A stretch of DNA of 64,000 nt from Actinomycetes bacterium (lineage in GTDB: Bacteria; Actinomycetota; Acidimicrobiia; Acidimicrobiales; Acidimicrobiaceae): the NCBI GenBank assembly GCA_021805205.1, contig JAJZFV010000046.1, positions 1-64,000 on the forward strand, given 5' to 3'. Shown here one piece after another: positions 1 to 64,000 of this stretch (positions are counted from its first letter, which is position 1; every line of letters starts with the position of its first letter). The notes under the pieces were generated by a model. It was not told the origin of the DNA. It ran no database searches and was given only the letters and a program-made list of their open reading frames with translations. Made by a program: the position numbers and the translations under genes.

Positions 1-948
1 TTTACAAAGCGTAATAATCGGTACGTCCGGAAGAATTCGATTCTCTCCTCGCAACCAGCAGCAAACTTATTCCTCACCCTCACGACTTGGATGCTTACAT
101 TCCTTACTGCCACAACTCTGCTTCTAGAGCCAACTGGCCACTCACTCTACGATAACTTTAGGGAAGCTGGCGCTTCACTTCTTACGCTTGGCTTCGTAAC
201 CACCAACAGCCTCTGGGCTACCGCTGTCGACTTTATTGCTGGGTTCACAGGCTTGATAATCGTGGCTCTTCAGATCGCATACCTCCCAACCCTCTATACC
301 GCCTATAACCGCCGCGAAACAGAGGTATCACTTCTAAATATTCGTGCCGGGCATCCAGCATGGGGGCCCGAGGTACTCCGTCGGAGCCAGATTGGAGCCG
401 TCATGGATGAGTTACCACTCATCTACACAGCATGGGAGCGATGGGCTGCTGAACTCGCCGAGAGTCACGTCTCCTATCCGACACTTTTGCGCTTCCGATC
501 ACCTGGACAAAGCGCTTCCTGGATTACATCTTTACTCGCAGTGATGGACGCTGCTGCGATGCATCTGGCCCTGTCTCCTTCAGCGGCACCGATGCAAGCG
601 CGCCTAGTAGTTCAAGCGGGCTTCGGAGCGCTTCGCCAGATCGGTCGCGCACTACGGCTAAATTTCAACGAGGATCCCCGGCCAGACAGCGAAATCTCGG
701 TCACGCTTGAAGAGTTCTCTAAAGCTGTCGACCTACTAAAAAACGTCGGCTTTCCCATCGAGCGAAGTACTGAAGAGGCCTACCGCCACTTCGGTGGATG
801 GAGAGTCAACTACGAAGAGATAGCCTTCAAGCTCGCATATGAGATTGACGCCATTCCAGCACCATGGACAGGTCCACGTCGTTGGAAGACGCTGGAGATA
901 GACTTCCCAACAGTAATAAATAGAACTCCCGAAAATCCAGAGGGATGA
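1..948 (+). CDS. Channel-like integral membrane protein, 5' end outside window
   Basis: The reading frame is open from base 1, so the gene probably begins upstream; the first internal ATG is at 91. Hydrophobic segments lie near the start and around residues 45-70 of the part after that ATG. Between them is a short loop with 'SLLTLGFVTT', which resembles the pore loop of two-TM potassium-channel-like proteins but lacks a clean TVGYG filter. The rest is a soluble, mostly helical cytoplasmic domain. The stop overlaps the next ATG (ATGA), suggesting translational coupling with the MoaD-like gene. The ion-channel assignment is an inference from layout; exact function is not recognised. Confidence 0.6.
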   Translation, partial: FTKRNNRYVRKNSILSSQPAANLFLTLTTWMLTFLTATTLLLEPTGHSLYDNFREAGASLLTLGFVTTNSLWATAVDFIAGFTGLIIVALQIAYLPTLYTAYNRRETEVSLLNIRAGHPAWGPEVLRRSQIGAVMDELPLIYTAWERWAAELAESHVSYPTLLRFRSPGQSASWITSLLAVMDAAAMHLALSPSAAPMQARLVVQAGFGALRQIGRALRLNFNEDPRPDSEISVTLEEFSKAVDLLKNVGFPIERSTEEAYRHFGGWRVNYEEIAFKLAYEIDAIPAPWTGPRRWKTLEIDFPTVINRTPENPEG

Positions 949-1241
949 AATTGATAAAGCTTTTATTTTTTGCAAATCTGCGCGAGACAGTGGGTGCACG
1001 GAGCATCGAAGTTCCGGCTGACGATTTGAATATCATTGTCGATCAACTAATCCATAAATTCGGTCCCCGCTTCCAAGAGCAATTGAAGCAGTGTCGGATC
1101 TGGATTGATGGCAATGAGGCCTTAGAGGGGCAGTCGATCACCGACGGAAGTGAGGTTGCATTTCTTCCTCCAGTAAGCGGAGGGTGCACGTCTAGGTCTA
1201 TTTGCATATTCGGTAGTCGCCCCAGTAATTTTCAGGAATAG
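945..1241 (+). CDS. MoaD/ThiS-family sulfur carrier-like protein with C-terminal tail
   Basis: 98-residue protein with a beta-grasp pattern: 'LLFFANLRETVG' at the start and 'EVAFLPPVSGG' near residues 70-80, typical of molybdopterin synthase small subunit MoaD. In that family the Gly-Gly pair is the C-terminus, is adenylated by MoeB, and then carries a thiocarboxylate. Here the frame runs about 18 residues past Gly-Gly, including two Cys, before TAG. It would need trimming to act as a sulfur carrier, or it has another role, or the tail reflects an indel. It starts inside the stop of the upstream gene. No other molybdopterin gene is nearby. Confidence 0.75.
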   Translation: MKLIKLLFFANLRETVGARSIEVPADDLNIIVDQLIHKFGPRFQEQLKQCRIWIDGNEALEGQSITDGSEVAFLPPVSGGCTSRSICIFGSRPSNFQE

Positions 1242-1245
1242 AACA

Positions 1246-1410
1246 TTGGAAACAGCAAACAACGACCAAGGCATTGAAGGCAACTCTGAAATCAACGAGG
1301 CCCTACAACAGGATATGACACCAAGCAAAATCGACTTTGACAAACTAGATACAGCGATAGGCCAACTCGAAGCCGACGCCGCCAAGATCAGTGATTACTT
1401 TCGTAGCTAA
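1246..1410 (+). CDS. Small acidic hypothetical protein (54 aa)
   Basis: A short TTG-initiated ORF between the MoaD-like gene and the crotonase gene. AGGAA at about 1234-1238 sits 7 bases before the TTG, a sensible ribosome binding site. The peptide is acidic and its second half (FDKLDTAIGQLEADAAKI) looks like an amphipathic helix or coiled coil. No signal peptide or membrane segment. It follows the MoaD-like stop by 4 bases and probably shares its transcript. I do not recognise the family. Confidence 0.5.
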   Translation: METANNDQGIEGNSEINEALQQDMTPSKIDFDKLDTAIGQLEADAAKISDYFRS

Positions 1411-1457
1411 ATGAAGATCATTAGCTTTCGACCATAAATAGAGGCCGAGGAGGCCAA

Positions 1458-2207
1458 GTGGCAAACAAGGTAACTTTGGACCAAAGCGACGGATTAGCGG
1501 TCATAACTATCGACGATCCATCGACAAAAAACGCCATCGATGTGCAATTCGCATATGAGCTAATTGACACTTGCAACGTTGTAAATCGTGACCTATCGAT
1601 CGGTGCAGCGGTACTTCGAGGTGCCAATGATACCTTCTGTTCGGGGGCAAACACCAGTGCATGGGAGGGGGACTTCGATCCTGCTTCAACCGACGGGTAC
1701 GCCCTCATGGACGTCGTATATCGTTCCTTTTTCGTCTTTGGAAACTTAGCCGTTCCAACTATCGCAGCCGTAAGGGGAAGCGCAGTTGGGGCTGGATTAA
1801 ACCTGGCTTTAAGCGCTGACCTTCGAATTATGAGCAAAACAGCGAGACTGATCCCGGGTTTTATGCGCCTCGGCCTTCATCCTGGAGGGGGATTTTATAC
1901 AATTGCACGCCGATCGATGAACCGCGATCAAGTAGCGGCACTGGGCCTTTTTGGCGAATCCACTACTGGGACTGAAGCACATCGGATTGGCATGGCATAC
2001 GAAGCTGTTGATGATGATCAGGTAGACATACGCGCAGCTGAACTTGCAAAAAAAGCTGCAGCCGATCCCGAACTCTCTCGGCTATCGGTTCGATCCTTCA
2101 GATTAGAGACTTCCACACCAGGGATGAACTGGGAGACCGCACTGGAGTTTGAAAGAGCAAGTCAGATGAGAAGCCAGCGGCGTCGCGTTGAGCTAAATGG
2201 CAATTGA
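1458..2207 (+). CDS. Enoyl-CoA hydratase/isomerase (crotonase) family protein
   Basis: 249-residue crotonase-fold protein. The oxyanion-hole segments are visible: 'FCSGANTSAWEG' near residues 55-65 and 'AAVRGSAVGAGLNLALSADL' near 95-115. The GTG start follows a strong GAGGAGG. By eye, the two positions that carry catalytic Glu in classical enoyl-CoA hydratase align with Phe (in PGFMRLGL) and Ala (in QVAALGLFG), so classic hydration of enoyl-CoA is doubtful. Other crotonases use different residues for isomerase, hydrolase or decarboxylase chemistry. The substrate is presumably an acyl-CoA thioester. The gene stands 34 bases before an ABC exporter operon. Confidence 0.85.
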   Translation: MANKVTLDQSDGLAVITIDDPSTKNAIDVQFAYELIDTCNVVNRDLSIGAAVLRGANDTFCSGANTSAWEGDFDPASTDGYALMDVVYRSFFVFGNLAVPTIAAVRGSAVGAGLNLALSADLRIMSKTARLIPGFMRLGLHPGGGFYTIARRSMNRDQVAALGLFGESTTGTEAHRIGMAYEAVDDDQVDIRAAELAKKAAADPELSRLSVRSFRLETSTPGMNWETALEFERASQMRSQRRRVELNGN

Positions 2208-2241
2208 CCGGATCAAATGAACGAAGGCAGAAGGTACAAAA

Positions 2242-3141
2242 GTGCTTAACTTCGAGAACCTAACCAAACTATATGGCGAGCGTCCCGCACTTGACCACCT
2301 AACCTTCGAAGTACCGCCCGGTGTTGTATTTGGCTTTCTTGGACCAAATGGAGCCGGCAAGACGACGACGATGAGGGCAATTTTCAACCTTGTAACTCTT
2401 GACTTCGGCAAAGTCACCTACAAAGGTCAGCCAATAACGAAGGGGATCGCTAAAAACTTCGGCTATATGCCGGAAGAGCGAGGGCTCTATTCGAAGATGA
2501 CCGTCCTTGATCACTTGATTTACCTTGCACGCCTCCACGGAGTTAGCTCAAATGAGTCCAAGATTAGAGCAGTGAGACTTATCGAAGAGCTTGAAATAAA
2601 GGGGGGCGGCGGGGCTAAGGTTGAGTCACTCTCTCTCGGAAATCAACAAAGGGCGCAGATAGCTGCGACTTTGATATCGGATCCCGAATTGATAGTAATG
2701 GACGAACCATTTTCAGGACTCGATCCATTAAGCGTCGAGATAGTCCGACGCCAACTAGAAGAGCGTGCGAGGCGTGGCAACTACGTCCTCTTCTCCTCCC
2801 ACCAACTTGAAGTGGTCGAGGACATGTGTGAAGAGGTCGCAATCATCGACAGCGGGCAGCTGATAGTGAGCGACAAAACCGATGCCCTCTTAACTGCGCA
2901 AGATCAATATGTAATCAACTTGGTTGGGGAAGGTAAAGTTTCAGACGATCTCTTAAATGGGATAGACCTTATCGAAAGGTCGCCAGATCACATCTTATTT
3001 CGTGCAGCCTCACTCGAAGAGGCCAATCATGTTGCTTCAAAATTCATGGCTCTGGGCCTTGTTGAAAGCTTTCTGCCCTATAGATTACGCCTAAGCGATG
3101 TATTTCGAGAGAAGATCGAGGAGATCAGAGATGGACGATAG
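2242..3141 (+). CDS. ABC exporter ATP-binding protein (NatA/YhaQ-like)
   Basis: 299-residue nucleotide-binding subunit. Walker A 'GPNGAGKTT' lies near residues 34-42, Q-loop around 'YMPEERGLYSKMTV', a degenerate signature 'LSLGNQQRAQ' near 130-140, Walker B 'ELIVMDEPFSGLDP', and an H-loop 'SSHQLEVVE'. The signature with GNQQ instead of GGQ is the usual form in the Na+ exporter/ABC-2 branch. About 80 residues after the ATPase form a small accessory domain. The GTG start is preceded by AGAAGG. It overlaps the permease gene by 11 bases, so the pair forms one exporter at the cytoplasmic face of the membrane. Substrate unknown; sodium, drug or peptide export are possible. Confidence 0.88.
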   Translation: MLNFENLTKLYGERPALDHLTFEVPPGVVFGFLGPNGAGKTTTMRAIFNLVTLDFGKVTYKGQPITKGIAKNFGYMPEERGLYSKMTVLDHLIYLARLHGVSSNESKIRAVRLIEELEIKGGGGAKVESLSLGNQQRAQIAATLISDPELIVMDEPFSGLDPLSVEIVRRQLEERARRGNYVLFSSHQLEVVEDMCEEVAIIDSGQLIVSDKTDALLTAQDQYVINLVGEGKVSDDLLNGIDLIERSPDHILFRAASLEEANHVASKFMALGLVESFLPYRLRLSDVFREKIEEIRDGR

Positions 3142-4363
3142 CAATGCAAGATCGTCGGCCACCGATAACTCGCATGTGAGCTTTTCGAACATCTACCTGG
3201 TCGCAGAGAGAGAAGTTAGGCAACGCCTGTCAACCAAGGCCTTCAGAATAGCTACGATAATTACTGTATTTGCCGCATTTGCTTACGTATTCGTACCCCA
3301 CGCGTTGGCGTCAAAGAGCAAGCCGATGGCGATCGGTGTTATTGGAGCATCAAAGCTATCAACTGCGATAATGTCAAATGTAGCTACCGAGCTTGGTCAG
3401 ACAATAGTGATCATCCAATACAGCGGCCAATCCAACTTAAAAAGCGACGTTCAAAGTGGAAAATTAAAGTTAGGGTACGTTGCCCCAGCTACTTACTTTG
3501 TTAATTCGTCGAACACCTCGGATATAGTTCACCAGTTCGCACTGACGACCTCGACTCGACTGTCGCAAATCACTGCAACTGAGGCGCTAAACCCTACCCC
3601 TAAGCAGCTAAATGCGGTGCTCAATCCATCCCCTGGAAAAATCATAAACCTCTCCAAAGCGTCGCCAAATAACAAGCTTCCTGCAAAAGACTCGCTATTC
3701 GAATTAGTTTTGATGTACGTACTTCTAGGCCAATACGGGGCTTGGGTCATGCTTGGGGTCATCGAAGAAAAGTCGACTCGCGTGGTAGAAGTACTGCTTT
3801 CAACGCTGAGACCGATCGAACTGCTGACTGGAAAGATCGCTGGAATCGCCGTAGTCGCAATCCTCCACGCAGCCGGCGTAATAGCCGCCCTCTGCATAGG
3901 ACTATTTGCCATCGGAAGCTCACCAACCGCAACTATCGGCGGGGCACTTTTAATAACTGCCCCTATCTACTTCATCTTGGGCTTCGCCTTTTACTCTACG
4001 TTATTTGGTGCCGTGGGCTCCATGGTGTCGAGGACTGAAGATGCGCAAGCTGCAAGTTTCCCGATAGTTATCCCGATGCTGGTAGGTTATATCGTCTCGA
4101 TCGTTTCACTCAGCTCAACTTCTCCTCACCTTTGGATAAAACTGGTAGCGCTAGTTCCAGGAGTTTCTCCTTTCTTAGCGCCGCCTCTGTTAGCTAGCGG
4201 CCAGATAACACTGCCCTTCTTCATGACTTCAATCGTCATCTCAATAGTTGCCACCTTAGGTGTATCTAAGATCGCAGCTCGGGTATACGAAATATCTATT
4301 TTGCAGATCGGAGCTCGGGTAAATCTAAAAACAATTCGACGCGCAACTCAAGTAGCTCCCTAG
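3131..4363 (+). CDS. ABC-2 type exporter permease (NatB-like)
   Basis: 410-residue membrane subunit paired with the preceding ATPase. One TM segment lies near the N-terminus (about residues 37-57), followed by a large extracytoplasmic domain of about 150 residues and then five or six TM segments in the C-terminal half, the NatB/ABC-2 exporter plan. 'EEKSTRVVEVLLSTLRP' is the typical amphipathic coupling motif of this family. I chose the ATG at 3131, which has GAGGAGAT just upstream and overlaps the ATPase end; an upstream ATG at 3098 lies deep in that gene. Not obviously linked to the flagellar genes that follow. Confidence 0.85.
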   Translation: MDDSNARSSATDNSHVSFSNIYLVAEREVRQRLSTKAFRIATIITVFAAFAYVFVPHALASKSKPMAIGVIGASKLSTAIMSNVATELGQTIVIIQYSGQSNLKSDVQSGKLKLGYVAPATYFVNSSNTSDIVHQFALTTSTRLSQITATEALNPTPKQLNAVLNPSPGKIINLSKASPNNKLPAKDSLFELVLMYVLLGQYGAWVMLGVIEEKSTRVVEVLLSTLRPIELLTGKIAGIAVVAILHAAGVIAALCIGLFAIGSSPTATIGGALLITAPIYFILGFAFYSTLFGAVGSMVSRTEDAQAASFPIVIPMLVGYIVSIVSLSSTSPHLWIKLVALVPGVSPFLAPPLLASGQITLPFFMTSIVISIVATLGVSKIAARVYEISILQIGARVNLKTIRRATQVAP

Positions 4364-4419
4364 AAAACCGAATTTCTTTGAATTTTCAAAGGTATTGATT
4401 GAAGATTGATCCATAACTT

Positions 4420-4427
4420 GCCGAAAT
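4420..4427 (+). promoter_or_regulatory. Weak sigma-28-like -10 element before fliM
   Basis: GCCGAAAT resembles the GCCGAAAC boxes before fliC and flbD in this window. The -35 position 15 bases upstream reads GAAG instead of TAAA, so the match is partial. If used, transcription would begin only a few bases before the fliM ATG at 4440. The flagellar switch/export operon has no other obvious promoter in the 76-base gap. Confidence 0.28.
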
Positions 4428-4439
4428 TAATGAGCAAGT

Positions 4440-5366
4440 ATGACTTCTACAGCTACAGAACCCGGACAAAATCGAGCAAGCCAAAAGCGAACCCCGCGTT
4501 CGTTCGACTTTCGTAAGCCGAAGTCCCTCGAGCGTAACCAGCTTCGTTCACTGCAAATGGTCTTGGAGAGCTTTCTAAGGGCCGCCTCTTCGGTTCTAAC
4601 TGCTAGCATGCGCATTCCATTTAGATTACAGATGGGAGAACTGGAACAAAAACCCTGGGAAGAAGTCATCAGCCTACTTGAGGATCCGGCTTCGATCGCG
4701 GTATTTTCCCTGCCGCCCCTTCCATCGAAGGCAATCTGGCACATGCCGATCGAACTCTCGATGCGAATGATTGATATGAGACTTGGAGGTAGCGGAAAGG
4801 GAGATATCCCTAAGCGACCACTTTCAGATCTCGAACGAGTAATAATCAAAAATTTGACAGAAGATATGCTCGCCCAGATCGTTCCAGCCTTTGCTCCGAT
4901 AACATCAGTGGCACTCGGGGGTGTAAACCTTGAGACGTCAACTCAATTCGTCCAACTGGTATCGCTATCAGAGATGTGCGTACTTGCTCAAATTGAAATA
5001 TCAGCGTCTAATGAACCACCCATAAGCACTGCGATTTGTCTTCCATTTCCTCTTCTGCGTCCAATTACTGAGATACTCAATAATCGAGCCAACGCAATGG
5101 AAGATGAGGTTGACCATACGCTCTCGCAAAACATCGAAAGACGCCTATACGACGTTCCGGTGGAAGTTGCGGTCGAATTTGAACCGACTCTTCTGACTAG
5201 CAGAGAGATAGTCTCGCTAGCCGTCGGCGATGTTGTACGTCTATCGCACCGAAAGGGGCAGCCGCTTCGAGTTCGAGTCGATTCAACAGAACTTTATCTA
5301 GCTCAACCAACGCAGGTCGGTAAAAGAGTAGCCTGCGTACTTGTCGAACCCGAGGAGACAAAGTGA
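4440..5366 (+). CDS. fliM: Flagellar motor switch protein FliM
   Basis: 308 residues. FliM joins the C-ring, binds phospho-CheY and sets rotation direction. The middle domain has the FliM/CheC-like arrangement ('MPIELSMRMIDMRLGG' near 100-115, 'LEMSTQFVQL'-type strand around 160) and the C-terminal ~70 residues form a SPOA domain ('DVPVEVAVEFE'-like start, 'LAVGDVVRLSHRKGQPLRVRVD'-type region near 255-280). The N-terminal CheY-binding helix is not an obvious match to the enteric motif. The gene opens a + strand operon and overlaps fliN by 4 bases. Confidence 0.93.
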   Translation: MTSTATEPGQNRASQKRTPRSFDFRKPKSLERNQLRSLQMVLESFLRAASSVLTASMRIPFRLQMGELEQKPWEEVISLLEDPASIAVFSLPPLPSKAIWHMPIELSMRMIDMRLGGSGKGDIPKRPLSDLERVIIKNLTEDMLAQIVPAFAPITSVALGGVNLETSTQFVQLVSLSEMCVLAQIEISASNEPPISTAICLPFPLLRPITEILNNRANAMEDEVDHTLSQNIERRLYDVPVEVAVEFEPTLLTSREIVSLAVGDVVRLSHRKGQPLRVRVDSTELYLAQPTQVGKRVACVLVEPEETK

Positions 5367-5686
5367 CCGATACCTCTACAGCAAATCCAACGTCGGAATC
5401 CGACAACTCCGCTCTTAGCCGCAAACTCGAAAGCCAGTTAGGTCCACTTGGCGTAATCCAAAACGTCGAGATGGAGGTCACGGTAGAACTTGGAAGGGCG
5501 CATATGACCGTTCGAGAACTACTCGCCCTCACCAGCGGTGACGTTATCGAATTGGATCGTCTAGCTACAGCACCGGTCGACGTTCTTGTGAACGGAACTC
5601 TCATAGCCCGAGCCGAAGTAGTCGTGGTTGAGGACGAATTTGGAATTCGAATTACGGAAGTCGTCGGAAAAGACGATAACAGTTAA
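5363..5686 (+). CDS. fliN: Flagellar motor switch protein FliN
   Basis: 107 residues, the usual length for the short FliN form. The last ~75 residues form a SPOA domain: 'VEMEVTVELGRAHMTVRELL', then 'GDVIELDRLATAPVDVLVNG' and 'ARAEVVVVEDEFGIRITEVV'. FliN forms the lower part of the C-ring with FliM and helps dock export substrates through FliH. The GTG start overlaps the fliM stop (GTGA), so the two are translationally coupled. An 85-base gap with an AT-rich stretch follows before fliO. Confidence 0.95.
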   Translation: MTDTSTANPTSESDNSALSRKLESQLGPLGVIQNVEMEVTVELGRAHMTVRELLALTSGDVIELDRLATAPVDVLVNGTLIARAEVVVVEDEFGIRITEVVGKDDNS

Positions 5687-5771
5687 GAAGTTTTTATAAA
5701 GAAGGAACTTATTTTTTAGCCATGGATTGGCAATTTCCGCGAAAGACAAATTTCGCTAGCTGGAGCCAATC

Positions 5772-6272
5772 ATGTCTATGCTTCTTCTTGCAGGTCGCGT
5801 TCTTTTGTCTCTTGGGGCGACGATCGGTGCAATATTACTACTAGCGCGCTTTTACCAAAGGCGCGGCATTGCCTCCAGGACCAAGGGTTCAGTATCAAGA
5901 AGATCGAATGCGATAAGCATCGTTTCGCGTGCAAGCTTATCAAAAGGTTCTCAACTTGCTGTTGTGGAGGTTGAAGGGCGACGCCTACTTATCGGAGTCT
6001 CCCCAAACTCAATATCACTACTCGACCACCTCGATGCAGAGGATGAGGTAGTGAAGGCGATCCCCAAGGCAAATGAAAAGGTTATCGACCTTACTTCAGT
6101 TGCCAAAAATCTCCAAGAAGATTCACTCGCCGATCTAACGGCCATGATCCGATCCAACGAGACAGAAGCTGAACGCAAAGGGATAGTAGCATCCTTCGAA
6201 GAGGTACTAAATCAAAAACTGTCGACATCGATGCTCGCAACCCTAGCGAAGAAGGGGAGCGTCGCTAGATGA
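5772..6272 (+). CDS. fliO: Flagellar biosynthesis protein FliO
   Basis: 166 residues. One TM helix near residues 5-25 is followed by a basic stretch and a cytoplasmic domain with the FliO-like pattern 'ISIVSRASLSKGSQLAVVEV' and 'RRLLIGVSPNSISLL' (about 47-83). FliO is a chaperone for assembling the FliP ring of the export gate. Sequence identity in this family is low, so position directly before fliP and the single N-terminal TM are the main support. The C-terminal ~70 residues are helical and of unknown role. Overlaps fliP by 4 bases. An in-frame ATG at codon 3 could also start it. Confidence 0.82.
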   Translation: MSMLLLAGRVLLSLGATIGAILLLARFYQRRGIASRTKGSVSRRSNAISIVSRASLSKGSQLAVVEVEGRRLLIGVSPNSISLLDHLDAEDEVVKAIPKANEKVIDLTSVAKNLQEDSLADLTAMIRSNETEAERKGIVASFEEVLNQKLSTSMLATLAKKGSVAR

Positions 6273-6976
6273 ACCTTTTGGCAGCGACGACACCATTTGC
6301 AACCACAACTACAGTTCCAACGGTTGCTATAAACCTGGGCAATACTCTGAGCAAACCCAATCAAAGTATCGTCGTAATCCTCATTTTGACCTTACTTTCG
6401 GTCGCTCCTTCACTTTTGATAATGATGACCAGCTTCGTTCGAATCATCATTGTGCTTTCAATTACAAAGAACGCTTTGGGCCTCTCGACGGTTCCCCCGT
6501 CACAAGTTTTAGCTGGATTGGCACTGTTTCTTACTCTCTTTATTATGGCTCCGACCTTTACCCAGATCAATAACGTCGCGGTCTCCCCTTACTTAAACGG
6601 AAAGATATCCGCCGTAACCGCATACAACGATGCACAGGGACCACTCAAAACCTGGATGCTAAAGGAGACACGAACCAGTGAATTAGCCCTCTTTACTCAG
6701 GTGACAAAGCAGTCACCCAAGGATCCAACCCAAGTTTCGATGACGGCATTAATTCCTGCATTCGTCCTCTCGGAGATAAAGTCAGCGTTCATTATTGGCT
6801 TCGTCGTATACATCCCATTCATGATCGTCGACCTAGTCGTCGCCTCGATCCTTATGTCGATGGGAATGATGATGATACCTCCCTCACTCATCTCACTTCC
6901 CTTCAAACTTCTTTTATTTGTACTTGTAGATGGGTGGACACTGGTTGTCCATGGACTGTTAGTGAGCTTTCGATGA
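6269..6976 (+). CDS. fliP: Flagellar export gate protein FliP
   Basis: 235 residues with a hydrophobic N-terminus and four core TM helices. Family motifs are clear: 'LLSVAPSLLIMMTSFVRII' near 42-60, 'LGLSTVPPSQVLAGLALFLT' near 72-92, and 'PAFVLSEIKSAFIIGF' near 163-180. FliP forms the pentameric core of the flagellar type III export gate with FliQ and FliR. ATGA overlap with both fliO upstream and fliQ downstream. A Thr-rich stretch (residues 8-18) precedes the first strong TM and may be part of a cleaved or export-related leader. Confidence 0.96.
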   Translation: MNLLAATTPFATTTTVPTVAINLGNTLSKPNQSIVVILILTLLSVAPSLLIMMTSFVRIIIVLSITKNALGLSTVPPSQVLAGLALFLTLFIMAPTFTQINNVAVSPYLNGKISAVTAYNDAQGPLKTWMLKETRTSELALFTQVTKQSPKDPTQVSMTALIPAFVLSEIKSAFIIGFVVYIPFMIVDLVVASILMSMGMMMIPPSLISLPFKLLLFVLVDGWTLVVHGLLVSFR

Positions 6977-7245
6977 CCGATACCGCTGTAATGAACATTG
7001 CTGGACAAGCACTATACATCATTGGAAAGATAGCCGGCCCTATTCTGGCTGTGACCTTGATTGTTGGAATTGTTATCTCATTTCTACAGGCCATCACCCA
7101 GATTCAAGAGGCCACCCTTACCTTCATACCCAAATTGATCGCAGTCGCCGCAGTAATATTTTTCGCCGGCCATTGGATGATAGGACAGGTGATTACCTTC
7201 ACCGATCAACTCTTCGCACAGATTCCTCAACTATTAGCGAGCTAA
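6973..7245 (+). CDS. fliQ: Flagellar export gate protein FliQ
   Basis: 90 residues, the family's standard length, with two TM helices (about 17-40 and 52-76). 'GIVISFLQAITQIQEATLTF' is the conserved FliQ stretch between them. I chose ATG 6973, which overlaps the fliP stop by 4 bases; an ATG at 6934 in the same frame lies inside fliP and would add 13 unlike residues. FliQ wraps the FliPR core in the export gate. One base separates it from fliR. Confidence 0.95.
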   Translation: MTDTAVMNIAGQALYIIGKIAGPILAVTLIVGIVISFLQAITQIQEATLTFIPKLIAVAAVIFFAGHWMIGQVITFTDQLFAQIPQLLAS

Positions 7246-7246
7246 C

Positions 7247-8014
7247 ATGATCATCTCGGAGGCCGTCCTTCTTACCTTCCTTGCTGCGATGATCAGAATC
7301 GGTGCATTCCTATTCATTGCACCACCCTTTTCATCGAAGCAGATCCCAACAACGCTTCGAATCGGCCTATCCATGGTTCTAGCCCTGCCCGCAACCAAGA
7401 TCATCAATATCCCAACTGGAACCTTTGCAACTCCGAATTCGACGCTATTTTTCTTGCTTTTGCAGGTAGCGCTCGGCCTAGCCCTTGGAATGATAATCAA
7501 CTTTTTTATCTCGATATTCTCTGCTGGGGGCTTCTTGACTGGGTTGCTAGGAGGCTTCTCTCCTCCCCCCCAATTTGATCCGCTCAGTCTGAATCAAAAC
7601 TCACCACTTGGAATCTTCTACGAAATAATCACAACTGTCCTCCTATTTACCTCAGGTGCATACCTATTCATACTCAAAGGTCTATTCGTCTCCCTCAAAA
7701 TAACCACGATTGGAAACTACAACGAACAGGCTCTCGGAAGCATCATCATCAGCGACTTCTCTACTTTCTTCTCCGCAACACTTCAGATCGCAGCGCCAAT
7801 CGCAGCAGTCATCTTTACGATCCAGATACTTCTCTCTATTCTGTCGAAAGTTTCGCCGTCGATGTCGATCTACGCCTTGAGCTTCCCGCTACAAATTCTC
7901 GCCACCATCTTCATAGTCTCTCTGGTCATCGGCAATCTTCCCGGACTGGTGCAACTCGTAACCACTCAATCTGTCTCGTCGATGATGGACTTCGCTAGGT
8001 ACTTAGGTAATTGA
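7247..8014 (+). CDS. fliR: Flagellar export gate protein FliR
   Basis: 255 residues with about six hydrophobic segments. N-terminal 'FLAAMIRIGAFLFIAPPFSS' and the following 'IPTTLRIGLSMVLALP' are typical of FliR. The central loop 'LGGFSPPPQFDPLSLNQNSP' has a Pro-rich run not common in the family. The C-terminal region 'IAAVIFTIQILLSILSKVSP' matches the second FliR half. It completes the FliP5Q4R1 export gate. It starts 1 base after fliQ and is followed after 3 bases by flhB, in the common fliPQR-flhB order. Confidence 0.94.
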   Translation: MIISEAVLLTFLAAMIRIGAFLFIAPPFSSKQIPTTLRIGLSMVLALPATKIINIPTGTFATPNSTLFFLLLQVALGLALGMIINFFISIFSAGGFLTGLLGGFSPPPQFDPLSLNQNSPLGIFYEIITTVLLFTSGAYLFILKGLFVSLKITTIGNYNEQALGSIIISDFSTFFSATLQIAAPIAAVIFTIQILLSILSKVSPSMSIYALSFPLQILATIFIVSLVIGNLPGLVQLVTTQSVSSMMDFARYLGN

Positions 8015-8017
8015 CAA

Positions 8018-9148
8018 ATGGCAAAGAATAATGAAAAAACCGAAAAACCTACTCCAAAGCGCCTCAAGAAGGCGCGCTCTGAGGGGCAGATAGCTAAATC
8101 GCCGGAGCTATTCTCGTGGCTTAGTCTTCTCGTCGCAACCCTAGTATTGCCGTCCATGTTCTCCGGAATGGCGGCCAAGATCGACTCGCTGATGTACCTA
8201 ATACCTCAAGCGACGGCAAATCTAAACGCCTCAACCGATCTACAAATGCTTAGTACCGGATTTGGCGACTTCGTATCGATCGTTGGTCCAATTGCAATAG
8301 CCGTAACTGTGGCAGCCATTGCGATCTCTCTCGCCCAAACAGGCTTTGGACTGTTTTACAAATCCGTCACCCCCGACTTCAAGAAGATCAATCCCTTCAA
8401 AGGTGTCAAGAGAATCTTTTCGCCCAATGGTTTAGTTGAAGCGTTGAAGAGCATCTTCAAGATAGCCCTAATCGGAGGACTTGGATACACCCAAACCAGA
8501 AGCCTATCGAACCTCCTTTCGACCAACACCAATATCGACCTCGGTACGATAATCTCCGAAACCTCTTCGATCATTCTGGGAGCCACTCGAGTCATCGCAC
8601 TCGCTGGCCTTGCTTTGGCCGTATTTGACTACGCTCGCCAACGCAGAGAACTAATGAACAGTTTGAAGATGTCGCACCAAGACATCAAAGATGAGCACAA
8701 AGAGGATCAGGGGGACCCCGCAATAAAGGGGCGAATTCGCCGGATGCAGATACAGCTTTCACGATCTCGAATGATGGCGCGAATCGAGGAGGCAACTGTG
8801 GTAGTTGTAAATCCAACCCACTTTGCAGTAGCAATCCTCTATGACCCCAAGGTGGCAACTGCTCCAAAGGTCGTTGCCAAGGGCAAAGATTACGTTGCGT
8901 TTGCAATCAAAGAGAGGGCCCAAAACGCTAAGGTTCCAATAGTTCGGGATGCGCCTCTGGCTCGAGCACTCTATATATCAACCAACTTAGAAGAACAGAT
9001 ACCATTTGCCCTCTATCGTGCTGTTGCCAAACTCATCGCGTACGTCTATCGCCTCTCCGCCTTCGCGCGCAGTCAAGAGACTACCCACCACACCGCTAAA
9101 AACGAGATACCATCAGAGTTACTCGCCAAGGCTGCAGCATTAAAGTAA
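8018..9148 (+). CDS. flhB: Flagellar export switch protein FlhB
   Basis: 376 residues. N-terminal 'EKTEKPTPKRLKKARSEGQI' is the family hallmark, followed by four TM helices (about 30-50, 85-108, 140-160, 180-205) and a cytoplasmic domain. The autocleavage motif NPTH is intact at about 265-268; cleavage between Asn and Pro switches export from rod/hook to filament substrates in studied FlhB proteins, normally triggered by FliK, which is also in this window. Ends the fliM-flhB run. 48 bases separate it from a convergent glycosyltransferase. Confidence 0.97.
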   Translation: MAKNNEKTEKPTPKRLKKARSEGQIAKSPELFSWLSLLVATLVLPSMFSGMAAKIDSLMYLIPQATANLNASTDLQMLSTGFGDFVSIVGPIAIAVTVAAIAISLAQTGFGLFYKSVTPDFKKINPFKGVKRIFSPNGLVEALKSIFKIALIGGLGYTQTRSLSNLLSTNTNIDLGTIISETSSIILGATRVIALAGLALAVFDYARQRRELMNSLKMSHQDIKDEHKEDQGDPAIKGRIRRMQIQLSRSRMMARIEEATVVVVNPTHFAVAILYDPKVATAPKVVAKGKDYVAFAIKERAQNAKVPIVRDAPLARALYISTNLEEQIPFALYRAVAKLIAYVYRLSAFARSQETTHHTAKNEIPSELLAKAAALK

Positions 9149-9196
9149 CCTATGGAATATGGAGGAAAAATTTACATATAAAGCGGCAGTAATCCA

Positions 9197-10225
9197 CTAA
9201 CGAATTGAAAAAGCATTCTCAGTACGGGCACTTGCTTTTCGGCTCAGATGGCGTCGATAGTCATCAATAAAAGTAGCTGGATAGCTGTGACCAAATGGAT
9301 CAGTTGCACTTCTAACTTCCTTGAGGAAGTCAAGCGCAACCTCTTCGTCGCCGAGTTTGGCTAGCGCTCGTGCGCAAAGAAGTTTGCAGTAGTTGTCATT
9401 AGCGCCGCGTTCTCTAAGCGAAATTGCCAAACTCATCGCATGCCTAGGATTGCCGAGTTGAAGATATTGCCGGGAGAGCATATCTGTGGCCCTCAACCAT
9501 ATGATCGGATCGCCCGCCATTCCTCGTGCTTGGTCGAAGTACTCACAAGACTCTTCAACCTCTCCGATGGAGGCATAAGTCATCCCGATATCTAGCGATC
9601 GAGTCGCAATCGCATTTCGATCAGTAAAGAGTTCTAGATGCTCCCTTAAGTCCTCAAGTGCTATCGCTAAATTGCGACGCGAAGCTCGAAGATACTCTTC
9701 TTCATTAGTTCCACCAAAGTCCCGGATGGAAAGTAGTGACGGATCGATGAAACGAGCCACAGGTTCGATTCCATCCTCCGTAAGAAGTCTCTCATTTACT
9801 GGATTGAACCATCGAAGAGTACCCCGCCGAAATAGTCGAACGCTATTTACCCGATAGTTACCGCCGAATCGTGAGGGGCGCAATATATCGGTTTGAATCC
9901 TGTAACTTATCGTATCTTTCGCACCCCGTAGCGACACCATCAAACGCGGCACGTCACCTTCAACCAATTGGTCGGCGTCGATCGACAGAATAAATTCGCA
10001 ATTTACCTTTTCGTTGGCGAAATTCCTAGCATCCGAGAAGTCGTTGCACCAGCTGTAGGTGTAGACCTCGGCACCGAAACTCGACGCAATCGCACGACTT
10101 TTGTCTCTCGAGCCTGTATCAACCACCACAATCTGGTCAGCCCACGTTGCAACGGCAGGCAAGGACTTTTGTAAATTGTCCTGTTCATCTTTTACAATCA
10201 TCACAATTGCAATCGCCCGATTCAT
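9197..10225 (-). CDS. Family 2 glycosyltransferase with TPR-like C-terminus
   Basis: 342 residues. A GT-A domain starts at once: 'AIVMIVKDEQDNLQKSL', 'QIVVVDTGSRDKSRAIASSF', then 'DFSDARNFANEKV' and the metal-binding 'LSIDAD' near residues 78-84. The second half is helical with TPR-like spacing ('MTYASIGEVEESCEYFDQAR'). This layout is common in O-glycosyltransferases that use a nucleotide sugar. It interrupts the flagellar export genes on the opposite strand between flhB and flhA, and a second, larger relative sits beside flagellin. Flagellin or other surface-protein glycosylation is a reasonable inference; acceptor and sugar cannot be read. Confidence 0.82.
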   Translation of the reverse strand: MNRAIAIVMIVKDEQDNLQKSLPAVATWADQIVVVDTGSRDKSRAIASSFGAEVYTYSWCNDFSDARNFANEKVNCEFILSIDADQLVEGDVPRLMVSLRGAKDTISYRIQTDILRPSRFGGNYRVNSVRLFRRGTLRWFNPVNERLLTEDGIEPVARFIDPSLLSIRDFGGTNEEEYLRASRRNLAIALEDLREHLELFTDRNAIATRSLDIGMTYASIGEVEESCEYFDQARGMAGDPIIWLRATDMLSRQYLQLGNPRHAMSLAISLRERGANDNYCKLLCARALAKLGDEEVALDFLKEVRSATDPFGHSYPATFIDDYRRHLSRKASARTENAFSIR

Positions 10226-10442
10226 ATATTTGTCTTCGACAAAGGAGATGGACTCCTTGATTCAAGCAAAGAAAATAAGTAGTGAAACTACCCTAATTAG
10301 AGTCCTCTTTGAATTGGTTTAAGAATCTAAATATCTGGTTATGAATTTTTCAAGTACCTACCATCGCGTGACGAAGATTAGATAGGCGCATGGAAGGCGA
10401 TTTAGCGATCACGATGGTCGCACTTTAGTAGATAGATCGACC

Positions 10443-12494
10443 GTGAAGCCAGGTAAGTGGACACTCTTTGGAGTACCGATAGCAGTTGCAGCGATCGTTG
10501 TAATGCTTGTAGTTCCGATCCCATCGGCATTACTCGACGTCTTTATTTCTATCAATGTCACCTTCGCCGTGCTCGTTCTAATGATGGCAATTCGAGTCAA
10601 CTCTGTCCTTGAGTTTTCCGCATTCCCCTCGGTACTGCTCATTGCAACCGTATTTAGGCTGGCTTTGAATATAACCGCAACACGATTGGTACTCCTTCAC
10701 GGTTATGCCGGAACCGTAATTCAAAGCTTCGGGAACTTCGTCGTAGGCGGGAGCCTGGTCGTCGGTCTAGTTGTCTTCTTCATCCTATTTATAGTTCAAT
10801 TTGTAGTTATTACCAATGGTGCCGGACGCGTCGCTGAAGTTGCAGCTCGATTCACTCTGGATGCCATGCCTGGAAAGCAAATGGCGATCGATGCCGATCT
10901 AAATGCTGGCCACATAAATGAATCGGAAGCACGAAAGCGACGAGAGAAGATTGCAAAAGAGGCGGACTTCTACGGAGCCATGGACGGAGCTTCAAAGTTT
11001 GTGAAGGGTGATGCTATTGCAGCAGTAATTATCACCCTCATCAATCTCGTAGGCGGCTTTGCAGTTGGAGTTCTCCAAAAGCACCTTTCTCTAAGCCAAG
11101 CAATTTCTACCTATTCTCTACTAAGCGTGGGAGATGGTCTAGTAAGCCAGATCCCGGCCCTTCTCCTATCCGTCTCCACCGGTTTGATAGTTACTAGGTC
11201 GGCTGGGAACAGTGACTTTGGCTTTGATCTCCTTTCACAATTTCGCAATCAAACCCACGCACTTCGATTGGCGGGTGGCATAATCGCAGTAATTGGAATC
11301 TTGCCAGGCCTCCCCAAAGTTCCATTCCTCCTCGTAGGTACCAGCGTCTTCTTCCTTGGTAGGAGGGCCGAAAGCAAGAGTCAAATCGAGGCAAAGGAAG
11401 AGGAGTTGGAAGATGATTCAATTACGCCACTTCCGATCGACACCCCAGAGACTCTGATATCCAATATGAAGGTCGAACCACTTACCTTGGAGTTGGCAGT
11501 TGACCTACTTGATCTCCTAGACCCCGCTACCGGCGGTGACCTTCTAGATCGGGTCAGGGGCCTAAGGAGAAAGATCGCAAATGAACTCGGATTAATCCTG
11601 CCGCCAGTTAGGACCAAGGACAACATCGACCTTCCGATGAATGAGTACGCAATCGCAATCCATGAAGTCGAGGTTGCACGGGGTCGAGCCCCCCAAGGGC
11701 GCTCGTTAGCAATCGGAGGCGATCTGGCAACCATTCCAGGTGAATACGGCAAAGAACCGGTCTTTGGCCTCGATGCAAAGTGGATACCATCATCAATGAA
11801 GCAGCAGGCCATAATGCTTGGAGCCACGGTAGTTGATCGCTCCTCTGTAATAACCACTCACATCTCAGAGATCGTAAAGCGTCACGCAGGAGAGCTGATC
11901 AGTAGACAGCAGGTAAAGGAGCTAATCGAAGCTGTCAAAAAGGGTAATGAAGCTGTCGTAGAAGAGATGACGAGTGCTGGTATCAACCTCTCTGAAGTAC
12001 AGCGTTCATTGAAGGAACTACTCGAAGAGCAAGTACCGATTCGCGACCTCTCTCGAATTCTAGAGGCGATCACCGAGCGAGCACGAATCTCCCGCGACCC
12101 AGATCAGCTACTAGAAGCGGCAAGAATCGCGGTTGGTCCATCAATCGTTGCATCAAAGCTGGCCGATGGGGAGCTTCCCATCATCACCTTGGATCCCTAC
12201 GTTGCGGCACAGTTGCAAGAGTCCTTGAAGATAACTGATGTCGGGCTGGTCCTAGGGATCGAACCAACTTACCTCAGGAGAGTCATTGAAGAGGCAGCAA
12301 GTATCTTCAACGACAGTGAGACAAAGGGCAAATCGCCAATCTTACTTGTCCCTCCACGCTTGAGGACACCCCTTTACAGAGCAATCCATCCAATGCTTCA
12401 ACGCATTTCGGTACTTTCGACATCGGAACTTGGCGGATCCTATCGCCCCAACATAGTAGGAGTGGTTAACGTTGCCAACGCAAGCGCAATTTGA
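10443..12494 (+). CDS. flhA: Flagellar export apparatus protein FlhA
   Basis: 683 residues. The N-terminal ~310 hold about eight TM helices; the conserved FHIPEP region reads 'MPGKQMAIDADLNAGHINES' near 142-161, where the Asp residues serve proton-coupled export. Residues ~345-683 form the cytoplasmic domain that docks chaperone-substrate complexes as a nonameric ring. The GTG start lies 217 bases after the divergent glycosyltransferase start, a gap that should hold promoters for both genes, though I see no clear sigma-28 box there. TTG of the next gene lies 23 bases inside flhA. Confidence 0.96.
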   Translation: MKPGKWTLFGVPIAVAAIVVMLVVPIPSALLDVFISINVTFAVLVLMMAIRVNSVLEFSAFPSVLLIATVFRLALNITATRLVLLHGYAGTVIQSFGNFVVGGSLVVGLVVFFILFIVQFVVITNGAGRVAEVAARFTLDAMPGKQMAIDADLNAGHINESEARKRREKIAKEADFYGAMDGASKFVKGDAIAAVIITLINLVGGFAVGVLQKHLSLSQAISTYSLLSVGDGLVSQIPALLLSVSTGLIVTRSAGNSDFGFDLLSQFRNQTHALRLAGGIIAVIGILPGLPKVPFLLVGTSVFFLGRRAESKSQIEAKEEELEDDSITPLPIDTPETLISNMKVEPLTLELAVDLLDLLDPATGGDLLDRVRGLRRKIANELGLILPPVRTKDNIDLPMNEYAIAIHEVEVARGRAPQGRSLAIGGDLATIPGEYGKEPVFGLDAKWIPSSMKQQAIMLGATVVDRSSVITTHISEIVKRHAGELISRQQVKELIEAVKKGNEAVVEEMTSAGINLSEVQRSLKELLEEQVPIRDLSRILEAITERARISRDPDQLLEAARIAVGPSIVASKLADGELPIITLDPYVAAQLQESLKITDVGLVLGIEPTYLRRVIEEAASIFNDSETKGKSPILLVPPRLRTPLYRAIHPMLQRISVLSTSELGGSYRPNIVGVVNVANASAI

Positions 12495-13911
12495 AGGTGA
12501 ATCTCTTGAGGCCCTGATCATGAAGATCAAGGGGACCTACGGCGGTCGGGCCAGGATTGTAAAGGCAGAGAAGATAAAGCCCGGAGGACTGAAGTCCTTC
12601 GTGGCGAAAGAGCGCTTCTCAGTTGTGGTCGAGATATCCGATCATGACCCTTCCTCCAGCAAGAAGATGGCTCCGTCTATCAGCGAGCGCAGAGCAGCGC
12701 CGCACCTCGATCGATTAGTTCAGAACCCCTCAGAGTTCGCCGCTCGATTGGCTCGAGCTTACGGCGAAGAGACCCCAGCGGAAGAACACCGCACCGTTAC
12801 CTCTGCATCATTTCCATTTCCAGCCCTCTTTAAAGGTGAAGAGGTAGTCGTCGATGGAGAATTAGTCGAAGAGCCACGGACTAAGCAACCTTCAAAACTT
12901 CGATCTAAGAGCGGAAAAGAAAAGAGTATCACTCCCCCGATTTGGACGAGGCTTTCTAAAAAGGCTGAGTCCGAGGAGAATAGGATTGTCCCTCCAATTC
13001 CAACATTTGGAGACACATTTCAAAGTGAACTTGCAACTGCATTCAACACCACAAACGCAGAAGAGGCCATCGAAGAGGTTCTCGATACAGACGATTTAGC
13101 AGCTGAGCTTTACCGTGCGATAAGTGAGAATGCACGATCAAACGAGTATGAAAATCAAGACATGCACCAAGATACAGTAATTGATCTAACTACCGAAGAG
13201 CCAGCCATTATTGATACCTCTAAAGTCGCCGATCGCAATGAAGACATCCGGAGTCGCGCTCGAAACGCCCTAGTTCAGCTCGACGATCTACAAATAAACA
13301 AGGAGTCGAAGGCACCAAAGGGGAAAGGCGATCCGATCAGCTGGTTAGAGGAGAGGATCGAAACACTCACTCGCAACCTTCACGACGACATCTCATCGAG
13401 CAAGGAGCTGAGGAGCAAATCCTCAGAGGTCGAGCAACCATCTCAGACAGTGACTTTCATAGTTGGTGAGCAACGCCAGTTGAGGGCATTCGCCTATCTT
13501 GTAGTCGATGCCGATGCTCGTCTAAACAACCAAAGTTCCGCCACTCGACTCGAACTCGTCAAAAACCAAGAGCAATTAGATGCTGCTCTAGATGGTCTAT
13601 CAGAACTTCGAAATCCCCCGCACATTGCAGTCGAGATCGACGACGACGGCTTGAGTCTCGATGATATCGCAGATGCAAGGGCAGAAGTTGAGGATTGTTC
13701 AACCTACATAATCGTCGACGAAAGATGGTCGCGTGATTACGTAGCAGAGATGATCAAGGCCATCGGAGGCGGCGATGTAGTTGGAGTAGTCTCAACCAAG
13801 CAGGCAGCTGATCGATGCTTACCATTTTCAGTCAAGTCAATGATCATCGATCCCGTCAAGTTGCAGTCAAGTGCCTTGAAGCCGCGTCGATCCATCAGCA
13901 GCAAGGAGTAA
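12472..13911 (+). CDS. FlhF-like protein lacking an evident GTPase core
   Basis: 479 residues. The first ~55 residues ('FEGESLEALIMKIKGTYGGR', then 'ARIVKAEKIKPGG') match the FlhF N-terminal B domain, and the position just after flhA is the usual flhF site. The middle (~60-320) is acidic and low-complexity. The last ~150 residues contain an alpha/beta segment starting 'VGEQRQLRAFAYLVVDADAR', which loosely recalls the EQLRTYA region of the FlhF/SRP GTPase. I see no P-loop (GxxGxGKT) and no DTxG, so GTP binding is unlikely. The TTG start has AGGAG 9 bases upstream. FlhF sets flagellar number and place in other bacteria. Confidence 0.6.
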   Translation: MPTQAQFEGESLEALIMKIKGTYGGRARIVKAEKIKPGGLKSFVAKERFSVVVEISDHDPSSSKKMAPSISERRAAPHLDRLVQNPSEFAARLARAYGEETPAEEHRTVTSASFPFPALFKGEEVVVDGELVEEPRTKQPSKLRSKSGKEKSITPPIWTRLSKKAESEENRIVPPIPTFGDTFQSELATAFNTTNAEEAIEEVLDTDDLAAELYRAISENARSNEYENQDMHQDTVIDLTTEEPAIIDTSKVADRNEDIRSRARNALVQLDDLQINKESKAPKGKGDPISWLEERIETLTRNLHDDISSSKELRSKSSEVEQPSQTVTFIVGEQRQLRAFAYLVVDADARLNNQSSATRLELVKNQEQLDAALDGLSELRNPPHIAVEIDDDGLSLDDIADARAEVEDCSTYIIVDERWSRDYVAEMIKAIGGGDVVGVVSTKQAADRCLPFSVKSMIIDPVKLQSSALKPRRSISSKE

Positions 13912-13920
13912 GGCGGATAG

Positions 13921-14214
13921 ATGAGAGGCGTACACTTTCGACCAAAGCTTACGATTCTCGTAGCTGCAGCAATCTCTTATACCTCGTATACCTCATATAC
14001 TCAGGGCAACATTACTCTCGATGATCTCCTAACCAGAATTATGATCGCCTTGGCGATCTCATTTATAGGGATAACGCTAATTAGCTATCTGCTTGCAATC
14101 TTTGCAGCCCAATCAATTGCAAGCGTTGAGTTATTGAGGGCACAAAATACTCAAGAGCAAACGCTTCCTCAACTCGGTGAGGGTACCCCTGGAGAGCTAC
14201 CTAATGGAAACTAG
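13921..14214 (+). CDS. Small membrane protein after the FlhF-like gene
   Basis: 97 residues. Hydrophobic segments at about 9-20 and 38-62, joined by a short Ser/Thr/Tyr stretch (SYTSYTSYT) encoded by a 9-base near-repeat (tat acc tc/tat acc tca). The C-terminus is acidic and Gly/Pro-rich. It follows the FlhF-like gene by 9 bases with an AAGG site, so it probably belongs to the flhA operon. It is in the position where flhG or another pole/number factor often lies, but it does not look like a MinD-family ATPase. Family not recognised. Confidence 0.6.
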   Translation: MRGVHFRPKLTILVAAAISYTSYTSYTQGNITLDDLLTRIMIALAISFIGITLISYLLAIFAAQSIASVELLRAQNTQEQTLPQLGEGTPGELPNGN

Positions 14215-14246
14215 AAAAGTAAATCCATGGTCGAAACATTGCCGCC

Positions 14247-14296
14247 AAAATAACTAAAGGTGGGGAAGGACTACATTCTCCCACCTCTAGCTATTT
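14247..14296. terminator. Bidirectional hairpin between the flhA operon and motB
   Basis: Imperfect inverted repeat: arms 14247-14264 and 14279-14296 pair at 16 of 18 positions around a 14-base loop. The ends are AAAATA...TATTTT, giving a U-run on either strand. It lies between the end of the + strand small membrane gene and the convergent motB, so it can serve both transcripts. Confidence 0.7.
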
Positions 14297-14299
14297 TGC

Positions 14300-14557
14300 A
14301 CGTTGTTGCACCCATATTGACACCGGTTGAAATCTCAAAAATACAACTAGACCGCGCTGGTCAAGAATCAAATGGGGCGCTCGCAGAGGCGTTTACCCTG
14401 CCATAGCAATTAAAAAGTCTCGGGCACAATGGACTCATCCCTTCAGATATGAAGCTCTAGGGTTTGGGCAAGTTCACCATAAAAAGGTGGAACCGCAACC
14501 TCAAATAGCAGCTCGCTCCCGGCGGACAAAAATTCTCCAAATTCAACCAGCTTTTAG
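14300..14557 (-). other. Intergenic stretch with short coding-like remnants
   Basis: About 250 bases downstream of motB without an annotated gene. On the minus strand a 35-codon open stretch ending at a TGA near 14450 reads like protein ('LVEFGEFLSAGSELLFEVAV'), followed by more short frames broken by stops. No credible start or ribosome site is seen. It may be the relic of a gene; fliL often follows motB, but the peptide does not match FliL by eye. Confidence 0.25.
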
Positions 14558-14559
14558 GG

Positions 14560-15435
14560 CTACCCTACACTTGGAACTGTCGTTAGCGTTGGAGCGATAT
14601 TTGGCGCCAGAGTTGGAGTGGTAGTGAGGTTATTCGACACCCCAGTTGAAATCGCCGAATTCAAGATAACGATATCAACCCTTCGGTTCTGTGCCATATG
14701 TTGAGGGGTGTCGTTCGGATACAAAGGCCTTGTATCTCCAAATCCTGTCGCACTAATCCGAGCAGGATCAACGTTCCCACTTGCAACTAGGTCTTGAACA
14801 ACATTTACAGCACGCATCGCAGACAGTTGCAAGTTTGAGCTAAATGGCCCTCCGACTATCGGAGCGTTATCGGTGTTGCCTTGAACTTCAATATTGTTAG
14901 GAAGAGGAGCAATAATCTTGGCTATCGCCGCCAAGACCGGTAGGCCACTACTTTGAATGGTTGCGCTGTCACTTGCAAAAAATACTTTGTCAGTCAAGAT
15001 TCGAACAGTTACACCCTGAGAGCTATCGAAAACCGAAACCGAGTTCGCAACACCGGCCTGTTGGATCGACTTTTGAAGCTCAGATGTGAGACTCACCGCA
15101 GAAGAAGTTCCGTTGTTTGCCGGCGACGAGATCGCACTGCGAGCTGCTTGGCTTCCTGGTGCGGATACCAGGGCGTTTTGCGAAAGAATGCCGGTACCAC
15201 CTTGTTGCAAGTTATTGATCTGCGGCGAGAAGGCTTGGACTACTCCAGTTCGGAACTCCATGAACTTTCTCACCGAGATGGTCGACATCGCGAAGAGTAC
15301 CACGAAGAGAACCATCAACAAGGTAATCATATCTGAGTAAGTGAGCAGCCATCGCTCCGAGTGCTCTCCAGCCTCTTCTTCGTGCTTTTTACGAGGATGG
15401 TGCATCGGAGGGGCGGTATGACCTTTAGCGCTCAT
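14560..15435 (-). CDS. motB: Flagellar stator protein MotB
   Basis: 291 residues. A short basic/His-rich cytoplasmic N-terminus leads to one TM helix with 'RWLLTYSDMITLLMVLFVVL'; Asp about residue 35 is the proton-binding residue of proton-driven stators. A Gln/Ser-rich plug/linker follows, and residues ~150-265 form an OmpA-like peptidoglycan-binding domain ('IEVQGNTDNAPI', 'LSAMRAVNVVQDLVASG', 'RISATGFGDTRPL', 'QNRRVDIVI'). The C-terminal ~25 residues are Thr/Pro-rich. Starts 2 bases after motA, so the pair is coupled. Confidence 0.96.
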   Translation of the reverse strand: MSAKGHTAPPMHHPRKKHEEEAGEHSERWLLTYSDMITLLMVLFVVLFAMSTISVRKFMEFRTGVVQAFSPQINNLQQGGTGILSQNALVSAPGSQAARSAISSPANNGTSSAVSLTSELQKSIQQAGVANSVSVFDSSQGVTVRILTDKVFFASDSATIQSSGLPVLAAIAKIIAPLPNNIEVQGNTDNAPIVGGPFSSNLQLSAMRAVNVVQDLVASGNVDPARISATGFGDTRPLYPNDTPQHMAQNRRVDIVILNSAISTGVSNNLTTTPTLAPNIAPTLTTVPSVG

Positions 15436-15437
15436 CG

Positions 15438-16232
15438 CTACGCGGCCTTCTTCTTAGCGGCTTTAGCTGCTTCGATAGCCTCGCGCTCCTTAGGTGCCAA
15501 GTAAGTAAGTAGCTGCTGTTCTACAATCCTTGGAGCAAGGCCGCCTTGTATTGCCAAGATCCCGTCTAGCACTAGCTGCTTACCCTTTACTTCAAGTTCT
15601 CCAATTCGGTGGAGTTTGCCTTCTATGGGTAGCCAAATGACGTTTGCGGTCATGACACCCCAGAGGGTGGCTGTGAAAGCTCCCGAAATGGCAGGTCCCA
15701 AAGTGGAGGGGGATGACAGGTTCGCAAGAACGTGGATCAGGCCCATAACTGTACCCAAGATACCGATAGTAGGTGCATAACCGCCCATATCCTTGAAGAC
15801 CTTGCCGGCAGCCTTATGCCGGGCCTTCATCGAGTCGATATCGCCCTCGAGAACGGTCCTAATTACCTCGGGATCGGATCCATCGACCACCATCTGGAGC
15901 CCCTTCTTCATGAAGGGATCTTCAACGTCTTTAGCCGCCGACTCAAGGACTAGCAGACCCTCTTTACGAGCGACTTCTGCAAATCTCACAAGTTCGGTGA
16001 TCGCTTCGTCCGGGGTCACCACCTTTGCAAGCATCGCAGATTTGATTCCGCCGATCAACATTGAAAGGTCCTTCAAACGAACCGTGGCTAAGGTTACACC
16101 GATGGTGCCACCAAATATTAACAGCAGTGATGATGGTGCGATCAGCGAGGCTGGGTTTCCGCCATCCATGATCATCGATACCATAATCGCTGCTAGTGCG
16201 ACACCTATGCCGATTGGCGTTGCGAAATCCAT
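15438..16232 (-). CDS. motA: Flagellar stator protein MotA
   Basis: 264 residues with four TM helices (about 8-25, 33-50, 152-172, 185-205). The conserved cytoplasmic loop includes 'HKAAGKVFKDMGGYAPTIGI', and the start of TM3 'TIGILGTVMGLIHVL' is diagnostic. MotA forms the stator ring around MotB and contacts FliG through charged residues in the loop. The C-terminus is a Lys/Ala-rich tail (EAAKAAKKKAA). It sits between flbD and motB; the sigma-28-like box before flbD would transcribe all three. Confidence 0.96.
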   Translation of the reverse strand: MDFATPIGIGVALAAIMVSMIMDGGNPASLIAPSSLLLIFGGTIGVTLATVRLKDLSMLIGGIKSAMLAKVVTPDEAITELVRFAEVARKEGLLVLESAAKDVEDPFMKKGLQMVVDGSDPEVIRTVLEGDIDSMKARHKAAGKVFKDMGGYAPTIGILGTVMGLIHVLANLSSPSTLGPAISGAFTATLWGVMTANVIWLPIEGKLHRIGELEVKGKQLVLDGILAIQGGLAPRIVEQQLLTYLAPKEREAIEAAKAAKKKAA

Positions 16233-16251
16233 TTCTGCGCCTCCGCTAAAT

Positions 16252-16503
16252 CTATTCTTCTGAATCCATCACTAAACGCAAAGAAGGAGGTGGGTCGCCC
16301 TTACGACCGAGGTAAGCCGCCTCCGCTAATATTTCGGCCTGGAATCTCTTAACCTTCTCGACAACCTCGTCAACTGGTTCTCGAACTATGTAGTGGGTTC
16401 CATCACTAAGTACCAAGATCGTGTCAGGATTTGCTTCAACTCTTTGAATGAGGTCCGCATTGATCACCATCTCTTCGCCATTTAGTCGAGTGACACCTAT
16501 CAT
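16252..16503 (-). CDS. flbD: Flagellar protein FlbD
   Basis: 83 residues, a usual length. 'MIGVTRLNGEEMVINADLI' at the N-terminus and 'VLSDGTHYIVREPVDEVVEK' are the hallmarks of the FlbD/SwrD family (not the Caulobacter regulator of the same name). The start at 16503 was chosen because the frame's earlier ATG adds 26 residues unlike the family. SwrD raises stator power in Bacillus, which fits its place just before motA. A sigma-28-like promoter lies about 40 bases upstream. Confidence 0.92.
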   Translation of the reverse strand: MIGVTRLNGEEMVINADLIQRVEANPDTILVLSDGTHYIVREPVDEVVEKVKRFQAEILAEAAYLGRKGDPPPSLRLVMDSEE

Positions 16504-16544
16504 TGCGGCTCTCCAAACACATCTCGTGCATTCCAACACATAAA

Positions 16545-16571
16545 GTTTCGGCACTATCGAGATCGATGTTA
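16545..16571 (-). promoter_or_regulatory. Sigma-28-like promoter for flbD-motA-motB
   Basis: On the minus strand: TAAC (16571-16568), 15 bases, then GCCGAAAC (16552-16545). The flagellar sigma-28 consensus is TAAA-N15-GCCGATAA; the -10 is identical to the one before fliC. The predicted transcription start is about 35 bases before the flbD ATG and lies downstream of the flgE terminator hairpin, so the motor genes can be transcribed separately. Confidence 0.7.
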
Positions 16572-16586
16572 AAAAATTCATGGAAA

Positions 16587-16624
16587 CAAAGAGGCGAGGA
16601 GCACCAAAGCTCCTCGCCTCTTTG
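16587..16624 (-). terminator. Rho-independent terminator after flgE
   Basis: Perfect 16-base arms (16587-16602 and 16609-16624) with a 6-base loop; the arms are GC-rich at the top and end in CAAAG/CTTTG. Read on the minus strand the stem is followed by TTTCC. It lies 20 bases past the flgE stop and closes the long flgB-to-flgE operon before flbD. Confidence 0.9.
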
Positions 16625-16643
16625 TTTGGTATGGAAATCTACC

Positions 16644-17918
16644 CTAGGCCATCTGAACCAGCGCTTGAAGCACGGTCGAGGAGGTCGATACCACCTTAGT
16701 ATCGGCCTGGTATGCGTTTTGAGCAACGATCAGGTTGGTCAATTCGGTTCCGAGGTCAACGTTAGAGCTCTCAAGCGAGCCTCCGAGGAGCTGACCTCGA
16801 CCGCCAGTACCGGCCATACCAATTTGAGGAGTACCCGAGTTGAGAGTCGTCTGGTAGTCGAGATTTCCCACCTTCGTGAGGCCTTGAGGGTTAGAGAAGA
16901 TCGCTAGGGCGATCTGTCCAAGAGATTGAGTCCTACCGTTCGAGTATGTTCCAGAGATAGTACCGTCAGAGCCGATGGTGAAGTTTTGGAGGGAGCCCGA
17001 GCTATATCCATCCTGGCTAGAAACAGCAATCGTTGAACTGCCCGAGAACTGAGTAACTGCAGCTGGGGTACCTGCCGCTGGGTAGTCCAAATTCATTTTG
17101 TAGCTAGAGGGTAGACTATAGCCTGATGGAAACCCATTCAGAGTCATCGATGTCGTCGATGTCATTTGGCCTGTCGTAGGGTCAAAGGTAATCGTCCCAG
17201 ACCCCAAAGTTGTAGTGGCGCCGGTGGTCGAACCAGGCGTGGGAGTTGTAACCTGAACACCCCAACTATCTGCGGTATTGGCGGTGCCCGTATAGGTGAT
17301 TGTGATCGGGATCTGATTTCCCAAAGAGTCATATGCGGTCGTGGTAGCAGTAATGGAAGGTGGTGTTCCTACTCCATTCCATACAGGTAGATTGCCACCC
17401 ATAGTTATATTTGCTGTTGCCTGTGGATTGGCCGCTTGACCTTGAGGAATACTCAAGGGACCCGTAGGACCAGTTGTCGAAATAGTTCCAGATGCATTGG
17501 GGGACCAACCTTGGACCAGTGCACCGGTTTGGGTCACGAGCTGACCATTGGCGTCGAGCTTTAGATTTCCCGCACGGGTATAGAACGTTTGTCCATTTTG
17601 GTCAGCTATTAAAAATCCATTCCCCTGAATTGCGACGTCAGTTGGGCTACCGGTTTGAACGTTTGTCCCTTGGGTAAAACTCACCGAAGAGCCACTTACT
17701 CTAACGCCGGTGCCGACGAAGATTGGGTTCACTCCACCGGTGCTTCCGGTCTGTGGAGCTCCCGCTGAAGAGACCTGCTGATAGAGGAGGTCCGAAAACT
17801 GAACCGTCGTATCCTGATAGCCAGTTGTATTGACGTTTGCGATGTTGTTACCTATGTTGTCGAGCATCGCTTGCGCTGCGTCGATGCCTGAAATTGCTGC
17901 CGAAAGTGACCTTGTCAT
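16644..17918 (-). CDS. flgE: Flagellar hook protein FlgE
   Basis: 424 residues. The N-terminal rod/hook domain reads 'SLSAAISGIDAAQAMLDNIG' and 'NNIANVNTTGYQDTTVQFSD'; the C-terminal helix 'LTNLIVAQNAYQADTKVVST' is the matching coiled-coil half. Between them is a Thr/Gly/Ser-rich beta region with a FlgE D2-type insertion. Hook subunits are exported by the fli/flh gate and polymerise to a length set by FliK. Last gene of the basal-body operon. It is the only flgE/F/G-family gene I see apart from flgB, flgC and flgK, so the distal rod FlgG must be encoded elsewhere or replaced. Confidence 0.95.
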   Translation of the reverse strand: MTRSLSAAISGIDAAQAMLDNIGNNIANVNTTGYQDTTVQFSDLLYQQVSSAGAPQTGSTGGVNPIFVGTGVRVSGSSVSFTQGTNVQTGSPTDVAIQGNGFLIADQNGQTFYTRAGNLKLDANGQLVTQTGALVQGWSPNASGTISTTGPTGPLSIPQGQAANPQATANITMGGNLPVWNGVGTPPSITATTTAYDSLGNQIPITITYTGTANTADSWGVQVTTPTPGSTTGATTTLGSGTITFDPTTGQMTSTTSMTLNGFPSGYSLPSSYKMNLDYPAAGTPAAVTQFSGSSTIAVSSQDGYSSGSLQNFTIGSDGTISGTYSNGRTQSLGQIALAIFSNPQGLTKVGNLDYQTTLNSGTPQIGMAGTGGRGQLLGGSLESSNVDLGTELTNLIVAQNAYQADTKVVSTSSTVLQALVQMA

Positions 17919-17947
17919 TTCTATTACTCCGTTTCTATATTTTTTTA

Positions 17948-18460
17948 CTAAGCGATCGATGTAACGCTTGAAAGTGGAACTGAAGAAGTACCAATGTTCA
18001 ACTGCGGGCCGGACGAAGTCACCTGTACCGAGGAGACTGTTCCGCTAAAGGGCGTGCCATTGGAGAGTGTCCCCGAAATTGTACGCCCTATCATCGAGGA
18101 GGAGGCCATTACACCAATCTCCTGATTACTTTGCGTCGTCGACGTCTCAAGGCTTTGGAGGGCCTGTACCATCGTCAACTGCGAAGTCTGGGTTATAAAG
18201 GTCGTTGGGTCGGTTGGACTCAACGGGTTTTGATTCTGCAACTGAGCAACTAAGAGTTGCATGAATTCGTTTGCGTTCATCGACGCCAAGGCGTTAGTCG
18301 CGCTAGCTGCAGAGGATGAATTGCTCGCAGAGGTGCTCGAGGTCGGCGTTGAGGTAGATTGACTTTGGCTCGATGGAGTGGATGACGATGACGAGAATGA
18401 CGGCGTAGGAATTGCCGGAATCGTAGGCATCGGTATCGATGAAATAGGCGTTATTGACAT
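17948..18460 (-). CDS. flgD: Flagellar hook assembly/cap protein FlgD
   Basis: 170 residues. The N-terminal ~70 are Ser/Thr/Pro-rich and disordered-looking, used for export. The core has the classic 'EFMQLLVAQLQNQNPLSPTD' and 'FITQTSQLTMVQALQSLE' near 85-125. FlgD caps the growing hook and is shed later. It is shorter than enteric FlgD and appears to lack most of the C-terminal beta domain, keeping only a short 'SGTLSNGTPFSGTVSSVQVT' part. Follows fliK by 27 bases and precedes flgE by 29. Confidence 0.93.
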   Translation of the reverse strand: MSITPISSIPMPTIPAIPTPSFSSSSSTPSSQSQSTSTPTSSTSASNSSSAASATNALASMNANEFMQLLVAQLQNQNPLSPTDPTTFITQTSQLTMVQALQSLETSTTQSNQEIGVMASSSMIGRTISGTLSNGTPFSGTVSSVQVTSSGPQLNIGTSSVPLSSVTSIA

Positions 18461-18487
18461 TTAGCTATCTCCTAATCCTTTCCTGAT

Positions 18488-19906
18488 CTAGAGGGTTACG
18501 TCTACGACGTGTGCCGATGTGATAATGATCTGAGGTATCTGCGCCGGAACCTCTGCCGAACCGGTAGACGAATAAGTTGGAGTTGATGGCTGGTTCGGTC
18601 TTTGGCCACCATCGCCCCTTCGATTTCCTCCTCCATTTGACATGTCGATCGTCGTTGTCAAACCAGATGACTTCGATAGCTCACTCGCTATCATCGCGGA
18701 ATGCTTTGTGAGCAACTCTGCAGTCTGTTGATTCGTTGCACCAAGAAGAACTGTCATCGAGGATTTATCGACCGAAAGTGTCGCCGTTATCGGCCCAAGA
18801 TTCGCCGGTGACATTGAAAGTTCGACAGTTGCCTTTCCTCCATCGTGAGGTAGCAACGAAATAGCAATATGCGAAAGAGGTGTTGCAAGGTCAGTTGGAG
18901 GTGAGTAGCTCTGAGTGAATCCAACTTCAACTGAGACAGGACGAGTGACCGAGGTAGGCAGATTACTTAGTACCTGACCTATTGCCCCTTCAAATGAGTT
19001 CGCAGATGGAAGTGGAGGCTGCTGATTCGAAGAGGTTGGATTATCGATCTTGGCAACCGGGGTAGCAGTGGGGGCGACCACCGGAAGATCCTTAGACCAT
19101 AATCCAAAAGGTTGACCCACGCCCGTCACAGGGGATTGCGCCATAGGTGAGGCATTGGCCTGCAAGCCCAGGGCGGGAGTCTTAGATTGAACTTGAACCG
19201 CAACGTGAGGCTGAACCGCCTGTGGTGCTACGCTAGCGATAACTCCGATAGCTTGCGTGGTGTTTGGAACTGGCTTCTCAGCCTTAGTGGCAACTGAGGA
19301 GCTTGCTTGAACCGATTGAAATTGAGAGATTGCTATCAAAAGGTTTGGAGCCGTGGTATCTGTAGGAGCTGGGGTCTGCGCCTGCTGAGAACTTGACGTT
19401 TTCACCAACTCTGCCTTTGTAGTTGCGGCAGCTAAAGCATTTGAGCCGGCCTTGACACCAATCAAATGACTCGACGGCAATTGATTTGAAGTTTTCGGAT
19501 CACTCGATGGCAATTGATTTGAAGTTTTCGGATCACTCGATGGCAATTGATTTGAAGTGCCCGGAATCACCGTTGCCAAGAGATCGATTACTTTCGCGGC
19601 CCCTTTATTTGCTAAAGGACCTTCTACTTGCTTTAAGGCAAGGGGTTGACCATTTTCTCTCGTGCCGCCGCTACCCAACACAGAAGTACCCGCCATTACC
19701 TCAATTGAGACTTTGGCTGAGGTGGCAATCTGATTGAGTGATTGATTGACCTTGGTTGGCTTGGAAACGGTTTCGGTTGATACCGCACTCAATATCTCAG
19801 TTAGAAATGTGCCACCTCCCTTTTGCGAAGTCGAGGGGTCACTTGAAACCACTCCTCCCGAAGATGTAGTGGTCGTCTGAGCCGGGGCTGGGGCTACCGT
19901 TATCAT
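18488..19906 (-). CDS. fliK: Flagellar hook-length control protein FliK
   Basis: 472 residues. A long Ser/Thr/Gln/Pro-rich ruler region occupies most of the protein; the C-terminal ~110 hold the Flg_hook domain ('ISLLPHDGGKATVELSMSPA', 'LGPITATLSVDKSSMTVLLG'), which acts on FlhB. The ATG at 19906 is preferred: GGAGG lies 6 bases upstream, while the TTG one codon earlier would be only 3 away. Near residues 115-150 a motif 'SNQLPSSDPKT' is repeated by a 33-base tandem DNA repeat. The start overlaps the preceding stop. Confidence 0.88.
   Translation of the reverse strand: MITVAPAPAQTTTTSSGGVVSSDPSTSQKGGGTFLTEILSAVSTETVSKPTKVNQSLNQIATSAKVSIEVMAGTSVLGSGGTRENGQPLALKQVEGPLANKGAAKVIDLLATVIPGTSNQLPSSDPKTSNQLPSSDPKTSNQLPSSHLIGVKAGSNALAAATTKAELVKTSSSQQAQTPAPTDTTAPNLLIAISQFQSVQASSSVATKAEKPVPNTTQAIGVIASVAPQAVQPHVAVQVQSKTPALGLQANASPMAQSPVTGVGQPFGLWSKDLPVVAPTATPVAKIDNPTSSNQQPPLPSANSFEGAIGQVLSNLPTSVTRPVSVEVGFTQSYSPPTDLATPLSHIAISLLPHDGGKATVELSMSPANLGPITATLSVDKSSMTVLLGATNQQTAELLTKHSAMIASELSKSSGLTTTIDMSNGGGNRRGDGGQRPNQPSTPTYSSTGSAEVPAQIPQIIITSAHVVDVTL
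19468..19566. repeat. 33-base tandem repeat inside fliK
   Basis: Three units of 33 bases at 19468-19500, 19501-19533 and 19534-19566; units 1 and 2 differ at two positions and the third diverges only at its end. Being a multiple of 3, copy changes keep the reading frame and would lengthen or shorten the FliK ruler by 11 residues each. Confidence 0.92.
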
Positions 19907-20976
19907 CAATTACCTCCGTTCATAGCAGAGTTGACGGCCTTGACATAGTTAACCGTCTCAGGGTAAGGCGGTACCCCTCCGTATGTAGTTACTGCCCCAT
20001 CCCCTGCGTTATAAGCGGCTGCAGCAAGGTCATACGAACCGAAGGCATGTAGCTTTTGACTTAAAAGTTGTGCAGCTCCATAGATTGACGAGACTGGGTC
20101 GGTAGTGGATATTCCATTTGTTGCGGCAGTGGAAGGCATAATTTGCATCATGCCCTGAGCACCGGCCGATGAAACAGCAGATGGGTTGAAATTGGACTCA
20201 ACCTTGGCGATAGCGAGAAGAAAGTTGACATTTACACCGCTTTTAGCGGCGGCGTCTTCAAATACCGGCAGATACGGACCTGCTTCATTGGCAAGAGTTG
20301 TATTTAGCGAACCGGGAGCTGCAACGGACGGTGTAGCGACTCGAACAATTGATGAAGGCGTTCCTATTTGATCAACCCTAACCACTGCTCCAGCCTCAGG
20401 TGCATTGATCATCTTTCCGTTGCCGATATAGATGCCAACGTGAGTAACAGGAGAACCGTAAAACACAAGGTCACCCGGTTGAGCATCGGCTACCGAAGCA
20501 ACAGGGGTTCCAACTGCTTGCTGCTCCGCGGCTGTTCGGGGAAGGGTGATCCCTTGGTCAGCAAAAACCTTTTGAACCAGACCAGAACAATCGAAACCCG
20601 TGGTCGGAGAAGTCCCACCCCATTGATACGGAACACCGATGTATGAGGCAGCGTCGGCGACGATATTGGCACCAATATTGCTAGTGCTGCTAGAAGTTGG
20701 CAAAAACGCCGAATTTGAAGGTTGGTTCAGAGCATTAGAGACAGTTGTGGGAACGATATTAGGTGTTGAAATTGTAGCAACTGTAGCAGGGGAGGAAAGC
20801 GGCGTTTGACTTTGGGTGCCGGCCCCGGAGGCTTCCGATAGTAATTTAGCAAATGTTGGCGCTTGGCTCGATACCTGCTGCGCAAGCTGCTGCCCCATAG
20901 AAGAAAACGAGTTCATCTCGTTCATGATGGTTGAAAGTGGAGCAAAGGATACTCCAACAGAGCCCAGCGATGTCAT
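19906..20976 (-). CDS. Bifunctional NlpC/P60 peptidase and SLT transglycosylase in flagellar operon
   Basis: 356 residues. After ~95 residues of export-like, low-complexity sequence comes an NlpC/P60 domain (~100-215) with 'YQWGGTSPTTGFDCSGLVQK' (Cys nucleophile), 'PGDLVFYGSPVTHVGIYIGN' (His) and Asn/Asp-rich partner region. A lysozyme-like SLT domain follows (~235-345): 'LAIAKVESNFNPSAVSSAGA' with the catalytic Glu, 'QGMMQIMPSTA', 'YDLAAAAYNAGDGAV'. No Sec signal is visible. Placed between fliJ and fliK, it probably opens peptidoglycan for rod growth, a role played by FlgJ elsewhere. Cell-wall turnover outside the flagellum cannot be excluded. Confidence 0.9.
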   Translation of the reverse strand: MTSLGSVGVSFAPLSTIMNEMNSFSSMGQQLAQQVSSQAPTFAKLLSEASGAGTQSQTPLSSPATVATISTPNIVPTTVSNALNQPSNSAFLPTSSSTSNIGANIVADAASYIGVPYQWGGTSPTTGFDCSGLVQKVFADQGITLPRTAAEQQAVGTPVASVADAQPGDLVFYGSPVTHVGIYIGNGKMINAPEAGAVVRVDQIGTPSSIVRVATPSVAAPGSLNTTLANEAGPYLPVFEDAAAKSGVNVNFLLAIAKVESNFNPSAVSSAGAQGMMQIMPSTAATNGISTTDPVSSIYGAAQLLSQKLHAFGSYDLAAAAYNAGDGAVTTYGGVPPYPETVNYVKAVNSAMNGGN

Positions 20977-21413
20977 ATTCGTTCACCCTCTCTGTTTTGA
21001 AGCCACATCATGCTGGCTACTTCATCTGTCTCTTTTTGTTCTTGGCGTTCAAACTCTTCAATAAAAGATTCGAATGCGCGATTTCGAAGGCGATCGTAAG
21101 ACTCAGATTCGATCTTGGACGATTGCCATTCAACCTGGCGCTTGGTTCTACGCTCCTCGGAATCGTGAAGTACGTTAACTGAGAATTCAATCTGTCGAAG
21201 GTGAAGATCGCTGATGGCCATGAATGCAAATAGGTCGAACCTCTCAGGTGATAGTTGCACCTCGACATTTGAAGACTCTTGAACCGCGGTCGCTAATCTC
21301 CTTTGCGAAGACGCGACCTCTAGCTCGGCACGCAAAAGATTGCCACGTGCCTCCTCTTCTTTTAGGTGCGCAATCCGCATCAGCGGCTCAAGTTGAAACT
21401 TAAATCGCTTCAT
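20973..21413 (-). CDS. fliJ: Flagellar export protein FliJ
   Basis: 146 residues, almost wholly alpha-helical with heptad-like spacing ('LEPLMRIAHLKEEEARGNLL', then 'RAELEVASSQRRLATAVQES'). FliJ is the stalk of the export ATPase and also escorts chaperones. It overlaps the 3' end of fliI and the 5' end of the NlpC/SLT gene by 4 bases on each side, the tight coupling usual for fliI-fliJ. Sequence identity in this family is low; the assignment rests on coiled-coil character, length and position. Confidence 0.88.
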   Translation of the reverse strand: MKRFKFQLEPLMRIAHLKEEEARGNLLRAELEVASSQRRLATAVQESSNVEVQLSPERFDLFAFMAISDLHLRQIEFSVNVLHDSEERRTKRQVEWQSSKIESESYDRLRNRAFESFIEEFERQEQKETDEVASMMWLQNREGERI

Positions 21414-22738
21414 CTACCGATCCCAACGCTCGTCTCGTCGAGAAGCTGGCTCAATCGTTGAAAAGCTTCGTCAACATCGGCGGCGTCGTCCATGGTTTGC
21501 CGTAAAAATTGGTCGATTGCTCCCTTGGAAGCAATCGCTAGATCTATCTCTCGCGAACTTCCCCTTTGATAGGCACCGACCTCAATTAGGTCGCGCGCTT
21601 CGCGGTAGGATGCAAGGCGGCTTCTTGCCTGAAATACCAGAGCTCGTCGCTCTGGAGAAAGTATCGCGCCCTCTAGTCGGCTTACCGACTCGAGTACGTC
21701 AATTGCTGGATAGTGGCCCGACGTAGCTAGACGACGGGACAAAACAATGTGGCCGTCGAGGATCGAACGCGCTGCGTCACTGATGGGTTCGTTCATCTCA
21801 TCTCCGTCGACTAAGACGGTATAGAGACCGGTGATACTTCCCTTCTCCGAGTTACCAGCGCGCTCAAGAAGCTTCGGAAGTAGCGCAAAGGCAGAGGGTG
21901 GGTATCCCCGGGTAGCCGGCGGCTCACCTGCGCTCAATCCGACCTCTCGCTGTGCCATAGCAAGTCGCGTGAGTGAATCCATCATTAGCACTACTCGCTT
22001 GCCATGATCACGAAACCACTCAGCTATTCTGGTGGCCGTCATAGATGCGCGAATCCGAACCAATGCCGGTTCATCAGAGGTAGCAACGACGATGATGCTC
22101 TTTGCTAGCCCTTCCGGACCAAGATCATTGTTTATGAATTCGCTGACCTCTCGACCACGCTCTCCAATTAGTGCCACCACGTTAACGTCGGCGTTGGTAC
22201 CGCGTGCAATCATGGAGAGCAGTGTCGACTTTCCGACTCCCGATCCCGCGAAGATTCCTAGACGCTGTCCAACACCACACGGGATCATGGTATCAATAGC
22301 CCGAACACCCAATGGAAGCTGACTAGCTATCGCTCCTCGTGATAGTGGCGCCGGTGGCTCACCGTGAATGGTTACCGATTCACCTGCAGTCAATGCCGGT
22401 CCATCATCTATAGGTAACCCCCGAGCGTCTACTACTCGACCGAGTAGCTGTTCTCCGACTCGAATTACAGCCGGCCTTCCCGCTGGAATTGCATCGCTTC
22501 CGAAACGTAGTCCCCTTAGATGACCATACGGGGAGCAGATAAGGCGCCCTTCACGGATGGCAACCACTTCGGCTTCCATCATTTCATCGTCTCGCCTAAC
22601 CATAACCAGATCACCAATAGCGGCTGAGACACCTTCGATCTCGAGTTGAAGGCCAGTAACCCTGGCAACTTTCCCCACCGGGCGAATTCTCGCAGCCTCT
22701 AAAAGCGAATCTTTCTTGGAGTGGCTAAGCATCTTCAC
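21410..22738 (-). CDS. fliI: Flagellum-specific export ATPase FliI
   Basis: 442 residues. F1-beta-like ATPase: Walker A 'GIFAGSGVGKSTLLSMIARG' near 165-180, catalytic Glu in 'ALIGERGREVSEFI', Walker B 'VVLMMDSLTRLAMAQREVGL' and the 'GEPPATRGYPPSAFALLPKL' signature that separates FliI from F-type ATPases. It energises substrate unfolding at the export gate with FliH and FliJ. GTG at 22738 or ATG at 22732 can start it; both lie inside the end of fliH. Confidence 0.97.
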   Translation of the reverse strand: MKMLSHSKKDSLLEAARIRPVGKVARVTGLQLEIEGVSAAIGDLVMVRRDDEMMEAEVVAIREGRLICSPYGHLRGLRFGSDAIPAGRPAVIRVGEQLLGRVVDARGLPIDDGPALTAGESVTIHGEPPAPLSRGAIASQLPLGVRAIDTMIPCGVGQRLGIFAGSGVGKSTLLSMIARGTNADVNVVALIGERGREVSEFINNDLGPEGLAKSIIVVATSDEPALVRIRASMTATRIAEWFRDHGKRVVLMMDSLTRLAMAQREVGLSAGEPPATRGYPPSAFALLPKLLERAGNSEKGSITGLYTVLVDGDEMNEPISDAARSILDGHIVLSRRLATSGHYPAIDVLESVSRLEGAILSPERRALVFQARSRLASYREARDLIEVGAYQRGSSREIDLAIASKGAIDQFLRQTMDDAADVDEAFQRLSQLLDETSVGIGR

Positions 22739-23423
22739 TCACCATATCCAACAGTCGCTCACGGAGGCGATCCATAGCGCTTGATAGCTGTAGATCTACT
22801 CGAGCGAACTCAGTCTCGATGATTGCACCACCCTCTTCGATGTCAGCAGATGGCTCGAGAATCACATCAGCGCTGGTCAAGATCTTGCGAGCATTTCGAG
22901 CTTCGTCGATGGCCTCTATGTCAGATGGATTGAGGCGAATTAGGATACTCTTTGATTCAACTGCTTCGAGAAGTGCATTGGAGATTGCGGCGACGAGGCG
23001 CTCTTTTTTGTCCCAGAGGGTGCTCTTTAGAACTTCCTCGACGACCTCAACTGCAAAACGAGCTAGATCGTCGGCCTCAGCTACGGCGACCTCACCTAGC
23101 TTCCCTCTCAGTTGCATCGAAGCCTGAAGCATAGATGCTATGGCGTTGTCAAGCTTAGAGAGTCGATCCGCCAGCCTCTGGTTTGCCTCTTGTTCGCCGA
23201 CCAACTTACCGTCAGCGAATCCCTGAGCATAGGCATTTCCCTTTTCACGGTCGCGTTCTTGGATGTCAAAGACCGATCCCAACTCACCTTTTGTTGAGGC
23301 CGCATACTTCTCTAGCGTCGGAAGTTCCAAAGGGGTCACCATCTCTGGATTTTCTCTCAAAGATCCAAACCTTAGGACTGCATTCGAAGAAGGATCAACA
23401 CTTGCAAATCGATCGCGTCCCAT
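22725..23423 (-). CDS. fliH: Flagellar export stator protein FliH
   Basis: 232 residues. The middle is a long helix ('GNAYAQGFADGKLVGEQEAN', with Gly/Ala spacing), and the C-terminal ~120 form the V-ATPase E-subunit-like domain ('VEVVEEVLKSTLWDKKERLV', 'ILIRLNPSDIEAIDEARNAR'). FliH tethers and inhibits FliI and docks it on FliN. Its ATG overlaps the fliG stop (TAATG) and its own end overlaps fliI. The assignment rests on this domain and the fliG-fliH-fliI order. Confidence 0.92.
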   Translation of the reverse strand: MGRDRFASVDPSSNAVLRFGSLRENPEMVTPLELPTLEKYAASTKGELGSVFDIQERDREKGNAYAQGFADGKLVGEQEANQRLADRLSKLDNAIASMLQASMQLRGKLGEVAVAEADDLARFAVEVVEEVLKSTLWDKKERLVAAISNALLEAVESKSILIRLNPSDIEAIDEARNARKILTSADVILEPSADIEEGGAIIETEFARVDLQLSSAMDRLRERLLDMVSEDA

Positions 23424-24427
23424 TAGATCATCTCCTCGTCGTTTCTAGTTAGCACAATTTCCCCAGCAGCTTCGAGCTCTCTAACGACTCGAACTACCGC
23501 ATTCTGTGCTGCTTCAACCGCAGAAACACGCATAGCTCCGAGGGTCTCAATCTCTTCGATGAGGTCTCCGGCGGCACGCTCTGACATGTTGCGAAGAACT
23601 TTCTCACGCATCTGCGAATTCACACCCTTTAGTGCGACTGCGAGATCCTTTGGAATTACCTGGCGCAATACCCTCTGCAAAGTCCTGTCATCGAGATTCA
23701 TAACATCTTCAAAGACGAACATCTGAGTTCTGATTCGATCAGCCAATTCGGGGTCGATTGCATCAAGATCGGTAAGTATGCGCTTCTCAGTGTTCTGCTC
23801 TGCACGGTTCAACATTTCGACTACCGCTGCAATACCACCACGGGTTGAAGCTGGACCTGCCTTGGCAAGTCCAGCTAGTTTCCTTTGTAGTACCGAGGCG
23901 GCTAGCTCGAGAACTTCAGGATCAACGCGCTCCATGTTTGCGATTCTGCGTGCGATATCAGCCCGCGAGATATCGGGTAATGCACTCAAAATGGAGGCTG
24001 CCGTATCTGGGGGTAGAAAGCTCAAGATTACAGCAACCATCTGCGGGTGTTCATCTTGAAGATAGGACGCGGTTTGGGAGGCCTCAACGTGAGTTAGAAA
24101 GAGGACGGGGTTATTTGATGTTGAACCAGAGAACTCTTCGAGTATCTCATCCGCAGCCTGGGATCCAATCCTCGCTGCTAGAAAATCACGAGCAGTATCA
24201 ACACCGCCTTGAGTGAGGTTACGTATTCCAGCCAGTGAATTGACAAAGTCGTCTGCGACAGCGCGCGTCACATCATTTTCGAGCTTTGGCAATCGTGCAA
24301 TCTCAAGAGTGAGAGAGATCGCCTCGGTCTCGCTCATCGACTTCAAAACTCGAGCGGCGACGTCCTTACCAAGTTGTACTAAGACGATAGCAGCCCTCTG
24401 TGTTCCAGTAAGATCACTCTGCTTCAT
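23423..24427 (-). CDS. fliG: Flagellar motor switch protein FliG
   Basis: 334 residues, standard length. Starts 'MKQSDLTGTQRAAIVLVQLG'; the middle ARM domain contains the 'EHPQMVAVILSFLPPDTAAS' motif, and the C-terminal domain carries 'FEDVMNLDDRTLQRVLRQV', 'LRNMSERAAGDLIEEIETLG', the charged torque-generating face toward MotA. I chose ATG 24427 rather than the ORF's earlier ATG at 24463, which lies inside fliF and adds 12 unlike residues. GGGG precedes the start. The gene overlaps fliH by TAATG. Confidence 0.96.
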   Translation of the reverse strand: MKQSDLTGTQRAAIVLVQLGKDVAARVLKSMSETEAISLTLEIARLPKLENDVTRAVADDFVNSLAGIRNLTQGGVDTARDFLAARIGSQAADEILEEFSGSTSNNPVLFLTHVEASQTASYLQDEHPQMVAVILSFLPPDTAASILSALPDISRADIARRIANMERVDPEVLELAASVLQRKLAGLAKAGPASTRGGIAAVVEMLNRAEQNTEKRILTDLDAIDPELADRIRTQMFVFEDVMNLDDRTLQRVLRQVIPKDLAVALKGVNSQMREKVLRNMSERAAGDLIEEIETLGAMRVSAVEAAQNAVVRVVRELEAAGEIVLTRNDEEMI

Positions 24428-24429
24428 TG

Positions 24430-25968
24430 TTACCCCTGAGCCTTCGAGGTAGACGACATCCAAACCCTGAGCAACTTCGCCACATCTTCGGGTTGCGATT
24501 CAATGAAGTCAAATACTTCATCTGAAAGCAATGGTGCTTCCGCCGGTGGCAGTTGCTTAATCTGTGCTCCAAGCGACTCTTCCTCAAGATCGATGATGTC
24601 AGGAAGTTCGAGTGAGCTTCTAACTTCACGGCGCGATGAGCGCATGATGAAGAAGAGAACAAGAAGGACTCCGAGAACTAAAAGAGCGGTTTTGGCGAGC
24701 GAGAATATCGACGACGTAGAAGAGGCTGCCGCAGCTACCAACGTAGTAGTAGTGGCACTCTTCGAAAAAGGCATTGCAACAACACTGATGGTATCGCCAC
24801 GAGAAGTTACAATTCCAGCCGCCGCAGCCACAAGTTGCTGCACTTTAGCAAGGGTAACCCCCTTGACCTTAGAGTTGACGAGCACTGCAACCGAGAGCTT
24901 TTGAACCTGGCCCGGCGCCTGAGTTGTTGAGGAGTTCACTTGACCAACTGCGTAGTTAGTGGTGTTATTGGTCTGCTTGTAAGTAGAGTTGCCACCAGTA
25001 CCTGTGTTTGTGGTTATAGAACCGAGTACTCCACCGGCGGGTGAACCCGTACCAGAGAAGTTTTGAGTGGCACTTTGAACTTGAGTCGGGACCGTCACCG
25101 GAGTTCCAGCAGGGGTCGTCTGAACTGATTGGCTTGAAGTGGTGGTTTGATCAAAGTTCAAGGTCGCACTTACCCGAACGATCGCATTATTGGCTCCAAC
25201 CAGTGGTGTTAGAAGCGACTCTAGTTGAGTCTGTAGATTCGAATTGAATGCCTGAGTCTGCTGGTCGTTCACGGTGCTCGAATTGGATTGTCCAGGAGCA
25301 GAGAGGACATTACCGTTTGAATCTACCAAAGTGATATTCGAAGCAGACAGATTTGGTATCGCAGATGCCACCAAGTGGATGATTCCTTGGACTTGCGTCT
25401 GTGATAGCACGGTGCCGGGAGAGAGCGTCACCAGGATCGAAGCAGAGGGTTGCGAGGTATTCGAGATGGCAAAGACATCATTATTTACCAGTGCCAAGTT
25501 CACCTGAGCCGAAGTAACGCCATTTATCGCCTCGATGGTCGAAGCTAGCTCTCCCTGTAGCGCTCGCTGGTAGTCAGCCTGTTGGGTCAGTTGAGAGGCA
25601 GTTATTCCAACATTAGAGAGGAGCGATAGGCCAACCGTTGAATTTGCGGGCAAGTTGGCTTGCGCCATTACGAGCCTCTCTTGGTTAACGTCGGGTTGAG
25701 GCACCAAAATCGTAGATCCACCGTCGGTCAATTGATAAGGAATGCCGGCAGATTGAAGCTTGGTCGTCATCGCCGCGGCATCAGATGGGGCAAGTCCGGT
25801 AAAAAGAGGCGCGTAACTTGGCTTTGAAGCCATTGAGGAATAGATATAGCCGGCAAGGCCTAGAGCTGCCACGGCAATAACGGTCAAGACCTTTTGCCCA
25901 GAGGTAAATCCGCTCGCGAAGCGACTGGCATAGCTCTTCATTGATCCTAAGTTGTCGTTGATTGCCAC
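24430..25968 (-). CDS. fliF: Flagellar MS-ring protein FliF
   Basis: 512 residues. TM1 near 27-46; then the ring-building motifs: 'YAPLFTGLAPSDAAAMTTKL' and 'GIPYQLTDGGSTILVPQPDV' typical of the YscJ/FliF fold, and a second RBM with 'GVTSAQVNLALVNNDVFAIS'. A Thr/Gln/Ser-rich linker (~270-355) precedes TM2 near 425-447. The C-terminal tail 'FDFIESQPEDVAKLLRVWMS' binds FliG. It forms the membrane base of the motor and the housing of the export gate. FliG begins 3 bases after it ends. Confidence 0.96.
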   Translation of the reverse strand: MAINDNLGSMKSYASRFASGFTSGQKVLTVIAVAALGLAGYIYSSMASKPSYAPLFTGLAPSDAAAMTTKLQSAGIPYQLTDGGSTILVPQPDVNQERLVMAQANLPANSTVGLSLLSNVGITASQLTQQADYQRALQGELASTIEAINGVTSAQVNLALVNNDVFAISNTSQPSASILVTLSPGTVLSQTQVQGIIHLVASAIPNLSASNITLVDSNGNVLSAPGQSNSSTVNDQQTQAFNSNLQTQLESLLTPLVGANNAIVRVSATLNFDQTTTSSQSVQTTPAGTPVTVPTQVQSATQNFSGTGSPAGGVLGSITTNTGTGGNSTYKQTNNTTNYAVGQVNSSTTQAPGQVQKLSVAVLVNSKVKGVTLAKVQQLVAAAAGIVTSRGDTISVVAMPFSKSATTTTLVAAAASSTSSIFSLAKTALLVLGVLLVLFFIMRSSRREVRSSLELPDIIDLEEESLGAQIKQLPPAEAPLLSDEVFDFIESQPEDVAKLLRVWMSSTSKAQG

Positions 25969-25984
25969 GATATACCCGTTCTAC

Positions 25985-26392
25985 CTATACCGGCATTGAC
26001 ATGATTTGATTGAACGATGTCACGGCTGCTGACTTGATCGCAGTGGCTAGCTGTGTGTCGAGAGAAGCTTGCTGCGATGCAATCATTGCGTCGCCGAGGT
26101 TAGCCTGGCCAGTCGAAACCAATAGTGCCTGTTGCGAGGATTGATTTTGAGCCGAAGAGAGCGAGTCGATCGCGCCAGCCAGCATATTGCCAAACGAAGA
26201 AGATCCCCCTTGCGTCTGCCCCACATTACCGAGCGAAGAGACTGAGCCAACGTTGCCGACGGCAGCTGCTCCTGCTACTGAGTTCTGAGCACTGCCAGCA
26301 AGGTTACTTGGTGAGATGGGGGCGGAAATCGTCGGAAGAGACGGAATTACAGGTAGCGAAGCCAGTGCTGTTATTGGAGCGATTGATGACAT
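25985..26392 (-). CDS. fliE: Flagellar hook-basal body protein FliE
   Basis: 135 residues, longer than the typical ~100 because of a Ser/Pro/Gly-rich N-terminal ~60. The conserved C-terminal half reads 'SFGNMLAGAIDSLSSAQNQS', 'SQQALLVSTGQANLGDAMIA', 'SAAVTSFNQIMSMPV', matching FliE, which links the MS ring to the rod and is the first rod substrate exported. Lies 16 bases before fliF and 30 after flgC, in the usual flgB-flgC-fliE-fliF order. Confidence 0.93.
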   Translation of the reverse strand: MSSIAPITALASLPVIPSLPTISAPISPSNLAGSAQNSVAGAAAVGNVGSVSSLGNVGQTQGGSSSFGNMLAGAIDSLSSAQNQSSQQALLVSTGQANLGDAMIASQQASLDTQLATAIKSAAVTSFNQIMSMPV

Positions 26393-26422
26393 TATTGAAC
26401 CTAACTTGAGCTCGAAAAGGAG

Positions 26423-26866
26423 TTACTGACCGATGGTGAGTGCGGCCTGATAGACCGTTTTGGCGTGATTAATAACTGCTACGTTGGCTTGGTAGCTTCT
26501 CTCGGCAACGTCGAGGTTTGTGAGCTGAGTGGCGACGCTGATTCCAGGTGTCCTAACATAGCCCGCAGCATTTGCTTGCGGATTAGTTGGGTAGTAAGCA
26601 AGCACCCCGTTTGGGTTTGGAGTTACTATGCCAGAGACGTGAACTCCGGTACCTTGAGTGGGGGTTAGTGGCGTGGATACTGGATTTGGAAAGTATCCAT
26701 TGGAACCTGCACCTGGTGCCACCGTGAGCTCTTGCTCCAAAAATGGTGTCTGTGAGGGATTCACTGTATCATTGGCGTTAGCAAGGTTTGAACCGATAGT
26801 GTTTAGCCAACTCTGGCTAACATCCACTCCGGAACCGGCGACAGATATGAGACCGAATAGCGACAT
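26423..26866 (-). CDS. flgC: Flagellar proximal rod protein FlgC
   Basis: 147 residues, family length. 'ISVAGSGVDVSQSWLNTIGS' and 'NLANANDTVNPSQTPFLEQE' in the N-terminus and 'TNLDVAERSYQANVAVINHA' at the C-terminus are diagnostic. The start was placed at 26866 (TAATG overlap with flgB); the longer frame to 26941 runs back through flgB and is not credible. With FlgB and FliE it builds the proximal rod. Confidence 0.95.
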   Translation of the reverse strand: MSLFGLISVAGSGVDVSQSWLNTIGSNLANANDTVNPSQTPFLEQELTVAPGAGSNGYFPNPVSTPLTPTQGTGVHVSGIVTPNPNGVLAYYPTNPQANAAGYVRTPGISVATQLTNLDVAERSYQANVAVINHAKTVYQAALTIGQ

Positions 26867-27207
26867 TAGAACGAACCTCCTGCCGAACCACGCACTAAGT
26901 GGTACTGGTTGTTGATTTCGGAGGTAACCGCTTGATACCACGTAGCTGACTGCTCAGCTCCAATTAGCTCTTGGCTGATAGAGACGTTATTACCATTCGT
27001 AGAAGGTGCCAAGGGCGAAGCCGAAACGGCTGCCATTGCAGTACCGCTTCCCTCCTTGAGCGCCTGCGTCAACGAAGAAGCAAAGTCGACACGCGAAGCG
27101 GTAAAGTTTGGGGTGTTCAAATTCGCAATGTTATTTGCTTGAACCTGTTGTTGAAGTGACAATCCATCTAGTGCGAATTGCAACGCCTGTAATACTGGTC
27201 CACCCAT
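26866..27207 (-). CDS. flgB: Flagellar proximal rod protein FlgB
   Basis: 113 residues. 'ALQFALDGLSLQQQVQANNI' and 'ANLNTPNFTASRVDFASSLT' are typical of the FlgB N-terminal rod domain. The start at 27207 gives the family length; the in-frame ATG at 27321 would add 38 residues with no family match. First gene of the ~10.5-kb flgB-to-flgE operon. Its ~115-base leader contains the palindrome GGACTAAGTAAGTCC but no clear sigma-28 box. Overlaps flgC by TAATG. Confidence 0.93.
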   Translation of the reverse strand: MGGPVLQALQFALDGLSLQQQVQANNIANLNTPNFTASRVDFASSLTQALKEGSGTAMAAVSASPLAPSTNGNNVSISQELIGAEQSATWYQAVTSEINNQYHLVRGSAGGSF

Positions 27208-27358
27208 GCAGAACCACCGAAATCCTTCATCGGACTTACTTAGTCCGAAATCGAATGCGGCCCTTCCTGGGCAGTTCATATGCGATATCCTGCTCGCATA
27301 AGATTCTTCGTCCCGATTCATCGCCTACTTGAGAAATCAATTGAATATTTAAACAAAA

Positions 27359-27390
27359 AAGAGTGAGAACCTTTTTAGGTTCTCACTCTT
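27359..27390 (-). terminator. Rho-independent terminator after fliS and the FliT-position gene
   Basis: 14-base perfect arms (27359-27372 and 27377-27390) around a 4-base loop, followed on the minus strand by TTTTTGTTT. It lies 27 bases past the stop of the 92-aa gene and ends the fliD-fliS transcript before the flgB operon. Confidence 0.92.
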
Positions 27391-27416
27391 GAATCTTTTC
27401 GACTTGTATTATGGGA

Positions 27417-27695
27417 CTATGCTCTTATATCGACCGCAATAGGTCCGGAACTTTCGCGTTTTGAAATTCGCTTGATCAGCAATGAGAGATCTTTTTTTCG
27501 TTGCTCCACACGAGCGACCGCTTCCTCATTCCTCTTCAAGAGAACCTTTAACCGCGCTTTAGTCTGAGGATCACTGCTTGGAATCGCTATGCCCTCCAAT
27601 TGTATCGGAGAAGGCCAATCCGCCTTACCCTCTAGGGCTAGTTCGACTCGGTCTAGATAGGTTTCAAGCGCATTCAAAACATCAGACACTCGCAC
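27417..27695 (-). CDS. Small helical protein in the FliT position
   Basis: 92 residues, mostly helical. A first helix (~1-25, 'NALETYLDRVELALEGKADW') and a long charged C-terminal coiled coil ('KVLLKRNEEAVARVEQRKKD') resemble the general plan of FliT-type chaperones, which guard the FliD cap and often follow fliS. Sequence similarity is not strong enough by eye to name it fliT. It overlaps the fliS 3' end by 14 bases. It is also the last gene before a strong terminator. Confidence 0.6.
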   Translation of the reverse strand: MRVSDVLNALETYLDRVELALEGKADWPSPIQLEGIAIPSSDPQTKARLKVLLKRNEEAVARVEQRKKDLSLLIKRISKRESSGPIAVDIRA

Positions 27696-28077
27696 CCACC
27701 GTTCCCTTTTCCATCAAAGCTTTGTTTGCTCCCCTCCATGCTTCGACAATCTCCATTAGAAGGCGACTTGCCCAATCAAAGCGCTTTTGATCTGCATAGA
27801 TATTGGATTGCACAAACTCAGAGTAGATAAACGAGTAAATCGTCTTCAACTGCGCAGCCCCAGGCCATAGATCGACCCGCAAGGTATCGCGAAGATTCAA
27901 GACTATGTCCTGGGCATGCAAGAGGGCGGCATTCCGTACAGGAATATTGCCAGTTGCAAAACCTTGTTCTGCTCGCTTTATATCGACCTCTAAGCGATCT
28001 AACAACATCATTAATCTTGCGGCTGGGGTGGCCGTCAGAATCGAATTCTTAACAAATTCACGGGAATCGTTATACAT
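27682..28077 (-). CDS. fliS: Flagellin export chaperone FliS
   Basis: 131 residues, all-helical four-helix bundle. 'FVKNSILTATPAARLMMLLD' (~8-27), 'AALLHAQDIVLNLRDTLRVD' (~50-69) and 'RLLMEIVEAWRGANKALMEK' match FliS, the chaperone that binds the flagellin C-terminus until export and also contacts FliW in studied systems. Lies 39 bases after fliD and overlaps the next gene. The enteric 'aYsqv' start is replaced by 'YNDSREFVKNS'. Confidence 0.92.
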   Translation of the reverse strand: MYNDSREFVKNSILTATPAARLMMLLDRLEVDIKRAEQGFATGNIPVRNAALLHAQDIVLNLRDTLRVDLWPGAAQLKTIYSFIYSEFVQSNIYADQKRFDWASRLLMEIVEAWRGANKALMEKGTVGASV

Positions 28078-28116
28078 CCTTATTCTTTCCCTCCTAGAAT
28101 TGGCAGCTTAATTTCG

Positions 28117-30669
28117 CTACGGCAACTTCGCAATTTGGGTCGACAACCAATTTCCTTGGCTCTGAAGACTACCCAATTGCACCTCCATGTTCGAAAACTC
28201 TTGCTGAAGAAGAGTTTGTTCTGCTTGTATCATCGGCGTATATGAGTTGTACTGAAACTGCAAACCCTGAATTTGTGAATTCAAATTATTTATAGTTGTG
28301 GTCATGGAGCCAGTTACTGGGTTTGCGCCACCATTGGCGGTAGATGCTAAGCCCCCTGCAATACCCGAGGTGTAGTCGAAAGTTCCTATGTTTGTAGCGG
28401 TGCTGATACCCTGAGCCGTAACCGTTAGAGCCAATCCAGCCAACGTCGGGTCGGTCGCTGGCGCAGAAAGGACCTGACCACTTCCAGTTGCAGTAACTCC
28501 ATTTATTGTGCCAGCAACATCAATACCGGTAAACGTGGATGCTGTATTAGCGGTGGTAGCAAGCCCCGTCTGTCCGGTCGCAACGTTATTTGAAGTAACT
28601 GAAAACGAAGCTGCACTTCCGTAGTTGCCACTTGTTAGAACTAATTGGCTACCAGAAGAATTTGTGACTACAGACGCAAGAAGGTTCATGCCATTTGACG
28701 TGAACATAGAGTTGAGGCCACTCGCAATATTCGTCAGAGATTCGCCAGCAGTAGCAGAGTATGTCCCCGATACTCCACCGGATGCAATAGTAAGCTGCTC
28801 AGCCGACGTAATGGATCCACTAGATAGTACCGCGCCTGAGTCGGTAGCTTTTGTCGCCGACTGAGAGATAGAAACGGCGTAATTACCTGGAACCGTACCG
28901 TCAGTCGCGAAGAGCAGAGATACCGTTCCTCCATAAGTTGACGACGACGGGGTAAATGTTCCGCCTTGGGAAAAAAACTGCGCTACTTGAGATGGATTTT
29001 GCTGGTATGCGCTTATGAATGCATTCTGATCGAAGGTAATCGTCCCATCCTTGGTTACTGCTAAGCCTACGCTCGAGGCGTTGAGTGAACCATTGGTGCC
29101 GCCGACTGCGCTCGCGACGGTATTTAGAACTTGTTGGGTTATGGCTTGCATATTTGGATCTGTCATAAGCGGTCCTGCCACTGCTGTGGTCGCATTGTAA
29201 CCAGCATACGTATTGATGTCACTAAGAACTTGGTTCGCAGCGGTGACCATAGTATTCACGGCAGTTGCCATTGCCTGTGCGTTTGGAGTCAATGAGAGAG
29301 TTACGGGTTGAGATCCGGAAGCCTGTGCGGACAGTAAGTTAATCGTAAGTCCCTGCATAACTCCAGATACCTGATTGGTCTGTGCGGAAACGGTATAACC
29401 CCCACTGCCTCCAATCTGAATCTCGGCATTCTGAGCTGCGGTAACTTGCTTTAGTCCACCAAGAGTCGAAGTTAAGGCGTTGGTATCGACGCTAATTTGG
29501 GATTGAGTTCCAGTGTTGCTCGAGGATAGCTCCAACACATACTGGCTAGATCCCAAATTGACAGCTGACGCTGTAATACCAGAGCCCGATCCATTGATTG
29601 CGCTAACGACATCCGATAGGGATCCGCTATTGACGTTCAAATAATTTGCAGTAAAGCTTCCTGTTGAAAAACCAGTGGTTCCAACCGTAGTGGTGATGGT
29701 GCCGCCAGTCCCAGAAGTTAACGTAAGCGCAGAACCAGCTGCAACGTTATTGACGGTGTTGACTGTCCCGTCGACCGTAATAGATCCCGCAGTTCCGTTG
29801 ACAGCCGTCGAGTTTGCAGTCAAACCAAGAGAGGTGAGGGCAGTACCACCGGTGATAGCCAGAGAAGACGAAGTTCCCAGTGATGCAGTCGAGACCGAAA
29901 GGCTTCCATTGGAGCTAGTTGATACGTTGAGCAATCCTCCACTAGCGCTCTGTAGAGCAGAAGCTAATTGACTTTGAGTGTACGTACCAGCAGCAAGTGT
30001 GAATGTTTGTGCTGTCCCATTGATAGTTGCCGAAAATGTATCATTTGAGCCGGTCGTAATTGTTGTCGTTGCTGCAACGGGACTACCCGTAATCGTCGCC
30101 CCCGAAAGCGCGGAGTTGACCGTTACCGAGTGAGATCCAACTGTAAGTCCCGACCCAGCGCCGAGGGAAGCAAAACCGAGACTCGCTGCACCCTGGGCAA
30201 TGAGTAACGGTGCAGATGCCACAATTGTGCCAGTCGAGGAGACCGCGTTATTTGACATCAGAACATTTCCCTGAGCAAGCTGGTTAACTGTAAAGCTAAC
30301 AGTTCCGGTTGGAGTGCCCGGGGATGCGGTAGCCGTCGCTACCGCAGAGTTCGACGACGCTACAGAGGTTTGATCCCAAAGGAAAGTTTGATTGATTGCA
30401 TCTGCGGCAACTTGTAAAGAGGATAGATCGTTTTGGATTGTCTGATAGTCAGAGATATTTGAATTAATCTGACTAATCTGATTTCCGATATCGACTTGAG
30501 GCTGCTTGTAGGCAACCATCAAAGCGTTGATAATCGATGTAGTATTGAGTCCGGATATAACACCGCTGAACGATATGGGCGCACCGCTCGAACTTGAGGA
30601 AGAAGACTGAGAAAAGGGGTTGACTGTTGACGATGTCGTACCTGATACCCCACTTGAAGATGTTGTCAT
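28117..30669 (-). CDS. fliD: Flagellar filament cap protein FliD
   Basis: 850 residues, larger than most FliD (about 450-650). FliD_N begins near residue 30 ('ISFSGVISGLNTTSIINALM', then a Gln/Asn-rich helix to ~85). FliD_C covers roughly 430-840 and ends in the coiled coil 'GLQFQYNSYTPMIQAEQTLL'. In between is a large Ser/Thr/Gly-rich beta region (~150-420) that accounts for the extra size and probably forms exposed surface domains. The cap promotes flagellin folding at the filament tip. It sits between fliC and fliS. A short leader with no sigma-28 box suggests readthrough from fliC or its own weak promoter. Confidence 0.93.
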   Translation of the reverse strand: MTTSSSGVSGTTSSTVNPFSQSSSSSSSGAPISFSGVISGLNTTSIINALMVAYKQPQVDIGNQISQINSNISDYQTIQNDLSSLQVAADAINQTFLWDQTSVASSNSAVATATASPGTPTGTVSFTVNQLAQGNVLMSNNAVSSTGTIVASAPLLIAQGAASLGFASLGAGSGLTVGSHSVTVNSALSGATITGSPVAATTTITTGSNDTFSATINGTAQTFTLAAGTYTQSQLASALQSASGGLLNVSTSSNGSLSVSTASLGTSSSLAITGGTALTSLGLTANSTAVNGTAGSITVDGTVNTVNNVAAGSALTLTSGTGGTITTTVGTTGFSTGSFTANYLNVNSGSLSDVVSAINGSGSGITASAVNLGSSQYVLELSSSNTGTQSQISVDTNALTSTLGGLKQVTAAQNAEIQIGGSGGYTVSAQTNQVSGVMQGLTINLLSAQASGSQPVTLSLTPNAQAMATAVNTMVTAANQVLSDINTYAGYNATTAVAGPLMTDPNMQAITQQVLNTVASAVGGTNGSLNASSVGLAVTKDGTITFDQNAFISAYQQNPSQVAQFFSQGGTFTPSSSTYGGTVSLLFATDGTVPGNYAVSISQSATKATDSGAVLSSGSITSAEQLTIASGGVSGTYSATAGESLTNIASGLNSMFTSNGMNLLASVVTNSSGSQLVLTSGNYGSAASFSVTSNNVATGQTGLATTANTASTFTGIDVAGTINGVTATGSGQVLSAPATDPTLAGLALTVTAQGISTATNIGTFDYTSGIAGGLASTANGGANPVTGSMTTTINNLNSQIQGLQFQYNSYTPMIQAEQTLLQQEFSNMEVQLGSLQSQGNWLSTQIAKLP

Positions 30670-30709
30670 CTTTAGCCTTTCTGTGACTAACGAAAATCAA
30701 CTAAATATG

Positions 30710-30742
30710 AGGGGCGCAAGTCCAATTTGAACTTGCGCCCCT
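30710..30742 (-). terminator. Terminator/attenuator hairpin between fliC and fliD
   Basis: 12-base arms (30710-30721 and 30731-30742) with a 9-base loop; the arms are GC-rich (GGGGCGCAAG core). On the minus strand the stem is followed by CATATTTAG, only a weak U-run, so partial termination that lets some transcripts reach fliD is plausible. Confidence 0.75.
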
Positions 30743-30773
30743 CCGAATTAGTAACGTCCTAATAAAAGGAACG

Positions 30774-31607
30774 CTACGGTATGAGCTTCAGAATCATGCT
30801 CGGCAACTGCTGAGCTTGACCGAGCATCGCCGTACCAGCTTGCATCAAGATCTGTTGAGCAGTAAATGTGGTCATCGTCTGTGCCATATTTGCGTCAACC
30901 AAACTCGAGTGTGCAGCCTGAACGTTTTGCTGGCTGATAGTCAGGTTTGAAATATCAGCCTGGATTTGGTTCTGGCTTGCACCTACGCTTGCCTGAATCG
31001 TAGCCACCAAGTCAATTGCACCTTGCACCGCTGAAAGAGCGAGTTGAGCACTTGCAAAGCTGGCGAGACTCAAGGTAGAAGCAATTCCTAGCGAAGCAGC
31101 AGTCGTAGCTTGCAGCGTAACAGCGACTTGATCGGTCGAGATAGCATAAGCTCCCAATTGGAACGTCAACACCTGCTGAGTCGAAAGTAGTGAGTTGCTT
31201 CCGCTACCGAAGGTTGTGCTATTAGCGATTTGGTTTAGCTGAGTAGCAAGATCCGTGAACTCTGTGTTTACAGCATTCGACGCATTCGACGACAATGCAC
31301 CGGAGTTTGATGCCTGAACCGCAAGCTGGTTCATTCTTTGCAGAATGTTGACTTGCTGGTTCATTGCGCCGTTAGCGATTTGCAGAACCGAGATCGCATT
31401 TTGACCATTCGAAATTGCGACATTCAAACCGTTGGACTGAGCTTGGAGGTCTTGAGCGATTACGTATCCCGATGAGTTATCTGCCGCAGTCTGGATCTGA
31501 AGACCAGAAGACAGCTGCGAGATAGTCTTATCGAGGGCATTGCTAGTGCTGTTTAAGTTGTTATATGCATCAATTGCTGCGATGTTAGTATTTATCGATA
31601 GCGACAT
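30774..31607 (-). CDS. fliC: Flagellin FliC
   Basis: 277 residues: a minimal flagellin with D0/D1 domains and almost no D2/D3. N-terminus 'MSLSINTNIAAIDAYNNLNS' with 'LSSGLQIQTAADNSSGYVIA'; C-terminus 'LVDANMAQTMTTFTAQQILM' and 'GTAMLGQAQQLPSMILKLIP'. The start at 31607 follows AGGA/TTAGGA; the longer frame from 31646 adds 13 unlike residues. The TLR5-recognition region is degenerate, but QRMNQLAVQASNS remains. A good sigma-28 promoter lies about 100 bases upstream. The 277-aa length means little surface-exposed variable region. Confidence 0.96.
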   Translation of the reverse strand: MSLSINTNIAAIDAYNNLNSTSNALDKTISQLSSGLQIQTAADNSSGYVIAQDLQAQSNGLNVAISNGQNAISVLQIANGAMNQQVNILQRMNQLAVQASNSGALSSNASNAVNTEFTDLATQLNQIANSTTFGSGSNSLLSTQQVLTFQLGAYAISTDQVAVTLQATTAASLGIASTLSLASFASAQLALSAVQGAIDLVATIQASVGASQNQIQADISNLTISQQNVQAAHSSLVDANMAQTMTTFTAQQILMQAGTAMLGQAQQLPSMILKLIP

Positions 31608-31703
31608 TTTCCTAATTCCTCCTTGATATACACGTCTCCCATCCATGGTGACGCGTTTCTTGCGGCAAGATTCACAGGGTCACCTTTGGAGTGGCTACTT
31701 GTT

Positions 31704-31730
31704 GTTTCGGCAATACAGGAAAATGCTTTA
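31704..31730 (-). promoter_or_regulatory. Sigma-28 promoter of fliC
   Basis: Minus strand TAAA (31730-31727), exactly 15 bases, then GCCGAAAC (31711-31704), against the flagellar consensus TAAA-N15-GCCGATAA. The start would fall near 31697, giving a ~90-base leader. The long leader could bind CsrA; a GGA near the ribosome site is present. Best promoter match in the window. Confidence 0.85.
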
Positions 31731-32421
31731 GAAGTTTTACAGATTATTTTGAACTTTGAGCAAAACACGATCCACAATGACAATTGCCCGCTCTGCCAGG
31801 GATCGCCTCACCTCACTTGATTTGTACCGCAACGAGGGTAAGGACGGAATTGGATTGCCTCCTTGTAGTGGTTTGAGACTTGCACGCGTTGATCTCGTAG
31901 ATTTAGGTAATTGTAACCTCTAGGGCCATTCTCCGAACGCGGCTATTTTCATCGGAATCTCTGTACTTTGAATATCCCCGTCGAATTTTTCTGCGTTCGG
32001 ATAGTCCCAGAGCTGTAAGTTGATCTTCACCGGTGAATGTCAGGATAGTTGACGCATTTGCCTTCTTTTAGATTAATGGTCACTTGGCCATTTTGAGCCG
32101 TTTTTGACTCTACGATTTCTCAGTTATCGACAATGGTTTTTTCATCGTCACCGATCGGTTCGTAAGCGATTATTGAAATGTGCATAAACGCGGAGCGTTT
32201 AAACACAATCCAACAATCTTTGACCGCTTTCACCAACAGTTTTCTGCTGCTGCTACCAGCTAAGGCAAATAGTCATTGAAGAGTTGGGGTGTTCCGAGAT
32301 CGATCTAAGTGATCAAACTTTGACTAACGACCGATCTATCTCGCGGTGGAGTGGTCCATGTTCCACCAGGAGGAGTCCAATCTCTCACTTTAGAGTTGAC
32401 CCACCTCCTTGGACTAAGTTC
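31731..32421. other. 690-base gap with decayed coding-like segments
   Basis: No intact gene. On the minus strand (about 31903-32280) three consecutive stretches read like protein but sit in different frames or are split by stops: 'MHISIIAYEPIGDDEKTIVD', 'EIVESKTAQNGQVTINLKEG' and 'GEDQLTALGLSERRKIRRGY'. This suggests a gene broken by indels. Family not recognised. It lies between the flagellin promoter and transposase debris, so it is probably a relic of insertion events. Confidence 0.3.
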
Positions 32422-32700
32422 TTATCCCTTCTCGTAGAGCTCGGCTCGTTTCGACAGTACCTCCAAATGGTTACCTTCGTGAACATCGTGTGGAGTGACG
32501 AACTTTAGAGCACTATGGCGATGGTGGTAGTTGTAGTAACTGACAAACTTCTCCACCCAGATTCGACTATCTGTAAGACTTTCAAATCCTCCATAGGGAT
32601 AACCTGGCCAGTACTTGGTTGTACGAAAGAGCGCTTCGATGTGAGGGTTGTCATCTGATATGTAAAGGCCGAGAGTTAGAGGTGGTGATCCCCATCTTGT
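32422..32700 (-). pseudogene. IS3-family transposase (OrfB) C-terminal fragment
   Basis: Only the end of an rve/DDE integrase domain remains: 'YISDDNPHIEALFRTTKYWP', then 'YYNYHHRHSALKFVTPHDVH'. The catalytic Glu (in IEALF) and the HRHS motif are present, but the two Asp residues and the N-terminal half are missing, and the frame upstream of about 32700 is unrelated. It cannot be active. It points away from a second fragment on the other strand (head-to-head). Confidence 0.8.
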
Positions 32701-32815
32701 AACAAAGCTCCAGTAGAGACAATGGGTCTCCCTTGAAGGGTTGGTCACTTGTTGAGTACTTATATGAGCTAGATGTAAATATATCGAGGTCACGGCCTCG
32801 GGTATCAAATGATAA

Positions 32816-32832
32816 CGCAGAGAATCTCTGCG
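32816..32832. repeat. Perfect palindrome at the junction of two transposase fragments
   Basis: CGCAGAGAATCTCTGCG: 8-base arms around a single A. It lies exactly where the homology of the plus-strand transposase fragment begins, between the two head-to-head remnants, and may mark a deletion or recombination junction. Confidence 0.7.
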
Positions 32833-33187
32833 CTCTTCAAGATAAGTAAAGTACTTTCCAAGCTATCCCTACGGAGGATTTGCAACCATCGATGCTGCAC
32901 GCAAGTGGATGAGTGGCTTCGTTGATCACTACAACAACGATCACCAGCACTCTGGTATCAAATTCGTAACTCCACAAAAAGCTCACAGTGGCGAACACAT
33001 CGAGCTACTAAATAGACGGCGCGAGCTCTACGAGGGAGCTCGCAAAACTACACCAGGACGGTGGATTAGGGGCAAATGCAGAGACTGGGATCCAGTATCA
33101 GAGGTATCAATAATTCCTACGAATAAGTCGGTTGGAGATGAATCAAAGGGGAAGCAAAGAGAGGTAGCTTGGATTGTGCGAAAGTGA
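32826..33187 (+). pseudogene. Second IS3-family transposase C-terminal fragment, frameshifted
   Basis: 'ALFKISK' (32830-32850) is in one frame; an extra G at about 32851 shifts into the frame that continues 'YFPSYPYGGFATIDAARKWM', 'FVDHYNNDHQHSGIKFVTPQ', to the family-typical tail 'RWIRGKCRDWDPVSEVSI'. The N-terminal catalytic parts are missing. It is related to, but not identical with, the minus-strand fragment, so two different IS3 copies probably landed here and decayed. The region 33190-33350 after it holds nothing I recognise. Confidence 0.78.
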
Positions 33188-33351
33188 CAACTTCCTTGGC
33201 AGGCTCCGGTCCCTTCCTGGTAGTAGCGCATATTCGGGCCTTTGGAAACACCATCACCCTTGTATGAAATCTTTACCTGTCGAATCATTCATACTTTAGT
33301 AGAGCGAATGACAACCATCAAGAGACCAATGGGCTAGCCGAAAGAGCATCT

Positions 33352-35643
33352 TCAGCTCTTTTCAAGTACCTGAGACTCGAAAACGCGTATCAATTCATCG
33401 GCACTACTTGGCACTTCCAACTGATACTTTTTATTCGCCAACTCTACGGCCTTGACGAGCTCACTCCCCTCATATTCACTGATTAATCTAAGAAAAATCG
33501 CCGACGCCCTATAATCTCTAAAGGCACCTTGGGCAACGTATAAGCTGCTCAATCGCTCTGCGAGAGGTAACATCTCAAGCTGAGCCGAGGTGATTAACGG
33601 ACAAAACTCATCCATTGATTTTGCTCTAAGGATCGCTGATACCTCTAATCGCAACGAGAGATGCGCGCACTTCGAAGTCTCGGCTACGGCAACTAAGGCA
33701 ATTAAATCCTGAACGCCACTTTTCAAAAGTGAAATAATAAACCTGGTAGCCAAGTCAGGATTATTAAACTGCATTTGCCTGATCAAACCAAATGTGGAGA
33801 TTAAGCGATTTTTTGGAATTCTACGGTAATACTCATATGGATCGATTTGAGCCTTCTCTAAATAATCGATAAGCATTGAGGGATGAACCTCAAGACCGCT
33901 GCCGCCATCCATCGCACCCAGTATTATTTCGCAGGCTTCGAAGTAACGGCCGTGCTCACCAAAGTACCCTCCGAGAATCACAGCGGCCTGAGACTTCCGA
34001 AAACTAATATCACCTAGGTAAGACTCGCTGGATGGCAGCGACCTGTAGACGGCTAATGCCCCCTCCACATCGCCTGACTTTGCCAGTACCATAGCTTCAC
34101 GTGAAATTTGATCAGCTCGCCTAGGAAAGCGAGAGCCGAACTCAACCACATATCTTCGTGCAGCATCTAGATCGTTTCTTCCAAGTTTAAGTTCTATCAG
34201 AAGCCGGTAGATTATCGGCAATGAGGGTTCGAGTCCCACTCCAAGTAGAGTTTTTTCAAGCAACTCCTCTGCCCGCCCCGAATCACCCGCAAATAAATAC
34301 GATCTGGCTAAATTAATTGCAGAGAACAAATCATTTACTGTCTCGTGATACTTCTTGGCTATCTTTAGATTTCTCTCAGCCTTCTTTTGCATTACATCAC
34401 CGACGTTGGAGTATCCATAGTGGTCAATATGGCCCGAGATAAGTGGCGTTGCTATTGGCGGCCTACGGCCGGTTCTGTCGAATACTTGCTCGTGTATCAT
34501 TCCGTACCAACATGTGTCAACTCTCCGCACAACACGCGACATTTGGTGAGAGAAAGCCTCAGCGATATTGAGAGAATCGTGATTGAAAATGTTTACAAAT
34601 ACTGCAACACACTTTTCAACCCAACTGGAAAGTTCATCGACAAATTCTTTACGATCGGCTTCGAAAACTTCATCCGCATCCAAATGAAGCACCCAATCAG
34701 AATTGCTGGAGTTAAGGGCAAAATCACGAGCGGCACCGAAGTCGTCTATCCAATCGAAGCGAACTGGCGAAATACCCAACCTCTCGAGCAATTCAATCGT
34801 TCCATCAGACGAACCGGTATCTACAACAATTACTTCTTCAACTATGCCACGTACAGATTCAATGCACTTTGCTAAGTTCTTGACCTCGTTCTTGACAATC
34901 ATCGCCAGCGAAAGTACGCTGGTAGCTCCATCGGCTACTGCGGCAGTCACTTCGCCAAAACGATCACTCAGATCGATCGCAACTTTATCGTAAAAGAAGC
35001 TATCACGCGAAGACTTCCTGTAAGAAATGGATACTTGGTATTTACAGGGTGAACTTGAGTGCAAGTAGTTGCTGTCGTCAATTCGAATAACGATGCCGTT
35101 ATCGCTCATGGTCTTTGAAATCGACCAAGCAACATCCCTTTGTGAATAAATCTCAATTCCTGCGATCGCTTCGTTTAAATACCTACTAGAAATACCGAGA
35201 CCTTCTATGCCAGCAAATGGAGTAGACGTGTACATGTCTCTGTGTGCAATCTCCCATTCCTTTTGGAAGTCTCGCATTTGACTTCGATTGGAATATTGAG
35301 GGGATACCACTCTTTGATAGGTAGGAAGATTATTCGACCTCGGTGCCGAGATCAGAGTACCCTGGCTCAGATTACGTCTAACCGAATCAAAGTTCGTTCG
35401 TGTGGGCCAGCATTCTGAAGTCAACAATATGCATCCAAGCTCCGAGTTCGCCAAGATATCTTTTAAGCCTTGCCACGAGACTCTAGTGAAATAACTGTCT
35501 TTTGTTGGCTCGTTTACGGATCCGTCAACCACTAGAACATTATCGCCTGGACGGATGCAGCTACTCAAAGCCTCGAAGATGGGGACGCGACGCGTTAGTT
35601 TGGTCTCCGAGATCACGATCACATTGAGCGGTAGATTCTTCAT
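33352..35643 (-). CDS. Large family 2 glycosyltransferase with TPR repeats
   Basis: 763 residues. Residues ~1-205 look like a degenerate GT-A domain ('NVIVISETKLTRRVPIFEAL', 'PFAGIEGLGISSRYLNEAIA'). A full GT-A domain follows: 'LSLAMIVKNEVKNLAKCIES', 'EEVIVVDTGSSDGTIELLER', 'LHLDADEVFEADRKEF' with the DxD-like metal site near 320. From ~440 to the end are helical TPR-like repeats. It sits between the transposase debris near flagellin and the che operon, and shares the catalytic core with the smaller enzyme at 9197-10225. Flagellin O-glycosylation is the likely role; sugar and acceptor sites are unknown. Confidence 0.82.
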   Translation of the reverse strand: MKNLPLNVIVISETKLTRRVPIFEALSSCIRPGDNVLVVDGSVNEPTKDSYFTRVSWQGLKDILANSELGCILLTSECWPTRTNFDSVRRNLSQGTLISAPRSNNLPTYQRVVSPQYSNRSQMRDFQKEWEIAHRDMYTSTPFAGIEGLGISSRYLNEAIAGIEIYSQRDVAWSISKTMSDNGIVIRIDDSNYLHSSSPCKYQVSISYRKSSRDSFFYDKVAIDLSDRFGEVTAAVADGATSVLSLAMIVKNEVKNLAKCIESVRGIVEEVIVVDTGSSDGTIELLERLGISPVRFDWIDDFGAARDFALNSSNSDWVLHLDADEVFEADRKEFVDELSSWVEKCVAVFVNIFNHDSLNIAEAFSHQMSRVVRRVDTCWYGMIHEQVFDRTGRRPPIATPLISGHIDHYGYSNVGDVMQKKAERNLKIAKKYHETVNDLFSAINLARSYLFAGDSGRAEELLEKTLLGVGLEPSLPIIYRLLIELKLGRNDLDAARRYVVEFGSRFPRRADQISREAMVLAKSGDVEGALAVYRSLPSSESYLGDISFRKSQAAVILGGYFGEHGRYFEACEIILGAMDGGSGLEVHPSMLIDYLEKAQIDPYEYYRRIPKNRLISTFGLIRQMQFNNPDLATRFIISLLKSGVQDLIALVAVAETSKCAHLSLRLEVSAILRAKSMDEFCPLITSAQLEMLPLAERLSSLYVAQGAFRDYRASAIFLRLISEYEGSELVKAVELANKKYQLEVPSSADELIRVFESQVLEKS

Positions 35644-35657
35644 CTCTCATGTATCGA

Positions 35658-35688
35658 CAATGGCCACCCAGATAATGAGTGGCCATTG
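35658..35688 (-). terminator. Hairpin at the end of the chemotaxis operon
   Basis: 10-base perfect arms (35658-35667, 35679-35688) with an 11-base loop, in the gap between the last che gene and the glycosyltransferase. On the minus strand there is a T6 run just before, not after, the stem, so termination may be partial. Confidence 0.5.
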
Positions 35689-35720
35689 CAAAAAAGTTCA
35701 ATGAATTTATTATTTGTTGA

Positions 35721-36221
35721 CTACGCCAAACAGAATCGAATCTCTCCTCCAGGGTAACCACCTGGAATGAACGCATCAAACGATGCTACTCTAGCAGGAC
35801 TTTTGAGCAAGGGGAGAATGTCATCATCAAGACCATCTGGCGCAACTAGAACCTTAGACAACTTAACTCTCTTAGCGTGTGTTCTCTTGTCGTTCATAAT
35901 CGCAATCAATACGTTTGCGACTTCTTTGAAGTTTTCAAGAAGATTGTTTGGAATCTCACCTTCATCTGTAGCATCTTCAGCAGCCCCAGCCGGAATCATC
36001 ATCATTGCAGCGCCAAGAGAGTTGGTAAGGCCGAGCTCACAAAAGATTGCTGCCCCAATCGAATCATCATCAAAGGTATAGACCGAGACCGAGCCTTTGA
36101 ACGTAGCTGTTTGCGGATTGCCAATCCTCTTTGTTGTAACGCTCTTTCCTACCAACATCCCCAAAGTTTCTTCAACTTCGTCCGGACCTGGCAAGAGAAG
36201 ATCTGCACCGATGTCCGACAT
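35721..36221 (-). CDS. CheX/CheC-like protein, divergent
   Basis: 166 residues. The overall pattern, a short N-terminal helix, strands, and 'LLENFKEVANVLIAIMNDKR' near 95-115, recalls CheC/CheX phosphatases. The active-site motif of the family ([DS]-x3-E-x2-N then Pro) is degenerate here: E-x3-E-x2-N is present, with a Pro about 25 residues later. It is the last gene of the che operon, 25 bases after a better CheX match. It may be a regulatory partner or a weak phosphatase of CheY-P. Confidence in the family is moderate. Confidence 0.5.
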   Translation of the reverse strand: MSDIGADLLLPGPDEVEETLGMLVGKSVTTKRIGNPQTATFKGSVSVYTFDDDSIGAAIFCELGLTNSLGAAMMMIPAGAAEDATDEGEIPNNLLENFKEVANVLIAIMNDKRTHAKRVKLSKVLVAPDGLDDDILPLLKSPARVASFDAFIPGGYPGGEIRFCLA

Positions 36222-36246
36222 CTCGTTCCTTCTTTCCTAACGATAA

Positions 36247-36723
36247 CTAGACCTTATGGCGAAATGCCAATAAGTAAACTTCTGCTCCAGCGATTTCGAT
36301 CTTCGAACCTGCGGCCTCTTGGTGAGAAGTAGGGTGCAAGGTTCCGTTGAAAAAAGCGGGCAGCCCTAACTTTAGTCCAGGATCGACCTCAGTCATTCGT
36401 CGCTTGACACCGCCGGCCACGATATTTATAACTTCGTTGATCGCATCTGCCATGTCATCATCGGTTAGCTCTTCATCTGGCTCCATAAATAGAAGTGCAC
36501 GGCCGAGGGTTCCGCACGCCTCCCAACTTCCAGCTACACCGTACTCAAAGTTATAGTCATCCCCTACGAGAGCCACGTAAGAGCCTGGGAAGCTGCGATC
36601 GCTTGGCAGACCAGAATCAAGTACTGTAATTCCATCTAAACCCAAGGTGGAGGTGGCGAGCTCTTCGGCAGACGAGACCATAGCACTAAGCCAAGTTGAA
36701 ACTAAATTTGGATCCTCGGCCAT
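36247..36723 (-). CDS. CheX-like CheY-P phosphatase
   Basis: 158 residues. The CheX signature is visible near residues 90-120: 'MADAINEVINIVAGGVKRRM' contains D-x3-E-x2-N, and Pro follows 22 residues later in 'LGLPAFF'. The Glu and Asn insert into the CheY active site in known CheX proteins and speed dephosphorylation. No CheZ or CheD is seen in the window, so this is the likely signal-termination enzyme. It overlaps the upstream cheY by one base. Confidence 0.75.
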   Translation of the reverse strand: MAEDPNLVSTWLSAMVSSAEELATSTLGLDGITVLDSGLPSDRSFPGSYVALVGDDYNFEYGVAGSWEACGTLGRALLFMEPDEELTDDDMADAINEVINIVAGGVKRRMTEVDPGLKLGLPAFFNGTLHPTSHQEAAGSKIEIAGAEVYLLAFRHKV

Positions 36724-37088
36724 TACGCGACACCTGCCGCATCTAGGGTTTCACGGAATGTTTCAACTGTGAAAGGCTTTGCAATTACAAATATTGCACC
36801 TGAGTCTCGCGCCAATATTTGCATGTCGGGGGTACCCTCCGAGGTAACGAAGCCGAATGGAGTGTCATCCCCATCGCTTCGAAGCTTGCGAAGGAATTCG
36901 AGACCGTTCATCTCAGGCATATTCCAATCCGAAAGGATTAAGTCTGGCCCTTCAGCCTTGACTTGAGCTAAGCCTTCAAGGCCGTTAGACGCCTCGACAA
37001 AATCGGCATCGCCATATCCTGCCTGACGAAGGTGGCGGAGAACGATCATCCTCATCGCCTTAGAGTCGTCTACAATCAATATCTTCAT
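36723..37088 (-). CDS. cheY: Chemotaxis response regulator CheY
   Basis: 121 residues, a lone receiver domain. Acidic pocket 'LIVDDSKAMR' (Asp8-9), phospho-acceptor Asp in 'LILSDWNMPEMNG' (about residue 57), Thr in 'FVTSEGT' and Lys in 'IFVIAKPF' are all intact. It is next to the CheX-like gene, its probable phosphatase. A second, slightly different CheY is at 39375-39761, so division of labour (motor output and adaptation or phosphate sink) is possible. Confidence 0.93.
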   Translation of the reverse strand: MKILIVDDSKAMRMIVLRHLRQAGYGDADFVEASNGLEGLAQVKAEGPDLILSDWNMPEMNGLEFLRKLRSDGDDTPFGFVTSEGTPDMQILARDSGAIFVIAKPFTVETFRETLDAAGVA

Positions 37089-37163
37089 TTCGAGCTCCTA
37101 TCCAATCCTTTACTGAGAAGCTAACCTTTACTTCGTCGTTTATCCATTTGAACTTGAAGGGAA

Positions 37164-38063
37164 TTAATACCCACTACCACGTGGCGCGACATATGGGGTC
37201 CGCGTAACTTGAGTAGGAGCCGCAGGTGGCATTGGGCCTCCTTTTGATTTGTAGTAAAATGTACTGCCAGTTGTGATCCGGTCAAAGTCATTACTAACAT
37301 TCATGGTTGTCTCCGAGCCACCTAGAAGCAGTGCGCCACCTGGAACCAAAACCTTGTTAACCTTTTCTAAGATCGATCTCTTCGTTTGCAGATCGAAGTA
37401 GATAAGTACGTTACGGAGAAAGACGATATCCATTCGCGGGAGCATCGGCCAGTTTCCAGCAAGGTTCATTACCGAAGTTTCAACCATCGAGGTCAAGTCA
37501 GCCTTGATCTTCCACTCCGATCCAGCCTTCGTGAAGTACTTGACCAACAGCGGTGCCGGCAAACCACGGTTGATCTCAATTTGGGAGAAGATTCCTTCCT
37601 TTGTCCTCTCGACCATTGCCCTCGAGATATCGGTACAAACTATGCGTACTCTCCAGTTTGAGAGCATTGGAAAGTGCTCTTTAATCACCATTGCAATCGA
37701 GTACGCCTCTTGTCCTGAAGAACACGCCGCCGACCATATGTTTAGAGTACGGTCAGCACCCTTTCTCTCAATTACCTTGGGGAGTAGCTCGCTCTTCAAT
37801 ACGTCGAAGGGCTTCACGTCTCTGAAAAAATAGGTTTCGTTGGTGGTCATCGCCTCAGCCACCATGGATCCGACCTCGGAATTAATGGTTGGGTTTGCTC
37901 GCAACTTGGAAACCAGTTCCGTGATAGAGGTGGCTCCAACTCTTCTCGCTACTGGATTTAACCTGCTCTCTACCAAATAATCTTTGTCAGGGGTTAGAAC
38001 GATCGCCGTCGTATTTTTCACAAAGTTCGCCAAGAAGGTAAAGTCGTTAGAACTCAGTGCCAT
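37164..38063 (-). CDS. cheR: Chemoreceptor glutamate methyltransferase CheR
   Basis: 299 residues. N-terminal helical domain (1-75) and SAM-dependent methyltransferase domain: 'AEAMTTNETYFFRDVKPFDV', 'LNIWSAACSSGQEAYSIAMV' (SAM-binding), 'RIVCTDISRAMVERTKEGIF', and 'DIVFLRNVLIYFDLQTKRSI'. It methylates glutamates on chemoreceptors for adaptation, opposite to CheB encoded just before it in the operon. Overlaps cheB by 10 bases. The last ~25 residues are Pro/Thr-rich. Confidence 0.96.
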   Translation of the reverse strand: MALSSNDFTFLANFVKNTTAIVLTPDKDYLVESRLNPVARRVGATSITELVSKLRANPTINSEVGSMVAEAMTTNETYFFRDVKPFDVLKSELLPKVIERKGADRTLNIWSAACSSGQEAYSIAMVIKEHFPMLSNWRVRIVCTDISRAMVERTKEGIFSQIEINRGLPAPLLVKYFTKAGSEWKIKADLTSMVETSVMNLAGNWPMLPRMDIVFLRNVLIYFDLQTKRSILEKVNKVLVPGGALLLGGSETTMNVSNDFDRITTGSTFYYKSKGGPMPPAAPTQVTRTPYVAPRGSGY

Positions 38064-39370
38064 CGTCGGCCTCCGATCTCCGAAGTAGCACTCCGTGAGG
38101 TTATAGCGGTAGTTTGTGCAGGAGTATGCGAACTTGGCGCGTGATTCGCCGTAGGGCGATCAGAATTGCCCGATACGCTGCACCTCCTTGCTATGTATTG
38201 TGCGATCTGATTCAACGGTAGAACTTGTTCAGACAATCCAGCATTTGTAACGTAACCTGGCATTCCCCAAACCACAGACGACGCCTCGTCCTGAGTTACG
38301 ATCTCGGCACCAGCCGCTTTGAGTTCTTTGGCGCCCACGAAGCCGTCTTGTCCCATACCTGTCATGACGATTGCCATCACACGATTTCCCAATCGCGTCG
38401 CTGAATGAAAGAGGGTGTCGACAGAGGGACGACACGAATTGACTGGTGGAGAGTCGTCAAGTGCAAGCGCAACTTCGCTTCGATGGTTGTTAGTTATTAC
38501 AAGGTGATGCTCTCCTGGAGCGATGTAAACCTCGCCTGGCCTTGGGACTTCACCGCCCTTAGCTTCCATAACCTTCAACTTCGACTTTGCATCTAATCGT
38601 TCTGCTAGCAACCGAGTAAAGGTAGCAGGCATGTGCTGCACTATCAGTATCGGAACCGGCAAATTTGCAGGTAGCGCTGGGAGCAATTCGCCAAGCGCAT
38701 TTGGGCCACCAGTCGATATGCCTATGAGAATCAAAGAGGGTGGCCTATGGTTCGTGGATCGAAATCTTGCAACCTCTCCGTACTCCGATTGTGCCTTTGA
38801 ATCTGTAGTAGGTGGCTTGACTGCAGGAGCTGCGGAGAACTTGGGACTATATCCATTGGGAGCAGCAAATCTGCTATTTGGAGTACTAGAAGTACCGGGT
38901 CTATGGGTAGGGGGTCTTCCAGCGTATCCGGCACCTGCACCCACTGCTCGCCGTCGCTTTTGACCTAGTACTCGAATCTTAGTTGCGAGAGAAGATGCAA
39001 TGATCTCTTTTGATGCCTCAACTGAGGTAGAAGAAGAGGGCTTCGTGACGTAGTCTGTTGCCCCAGCACTAAGTGCATCGAGAGTTGCCTTGCCACCTGA
39101 CTCCGTCAGCGTCGAAAACATTATTATCGGCACTCTTGCATCGATCTGGCGAATAAAAGGAATTGCTTCAATTCCCGTCATGTCAGGCATTTCAACGTCA
39201 AGAGTTATGACATCTGGTTTCAGCTCCTTGAATCGGCTGATAGCCTCACGTCCTGAGGCAGCTGTACCTACCACCTCTATATCTTCTTCTCTGAGGAGCG
39301 TCGAGGTGACAATTTTGCGGATAACGGCGGAGTCATCCACCACCATCACCCTTATTCTGGCGGCATCCAC
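38054..39370 (-). CDS. cheB: Chemotaxis protein-glutamate methylesterase CheB
   Basis: 438 residues. Receiver domain (1-125): 'MVVDDSAVIRKIV', 'VITLDVEMPDMTGIEAIPFI', 'TKPSSST'. A Pro/Ser-rich linker (~145-205) is longer than usual. The methylesterase domain (~210-395) has the catalytic Ser in 'GISTGGPNAL', His in 'VQHMPATFTRLLAERL' and Asp in 'GMGQDGFVGA'. The ~40-residue C-terminal tail is Ser/Thr-rich. It removes methyl groups from receptors when phosphorylated by CheA. Confidence 0.95.
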   Translation of the reverse strand: MDAARIRVMVVDDSAVIRKIVTSTLLREEDIEVVGTAASGREAISRFKELKPDVITLDVEMPDMTGIEAIPFIRQIDARVPIIMFSTLTESGGKATLDALSAGATDYVTKPSSSTSVEASKEIIASSLATKIRVLGQKRRRAVGAGAGYAGRPPTHRPGTSSTPNSRFAAPNGYSPKFSAAPAVKPPTTDSKAQSEYGEVARFRSTNHRPPSLILIGISTGGPNALGELLPALPANLPVPILIVQHMPATFTRLLAERLDAKSKLKVMEAKGGEVPRPGEVYIAPGEHHLVITNNHRSEVALALDDSPPVNSCRPSVDTLFHSATRLGNRVMAIVMTGMGQDGFVGAKELKAAGAEIVTQDEASSVVWGMPGYVTNAGLSEQVLPLNQIAQYIARRCSVSGNSDRPTANHAPSSHTPAQTTAITSRSATSEIGGRRWH

Positions 39371-39374
39371 CTTA

Positions 39375-39761
39375 CTACCTCGCTCCTAGACCAAGAAGCG
39401 ACAACTTCTCGTCAATGATATCCTTCGTGAAGGGCTTCATAACGTACTCATTTGCGCCGGCCTCAAGTGCCTTGAGTACTTGTTCAATCTCGGTCTCAGT
39501 TGTGACCATCATCATCGTCACGTCATCGTACTCAGGCATCGACCGAGCCTTTACCAGGAACTCATAGCCGTTCATAACCGGCATATTCCAGTCGATTAAG
39601 ATCAGCTCGGGTCGAGACATCTTCGATAACTTATGCAGAGCATCAGCTCCGTTTTCGGCCTTCTCAACCGTGTATCCAAGTTCGCCCAAGATACGAGCCA
39701 GAATCATGCGCGTTGCACTTGAGTCGTCAATAACCATAGCTAGAGCCATCTCTGCCACCAC
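39375..39761 (-). CDS. cheY: Second CheY-type response regulator
   Basis: 128 residues, single receiver domain with 'MVIDDSSATRMILARILGEL', phospho-Asp in 'LILIDWNMPVMNG', Thr in 'MVTTETE' and Lys in 'YVMKPFTKDI'. All key residues are present. GTG at 39761 (AGAGGAA close upstream) or ATG at 39749 could start it. It lies between cheW and cheB in the operon and is only moderately similar to the CheY at 36723-37088. Confidence 0.9.
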   Translation of the reverse strand: MVAEMALAMVIDDSSATRMILARILGELGYTVEKAENGADALHKLSKMSRPELILIDWNMPVMNGYEFLVKARSMPEYDDVTMMMVTTETEIEQVLKALEAGANEYVMKPFTKDIIDEKLSLLGLGAR

Positions 39762-39818
39762 TTCCTCTCGTGCAAGCGAGTCAAAGTATTCGAAGTCATC
39801 ATTAACTCAACTTCACCT

Positions 39819-40265
39819 TTACGCATCAACCAGCGAGAAGACCGCACGATCAAGGTCAAGGACGAGCATTAGCTTTTCCTGTAACTTGTAGACACCTTTT
39901 ATTAGGTGGCGGAAACTCACTTCAAGGGTTTCAGGAGGATCTTCAAAGCTTTCCTTCTCTACCTCAACCACATCGCCAATCTCATCTACAAGAAGGCTTA
40001 GTGGTCCATCGTCAGACCTAACTACGATATTCATCGGTAACTTGCCTTGACGAGGTCCAAGCCCCATCACCTTACGGAGATCAAGCGCTGTAACGATCTG
40101 ACCTCTTAGATTGATAAGACCTGCGACTTCAGCGTCCGCGAGGGGAACTTCAGTCATGTACTGGTACTTCAGAACTTCCTGTACCTCCTTGACACCAATT
40201 CCAAGGAAGTGACCGTCAAGGTAAAAGGTACAGTATTGTCTTTCGGTTAACTCATTTACCGCCAC
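39819..40265 (-). CDS. cheW: Chemotaxis coupling protein CheW
   Basis: 148 residues. SH3-like CheW fold: 'YCTFYLDGHFLGIGVKEVQE', 'VAGLINLRGQIVTALDLRKV' (the most conserved CheW stretch), 'LSLLVDEIGDVVEVEKESFE', 'HLIKGVYKLQEKLMLVLDLD'. It links receptors to CheA. Two bases separate it from cheA. CheA in this window carries two CheW-like modules of its own, so core arrays may have an unusual CheW:CheA ratio. Confidence 0.95.
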   Translation of the reverse strand: MAVNELTERQYCTFYLDGHFLGIGVKEVQEVLKYQYMTEVPLADAEVAGLINLRGQIVTALDLRKVMGLGPRQGKLPMNIVVRSDDGPLSLLVDEIGDVVEVEKESFEDPPETLEVSFRHLIKGVYKLQEKLMLVLDLDRAVFSLVDA

Positions 40266-40267
40266 GA

Positions 40268-42676
40268 CTAACCTCCATAACTTGAAAGTGCGTACTCGTT
40301 TGAATCAATAAAGCTAACGAGTGCATCTTGAACGATTTCATCGATGTTCACTATGTCTGTGACTCGATTGTTGACGACTGTCGAACCCATAATCTGAGAC
40401 TTGATTGAGACCTTCTCGAGGTTCATCGCGACGTTTACGATGTCCAAGATGCGATCGACTACGACGCCGACTCGTCTACCATGTCCCGAGTGAACCACAA
40501 CTTGGATACTTGCAATATCCGGGTCACTTGCCGCTGGAACACCAAGGGTGGAACTTAGCCATATGAGCGGCATGATAGAGTCGCGATACTGAACTACCTG
40601 ATTGTCACCAGCCCACTCAAGAACATCGGGTGAGAACTCTTCTAGACGATCGACACTTGCCAACGGAACGGCAACTCGGTAGTTGTCGCCAACGCCGAGT
40701 AGCAATAGTGTTTGTCTTTCCACGCTTTCGCTCTCGTTGCTGGTGGAGAGTTCCTTGAGTTTACGATCACGAACCTCAGATATCACGGAAGAGCGCTGTG
40801 CGATTCCCATAACATCCAAGATCAGGGCGACTTTTCCATCACCCATGATGGTCGCACCGGCGTAGACATCGACGTTCTTTACCTGCTTGCCCAAAGGCTT
40901 TACAACGATCTCCTCTGTATCGACTACCGAATCCACCACTAGGCCAAATTGTCTCTCATCTGCTTGCAGGACAACGATATTTACCGCATCGTCATCGATT
41001 TTGGCCGTTGAGGTACCCATGAGATCGCAAAGATAGACGAGGGGCAATAAGTTTCCCCTCAAACGACACACCGGAGCCCCATAGACTGAATCTATATCCA
41101 CTGCGGCCTGGTCCTTCTCAAGACGCACGAGCTCGACGAGAGATACCTGAGGTATTGCATACCTCTGTCCGCCGGCAGCGACTACTAGAGCCGGAATGAT
41201 CGCCAACGTTAGTGGGATCTTGATCTTGAAGGTGGTACCTTCTCCGAGGTTGGTGGAGATGTCTATGGTTCCACCGATCTTTTCAATGTTTGTCTTGACT
41301 ACGTCCATTCCGACGCCTCGCCCAGAGACGTTGGTAACCTTTTCTGCGGTTGAAAAGCCCGGAGCAAAGATGAGATTTACTAACTCTCGCTCCGACATCT
41401 TGTCGAGTTGATCAGCTCTAAAGAGCCCCTTCTTGAGGGCGTTGGCACGGATCTTCTCTGGGTTGATGCCGCTTCCATCGTCACTAATCTCTATATTTAC
41501 GTGACCGCCTTCATGGTAAGCCCTTAGAACCAAACGTCCTTCACGAGCTTTTCCGATCTTTTCACGGACCTCAGGAGGCTCAATACCGTGATCAACTGAG
41601 TTGCGAACCAAGTGAGTTAGGGGGTCCTTTATCGACTCAATTATGGTTCGATCAAGCTCTGTTTCACGACCCTCAAATTCGATCGCCACCTGCTTACCAA
41701 CGGAAAGGGCTAGGTCGCGCACAACTCTTGGGAATTTGGACCAGACATTTCCGATCGGTTGCATTCTGGTCTTCATTACACCTTCTTGCAACTCTGATGT
41801 AATCAGGTTCAACCGCTGGGACGCCGCAACGAAGGAGGTGTCGGTCTGAGAAGAGGTATACTGAAGAATTTGATTGCGCGCAAGTACTAGCTCGCCAACC
41901 AGGTTCATAAGTTTGTCGAGGAGTCCGACGTCCACCCGAATATTCGCATCTGAAACGGAGGATCCCGCGGGGACCTTCTCTTTATCGTGATCGACCTTGG
42001 CTTCGGCCACTGCACTCACTTCCTCTCTCGGTGCTGAAGCTACCGCGGCAGCCTCAACATTGTCTTCCACAGGAGGAGTATTTGCTTCAACTTCCGACGC
42101 CACCTCGGGTTGAGGCGCTGATCCAGCGGGCTGAGGTGACGGGGCTTTGCGCTGGAACACGAATGCGGAGGCTCCAGTTTGAATCGTCTCAGGTTCAGCG
42201 GTTGCCTCGGGTGCGGCAGGGGCTACTTCTTCGACGATGGAAGGTGGTGGGGTATCGGTGACCTCCTCACCGGCGGCTAGGCGACTCAACGTAGCGATTA
42301 ATGCGCTGTAGTCACCATTACCCTCTTGATTCGTAGACTCGATTTCAGCCAACATCTCTCTTACGGCATCAACCGTAGCAAGGAGTGCTGTTGTGATCGC
42401 CGGATTGATGATAAGGACACCATCACGGAGTTTGGATAGTAGATTCTCGCCAACGTGAGCCACCTTTTCGAGTTTCTCAAAGCCAAGAAATCCACAGGTA
42501 CCCTTGATAGTGTGAATAGTCCTGAAGATCGACGATAAGGTCGAATGGTTTTGAGGGTCACTCTCTAGTGTGACTAAGTCTTGGTCCAATCTGTCTAAGT
42601 TCTCGTAGCTTTCGACGAGAAATTCAGCCACTTCTTCAGGTATCTGACCGCCTGAGTCACCGGTTGTTGAAGTCAT
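40268..42676 (-). CDS. cheA: Chemotaxis histidine kinase CheA with two CheW-like domains
   Basis: 802 residues. P1 HPt domain with phospho-His about residue 55 in 'FRTIHTIKGTCGFLGFEKLE'. A long Pro/Ala/Glu-rich linker (~145-240) replaces a recognisable CheY-binding P2. P3 dimer helix 'LLDKLMNLVGELVLARNQIL'; P4 ATPase with 'HLVRNSVDHGIEPPEVREKI', 'DDGSGINPEKI' and 'GRGVGMDVVKTNIEKIGG'. A first CheW-like P5 follows (~515-640) and a second CheW-like module fills ~660-790. The gene leads the che operon, 119 bases after the SDR gene. Confidence 0.95.
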   Translation of the reverse strand: MTSTTGDSGGQIPEEVAEFLVESYENLDRLDQDLVTLESDPQNHSTLSSIFRTIHTIKGTCGFLGFEKLEKVAHVGENLLSKLRDGVLIINPAITTALLATVDAVREMLAEIESTNQEGNGDYSALIATLSRLAAGEEVTDTPPPSIVEEVAPAAPEATAEPETIQTGASAFVFQRKAPSPQPAGSAPQPEVASEVEANTPPVEDNVEAAAVASAPREEVSAVAEAKVDHDKEKVPAGSSVSDANIRVDVGLLDKLMNLVGELVLARNQILQYTSSQTDTSFVAASQRLNLITSELQEGVMKTRMQPIGNVWSKFPRVVRDLALSVGKQVAIEFEGRETELDRTIIESIKDPLTHLVRNSVDHGIEPPEVREKIGKAREGRLVLRAYHEGGHVNIEISDDGSGINPEKIRANALKKGLFRADQLDKMSERELVNLIFAPGFSTAEKVTNVSGRGVGMDVVKTNIEKIGGTIDISTNLGEGTTFKIKIPLTLAIIPALVVAAGGQRYAIPQVSLVELVRLEKDQAAVDIDSVYGAPVCRLRGNLLPLVYLCDLMGTSTAKIDDDAVNIVVLQADERQFGLVVDSVVDTEEIVVKPLGKQVKNVDVYAGATIMGDGKVALILDVMGIAQRSSVISEVRDRKLKELSTSNESESVERQTLLLLGVGDNYRVAVPLASVDRLEEFSPDVLEWAGDNQVVQYRDSIMPLIWLSSTLGVPAASDPDIASIQVVVHSGHGRRVGVVVDRILDIVNVAMNLEKVSIKSQIMGSTVVNNRVTDIVNIDEIVQDALVSFIDSNEYALSSYGG

Positions 42677-42795
42677 GTAAAACCCCCGAATAGTAACGGT
42701 TCGCTCCAGACTTCTTCGGCACTTTATTCCCGGTTCTTGAAGAGACCAAAGATAGTTTTGTAAGTGATATTCCCTTGAATACTTACCTTTATTAC

Positions 42796-43680
42796 TTAGA
42801 TCTCGAATTTCGTCTCAGTCAACTCTTCTGAGACCTGCCACAACCTTCTAGCTACCTCTTCATCGAGGGCGAGAGCTGGTGCCTCAACCTTTGTCGGTCG
42901 CCCTCGCATTTCAAAGGGTCCGCGCGGTCCAAGATACAGCCAGCTATCACATTTAATTTGAGAAGCCTCGATGGCGGGCAATGCTCCCTTTTTTGCGCTC
43001 TGAGCGACTAAGACCTCGATGAACTTAGGGATCATAGCTCTGGCATTGGCCATCTTTTGTCCAGTAGTCGTAAGTGAGGTAGAGGCAAACCCGGGGTGAG
43101 CGCTGAGCGATACCGCCTCAGAATTGGCTTCACGTAATCTTCGATCAAGTTCGATTGAAAAGAGGAGGTTAGCTAATTTGCTTTGGCTATACGATTCCCA
43201 AGGGGAATACGACCTTTCACCATTCAAATTATCGAAGTCAATCTTTCCCCTCTTTGCCGCAATCGAAGAGATGGTTATTACTCGCCCTTTTGCCTCTGAT
43301 ACTAGGTCAATCAAGGCAGCAGTTAGCACAAAGTGACCGAGGTGATTGGTGGCAAATTGAACCTCGAAGCCCTGCGGTGAGAGGAGCCTCACCGGTGGCG
43401 CCATAACACCTGCGTTATTGAACAATAGGTCAACTTTGCCGGTCCTAGCGCGCAATTCGATCGCTGACATGAGTGTCGAACCAATGTCCGAAAGATCAAA
43501 TTTGACAAGCTCAATCTCCGAACCCTTTGCCACCTTCGATAGCTCAATCCGGGTCTGGCCGAGCTTCTTTTCATCTCTGCCACAGATGTAGACAGTGTTA
43601 TCGGGTACTTGAACGAAGTGCTTCGCGATTTGCAGCCCTATGCCACTCGTGGCACCGGTAATTACTACGTTCATTGACAT
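42796..43680 (-). CDS. Short-chain dehydrogenase/reductase (SDR)
   Basis: 294 residues. Rossmann cofactor motif 'ITGATSGIGLQIAKHF' at the N-terminus, 'LFNNAGVMAPP' near 88-98, catalytic Ser in 'ITISSIAAKRG' and the Tyr-x3-Lys pair in 'ESYSQSKLANLLFS' near 158-170. The insert and length resemble retinol-dehydrogenase/WW-oxidoreductase-like SDRs; NADP preference is likely from the early Arg/Lys (CGRDEKK). Substrate unknown. It is upstream of cheA on the same strand and follows the best sigma-28-like box of that operon, so it may be co-transcribed with chemotaxis genes. Confidence 0.88.
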   Translation of the reverse strand: MSMNVVITGATSGIGLQIAKHFVQVPDNTVYICGRDEKKLGQTRIELSKVAKGSEIELVKFDLSDIGSTLMSAIELRARTGKVDLLFNNAGVMAPPVRLLSPQGFEVQFATNHLGHFVLTAALIDLVSEAKGRVITISSIAAKRGKIDFDNLNGERSYSPWESYSQSKLANLLFSIELDRRLREANSEAVSLSAHPGFASTSLTTTGQKMANARAMIPKFIEVLVAQSAKKGALPAIEASQIKCDSWLYLGPRGPFEMRGRPTKVEAPALALDEEVARRLWQVSEELTETKFEI

Positions 43681-43719
43681 CTATGGTTCCCTCTGAGACA
43701 AATGACGAACTTCTTTGCA

Positions 43720-43747
43720 TGATCGGCAAAAGTCTCTTCAACTTTTA
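43720..43747 (-). promoter_or_regulatory. Sigma-28-like promoter before the SDR-che operon
   Basis: Minus strand TAAA (43747-43744), 16 bases, then GCCGATCA (43727-43720); consensus spacing is 15 and the -10 is GCCGATAA. The start would fall ~33 bases before the SDR ATG. It could drive SDR and, by readthrough, cheA to the CheX-like genes. Confidence 0.6.
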
Positions 43748-43892
43748 GCTCTTCATTGAGAGTAAACAATACACCACAGAGAAATTTCCTTAAATTTTCA
43801 AATTTTCAACCGCGATACAAAAAAACGTCGCAGATCCGGTTTATTGTGTTTATAGAAAGTTACCTATAAGCCCTAGTGCGCAAGGAGGCGCT

Positions 43893-44138
43893 TTGCTCGT
43901 TCTAACTCGCCGAATCAACCAAAGCATCGTGGTCTCGGACAATATCGTAATAACTATCCTAGATATCCATAGAGATCAAGTAAGAGTCGGTATAACTGCA
44001 CCACGTGACGTAGAAATCCACCGCGAAGAGGTTTATTTGGCGGTAAAAGCTGCAAATGAAAAGGCCGCAATGGAAGTTGCGACCTTAGGTATAGATATAA
44101 GTATCATCCCAGCTCCGGCAGAGGAAGCCAAAGAGTAA
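43893..44138 (+). CDS. csrA: Carbon storage/translational regulator CsrA
   Basis: 81 residues. 'MLVLTRRINQSIVVSDNIVI' and 'VRVGITAPRDVEIHREEVYL' are the complete CsrA signature, including Arg44-type RNA-binding residues. CsrA blocks translation of mRNAs with GGA in the ribosome site, classically flagellin (hag) in Bacillus, and is sequestered by FliW. TTG start with AAGGAGG upstream. Its stop codon is directly next to the stop of fliW on the opposite strand. Confidence 0.96.
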   Translation: MLVLTRRINQSIVVSDNIVITILDIHRDQVRVGITAPRDVEIHREEVYLAVKAANEKAAMEVATLGIDISIIPAPAEEAKE

Positions 44139-44633
44139 CTAAGGCTGCTTTCGATCCTCTGCCCTTAACGCAAGTGCTACCGGGTGGTTTACCGAGTAAT
44201 TGGAGTCCACCTGGACCACTTGAGCAGCCAACTTGCTCTTGGAATTTACCACAAGGGGTCCAAGCATATTAACGCTTGGCATTCCTCCGCTTTGCAATGT
44301 AACTATTAGAAATACGATGCACTCTTCGGCGTTTTCAACCCCGAGAAGACTCTGGGAGTAGTCATCCACATGAACTGGATAGTCGTCGACTACAAAACGT
44401 GGCTCAACAACTATCAAGGCTAACTCTGATGTCAAAGATCGCAAAACCATATAGGGACGGTAGTCGTCTCCAAGATCCAAAAGAGCAAACTTGCGCTCTG
44501 CAAAGAAGCCGGGCATCCCCTTTGGCATCGTAATTTCTGCTACGATCTCGTAGCTCGGCTTTACAGTCTCCATCGGCTTACCCGTCTCTTCACCGTCTTT
44601 GGTATCAAGAACATTAGACACCATCTTCTCCAT
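44139..44633 (-). CDS. fliW: Flagellar assembly factor FliW
   Basis: 164 residues. After ~25 extra N-terminal residues, the beta-barrel FliW pattern appears: 'ITMPKGMPGFFAERKFALLD', 'YMVLRSLTSELALIVVEPRF', 'VFLIVTLQSGGMPSVNMLGP', 'LVVNSKSKLAAQVVQVDSNY'. FliW binds CsrA and flagellin competitively, so it couples filament subunit level to translation. It is the last gene of the flgN-flgK-flgL operon and runs tail to tail into csrA with no gap. Confidence 0.93.
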   Translation of the reverse strand: MEKMVSNVLDTKDGEETGKPMETVKPSYEIVAEITMPKGMPGFFAERKFALLDLGDDYRPYMVLRSLTSELALIVVEPRFVVDDYPVHVDDYSQSLLGVENAEECIVFLIVTLQSGGMPSVNMLGPLVVNSKSKLAAQVVQVDSNYSVNHPVALALRAEDRKQP

Positions 44634-44640
44634 TCTACTT

Positions 44641-45522
44641 TTAGTTTAAATAAGTCGCCAATGATGGCTGTGCAACCTTGGCCGTCGCGTAAAGAGTCAC
44701 CTGATAATTCGACATAGCCTGTTGATACTGAGTAGTAACAGCAGCTACGTCGACGCTTTGAATTCCACCTAGTTGGTTCGACAACGTCTGTTGGGTCAAG
44801 GTGGTCTGCTGTGAGATGGAGGTCATCTCTTGAAACTGAGATCCGATCTGCCCCGCCGAAGACTGAATATTTGAAAATGCAGCGTCAAACTTTGCGATGT
44901 CACTTTGAAGATTGGCCGGCGAACCACTTGATAGGTCAGTTACGATCTGATTGAGCGCAACTATCATATTTGAGCCACCACTACCACCTAAAGGATCGGT
45001 TACACTTGAAGGAAGCGAAACTCCCGGGGCAACGGTCCTAGTCGGGGAAGTAGTGTTTCCGAGGTAGTTACCACTTGAATCGTAAGCAGCTGTGGCACCT
45101 GATGTTCCACCAAAGATCGCAACTCCTAAGTACTGAGTGTTTGCCACATCCATGAGAGACTGCAGGTTACCATTTAGCGATGTTGCTATTGCTTTTATAG
45201 AAGCAGGAGGGAGCGATGAATTGCCTGCCGAGAGCAGAGTTGCCCGAGCTTGCTGCATAATGTTCACGGCACTCGACATAGCTCCGTTTGCAACACCCAA
45301 CATCGCTAGACCGTCCTTAGCATTTGCAATCATCTGACTTGACCGAGCCAATGCACTCTGGACGTCAAGTAAGTTGTTGACCTGGGTTGGATTGTCACTC
45401 GGTTTGGAGATGTTCATCCCAGAGGCGAGTAGCTGCTGCAAGTTGGTCAGGTTACCTTGATCTTGTTGCACCGAATTTATGAGCATCTGTGCAAGTGAGG
45501 TATTTGCTATTCTGTCAGTCAT
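44641..45522 (-). CDS. flgL: Hook-filament junction protein FlgL (HAP3)
   Basis: 293 residues. Flagellin-like N-terminus 'MTDRIANTSLAQMLINSVQQ', 'LASGMNISKPSDNPTQVNNL', and C-terminal helix 'TTQYQQAMSNYQVTLYATAK' match FlgL, which joins hook to filament above FlgK. It starts 5 bases after flgK and ends 7 bases before fliW. The sequence is close to family length, with a small central variable region. Confidence 0.95.
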   Translation of the reverse strand: MTDRIANTSLAQMLINSVQQDQGNLTNLQQLLASGMNISKPSDNPTQVNNLLDVQSALARSSQMIANAKDGLAMLGVANGAMSSAVNIMQQARATLLSAGNSSLPPASIKAIATSLNGNLQSLMDVANTQYLGVAIFGGTSGATAAYDSSGNYLGNTTSPTRTVAPGVSLPSSVTDPLGGSGGSNMIVALNQIVTDLSSGSPANLQSDIAKFDAAFSNIQSSAGQIGSQFQEMTSISQQTTLTQQTLSNQLGGIQSVDVAAVTTQYQQAMSNYQVTLYATAKVAQPSLATYLN

Positions 45523-45527
45523 TTTCG

Positions 45528-46910
45528 TTATACCGTCGCAATCATCGATTGGATAATTGATGCCACAGTCGCAATCACCTTCGCCGAAGCCTGGTAGGCG
45601 TTTTGGTAGTTAACCATCTTCACCAATTCTTCATTGGTATTTACGCCCGCAACGCTGGCCAAGGCAGTAGATGCACTTTGAGACTGCGATGTCGCAGTTC
45701 CTAGAGTGCTCTTGGCAGTACTGACGTCTAACCCGACACCAGCCACGGCCAAGGTATATTGAGCGTCCGGAGGATTTGGCTGCGAGCCAAGCGCCGCCAC
45801 ACTAGACGCAATAGAACCATCCAACGGGGAATTGTTGTTAGTGGCGGTTGCAATTAAGTTGGGGTTTGATATGACCGCGGAGTTTATGGTTATGTTTTGC
45901 GCAGTAATGGTCGTGCCTGAGCCCGCAGTAAATAGATCGACTCCCTTTGGGGCAGTTCCGGTCGAAGCGTAGCCATAGCCGGCGGTCAATTGGTTGTTTA
46001 TCGCAGTAGCTAGGTTCGATGCAAACGAGTCGAGCTGACTGGAATACTTCGGCAGCGAGACGTTGAGCGCAGATAGCGATCCACCTATAGAACCCGACGT
46101 AACCGGCAAAGTTGCACCCGTTAGTCCAGAGACTATCGAGACCGGGGTAGTTCCAGTGGCTGGCATCGGTGGCGCCGTAGCGGCAGAGACGCTAAGGGTA
46201 TCTGCCATATTTGTATTGGCTAGGGTTATCCCACCCGAAAGAAGAGTTACTGATCCATCTGAATTGGTCTGCACCGTGGCACCGATAGCATCAGTGATCG
46301 AGTTGATGATCTGGTTCCGCTGATCGATTAGGGTATTGGCCCCAGAGCCCCCCTGATATTGAACTATCTGTTGGTTCAGTGATTCAACCTGGGCTAGCTG
46401 CTTATTGATAGCATCCACCTGAGATCCCACCTGAGCCACTGTAGTGTTGTAAAGATTGATGAGGCCTTGGCTATTGGAGTTAAGCGTCGTCGTTAATTGC
46501 CCAGCAGTCGTTAGCAAGGAGTTGCGAGCTGTAGTTAAATTCGGTTGATTGGAGAGCGTGTCAAAGGCGTTCCAAAGATTAGAGAGCTGCTCATTTACCC
46601 CAACTGGCGATGGCTCTTGGAAGTAGTTCTGTGCTGTTGAGACCGCCGAGTAGTAGGATTGAGCCGCTTGCTGCGATGCCGAAGATACGCGTGCCGTGGT
46701 CTGGAGAAATTGGGAGGTAATCTGCGAGATGGAGCTCACCGTTACCCCGCTACCGGTCCCAGTACCTGGAGTTACGATATCGGAGAGGTTGGCGGTTTCG
46801 CGAGTGTAACCAGGAGTATTGGCATTTGCTACGTTCTGGCTTACGGTGTCCAATCCTTGGGATTGGGCAAGGATCCCAGAGAGGCCGATATAGAGGCTGG
46901 AATTACTCAT
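45528..46910 (-). CDS. flgK: Hook-filament junction protein FlgK (HAP1)
   Basis: 460 residues. 'LYIGLSGILAQSQGLDTVSQ' and 'NVANANTPGYTRETANLSDI' in the N-terminal rod domain and the C-terminal 'NEELVKMVNYQNAYQASAKV' are diagnostic. The middle Ser/Thr/Gly-rich region is moderately short. It caps the hook and accepts FlgL. Four-base overlap with the flgN-like gene upstream. Confidence 0.95.
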   Translation of the reverse strand: MSNSSLYIGLSGILAQSQGLDTVSQNVANANTPGYTRETANLSDIVTPGTGTGSGVTVSSISQITSQFLQTTARVSSASQQAAQSYYSAVSTAQNYFQEPSPVGVNEQLSNLWNAFDTLSNQPNLTTARNSLLTTAGQLTTTLNSNSQGLINLYNTTVAQVGSQVDAINKQLAQVESLNQQIVQYQGGSGANTLIDQRNQIINSITDAIGATVQTNSDGSVTLLSGGITLANTNMADTLSVSAATAPPMPATGTTPVSIVSGLTGATLPVTSGSIGGSLSALNVSLPKYSSQLDSFASNLATAINNQLTAGYGYASTGTAPKGVDLFTAGSGTTITAQNITINSAVISNPNLIATATNNNSPLDGSIASSVAALGSQPNPPDAQYTLAVAGVGLDVSTAKSTLGTATSQSQSASTALASVAGVNTNEELVKMVNYQNAYQASAKVIATVASIIQSMIATV

Positions 46911-47392
46911 ATGCGTCCATCGACTAGAGAGATGGTTGTATCTCGAAACCTTTTGCCATCTCGTCCATATATCGAAGTCGGATTCGATGAATCCAACAAA
47001 GAGAGGACCTCGTCGGTTACGGCTATGCGTTGAGCTAGAAGACGAGATAGCCTCTCTTTGATCTCAGCTACGGTAGTTGTGGCTGATATCAAATTGGAGC
47101 GCTGCTCCATCAAGATTGTCTTCCAGGGCTCTGGGGCAAGTTCAGCGATCTTGGCCAATGGGGTCAATGGATCCAGATCGAGCGTAATGCATATGTCGGC
47201 TGAGACGACTCCTCGCCGAAGTTCAGCCTCTTTTATTGCTCCGAGCGCTTCATTAACTTCAGCTGTTGCGCTCATCAAATAACTATGTCTATTTCCTTCG
47301 ACAAGCAAGTACTCGGCGTCGAGTCGATACACCAACTTGTCCAGTAACGAAACTTCGTACTCTAGGACGTTAGATAGGTCGGAATAGTTCAT
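46907..47392 (-). CDS. flgN: FlgN-like export chaperone for FlgK/FlgL
   Basis: 161 residues, almost entirely helical: 'LSNVLEYEVSLLDKLVYRLD', 'NEALGAIKEAELRRGVVSAD', 'ATTVAEIKERLSRLLAQRIA'. This is the plan of FlgN, the cytoplasmic chaperone that delivers FlgK and FlgL to FlhA. The gene stands directly before flgK and overlaps it by 4 bases. A perfect GCCGATAA box lies 8 bases before the ATG. Sequence similarity to FlgN is low, as usual in the family. Confidence 0.78.
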   Translation of the reverse strand: MNYSDLSNVLEYEVSLLDKLVYRLDAEYLLVEGNRHSYLMSATAEVNEALGAIKEAELRRGVVSADICITLDLDPLTPLAKIAELAPEPWKTILMEQRSNLISATTTVAEIKERLSRLLAQRIAVTDEVLSLLDSSNPTSIYGRDGKRFRDTTISLVDGRI

Positions 47393-47399
47393 GTGGTTC

Positions 47400-47407
47400 T
47401 TATCGGC
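47400..47407 (-). promoter_or_regulatory. Sigma-28 -10 box directly before flgN
   Basis: GCCGATAA (47407-47400 on the minus strand) is identical to the consensus -10. The -35 at N15 reads TTAG rather than TAAA. The predicted start is within a few bases of the flgN ATG at 47392, so the message would be leaderless or nearly so. Confidence 0.5.
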
Positions 47408-47455
47408 AGCGAAAATATAAACCTAAAAAATTCAACTAATTCGGAAAATAATTCT

Positions 47456-48799
47456 TCACTTTGCAAGCATGCGTACTATTAGGGCTGGACGATGGCCATA
47501 GATCAGGAGTCCGTATCCCGGTGAAAGGCTTCGAAGCTCCCCATTTGCAAGGAGTTTATCGCCTCGGTCTCTATCTGCTTTAATTCGATTGCTTTTTACT
47601 TGACGATTTACCCCACTTATTTGTGACGCTAAATTGATAGTCAAGGGATCGCTTATGCCCCCCAAAAAAAGCTTTGCTCGATGGTTGTTCACGATCGACA
47701 TTGCACTGTCGTGGTATCGATGTGACAACTGAGCAAAGTCCTGATAGATAGAGATAACTTGGCCTCCGAATGAGGCGATCGTCGACACTACTTCATCGAG
47801 GTTGGCAACTGGAGCCAAGTTGGCCGCTTCATCAAAGACGAAAAGAGTCCTAGTTGAGCCCTGATTTGCATATATCTTGTCAAAGATGGTGGAGAGCAAA
47901 GTAGCAAACAACTGCCCCGCTTCAACCTGTCGGGTTGGAGGAGCAATGAGGTAGATGGTCATAGATTCTACCGATGGATCAAGGGTGGCAAGGTTCACCG
48001 CCTCTCCATCATTGGAAAAGCGCATCATATGAAATGGCTCGAGATATGCCTCTAAGGTCGTGACCGTAGATGATACGATCTTTTCATCCTCGGAAAAGAT
48101 CGCCAAAAGCCTCGCAAGTGATATCTGTTCGCCTTCACTTTTTAGCAATTGTCTAGGTTGCTCAAAGCTTCCCTCTTCTACCCAAGTCATCAACTCAACC
48201 AAGGAGCGACCTCCCACGAAAGCGGCGTGTAACAGCGATTCGAGAAGGCGAGCGGCTAGGGTCGCCCAAAACTTCGACTCCGAAGTACCTCCGGAAACTG
48301 CCATATTCGATGTAATAAGTGTCGCAATTCTCCTCCTCGATAGAGGGTCGCCCGACAGTGCTATCGGATCAAACTGACAATTTCCGTGGCTAGACGTTCC
48401 AAAGGGATCAAATACGTAGACTAGGCCGTACCTCTCTCTGTTGAGGTGGGTCGCCTCAAATAGGTCGCTCTTGACACTCGAGATAACGGCACTTCCTTCT
48501 CTAAATTGGACAATTGCTGGTATCGCGAGGCGTGATGTTTTGAAGGATTGGGTAGGACCAAAGACGCAGAGGGAATCCCGCTTCGCAAGCGAAATCTTCC
48601 GACCCCAAACGGTAGCTATTGATATAGAAGGATCGGGTTGCCTAAATTCCGAAAGGTTACTCAATTGCGAAACCGACCATCCTCCACGACTGGGCGACTT
48701 TGAGTTATTCGCACCACCGCTACTTCTTCTATCGCCAGATGAGACGATGTAGACGATCGCCAGAACAAAGCCAAAAACAATTGCAAATTGACCTTTCAT
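47456..48799 (-). CDS. Type IV coupling protein-like ATPase (VirD4/TraG)
   Basis: 447 residues. A membrane segment near the N-terminus, then a Walker A-like loop 'CVFGPTQSFKTSRLAI' in which the invariant Gly before Lys is Phe. Walker B and later motifs are good: 'FVFDEAANLAPVANLDEVVS', 'SIYQDFAQLSHRYHD', 'HRAKLFLGGISDP'. T4CPs pump substrate DNA or protein into a type IV channel. ATG 48799, with AAAGGAG upstream, is preferred over TTG 48826. Last gene of the T4SS-like operon; no relaxase or relaxosome gene accompanies it. Confidence 0.85.
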   Translation of the reverse strand: MKGQFAIVFGFVLAIVYIVSSGDRRSSGGANNSKSPSRGGWSVSQLSNLSEFRQPDPSISIATVWGRKISLAKRDSLCVFGPTQSFKTSRLAIPAIVQFREGSAVISSVKSDLFEATHLNRERYGLVYVFDPFGTSSHGNCQFDPIALSGDPLSRRRIATLITSNMAVSGGTSESKFWATLAARLLESLLHAAFVGGRSLVELMTWVEEGSFEQPRQLLKSEGEQISLARLLAIFSEDEKIVSSTVTTLEAYLEPFHMMRFSNDGEAVNLATLDPSVESMTIYLIAPPTRQVEAGQLFATLLSTIFDKIYANQGSTRTLFVFDEAANLAPVANLDEVVSTIASFGGQVISIYQDFAQLSHRYHDSAMSIVNNHRAKLFLGGISDPLTINLASQISGVNRQVKSNRIKADRDRGDKLLANGELRSLSPGYGLLIYGHRPALIVRMLAK

Positions 48800-48822
48800 T
48801 TCGAGGTTGGCTCCTTTCGTAT

Positions 48823-49956
48823 TCAACGGCTTTTATCGAGGTCCACCAAGGCGATTCGATCTTTAACCACCCAAAGAGCTGTTCCAACTGAAAGATCAAC
48901 GATCACATCGGCCAATGAGTGCGATACTCCTAGAGCCTTTACGAATTGAAGCGCATCGTCTACTCCTTGGCGAAATGTCACAAAGATCTCTACTGCACCC
49001 ATGAGGCCAGATCCGACTGATGATCGTTGCAGATCACCTATGGAGTGAGTTACAGCAATATTGGATACCTTTACTCCTCTAGCTAGCTTGAAGTAGCGCT
49101 CAATCCAACTAGCTATCTCGGGGTTATCTAAAAGTGCCCACAGTTCATCGATGCCCACCATCGATACCTCCGATACTCCTGCCAATTTGGCACTTCTAAG
49201 TGAAGCAAGAACAAGGGCGACCCTAAGAGAGAGGTGGTCCGAGGCCATGTGATCCGAGAGATCCACAACTCCCCCACGCGTAATTACCTCAAAGGAGTCT
49301 TCGCTCCCCGGGGAGACAGAAGAGATCAATTTGCTCTTTTTCAATTGACTACAGGCCGAGATTAAAGGATCGAGATCACCAATTCGATAGTGGCCGCGCC
49401 ATTGGGCAGGACCACGGCAATCGTCGAGATACTCTAATTTTTCAATAAGGAGGTCGATATTGGCCTCACTCGCCATCGACTGCACGCACTCCCACAGGGC
49501 AGCGATCTCCATCTCAGCCAGTCGGCGTCTAAGACCATAGGCGCATGCGACACTAGCTATCTCGAAGTTGGAGTCCCGTATCGCAACTCTTCCGTGGTGA
49601 GGAAATAAGGGATTGATTGGTCGATCGAGAAAGTTGCACCCCAGCCCCGACATCCGCCCTTTTACGTCACCTTTGGGATCAAAGTAGATTGATCTTTTCT
49701 TCTGACCCTTGTAAAGCAAAGATTCAAGAAGTAACGACTTGCCCTGGCCCAGTGAGCCAAAGATCAGGATATTGGGAGACGATATAACGCCGTCTGCCAT
49801 CAATGCATCGATATCGAATTTATAGTGGCCACCAAAACGAGATCTACCAAGAATTTCACCATCAACATCATCGAACCACTGTCCAAAGGGAGCGGCGAAT
49901 TGTGCTGCGGAGATAATCGATTCGGTCAAATAACGAGTAGCCCTCTTTTGAACCAT
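48823..49956 (-). CDS. VirB4-like conjugation ATPase
   Basis: 377 residues. Intact P-loop 'ILIFGSLGQGKSLLLESLLY' near 60-78, followed by 'KKRSIYFDPKGDVKGRMSGL', and Walker B 'VSMVGIDELWALLDNPEIAS' with the acidic pair. The C-terminal 'VTHSIGDLQRSSVGSGLMGA' is typical of the VirB4/TrbE AAA+ motor. It is much shorter than classical VirB4 (~800), lacking most of the N-terminal domain, and resembles the compact actinobacterial form that partners SCO6880-type proteins. Four bases separate it from the preceding SCO6880-like gene. Confidence 0.85.
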   Translation of the reverse strand: MVQKRATRYLTESIISAAQFAAPFGQWFDDVDGEILGRSRFGGHYKFDIDALMADGVISSPNILIFGSLGQGKSLLLESLLYKGQKKRSIYFDPKGDVKGRMSGLGCNFLDRPINPLFPHHGRVAIRDSNFEIASVACAYGLRRRLAEMEIAALWECVQSMASEANIDLLIEKLEYLDDCRGPAQWRGHYRIGDLDPLISACSQLKKSKLISSVSPGSEDSFEVITRGGVVDLSDHMASDHLSLRVALVLASLRSAKLAGVSEVSMVGIDELWALLDNPEIASWIERYFKLARGVKVSNIAVTHSIGDLQRSSVGSGLMGAVEIFVTFRQGVDDALQFVKALGVSHSLADVIVDLSVGTALWVVKDRIALVDLDKSR

Positions 49957-49959
49957 CGG

Positions 49960-51177
49960 TTACACCGCCACCGGATTTATATGCTCCCACGTCTCTCGCA
50001 AAGTGCCGGCGAATCCGTGAAGTCGAATCGAGCAATCTGCTTTAGCGCTAACTGATACGTTTGTCTCAAATGAACTATTTGCCACCAAGTAAAAGGCGAA
50101 GTTTGCGCCAAGTACCTCATTCGACAGATCGGCTTCGGCCTCTTCTAGAGCTCTAGCTGACTTGATAAGCGCCATCGACCGTGAAAACCCCTTCGAGTTT
50201 CGCCAAAGAACCTTGGCGTCGATACGACTTCGGCGAGCTCGAATAGATGCTGCATATCTTTGCTGGTTTACCGAAGATAGTTCGATAATTAGCGCCCTTA
50301 TCGACGATATTTTCGCGAAAAGCGAGAATATTTCTCCAAATCCTCCAGAAAATCTTCCAAAGTCAGTAACCCCCCAAAGTTGGTAGCGTCCGCCCCTAAC
50401 GACGATGGCGTTGATTCGATAGCGTATTCCTCGGGAGTCCCCCTCTTCGAAGAAGTGCTCAGAACAGAAGAGGGCGATCTCTTGTCGATTCAGTACCTTA
50501 AAGCTCGCGATCTCCAAGTTCGAGGCCATGGTTCGAATCAAATCACCTTCGATCCCTCCTATAAATTCCCTGTCGTGGCCACTAAAGCTCGCTACCAAGT
50601 GGCTTCGAATCCCAGATCGAGGAAGCGTTTCATCGCGACTATGAATGATTCGTAACTTTGCACCTTCGCGACTTGTGATCTCAAGTAAGCGCTCTATCCA
50701 CTGTGCTGTAGCCATAAAACGCTCCTTCTCGTCGTCGAAGAGTAACTGAGGTGGCCGCTTGGCTTGGAAACGAATCACAATTAAACCTCGTCGATCCTCG
50801 GCAGCGAAACAGTTAGCCTTACCTCTAAATCTCCTACCTGGAGCGAAGAGACGACGACTTTGGCTCGCCCGCCTTTTGCAGTCATTTGCTACAAATCTTT
50901 CCAAGTTGGGTTCTTTAAAGCTACAGATGAGACTCCTGGCAGTGGAGCACAAAAGACCAGAGGCGATAAATTGTGTACTTCTACCCTGATAGATCGGAGC
51001 CATCAATGCAACAGACGTCGCGATTAGCGCCAAGCCAAGGCCCAGATTAACCACTCCAAATAAGGTCAGCACCGCAATTAATCCAGCAAATGCGGCCACG
51101 AGCGTGGCTAGTAGGTTTGTATTTGCCACCCGAATTCGAGTTGCGAATTGAAAGTCACTTAGAACGTACCGTCTCAT
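49960..51177 (-). CDS. SCO6880-like T4SS membrane protein
   Basis: 405 residues. Two TM helices near 20-60 ('LLATLVAAFAGLIAVLTLFG', 'GLGLALIATSVALMAPIYQG'), as in PrgI/SCO6880 proteins of actinobacterial conjugative elements, then a long soluble domain. In the second domain I do not see catalytic motifs; in other actinobacteria this protein partners the short VirB4 ATPase and supplies the domain it lacks. It is rich in Arg and Ser. Name by context and layout, from family knowledge; similarity cannot be scored here. Confidence 0.7.
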   Translation of the reverse strand: MRRYVLSDFQFATRIRVANTNLLATLVAAFAGLIAVLTLFGVVNLGLGLALIATSVALMAPIYQGRSTQFIASGLLCSTARSLICSFKEPNLERFVANDCKRRASQSRRLFAPGRRFRGKANCFAAEDRRGLIVIRFQAKRPPQLLFDDEKERFMATAQWIERLLEITSREGAKLRIIHSRDETLPRSGIRSHLVASFSGHDREFIGGIEGDLIRTMASNLEIASFKVLNRQEIALFCSEHFFEEGDSRGIRYRINAIVVRGGRYQLWGVTDFGRFSGGFGEIFSLFAKISSIRALIIELSSVNQQRYAASIRARRSRIDAKVLWRNSKGFSRSMALIKSARALEEAEADLSNEVLGANFAFYLVANSSFETNVSVSAKADCSIRLHGFAGTLRETWEHINPVAV

Positions 51178-51187
51178 CTATCTCCTC

Positions 51188-52144
51188 CTACCCAACATTC
51201 GATGAGCCACCTCCTCGATGCAGCGGGATCTTGGAGCGGTTCGACCTTTCATCCAAATTGGGGGTTGCCACTGCGATCGCTGCATCTGCAATTGAGACGA
51301 TTCGCTGATTAGCAAGGTCGGTCAACTTACTCGGCAGCCCCTCGATTTGCCGTAGCGTTGCCCCTTCTAGGCCAAAGAAGAGTCGTAGCAGCAGTAACGG
51401 GGAGGTTACGACGGCAAACAACAGTGCAGTGGCTTCGATCACGCCGAACAAGTGCCCCTTGGTAGAGGTAACCGATGCCAACGAAAGTCCAAGCCCAACT
51501 ACAAGCTTGAAGGCTTCTAGCGTTGCAAACACCGAAAGTAAGCGCCCTACTACTTGGCGCCCTGCTCTAAGTGAGTAAAACGGTGCCACAAAAGGAACCA
51601 TCGCCACAGCAAAATAGATAAAGGCGTTTCTAAGTGCAAGTTCAATAGTCAACGTAAGTGCAGCTATTGAAAAAGACAAAGCCAATGCCGCACCCAATAG
51701 AGGATTTATCGATGTCGTCGTCGTTAGATTCACAATTAGGTCAACCTTCGACGACTGAGTAAAGGACCCATATGCGACAGCAACCAGATAGTTGGTTATT
51801 GAAAACAACTTGAGCGTTATGGTTGGAATGATAAATATCACGGGCAATGACGCACAGGTGGTTATCACTTTCCCCAAGCGAAGAGGCTCTTCGCGTGAGA
51901 GGAGTGACCTAATGACATAGATAAGGAGCGCCATCAAAGCGAAGGCGGCCGATAACTGCGATAATCGATAATAGGAACTTAGAAACCATGATGACCCTAT
52001 TTGAGGATCGGGAAGGTTAGAAAAGACCAGGAATACAAGGTGCGCAAGGGTTGAATCGAGCGAGAAAACCCCTTTGAGGATAGAGTTCCCAATGGAATCC
52101 ACAACCGCGTTCGCGATCGACGATGTGAGAGAGGCCAGCATCAT
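51188..52144 (-). CDS. VirB6/TrbL-like polytopic membrane protein
   Basis: 318 residues with about seven hydrophobic segments ('LAHLVFLVFSNLPDPQ', 'LSAAFALMALLIYVIRSLLS', 'LPVIFIIPTITLKLFSITNY', 'AALALSFSIAALTLTIELAL', 'AFIYFAVAMVPFVAPFYSLR'). This architecture matches the VirB6/TrbL family, the membrane channel component of type IV secretion systems. The C-terminal ~45 residues are a Ser/Arg/Gly cytoplasmic tail. It lies 10 bases after the small pilin-like gene and 10 before the SCO6880-like gene. Confidence 0.75.
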   Translation of the reverse strand: MMLASLTSSIANAVVDSIGNSILKGVFSLDSTLAHLVFLVFSNLPDPQIGSSWFLSSYYRLSQLSAAFALMALLIYVIRSLLSREEPLRLGKVITTCASLPVIFIIPTITLKLFSITNYLVAVAYGSFTQSSKVDLIVNLTTTTSINPLLGAALALSFSIAALTLTIELALRNAFIYFAVAMVPFVAPFYSLRAGRQVVGRLLSVFATLEAFKLVVGLGLSLASVTSTKGHLFGVIEATALLFAVVTSPLLLLRLFFGLEGATLRQIEGLPSKLTDLANQRIVSIADAAIAVATPNLDERSNRSKIPLHRGGGSSNVG

Positions 52145-52154
52145 TTGGAGTTAA

Positions 52155-52454
52155 TCATCTGACGCTTTGGCCCATATGAAAGAAGAAGTTCACAACCGAG
52201 GGCGCCGCTCCAACGAGCAAAGAGGCAAGTCCAGAAGCCAAGAGAGTCTTTCTGCCATTATAGGTTTGCTGGTAGTTGCCAGAGTGCGAACCTACAGCCC
52301 ACATTGCTGCACCTACCAATAACCCCATAAGGGTAGCCACCAGTGCCCATGCCGAAAGACCATTTGTAATAGAAATGAGTGCACTAGATCCAGGAAGAGA
52401 TGATAAGGAGGGCGTAACCGATACGTCGAAAAGTAAATTACCAGACGTAGCCAT
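52155..52454 (-). CDS. Small two-TM protein, VirB2/DUF6112-like
   Basis: 99 residues from ATG 52454. Two TM helices: 'ALVATLMGLLVGAAMWAVGS' and 'LLASGLASLLVGAAPSVVNF', joined by a short basic loop with 'GNYQQTYNGRK'. This looks like DUF6112, a pilin/TrbC-position protein in actinobacterial conjugative elements. A TATAAT box lies 7 bases before ATG 52454, so this start (leaderless) is preferred to the upstream ATG at 52478, which lacks a ribosome site. First gene of the T4SS-like operon. Confidence 0.7.
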   Translation of the reverse strand: MATSGNLLFDVSVTPSLSSLPGSSALISITNGLSAWALVATLMGLLVGAAMWAVGSHSGNYQQTYNGRKTLLASGLASLLVGAAPSVVNFFFHMGQSVR

Positions 52455-52461
52455 ATGTATG

Positions 52462-52467
52462 ATTATA
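52462..52467 (-). promoter_or_regulatory. TATAAT -10 box for leaderless T4SS-like operon
   Basis: TATAAT on the minus strand (52467-52462), 7 bases before ATG 52454. There is no obvious TTGACA at -35. It supports a leaderless transcript for the operon 52454-47456. Confidence 0.55.
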
Positions 52468-52552
52468 GACTGTTTCATACAATTTTGCTAGTTTTCATTA
52501 GAAAATATCTTATGAATGCCGTTAACTCAATCTTTACCTTGCACGTATATCG

Positions 52553-53638
52553 TTGAGTAGACATTCGATTGAGGAGCTAGCGGTAAGCAAAGTGGCGATG
52601 GAAGGAAACACATTCAATTCAAACGACGCCTATAGCGTCTCTCTATTGGAGGCGGCACTTGAAAGCGTAGCAAGTGCGATCTTCGTCTTCAATGAGGAAG
52701 GTAACCTGAGCTTTGCAAATCAAGTCGCACGCGATCTTTCTTTGGCACGCCACGAAGAGGCCGGGCTGATGAAGGTAGTCGATGACGTAAAACTAGCAGC
52801 CTTAGATGGAACCTTCCAGGAACTTGAGTTTTCACTCTACGGCCCTCCCAAACGTGACTTTACAATTCGTACCTCAGCTCCTTTTGGGAACCGCGACGGC
52901 GGCGTTATAGTAACGATCGAAGATTTGACCACCCGCAACCAGCTCGACATTATTCGTCGTGACTTTGTGGCCAATGTCAGCCACGAGCTGCGGACTCCAA
53001 TTGGTGCATTAGGGCTACTAGCCGAGACTCTTGCCTTTGAAGATGATGCTTCGGTTCGCCATCGTCTCGCCAATAGGATTCAAAATGAGGCATTTAGAGT
53101 GGCAAAGATCATCGACGATCTTCTCGATCTATCTAAATTTGAATCTGAAGGATCAAAGAACGAAGATGAAATATCAATCGTTGACCTTGCACTCGACGTG
53201 ATAGAGAACATAAACCCTACAGCTGAAAACGCCTCCGTCAAGGTAACGCTCGAGGCCGGAGAAGGGGACTTCAACATAGTCGGCGATCCAATTCAACTTC
53301 GATCTGCTCTAACCAATTTGATCGATAACTCTATTAAATATTCAGAGGCCAACTCCGAGGTCATAGTTGCAGCATCCGAGGAAGGCGACTATGTGGTAAT
53401 TTCCGTGACTGACCACGGAATCGGAATTCCACAAAAAGACCTCGATCGAATCTTTGAACGCTTTTATAGGGTCGATCAAGCAAGGTCACGCCAGACTGGC
53501 GGCACTGGACTTGGACTTTCGATCGTGCGCCACGCCGTGAGCAACCATGGCGGCACAATCGAAGTCGAATCTCGTGAAGGCATCGGATCGACATTCAGAA
53601 TCAAACTACCGCGAAATCGAAAAGGGGACGAGAAATGA
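52553..53638 (+). CDS. Sensor histidine kinase with PAS domain (SenX3/PhoR type)
   Basis: 361 residues. PAS-like domain (~30-125: 'LESVASAIFVFNEEGNLSFA'), HisKA with phospho-His in 'FVANVSHELRTPIGALGLLA', and HATPase_c with 'LIDNSIKYSEANSEVIVAAS', 'DHGIGIPQKDLDRIFERFYR' and 'GGTGLGLSIVRHAVSNHGG'. No membrane segment is visible, unlike SenX3/PhoR, so sensing is cytoplasmic or TMs are lost. The TTG start 52553 is uncertain; GTG 52592 or ATG 52598 are alternatives. It overlaps the response regulator gene by 4 bases. Confidence 0.9.
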   Translation: MSRHSIEELAVSKVAMEGNTFNSNDAYSVSLLEAALESVASAIFVFNEEGNLSFANQVARDLSLARHEEAGLMKVVDDVKLAALDGTFQELEFSLYGPPKRDFTIRTSAPFGNRDGGVIVTIEDLTTRNQLDIIRRDFVANVSHELRTPIGALGLLAETLAFEDDASVRHRLANRIQNEAFRVAKIIDDLLDLSKFESEGSKNEDEISIVDLALDVIENINPTAENASVKVTLEAGEGDFNIVGDPIQLRSALTNLIDNSIKYSEANSEVIVAASEEGDYVVISVTDHGIGIPQKDLDRIFERFYRVDQARSRQTGGTGLGLSIVRHAVSNHGGTIEVESREGIGSTFRIKLPRNRKGDEK

Positions 53639-54342
53639 ACAAACCTTCAACAACGGTTTTGATCGCTGAGGACGAGGAGTCATTTGTAGATGCGATTACT
53701 CTCGGTCTAAGAAAAGAAGGGTTTAACGTCGAGATAGCTAGGGACGGACGCGAAGCTCTCGATCAATTCGAACTCGTCTCTCCCGACGTAATATTGCTCG
53801 ATGTGATGCTTCCAAAGATTTCAGGCATAGATGTTTGCAAGACGATACGAAACACCAGCCAAGTGCCAATAATTATGGTTACCGCCCGTACAAGCGAACT
53901 CGATACCGTAGTTGGGCTCGAAGTTGGCGCGGATGATTACGTAGCGAAGCCGTTCCGCATGAGAGAGCTAACAGCACGAATTCGCGCCGTACTCAGGAGA
54001 GCTCCTTCTTCGCCTCAAAACGAAGATGAAGAAGAGCTTCTCGAGATCGGGGAGATCACTCTCGATACAGCTCGCCATGAACTCCGAGTCAAAGGTGCTC
54101 CAGTGGCTCTCCCATTGAAAGAGTTCGAGCTACTCGAACTTTTGATGTCGAATCCAAATCGGGTAATGACCCGCGATATGATCATCGACAGAGTGTGGGG
54201 GCCGTATCACACCTCCGATACCAAGACCCTAGACGTTCACATCAAAAGGCTAAGAACCAAGATCGAGCCAGACCCAGCGAATCCAACGTACATCTCTACT
54301 GTCAGAGGACTAGGATACAGATTCGAAGTTATACCTAAATAG
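53635..54342 (+). CDS. OmpR/PhoB-family response regulator (RegX3-like)
   Basis: 235 residues. Receiver domain with 'VLIAEDEESFVDAITLGLRK', phospho-Asp in 'VILLDVMLPKISGIDVC', Thr in 'IIMVTARTSELDTVVGLEVG', Lys in 'YVAKPFRMRELTARIRAVLR'. Winged-helix DNA-binding domain: 'LPLKEFELLELLMSNPNRVM' and 'DVHIKRLRTKIEPDPANPTY'. Its ATG overlaps the kinase stop (ATGA). Together they look like a SenX3-RegX3/PhoR-PhoB phosphate-sensing pair, but no pst/phoU genes are adjacent, so the regulon is unknown. Confidence 0.94.
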   Translation: MNKPSTTVLIAEDEESFVDAITLGLRKEGFNVEIARDGREALDQFELVSPDVILLDVMLPKISGIDVCKTIRNTSQVPIIMVTARTSELDTVVGLEVGADDYVAKPFRMRELTARIRAVLRRAPSSPQNEDEEELLEIGEITLDTARHELRVKGAPVALPLKEFELLELLMSNPNRVMTRDMIIDRVWGPYHTSDTKTLDVHIKRLRTKIEPDPANPTYISTVRGLGYRFEVIPK

Positions 54343-54372
54343 GGCGGTAAAAGATCTCTTACGATAAAGCCA

Positions 54373-54806
54373 ATGGGGGCGGGCGGTCTCGCCTCGGAAG
54401 CCTAAGGGCCACCCCGGCACGTCTTGCAGTACTCAAGTGCATCGAGGATGCAAAGGGGCACGTGACGGCAGATGAGATCTTCGAGGCGATAGTCGTCGAC
54501 GAACCTGAGATCGCACTCTCTACGATATACCGTGCACTCGATGCCCTCGAGGACGTCGGAGCAATCCAGCACATTCACTTAGGACATGGTAAAGCCGTCT
54601 ACCACTTGGATGAGTCGGTACACCAGCACCTCGTTTGCGAACGATGCCAAAAAACCCTAGAAGTTCCAGAAGATTTCTCACAGCGAATGGAGATTGAACT
54701 TCACGCGCGCCTTAACTTCCACGTCAAGGCGCATCACTTTTCTATTTTGGGACTGTGCGACGATTGTTTCGAAGCAGAGGTATCAACCCATAATCAACAG
54801 GCATAA
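54373..54806 (+). CDS. Fur-family metalloregulator with apparent frameshift near start
   Basis: Winged helix 'LRATPARLAVLKCIEDAKGH', 'TADEIFEAIV', 'STIYRALDALEDVGAIQHIH', then metal/dimer domain with 'ESVHQHLVCERCQKTLEVPE' and 'LGLCDDCFEAE' (two CxxC sites). The frame encoding the first helix has no ATG/GTG/TTG before GTG 54462, which would cut off the DNA-binding helix. The only nearby ATG (54373) is in another frame, followed by a run of five G. One extra G would join it to the good frame and give ~144 residues, a normal Fur length. Either a sequence error or a real lesion. Overlaps the convergent next gene by 13 bases. Confidence 0.75.
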
Positions 54807-56194
54807 TCCTGATCCACCGTTGCCAAACCACCATTTGCGGCAACAACGTTGGTGTAGCCGATCTGTACCAGCCATGGTATGCCACCACCGAATATTTCAC
54901 TAGGATCAGTACACGACTGCGCCGTACCACCCGCTACCCAGAGAGGGGTATTTACAATAAGGTTGCCGGTGATAATGCCCCACTGATATGCAGTTGAATA
55001 GACGCCGACCGTAACCCCAACCGATCTCAAGAAGGCTATAGCTCCTAGAACCACTTGACTATTCACATTTTGATCTGCGGACCAAAGGTAAGGATTACCT
55101 TTCTCTACATCAAGCCACCAAAGCTTTGAGGTAACGCCGAGTTGCGCATTTGAGTTATAGGAGTTAGAAGTTATGTTCCAACCGTAGTTGTATGCTTGGC
55201 AGGCTTGACTATTGGGATCTGTAGTACTTGCGGCACAACTGGCATCCGGACCCTGAAGGGTGTTCGTTGGATCAACGGAAGATGACGGAGGTGCCCAGAG
55301 TGGTTGGTAGATATCGACACGTGACGAGGCCGATGAAAACTTCTTGGTCTGATCGACGATGCAATTATTTGATTGGAATGTGGATTGGTAGGAGGCACCC
55401 ACCCCGTAGGTATTGATACCAGTTCCAACTATGGCATATTGACCCACATTCTGGCTAGCTAATCCGCTATTAGGTGATGTCGTTCCTGTGCATTGGAATA
55501 GGGAGACGTCGATACCAAATGAGCCGCTTTGATATGGGCTATTTGTTGGGACGGCGACGATACCGACCACTGGACTGGATAGAGCAAGGCTCGCAGCAGC
55601 CCCCAAAAATGGGGCATTGAAAGAAAATATACCTCCGTCAGATGCGACCAGCCAGTAACCTCCAGTTTGAGGATCTGCAGCCATACCGACGATCGGCTTA
55701 TTGAGCGTAATGCCACCAGTCGAGCCGTAGAACTGAGCATCGCCAAAGGAGAAGATTCCACCGTCAGATGCGACCAGCCAATAGCCTTTACCATCTGGAG
55801 TGCTCGCCATACCGACGATCGGCTTATTGAGCGTAATGCCACCAGTCGAGCCGTAGAACTGAGCATCGCCAAAGGAGAAGATTCCACCGTCAGATGCGAC
55901 CAGCCAATAGCCTTTACCATCTGGAGTGCTCGCCATACCGACGATCGGCTTATTCAAGGTCAGACTTCCAGTCGAGCCCTCGTAGCTAGAACCACCGTAG
56001 TTGAAGATGCCACCATCTGATCCAACCAAGTCATAGGAAAAGTTGGCTGAAGAAGAGCTAGCGAGGGCGACTTTAGCCCCAAACTGCCGAACTTGATATG
56101 GCGCTCTCGAAGCCACAGTGGCACCTTCAAAAAGTGCCAATAGAAGTGTCAACAAGGAAAGTAATCTACCGACTTTTATGAATCTAAATCTCAT
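54794..56194 (-). CDS. Secreted repeat protein with GH25-like domain
   Basis: 466 residues. N-terminal signal/TM segment (~8-28). Residues ~50-210 hold four copies of a ~42-residue beta repeat with 'GYWLVASDGGIFSFGDAQFY', a repeat widespread in acidimicrobial surface proteins. The C-terminal half has a GH25/DUF1906-like barrel: 'FGIDVSLFQC', 'LWWLDVEKGNPYLW' with the D-x-E pair, and 'VGVYSTAYQWGIITG'. It may cleave peptidoglycan or bind the cell wall. Two of the repeats are perfect DNA copies. Convergent with the Fur gene. Confidence 0.78.
   Translation of the reverse strand: MRFRFIKVGRLLSLLTLLLALFEGATVASRAPYQVRQFGAKVALASSSSANFSYDLVGSDGGIFNYGGSSYEGSTGSLTLNKPIVGMASTPDGKGYWLVASDGGIFSFGDAQFYGSTGGITLNKPIVGMASTPDGKGYWLVASDGGIFSFGDAQFYGSTGGITLNKPIVGMAADPQTGGYWLVASDGGIFSFNAPFLGAAASLALSSPVVGIVAVPTNSPYQSGSFGIDVSLFQCTGTTSPNSGLASQNVGQYAIVGTGINTYGVGASYQSTFQSNNCIVDQTKKFSSASSRVDIYQPLWAPPSSSVDPTNTLQGPDASCAASTTDPNSQACQAYNYGWNITSNSYNSNAQLGVTSKLWWLDVEKGNPYLWSADQNVNSQVVLGAIAFLRSVGVTVGVYSTAYQWGIITGNLIVNTPLWVAGGTAQSCTDPSEIFGGGIPWLVQIGYTNVVAANGGLATVDQDYAC
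55686..55937. repeat. Perfect 126-base tandem duplication
   Basis: Two adjacent identical 126-base units (55686-55811 and 55812-55937), each encoding 42 residues of the surface repeat. Flanking units are diverged. Identity at every synonymous site points to recent duplication or gene conversion. Confidence 0.92.
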
Positions 56195-56256
56195 CGGATA
56201 CGAGAATAATCGTCAAAACAACCGTGACACACAAGCGAAGAAAAAACTAATTTTTT

Positions 56257-56667
56257 TTAAAGCGTTCCCTTGTAGGTCACTATGGTAATCGTACCAACTA
56301 CAAACAAAGCTGCAGAAAGGCTATACATAAAAGCCTTTGCGAATGCCCTGCGTCGTGGTGTTCTAATGTAGTCATCCATAATGAATCGCAATCCATTAGA
56401 ACCGTGCAAAAGACCAAGAGCCAGTAGAAGCCAATCGAAAACACGCCAAAGAGGGTTAGCCCATCTTTTAGCTACGAATGCAACCGTAGTGGTCGTAACA
56501 TCATTGAAGATGTGAGTGATCGAGAAGTGAATAAGAGCAAGAAAAAAGAGGACCAGTCCGCTGATTCTCATAAAGAACCAAGACCAGGTTTCAAAGTTCG
56601 CTTTACTTCTCTTCATCGTCGTTGAGTTACGACGTTGGTTGTTGAAAGATTTTTCGCGCAATGCCAC
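56257..56667 (-). CDS. sdhD: Succinate dehydrogenase membrane anchor SdhD-like
   Basis: 136 residues with three TM helices (about 28-48, 67-85 and 105-128). The His in 'VLFFLALIHFSITHIFNDVT' and Asp/Tyr in 'GLRFIMDDYIRTPRRRAFAK' fit the heme b and quinone site of the SdhD/cytochrome b small anchor. It follows the SdhC gene by 4 bases. SdhA and SdhB, usually adjacent, are not downstream here: the next gene on this strand is an unrelated surface protein 62 bases on. The first ~15 residues are likely extra. Confidence 0.82.
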   Translation of the reverse strand: MALREKSFNNQRRNSTTMKRSKANFETWSWFFMRISGLVLFFLALIHFSITHIFNDVTTTTVAFVAKRWANPLWRVFDWLLLALGLLHGSNGLRFIMDDYIRTPRRRAFAKAFMYSLSAALFVVGTITIVTYKGTL

Positions 56668-56671
56668 TTAG

Positions 56672-57046
56672 TTACACCCTTCCAGTGAAGAACGGCTTCA
56701 AGATGATAACTCCGCCTACGACTGTAAGCAGCAAGGAGAGAGAGAACATCGCAACAAATAGACGTTTCTCATTTTTGATAACTCCAGGGAAAAAGTCGAT
56801 CATGATAACTCTCAGCCCATTTAGCGCGTGATAGGTCAGGCCAAAGAGGAGGCCGACTTCAAATGTTCGCATGAAGACATTGCCGTAGAGACGGTGAATC
56901 GAAGCGTAGACATTTGGGAAGTTGATCGTCGAGATATCGATGATGTGAAGGAGTATGAACATCAGAATTAAAAATCCTGAGATCCTATGGAGCACAAAAG
57001 CCCACTGGCCCGTCTTTCCCTTATAAACGGTCGATCGCGTACTCAT
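56672..57046 (-). CDS. sdhC: Succinate dehydrogenase cytochrome b556 subunit SdhC
   Basis: 124 residues, three TM helices. 'GQWAFVLHRISGFLILMFIL' and 'LHIIDIS' carry the conserved Arg/Ser and His of the heme/quinone site; 'LTYHALNGLRVIMIDFFPGV' carries the second heme His. It anchors the succinate:quinone oxidoreductase and passes electrons to quinone. Preceded by a 42-residue membrane peptide that overlaps its start by 4 bases. Confidence 0.9.
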   Translation of the reverse strand: MSTRSTVYKGKTGQWAFVLHRISGFLILMFILLHIIDISTINFPNVYASIHRLYGNVFMRTFEVGLLFGLTYHALNGLRVIMIDFFPGVIKNEKRLFVAMFSLSLLLTVVGGVIILKPFFTGRV

Positions 57047-57171
57047 CGACTACCTCTTCTAACCCAACGATTTCCCCACATGGTGGTCGACACGACAAAT
57101 ACCCCAAAGGCGATAACTGTCAGCGTCACCACACCGAGGCCGATTGCAAAAATTACCTGAGACGTGTTCAC
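57043..57171 (-). CDS. Single-TM small protein before sdhC (42 aa)
   Basis: GTG start at 57171, ending in ATGA overlap with sdhC. It consists of one TM helix ('VIFAIGLGVVTLTVIAFGVF') and a basic C-terminus (NRWVRRGSR), orientation likely N-out. The longer frame back to 57336 lies inside serS and is not used. It may be an accessory peptide of the succinate dehydrogenase complex; it is too short for a family call. Only a weak ribosome site is visible. Confidence 0.5.
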   Translation of the reverse strand: MNTSQVIFAIGLGVVTLTVIAFGVFVVSTTMWGNRWVRRGSR

Positions 57172-57221
57172 GATCTTCAAAGTTACCCTATAACTAGGTG
57201 ATAGCTCAAACCAGAATCGAT

Positions 57222-58529
57222 TTAGTGTCGGATTCTTTCCACGCCACCCATATACGGTTGAAGAACTTTGGGAATAGTCACACTTCCGTCCTCTTGCCGA
57301 TTTACCTCGATAAGTACCGCAAAGATGCGCGCCCAAGCAAGGGCTGAGCCATTCAGCGTATGGACGCTGTGAATTTCGCCACTCTCTTCATCGCGGTATC
57401 TGATATTTGCTCGTCTAGCTTGATAGTCACCGCACCAAGAGACCGACGAAGCCTCTAACCACCGATCTACTCCAGGAGAGTAGACCTCGAGATCGAAAGT
57501 TCTTCTAGAAGATTGGCCGATATCGCCGGTGCAAAGGTCGAGAACTCGATAGGTCAAGCCAAGGGAGCGAAGGATTCCTTCGGCGCGAGAGAGCATGTCG
57601 ACAAAGACCTCTTGGGACTGCTCCGGCTTGGAATAGACCATCAATTCAACCTTGTCGAATTCGTGTAATCGAAGCAAGCCTCTGGTATCTCGGCCGGCAG
57701 AACCTGCCTCGCGCCTGAAGCAAGGTGTGGATGCAGTCATCCTTATTGGAAGTTCTACTCCGTCGATTATCTCATCACGGGCCATCGAAGTTAGCGGTAC
57801 TTCAGCCGTTGGTATCGCCCAGAGATCATCCTTTTCAATGTGATAAGCCTCTTCACCAAATTTAGGTAGGTGTCCGGTCGAGATCATCGTCTCAGTCTTG
57901 ACAAAGGTTGGGGGATGAATTTCCAAAAACGCATCAGAGTGCTGATCTAAAGCGAAGGAAGATAGGGCCCGGAGTAACCTTGAGCCCAATCCCTTATACA
58001 TCGGGAACATGCTTCCGGATAACTTTGCACCTCGCTCGAGATCGAGGATGTCGAGCTCTTTGCCGATCTCCCAGTGTGGCTTTTTGGTATATTCGGGAAA
58101 GGCCAGTGGGGGAGCTATCTCGGATTCGCCGTCTTCTGGACTCCAATATCTCCTGATAACATTTTCATCTTCAGATAGTCCCAAAGGAGCATTAGGGTCT
58201 GGGAGATTTGGAACTACCAGCCAAAGATCACGACGCTGGCTCTCAATTTCAGACGCCTCTGCGGTTAGAGACTCGAGGCGCTCCCCGAGCTCTTTAGAGC
58301 GACTGCGTAGCTCTTCTCCACGCTCTCTATCTCCAGTCTTGAATGCCTCGCCGACTTGGCGCGACATCTCGTTTACTTCGCCGCGCAATTGATCTCGTTC
58401 CGCAACTGCGCGTCTGAGGCGCGAGTCGAGATCATAAAGATCTTTCACGACGGTAATATCTAAACCACGGCGCGAGAGGAGTTCAGCTGTCTCCTCGAAG
58501 TTTTCCCTAAGAGCCCGAATATCGATCAT
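57222..58529 (-). CDS. serS: Seryl-tRNA synthetase
   Basis: 435 residues. The N-terminal coiled-coil arm that grips the long variable arm of tRNA-Ser is visible (~30-105: 'LRRAVAERDQLRGEVNEMSR'). Class II motifs: 'TAEVPLTSMARDE', motif 2 'CFRREAGSAGRDTRGLLRLH', motif 3 'NGSALAWARIFAVLIEVNRQ'. It charges tRNA-Ser (and tRNA-Sec if present). It runs divergently from the ABC exporter at 58557, with 27 bases between the starts. Confidence 0.97.
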   Translation of the reverse strand: MIDIRALRENFEETAELLSRRGLDITVVKDLYDLDSRLRRAVAERDQLRGEVNEMSRQVGEAFKTGDRERGEELRSRSKELGERLESLTAEASEIESQRRDLWLVVPNLPDPNAPLGLSEDENVIRRYWSPEDGESEIAPPLAFPEYTKKPHWEIGKELDILDLERGAKLSGSMFPMYKGLGSRLLRALSSFALDQHSDAFLEIHPPTFVKTETMISTGHLPKFGEEAYHIEKDDLWAIPTAEVPLTSMARDEIIDGVELPIRMTASTPCFRREAGSAGRDTRGLLRLHEFDKVELMVYSKPEQSQEVFVDMLSRAEGILRSLGLTYRVLDLCTGDIGQSSRRTFDLEVYSPGVDRWLEASSVSWCGDYQARRANIRYRDEESGEIHSVHTLNGSALAWARIFAVLIEVNRQEDGSVTIPKVLQPYMGGVERIRH

Positions 58530-58556
58530 CGTAAGTAAAGGTTAGCTTCAAATAAA

Positions 58557-59504
58557 GTGACAACAATCGAAGTCAAAGACCTTTGGGTCAACTACGGAAA
58601 TAAAAGTGCAGTAAAAGGATTGACCCTTTCCGCGAATGAAGGTGAGATCGTCGCGATTCTGGGTCGTAATGGCGCAGGAAAGAGTTCCGCGATCGAGACC
58701 ATCGAGGGATATCGAAGTCCCTCGAAGGGAAGTGTTACAGTCCTTGGACTAGATCCGATCAAGGATCGAAAGAAGATAATCTCAAAGCTGGGAGTAATGC
58801 TTCAAAGCGGAGGAATCTACCCTCGACTCTCTCCAAAGTTCGCAATATCCCTATACCGCGGATACTATGACAATCCCCTAGAACTCGACTATCTAATTGA
58901 GCTGTGCGACCTAGGGCGAGTTTCAGATACTGCATACCGCTACCTCTCTGGAGGCGAAAAACAGCGCCTCTCTCTGGCTCTTGCCATCGTCGGAAAGCCA
59001 TCGATTCTCTTCCTAGACGAACCTACAGCTGGTGTTGATGCAGCTGGAAAGGCGATCATTCGCGAGGCAATCACTCGCTACGCCAAAGAGGGTGCCACCG
59101 TTTTAGTAACAACGCATGAATTAAATGAAGCCGAGCGGCTAGCTAATCGAATAGTTGTGATCGATCAAGGGCAAGTTGTGGCTGAGGGTAGTGCCGAGGA
59201 GTTACGACGTAACTTTGGCGGCAAAGAGATCGTATTTACCACCGATGAACCCATCGATCTCCCCACTCTTTCTTCTGCAATAAACTACGAAATCGAACTA
59301 ATAGAGGGGCGCAAGTATCGCCTCAGTGGCGACTCCTCTGCCGCGACCATTTCGGCTTTAAATGCGGCAATAAATAGCCAAGGAAGGGCTATAACCGAAG
59401 TTGCTGCAGGAAATAGTTCTCTTGAAGATGTATTTCTCGCCTTGACCGAAAGTCAAGAGACCGCTGTGGTCGAACAAAGTGGCCGACGCCGTCGCCGTAG
59501 ATAA
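58557..59504 (+). CDS. ABC exporter ATP-binding protein
   Basis: 315 residues. Walker A 'LGRNGAGKSSAIETIEG' near 36-52, signature 'YLSGGEKQRLSLALAIVGKP' near 130-150, Walker B 'ILFLDEPTAGVDAAGKAIIR', H-loop 'TTHELNEAERL'. The C-terminal ~85 residues are an accessory domain ending in Arg-rich GRRRRRR. GTG start. It is followed by its ABC-2 permease and then by ctaA, an arrangement common in actinobacteria; a role in heme or lipid export is possible but unproven. Confidence 0.9.
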   Translation: MTTIEVKDLWVNYGNKSAVKGLTLSANEGEIVAILGRNGAGKSSAIETIEGYRSPSKGSVTVLGLDPIKDRKKIISKLGVMLQSGGIYPRLSPKFAISLYRGYYDNPLELDYLIELCDLGRVSDTAYRYLSGGEKQRLSLALAIVGKPSILFLDEPTAGVDAAGKAIIREAITRYAKEGATVLVTTHELNEAERLANRIVVIDQGQVVAEGSAEELRRNFGGKEIVFTTDEPIDLPTLSSAINYEIELIEGRKYRLSGDSSAATISALNAAINSQGRAITEVAAGNSSLEDVFLALTESQETAVVEQSGRRRRRR

Positions 59505-59543
59505 TCACCCCTCTCAACAAAATCTCCTTGGAAGGTAAACAAT

Positions 59544-60269
59544 ATGGCAAGTCCACTAAAAGCTCAGGCAAAAGCGGAGACTCGTTTGGCCCTTACGCAA
59601 TATGAGTCGCTGTTAGTAACCATTTTCATACCGATCCTGGCACTTATAGCGTTCTCTAAGATCATTAAATTGACCTACCCAGGGGCATCGAGGATCGGCT
59701 ATTTGGTTCCTGGTACCATAGCTCTCGCAACCATGGCAACTGGTTTAGTCTCTCTCGGAATCGCCACCGGAGTGGAGCGTAACTACGGAGTAATGAAGCG
59801 CCTTGGAACTACTCCGCTAACACGGGGGAACCTAGTTGCGGCCAAGATGATCGCCGTAATCGCAGTTGAAATAATCCAAGTTACCTTGATTGTCATCGTC
59901 GGCCTCTTACTGGGATGGTCGCCGACCTTCAATGCAATTCAATTCATCGTCGCTGAGGTATTAGCTACTATCGCGTTCAGTGGCGCTGGCCTACTTCTTG
60001 CCGGTCGCCTCTCCTCGGAGGGAGTCCTAGCATCGGCGAATGGAATCTTCCTAATTCTCCTGGTACTCGGCGGGATGATAGTCCCTCTGACTTCGCTTCC
60101 TAAAGTAATCGGCTATGTCTCAAAGCTACTACCCGGTTATGCGACAGCGCACTTACTCTACGGAGCAACCGCGACCCATGTCGCATCTAATGCAAGCAGT
60201 TGGATCACGCTCATCGTATGGGCTATTGCGATGCCGCTTATAGCCACACGAACCTTTAAATTCGACTGA
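59544..60269 (+). CDS. ABC-2 type exporter permease
   Basis: 241 residues with six TM helices. 'NYGVMKRLGTTPLTRGNLVA' is the coupling helix of the ABC-2/DrrB type. It starts 40 bases after its ATPase. The stop is just before the ctaA region. The pair likely moves a hydrophobic substrate; which one cannot be read. Confidence 0.88.
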   Translation: MASPLKAQAKAETRLALTQYESLLVTIFIPILALIAFSKIIKLTYPGASRIGYLVPGTIALATMATGLVSLGIATGVERNYGVMKRLGTTPLTRGNLVAAKMIAVIAVEIIQVTLIVIVGLLLGWSPTFNAIQFIVAEVLATIAFSGAGLLLAGRLSSEGVLASANGIFLILLVLGGMIVPLTSLPKVIGYVSKLLPGYATAHLLYGATATHVASNASSWITLIVWAIAMPLIATRTFKFD

Positions 60270-60326
60270 TTGCAGCTAGGCTCGGTCGCCGACTATTTCA
60301 GGTACGGATGTAATAGAATCTTTGCT

Positions 60327-61280
60327 GTGATTAGATCGTCTATAAAGTGGCTAAAAGAGTGGGAGATCTCCCCTAAGACCTACAAGAAAATGACCCTCTT
60401 CTCGTTGATCGGCCTCTCGCTTATCATTATTTCGGGTGGGGCAGTTCGGCTAACCCAATCAGGATTAGGTTGTCCGACATGGCCAAACTGCCAAGGGAGC
60501 CATTTGGTTGCCACGTTCAGCTTTCATCCGATGATTGAATTCACTAACCGAGTGATTACGATCTTTCTGACCGTAGCGGTCATGGTAGCCTCTGCAGGAG
60601 CCTTCTTTAGAAGGCCATTCCGCAAAGACCTTGCCTGGCTCTCTGCTGGAATGGTCTTCGGTCTAATCGGACAAATTATCCTCGGCGGTATCACCGTTTT
60701 GGAGAAGTTAGCTCCTCCCTTTGTTATGGCTCACTTCACCCTGTCGCTAATTTGTGTTCTCGACGCCATTGTCCTCTACTATCGTGCCAGTTCCGGAACC
60801 TCGCCGAGTCGACCCATAGTTGGTAAAGAGGTGATCTGGCTATCACGACTAATGTTGGCGGTGCTCTCTTTTGTTTTGCTAGTTGGTACAGCAGTTACAG
60901 GTTCTGGCCCCCACTCCGGAAGCCCTCTAGCGGTTCGTCTTCCTTTTCCTCTGCGTGACGTAGCTCAGCTACACGCCGACGGAGTCATGTTTTTGATTGG
61001 ACTCACTCTAGCTATGCTCTTCTTGCTACACCAAGGCTCGGTCGTAGATGGGATCTCTAAAAAGGGACGAATGCTTCTGTGGCTGATGCTGATTCAAGGG
61101 TTCATTGGATACACCCAATACTTCTCGAATCTACCCGCACTTCTAGTCGGATTTCACATCGCAGGGGCAACTGCGCTCTGGATTGCGATGCTGTGGTTTA
61201 ACTTGACCCTCTTCGACCGCGGCGAAATGGACGCGAAGGCCGTTGAAGCGGTAAGAGGCGAGTCGGTACACGCTATTTAG
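60327..61280 (+). CDS. ctaA: Heme A synthase CtaA
   Basis: 317 residues if GTG 60327 starts it; TTG 60270 and ATG 60390 are alternatives, and no good ribosome site is seen for any. Eight TM helices. 'ISGGAVRLTQSGLGCPTWPN' is the family hallmark with Cys of the periplasmic loop. His ligands lie in 'FHPMIEFTNR', 'VMAHFTLSL', 'AQLHADGVMF' and 'VGFHIAGATA'. CtaA converts heme O to heme A for aa3-type oxidases. No ctaB is in the window. Confidence 0.92.
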   Translation: MIRSSIKWLKEWEISPKTYKKMTLFSLIGLSLIIISGGAVRLTQSGLGCPTWPNCQGSHLVATFSFHPMIEFTNRVITIFLTVAVMVASAGAFFRRPFRKDLAWLSAGMVFGLIGQIILGGITVLEKLAPPFVMAHFTLSLICVLDAIVLYYRASSGTSPSRPIVGKEVIWLSRLMLAVLSFVLLVGTAVTGSGPHSGSPLAVRLPFPLRDVAQLHADGVMFLIGLTLAMLFLLHQGSVVDGISKKGRMLLWLMLIQGFIGYTQYFSNLPALLVGFHIAGATALWIAMLWFNLTLFDRGEMDAKAVEAVRGESVHAI

Positions 61281-61353
61281 AAATTGGAAGACTAATCGCG
61301 GAAGCGGTCCTATCAAATGACCTATTATCTTTGTCAGCGTACGGTGGTTTCGA

Positions 61354-61659
61354 ATGTCAGGAATTCAAATGGGATCGACAACAATAACTCGACCAGAAGT
61401 AACAACTGACGATGAAACTGAATTAGATCGTGACTGGCGGGTTGTGGTGTGGAACGATCCGATCAACCTCATCTCCTACGTCGTCTATGTTCTTCGTCTT
61501 ACCTTTGGGTACTCCCTTGCAAAGGCGACGGAGTTGACGATGGAGGTCCACAACAACGGCCGTTCGATCGTCTCTTCCGGTCCCCGTGAAAAAGCCGAAT
61601 CTGAGGCACATACTCTGCACGGATACGGACTTTGGGCAACTTTGGAAAGAGATCTATAA
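61354..61659 (+). CDS. clpS: ATP-dependent Clp protease adaptor ClpS
   Basis: 101 residues. 'WRVVVWNDPINLISYVVYVL' and 'VHNNGRSIVSSGPREKAESE' fit ClpS, with the Asn-Asp-Pro loop that binds N-degron residues and the Clp-contact region. ATG 61354 or 61369 may start it. It delivers substrates to ClpA/ClpC. It is followed by the DUF2017 gene, a standard actinobacterial pairing. Confidence 0.95.
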   Translation: MSGIQMGSTTITRPEVTTDDETELDRDWRVVVWNDPINLISYVVYVLRLTFGYSLAKATELTMEVHNNGRSIVSSGPREKAESEAHTLHGYGLWATLERDL

Positions 61660-61677
61660 ACTTCGGTGTTATAGGCA

Positions 61678-62154
61678 GTGATGAACAGAAGACACGGACC
61701 AATCGGAAGGCTAGGGCCAGACTTATTCGAAAACCGCCTCGAAGAGGCAGAGGTCGAACTTTTAACGATCCTCCCGGACGTAGTTAACGAAGCCATGGAG
61801 ATGAATTCACCCTACGTCTCGCGTCTATTTCCTCCTACTTATCCTTTCGAACCCGACAGTCAAAAGGACTTTGACTCCATGGTTGGCGACTCCCTAATTG
61901 AGCGTCACCGAGGTCTTCTATCTGGCTTTACCTCGACCCTAAAGCAAAAGCAACTGAACCATAACGACCTCGCCACCTGGGTGGGAGCCATAAACGATAT
62001 TCGATTAGTACTCGGAAGCGCACTTGAGGTTTACGAGGGTATGGACGACTTAGATGAATCTGACCCTCGATATCAGGACTTCATGATCTACAACTATCTA
62101 TCCTGGCTCCAAGGATCGATCCTAGATTTTTTATCTGAACAATTTTCAGACTAG
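61678..62154 (+). CDS. DUF2017 protein next to ClpS
   Basis: 158 residues, mostly helical. 'LLTILPDVVNEAMEMN', 'YVSRLFPPTYPFEP' and 'NDIRLVLGSALEVYEGMDDL' agree with the DUF2017 family, which nearly always follows clpS in actinobacteria. A role in Clp-dependent protein quality control is guessed from that linkage only. It starts 18 bases after clpS. The C-terminal 'DFMIYNYLSWLQGSILDFLS' is the most conserved part. Confidence 0.88.
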   Translation: MMNRRHGPIGRLGPDLFENRLEEAEVELLTILPDVVNEAMEMNSPYVSRLFPPTYPFEPDSQKDFDSMVGDSLIERHRGLLSGFTSTLKQKQLNHNDLATWVGAINDIRLVLGSALEVYEGMDDLDESDPRYQDFMIYNYLSWLQGSILDFLSEQFSD

Positions 62155-62230
62155 CTGTAAACACAATTATTGCTCAGGAAACCCAAGGTGCTTCGAAACA
62201 CCCACAGGAAAGGAACTGTTAGGTATCGGG

Positions 62231-63823
62231 ATGCGTATCGACTCACTCAACGTAGGAATCGTTTCGAAGACGGGCGATCGCTCTCTCACTGAATTTTGGC
62301 GAGATCTCGCCTCCGATGCCCAGTCGGTATCGACACATAGCTCTATAAACGCTGCAAGAACTTCCGACATCTTGATAGTCATTGGAGCACAATCCCTTGA
62401 TGCCAATGAGATTGCGGCTATTGCGGCATTAGATTGCTCCTCGATCATCTACCACATAACCCGAGAGGGAAGCTTTACCCTAGATGAAAAAGAGTATGAC
62501 GTCTGCGATTTAGGCGACGGCGAATGGTACGTAAAGGGACAAGGAGCTGAAGTGCCTATCTCCTTCCGCCCTCTTGCTATCAAGGGAGAAGCGAAGTCAA
62601 TATTTTCTATATCAAAAGCTATGGTCGACTTCAACGTGGCAATTGAGTTGGAGAAGGCCAGAGTCGTGGCATTCAGCGAGATAGAGACAAATTCGGTAGA
62701 TCGCAGGGTCAAAACACTGCTTCGGGATCACCTTCTTTATCAAAAAAGCCATGCCGTAAGATCAACTCGCGTAGCGATTGCCGGATATGGTCCTTATGGA
62801 GGAATGGGACACTACCACGGGAGTGCAATTGAAGCTACTAAAGGTCTCGAGTTAGTGGCCATTGCAGATCCAAGCATTGAGCGACAGGAGTCGGCCAAAG
62901 TTCAGTTCCCTCAGATTTCGACCTATGGCAACGTATCAGAGATGCTAACAGAGGCCGAGTTCGATCTGATAATAATTGCTACCCCTCCATCGACTCACTT
63001 CGACCTAGCTAAGTCATCTCTGATGGCCGGAAAACACGTCGTCGTAGAAAAGCCGATGTGCCTTACCGTCGAAGAGGTAGACGAACTTCACCAGATTGCC
63101 ATCACAAGCGGTCTCACCTTGACCGTTCATCAAAATCGTCGCTACGACGCCGACTTTCTAGCTCTGCGCGAGATTATCGAGGGTGGAGAGATCGGCGAAG
63201 TCTTCAACATTGAAACAACCGTCGGAACCTTCGAACACCCGTGTCGGGCCTGGCACAGCGACGAAAAGATCTCGGGTGGCGCAGCCTACGATTGGGGTTC
63301 ACACCATATCGATTGGATCCTCCTTCTTTATGGTGAATCTCCAACGGAGATCTTTGCAACCTCCCACAAGAGAGTCTGGAATGATGTTACCAACGTTGAC
63401 CAGATGAAGATCGAGATGGTCTTTGCCGACGGTCGCGAAGCCACCTTCATCCAGAGTGAAATATCAGCGATAAGAAAGCCTAAATTTTACGTTCAGGGCA
63501 CTAAAGGTACAATCGTTGGATGGTACCAACCGATAGTAGAGGAACAGATTTCGTTTCCATTTGGATACCGAGAGACTCACCACCATTTCGCCGAAGCACC
63601 GGTCGACCTTGAGATAGCAAAGTACATAGGAGACAACCGCATTGTCACCCAAAAGTACCGTCCCAAGTTCACTGAACCTTTCGAATTTCACAGGAATATC
63701 GCAGCTCACCTCCACAACGGAGAGGCAATAGAGGTGAAACTCTCTCAAGTGCGAAGAGTAATCGGCGTCCTAGAAGAGTCCCAAAGAATAAGCACATCCA
63801 AAGAACACTTCTATAAGTTTTAG
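62231..63823 (+). CDS. Gfo/Idh/MocA-family oxidoreductase with extra N-terminal domain
   Basis: 530 residues, about 170-180 longer than usual. Residues 1-~175 form an extra alpha/beta region ('MRIDSLNVGIVSKTGDRSLT', 'ILIVIGAQSLDANEIAAIAA') of unknown fold. A normal Gfo/Idh/MocA enzyme follows: NAD-binding 'VAIAGYGPYGGMGHYHGSAI', 'IIIATPPSTHFDLAKSSLMA', the EKP motif in 'HVVVEKPMCLTVEEVDELHQ', and the catalytic region 'GGAAYDWGSHHIDWILLLYG'. Such enzymes oxidise or reduce sugars, often those for cell-surface glycans. A second Rossmann-type gene follows. Surface-glycan supply for flagellin is an open idea. Confidence 0.88.
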   Translation: MRIDSLNVGIVSKTGDRSLTEFWRDLASDAQSVSTHSSINAARTSDILIVIGAQSLDANEIAAIAALDCSSIIYHITREGSFTLDEKEYDVCDLGDGEWYVKGQGAEVPISFRPLAIKGEAKSIFSISKAMVDFNVAIELEKARVVAFSEIETNSVDRRVKTLLRDHLLYQKSHAVRSTRVAIAGYGPYGGMGHYHGSAIEATKGLELVAIADPSIERQESAKVQFPQISTYGNVSEMLTEAEFDLIIIATPPSTHFDLAKSSLMAGKHVVVEKPMCLTVEEVDELHQIAITSGLTLTVHQNRRYDADFLALREIIEGGEIGEVFNIETTVGTFEHPCRAWHSDEKISGGAAYDWGSHHIDWILLLYGESPTEIFATSHKRVWNDVTNVDQMKIEMVFADGREATFIQSEISAIRKPKFYVQGTKGTIVGWYQPIVEEQISFPFGYRETHHHFAEAPVDLEIAKYIGDNRIVTQKYRPKFTEPFEFHRNIAAHLHNGEAIEVKLSQVRRVIGVLEESQRISTSKEHFYKF

Positions 63824-63850
63824 AAGCACAAATAAAGAAACGGAATAGTT

Positions 63851-64000
63851 TTGCGCGAAGTCACTTGGATAATTGCCGCTAGCGGATCTGGAATCGCCAA
63901 CGCTGCCGTAATTCCGGCCCTACAGGCTACCGACGGTTCTCGAATTATCGGGCACTGCTCCCTTTCGCAACCAAATGTTCCGCTCGATAGTACTGAAGCC
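63851..64000 (+). CDS. Start of a Rossmann-fold (likely Gfo/Idh/MocA) gene, cut by window end
   Basis: TTG start 27 bases after the previous gene, open to the end of the window (50 codons). 'WIIAASGSGIANAAVIPALQ' has the Gly-rich loop and following helix of a dinucleotide-binding domain, and 'DGSRIIGHCS' the next strand, as in Gfo/Idh/MocA oxidoreductases. The 3' end lies outside the window. Ribosome site weak (ACGGAA). Confidence 0.6.
   Translation, partial: MREVTWIIAASGSGIANAAVIPALQATDGSRIIGHCSLSQPNVPLDSTEA

Follow-up and report, generated by a model that had tools for sequence, protein, structure and literature searches.

A chromosomally retained, conjugation-type secretion operon of Acidimicrobiales with a probable relaxase partner encoded elsewhere

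A five-gene type IV secretion system (T4SS) operon of an actinobacterium of the order Acidimicrobiales is read here as the channel part, held in the core chromosome, of a domesticated and vertically inherited conjugation-type DNA exporter that would exchange chromosomal DNA. A probability of about 0.58 was assigned to this reading from the comparison of sequences. Conjugation machinery normally belongs to mobile elements. The domesticated status, which the sequence-only reading of this DNA had suggested, has strong support from synteny across the order and from the agreement of trees. The window, which is the whole stretch of 64,000 nucleotides analysed, carries the following features:

52155..52478, minus strand: DUF6112 gene, VirB2/pilin-like (ORF of 107 aa; PF19607 at 1.6e-9, above the Pfam cut-off; two TM stretches by hydropathy)
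51188..52144, minus strand: VirB6-like (SCO6881-type) polytopic membrane protein (318 aa; weak profile match, many TM stretches by hydropathy, position)
49960..51177, minus strand: SCO6880-type protein (405 aa; two TM stretches and a part resembling the VirB4 N terminus)
48823..49956, minus strand: VirB4 ATPase, motor half (377 aa; P-loop GSLGQGKS)
47456..48826, minus strand: VirD4 coupling protein (456 aa; one N-terminal TM stretch by hydropathy; altered P-loop GPTQSFKT; T4SS-DNA_transf, PF02534, at 6.6e-23)
46907..47392, minus strand: flgN, the nearest flagellar gene downstream (PF05130 at 5.6e-12)
52553..53638, plus strand: histidine kinase, divergent from the operon and its regular neighbour (Pfam; divergent placement next to DUF6112 kept in 42 of the 49 named loci with flank)
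53635..54342, plus strand: response regulator of the kinase block (Pfam)

The five minus-strand reading frames are uninterrupted, and neighbours overlap by 4 bases or stand 3-10 bases apart. The operon is real, since the identical five genes in identical order are found in distant genomes, which rules out chance. All five are present in 39 of the 45 named loci with enough room. The dN/dS values of 0.03-0.31 across the operon, taken where dS was unsaturated, indicate purifying selection. ORF calls, profile matches and hydropathy confirmed both the five same-strand genes and the identities given to them from the letters alone. The DUF6112 protein also matched T4SS_pilin at 1.3e-3, below the cut-off; its true start is probably the internal ATG at 52454, because the resulting 99 aa equal the length of the orthologue in locus L035. 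For the VirB6-like protein the profile search gave the SCO6881 family at 1.4e-3, far under the family cut-off, and orthologues were found in 16 of 18 family loci.

The short VirB4 and the SCO6880-type protein appear to be the two halves of a single divided VirB4, the SCO6880-type protein being the front half. The short VirB4 matched only the C-terminal half of the VirB4 family profile (positions 439-713 of 792), at 3.9e-7 and under the cut-off, and the VirB4 profile matched a VirB4-like structure at 1.1e-23 among solved structures. Its P-loop is intact, glycine and lysine being kept in 94 of 94 and 93 of 93 sequences. The 405-aa protein has a TM pair at residues 17-63 by hydropathy. It has no family match itself, while the other 28 of the 29 members of the order-wide alignment match the SCO6880 family (NF042935), and its profile gave no match among solved structures. 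The copy of this protein in locus L187 matches the VirB4 profile at 200-362 of 752, and in locus L037 the SCO6880-type protein and VirB4 are fused in one frame.

The position of the operon in the chromosome was compared across the order. The DUF6112 gene diverges from the same histidine kinase in 42 of the 49 named loci with a visible flank, mostly without flagellar genes, and VirB4 was found in 11 of the 12 genomes of the genus. The VirB4 and VirD4 distances correlated at r 0.56-0.86 with those of the trees for kinase, regulator and serS, a result reached in 0 of 2000 permutations. Twenty genomes each were taken from 90 ComEC-lacking and 34 ComEC-bearing genomes as contrast sets. The VirB4 operon had the kinase or regulator as a neighbour in 15 of the 20 ComEC-lacking genomes versus 0 of the 20 ComEC-bearing ones. 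In the latter, genes of these kinds have element-like surroundings, with an integrase in 3 of 20, whereas the two query tyrosine recombinases had matches in 0 of the 20 ComEC-lacking loci. The VirB4 tree set 79 chromosomal-type rows (71 distinct) apart from the 20 rows of ComEC-bearing genomes by one split with support of 0.916. The synteny, distance-tree and VirB4-tree sets omit six named loci as duplicates; one of the six, L131, is not a duplicate and is included in the P-loop counts. The element-type SCO6880-kind T4SS of the ComEC-bearing set shares gene kinds and their order with the present operon, but it lies away from the kinase/serS site, is sporadic within families and falls on the opposite side of the VirB4 split. 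The L189 locus is probably element-borne.

The flagellar and regulatory setting noted from the sequence alone was found again, with FlgN and FlgK downstream of the operon and the histidine kinase, response regulator and Fur upstream, but its flagellar side is incidental. Of the 47 named loci whose flank extends 2.5 kb or more beyond VirD4, only 7 had flgK, flgL or fliW there, and genome G027 keeps the operon although no FlhA match was obtained. A functional tie to flagella was rejected. The flgN gene is a family-specific neighbour that is not thought part of the system. No tRNA was found in the 64-kb window, and the Rfam scan of 44000-58000 gave no match. A fragment of an integrase core (rve_3) was located at a distance of about 15 kb.

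The system is probably not relaxase-free. The window and the rest of its contig hold no TrwC-type relaxase, so the statement of the sequence-only reading that there is none is true locally, but 34 of 36 family genomes and 32 of the 32 operon genomes tested encode a MOBF-type relaxase domain at another place, counts that may include some element-borne matches. In the genome of the window the sole TrwC match sits on another contig. The relaxase profile matched TrwC structures at 1.6e-33 in the relaxase domain only. The catalytic tyrosine of motif I and the three histidines (HUH) are invariant in 38 of 38 sequences despite about 20% identity. The TrwC domain was present in all 25 members scanned, and no helicase Pfam family was found in these 25, unlike TrwC/TraI. 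The name MOBF-type relaxase domain, and not full TrwC, is used because the helicase family is missing and the structures aligned in the relaxase domain alone.

The relaxase and VirB4 distances correlated with r=0.91, and the partial r was 0.71 given the kinase tree. The relaxase has its own conserved and mostly syntenic chromosomal place, apart from the operon; in one genus of the family (g4, three loci) and in genome G003 it shares no neighbour with the relaxase of the window's genome. A single relaxase origin is unsupported, as the relaxase tree does not separate those of the syntenic locus (locus B) from element-borne ones. The dS of the relaxase is saturated and dN/dS was unobtainable. An inverted repeat overlapping the relaxase start codon is confined to three close species and is not the rule in the 38 loci scanned, and a general oriT at this place is not supported. 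In L089, L097, L098 and L253 a repeat outscored each of the 30 mononucleotide shuffles, its sequence and place being different, and the repeat match of L254 is a run of N.

Two VirD4-type ATPases are encoded. In 24 of 78 loci the operon VirD4 no longer has the second glycine of its P-loop. The second VirD4 is soluble, abuts the relaxase in convergent orientation in 17 of 20 order-level loci, and its P-loop is intact in 36 of 36.

The genes of natural transformation were also surveyed. None of the 36 family genomes has ComEC, nor do the 5 genomes of other families with DUF6112 above cut-off, and DprA is absent from 31 of the 36. In 298 genomes of the order ComEC and VirB4 anticorrelate family by family (table 90/34/25/149), and 18 families of the order are ComEC-less. 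The ComEC pattern runs by whole families and few events may lie behind it. The VirB4 operons of element type in ComEC-bearing genomes are sporadic within families.

In the proposed mechanism the relaxase would nick the chromosome at some site and remain attached to the 5' end. The soluble VirD4 with its intact P-loop would pick up this nucleoprotein and pass it on to the VirD4 of the membrane. The channel proteins, namely VirB4, its SCO6880-type partner, VirB6 and the DUF6112 pilin, would then export the relaxase-bound single-stranded chromosomal DNA, the net effect being a swap of chromosomal DNA between kin. Mating delivery into a contacted neighbour is likelier than release for competence uptake, because ComEC and mostly DprA are missing. 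The T4SS of the gonococcal genetic island (GGI) of Neisseria gonorrhoeae likewise combines a T4SS and a relaxase on chromosomal DNA, as per the available text of PMC12857230; there the apparatus is F-like and carried by a genetic island, and the host is naturally competent, whereas here the core genes are scattered in actinobacteria largely without ComEC. A wider proposal can be put forward tentatively, with rather less than even confidence: a large part of Acidimicrobiales may have traded natural transformation for core-genome conjugation. It would comprise a T4SS channel, a MOBF relaxase without helicase and a coupling ATPase in two parts (membrane VirD4 with decaying P-loop and soluble VirD4 motor) at two or three loci, serving programmed kin exchange. 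This would be a bacterial counterpart of archaeal Ced, acting by export with a relaxase.

The main alternative is a cell-biological role like that of Streptomyces cmd, in which the operon would form an intracellular DNA pump or scaffold for segregation, division or development with no cell-to-cell transfer, and the relaxase would be unrelated or act in repair. This is considered unlikely, though with a real share of the probability. Streptomyces cmdABCDEF (SCO4126-4131) and SCO6871-6884 are operons of the chromosome that encode a VirB4-like ATPase as well as SCO6880- and SCO6881-type proteins, the cmd genes being assigned to T4SS parts by inference, and cmdB, C and D resemble SCO6878, SCO6880 and SCO6881 (PMC2782261, available sections). 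The same sections report a role in sporulation and segregation, defects of both on cmd deletion and unchanged transfer of the plasmid tested; the kinship with the present operon is one of homology only. Such a chromosomal VirB4 locus was present in 19 of the 19 listed genomes of the probable Streptomyces genus, and the P-loop change is tolerated in the operon VirD4, both of which would suit this role. Against it, the relaxase and second VirD4 are retained with the operon, the relaxase co-evolves with VirB4, and the pilin-like DUF6112 is retained with the other four genes, whereas the surroundings of the five probable Streptomyces loci examined yielded no relaxase.

Protein secretion, with a relaxase-less T4SS recruited for effectors or surface proteins, is improbable. 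T4SS without a relaxase often export proteins, according to the available part of PMC3158045, and the relaxase lies outside the operon in most loci, but a relaxase with intact catalytic residues is present in the same genomes and tracks VirB4, and no effector-like gene was noticed in the gene lists around the operon. The T4SS of Patescibacteria are comparable in being chromosomal, of monoderm type and kept across a large clade; most of their clusters have no relaxase and co-option has been suggested, as far as the available text of PMC12102498 goes, whereas here the relaxase is kept in trans.

DNA import in place of ComEC is a little more doubtful again. Archaeal Ced/Ted are, like the present system, chromosomally domesticated minimal T4SS with VirB2-, VirB4- and VirB6-like parts, and they import DNA with no relaxase recognised in the account available (PMC9905601). 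The minimal VirB2/4/6 set, the weak CedB profile matches to VirB4 and the absence of ComEC where the operon is chromosomal are consistent with this role. The MOBF-type relaxase and the two VirD4-type coupling proteins, of which the relaxase and second VirD4 lie at separate loci, are instead parts of export systems, and most family genomes (31 of 36) lack DprA.

The remaining reading, a remnant or resident of integrative elements (ICE) reusing one site, recalls the element-like settings in ComEC-bearing genomes and the one family whose relaxase adjoins the operon, but it was rejected by synteny, trees and contrast set and is very improbable: inheritance was neither sporadic nor horizontal, the operon trees agree with the flanking genes, the VirB4 split is clean, and no shared 13-mers (taken as att) join the two immediate flanks. 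Contrary to the remnant scenario named beforehand, neither a TrwC-type relaxase nor an integrase lies just outside and VirB4 is kept in the genus; the two query tyrosine recombinases matched nothing on the whole contig that carries the window.

A search of open-licence papers returned no description of this system in Acidimicrobiales, an absence that is weak evidence. The relaxase at a distant locus is a warning that a T4SS called relaxase-less from its neighbourhood may have a relaxase elsewhere in the genome. If domesticated DNA export by this operon is true, bacteria too would have put conjugation to use as a chromosomally encoded means of exchanging genes, something already reported for archaea, and a testable route of recombination would be offered for many uncultured actinobacteria of soil and acid mines.

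The sequence-only reading had proposed a compact type IV secretion (T4SS) operon of five same-strand genes. All five were present and intact on the minus strand, and their identities, analysed by open reading frames, profiles and hydropathy, were as proposed. The features of the window are as follows.

47456-52478, minus strand: the operon, with DUF6112, VirB6-like, SCO6880-type (405 aa), VirB4 and VirD4 genes
47456-48826, minus strand: VirD4, with the P-loop GPTQSFKT
52553-53638, plus strand: histidine kinase, divergent from the operon
53635-54342, plus strand: response regulator, followed by Fur
54794-56194: protein with near-identical tandem segments, found near the operon in the genus; provisionally labelled GH25, it gave no match in a Pfam search
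32422-32808: insertion-sequence fragment with an rve_3 integrase core, lying between flagellar genes and others

The 405-aa protein by itself is too diverged and matched no family, while the other 28 of the 29 members of its order-wide alignment matched SCO6880. Its sequence suggests that it is the first half of a VirB4 divided over two genes. At locus L187 two adjacent genes cover different parts of one 752-position VirB4 profile, the SCO6880-type protein matching 200-362 and the gene after it 414-729; in L037 the two form a single open frame. The operon set would thus be pilin-like, VirB6, VirB3/VirB4 (two genes) and VirD4. EccE of type VII secretion (Pfam) was matched by 13 of the 29 aligned proteins (best 2.6e-10), a hint in the sequences of a shared domain. 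A tandem pair of VirB4 frames with identical beginning (L162:8324-11320) is either a recent duplication or an assembly artefact.

Relatives of the window VirB4 were found in 41 of 60 related genomes, comprising 11/12 of the genus and 32/36 of the family Acidimicrobiaceae, own genome included. Comparison of 18 fetched family loci revealed VirB4, the SCO6880-type gene and VirD4 in all, and VirB6 with DUF6112 in 16; the remaining two begin at a contig start. The operon proteins are 47-97% identical in the two closest species and about 25-45% beyond them (DUF6112 50-67%). The neighbours are nevertheless mostly unchanged: kinase, response regulator and Fur flank the operon at one end, and flagellar genes often do so at the other. 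The survey of named genomes was restricted to the best 80 of 233 loci, so this sample is biased toward similar sequences. Within these 80, all five genes were found in 39 of 45 loci with room on the contig. Among 49 loci that have DUF6112 and no less than 1.5 kb of sequence upstream, 42 show a divergent kinase within 2.6 kb; among 47 that extend 2.5 kb or more past VirD4, 7 show flgK, flgL or fliW. The seven loci lacking the kinase were L139, L149, L153, L179, L195, L189, which is probably element-borne, and L204, from Egibacteraceae. In the first five of these, and in L286, L292, L296 and L297, a relaxase gene is divergent from the T4SS operon; the VirB4s of these nine form one clade, and the four of known family all belong to family f16. 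On our reading, a sigma-factor-like gene lies beside at least four of them. An FlgN-like gene persists behind VirD4 in G003 and G005 (L040:7047-7490, L042:11311-11754), related genomes with no FlhA match and no flgK beside it; its dN/dS of 0.17 is based on few changes.

The tree distances of VirB4 and VirD4 correlated with those of kinase and regulator (r 0.56-0.86, 39 loci) and of serS (r 0.71 and 0.85, 23 loci), values that none of 2000 permutations reached. The T4SS proteins evolve at about twice the rate of their neighbours. The dN/dS of the operon genes, from pairs with unsaturated dS only and inflated by over-extended starts in some GC-rich loci, was 0.03-0.31, which indicates purifying selection. 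VirB4 loci from 20 of the 34 VirB4-carrying genomes with ComEC in the order survey were then set against loci from 20 of the 90 without it. The kinase/regulator block was seen at 0/20 ComEC-bearing against 15/20 ComEC-lacking loci and serS at 0/20 against 7/20; an integrase, by two query sequences, was found in 3/20 against 0/20 and a relaxase in 1/20 against 4/20. In the VirB4 tree a single split (support 0.916) parts 79 chromosomal-type rows (71 distinct) from 20 others. Domestication of the operon is well supported, with a probability near 0.95.

The only TrwC-type match in the own genome lies on another contig (G000:C5:248880-249464, E 2.3e-26) within an 842-aa frame. At least one such match, element-borne ones counted too, occurs in 34/36 family genomes and 50/60 relatives. 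At least one neighbour is shared with the own locus in 15 of 19 fetched family loci; the exceptions are three loci from genus g4 and one at the end of a contig. A match was also found in all 32 operon-carrying named genomes tested from the 80 loci, of which one (L133) repeats a member of the family and six had a relaxase next to the operon that had been seen beforehand. In stretches fetched for 20 of the 32, mostly chosen for shorter frames, the relaxase frame is 390-939 aa long and 19 hold a gene resembling the own WYL neighbour. The relaxase profile matched TrwC crystal structures (1.6e-33) across the relaxase domain and not the helicase, and a family search for the helicase in 25 members gave none. 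The motif-I tyrosine and each of the three HUH histidines are invariant in 38/38, even though relaxases beyond the two closest species are 15-24% identical to that of the own genome. A 14-bp inverted repeat (L087:9146-9159 and 9187-9200, on G000:C5) extends with one arm over the start codon of the relaxase. It is shared by the own genome, G001 and, as 10 bp, G008, and is a candidate oriT, operator or start-masking hairpin.

A second, soluble VirD4 is convergent with and abuts the relaxase in 17 of 20 order-level loci, one of the other three being cut off by a contig edge. In the family it stands at its own place, with a shared neighbour in each of the 19 of 20 fetched loci where it was found. 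A transmembrane stretch in the first 60 residues was seen in 0/19 second VirD4s against 15/19 operon VirD4s. The P-loop of the second is intact in 36/36, whereas in the operon VirD4 of 24 of 78 loci F, Y, Q, R, H or M stands in place of the second P-loop glycine. These sequence features suggest that the two may divide the labour. The second VirD4 of G009 (G009:C111:6582-7622) contains a stop codon. Relaxase and VirB4 distances correlated at r=0.91 across 34 genomes, each being lower against the kinase (0.82, 0.84); the partial correlation after removal of the kinase signal was 0.71, exceeding all 2000 permutations. Shared rate effects of fast-evolving genes could contribute, and the relaxase is likely part of the same system as the operon.

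Archaeal Ced/Ted are described as domesticated T4SS without recognised relaxases, and their authors were aware of no further domestication for DNA transfer (PMC9905601). The gonococcal GGI exports chromosomal DNA via a T4SS and relaxase (PMC12857230), and Patescibacteria keep a chromosomal T4SS with the relaxase mostly absent (PMC12102498). The present system differs in that relaxase and coupling ATPase are retained at loci of their own, which are inherited vertically. Actinobacterial ICEs are surveyed in PMC3218068; a 2011 survey found actinobacteria rich in relaxases and poor in T4SS and put forward that MOBless T4SS frequently serve to export proteins (PMC3158045).

Beyond the order, VirB4 matches at 1e-60 or better were found in 62 of 396 phylum genomes, 21 of the 62 from the own order. 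In the 15 loci examined outside the order, neither the kinase or serS block nor any relaxase was seen in the stretch; one contained an integrase. Genus g206, with large genomes and probably Streptomyces, carries a VirB4 copy at 280-291 bits in 19/19 listed genomes; its loci L307-L311 are chromosomal VirB6-SCO6880-VirB4-VirD4 loci, within whose stretches no relaxase was found. The homologous Streptomyces genes sit in the cmd operon and SCO6871-6884, and cmd deletion causes sporulation and segregation defects (PMC2782261). The chief rival explanation is accordingly a cmd-like function in sporulation or segregation rather than DNA export to cells.

All 36 family genomes lack ComEC. Of the 24 others 19 carry it, and the five that do not are exactly the five from outside the family whose DUF6112 exceeds the cut-off; G036 has ComEC with DUF6112 below it (9.9e-4). 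DprA is missing in 31/36 family genomes and present in 4/5 of the other-family ComEC-less ones. Among 298 order genomes of at least 90% completeness (own genome 89%), 90 had VirB4 without ComEC, 34 both, 149 ComEC only and 25 neither. With these last 25 excluded, their family not being listed, 51 families were seen among the listed genomes, 18 ComEC-less with VirB4, 33 with ComEC and none mixed. The Fisher value of 5e-25 ignores phylogeny. Since few independent events may lie behind this pattern, replacement of natural transformation is offered as a hypothesis. Export of chromosomal DNA to other cells would be the best candidate mechanism and is somewhat favoured.
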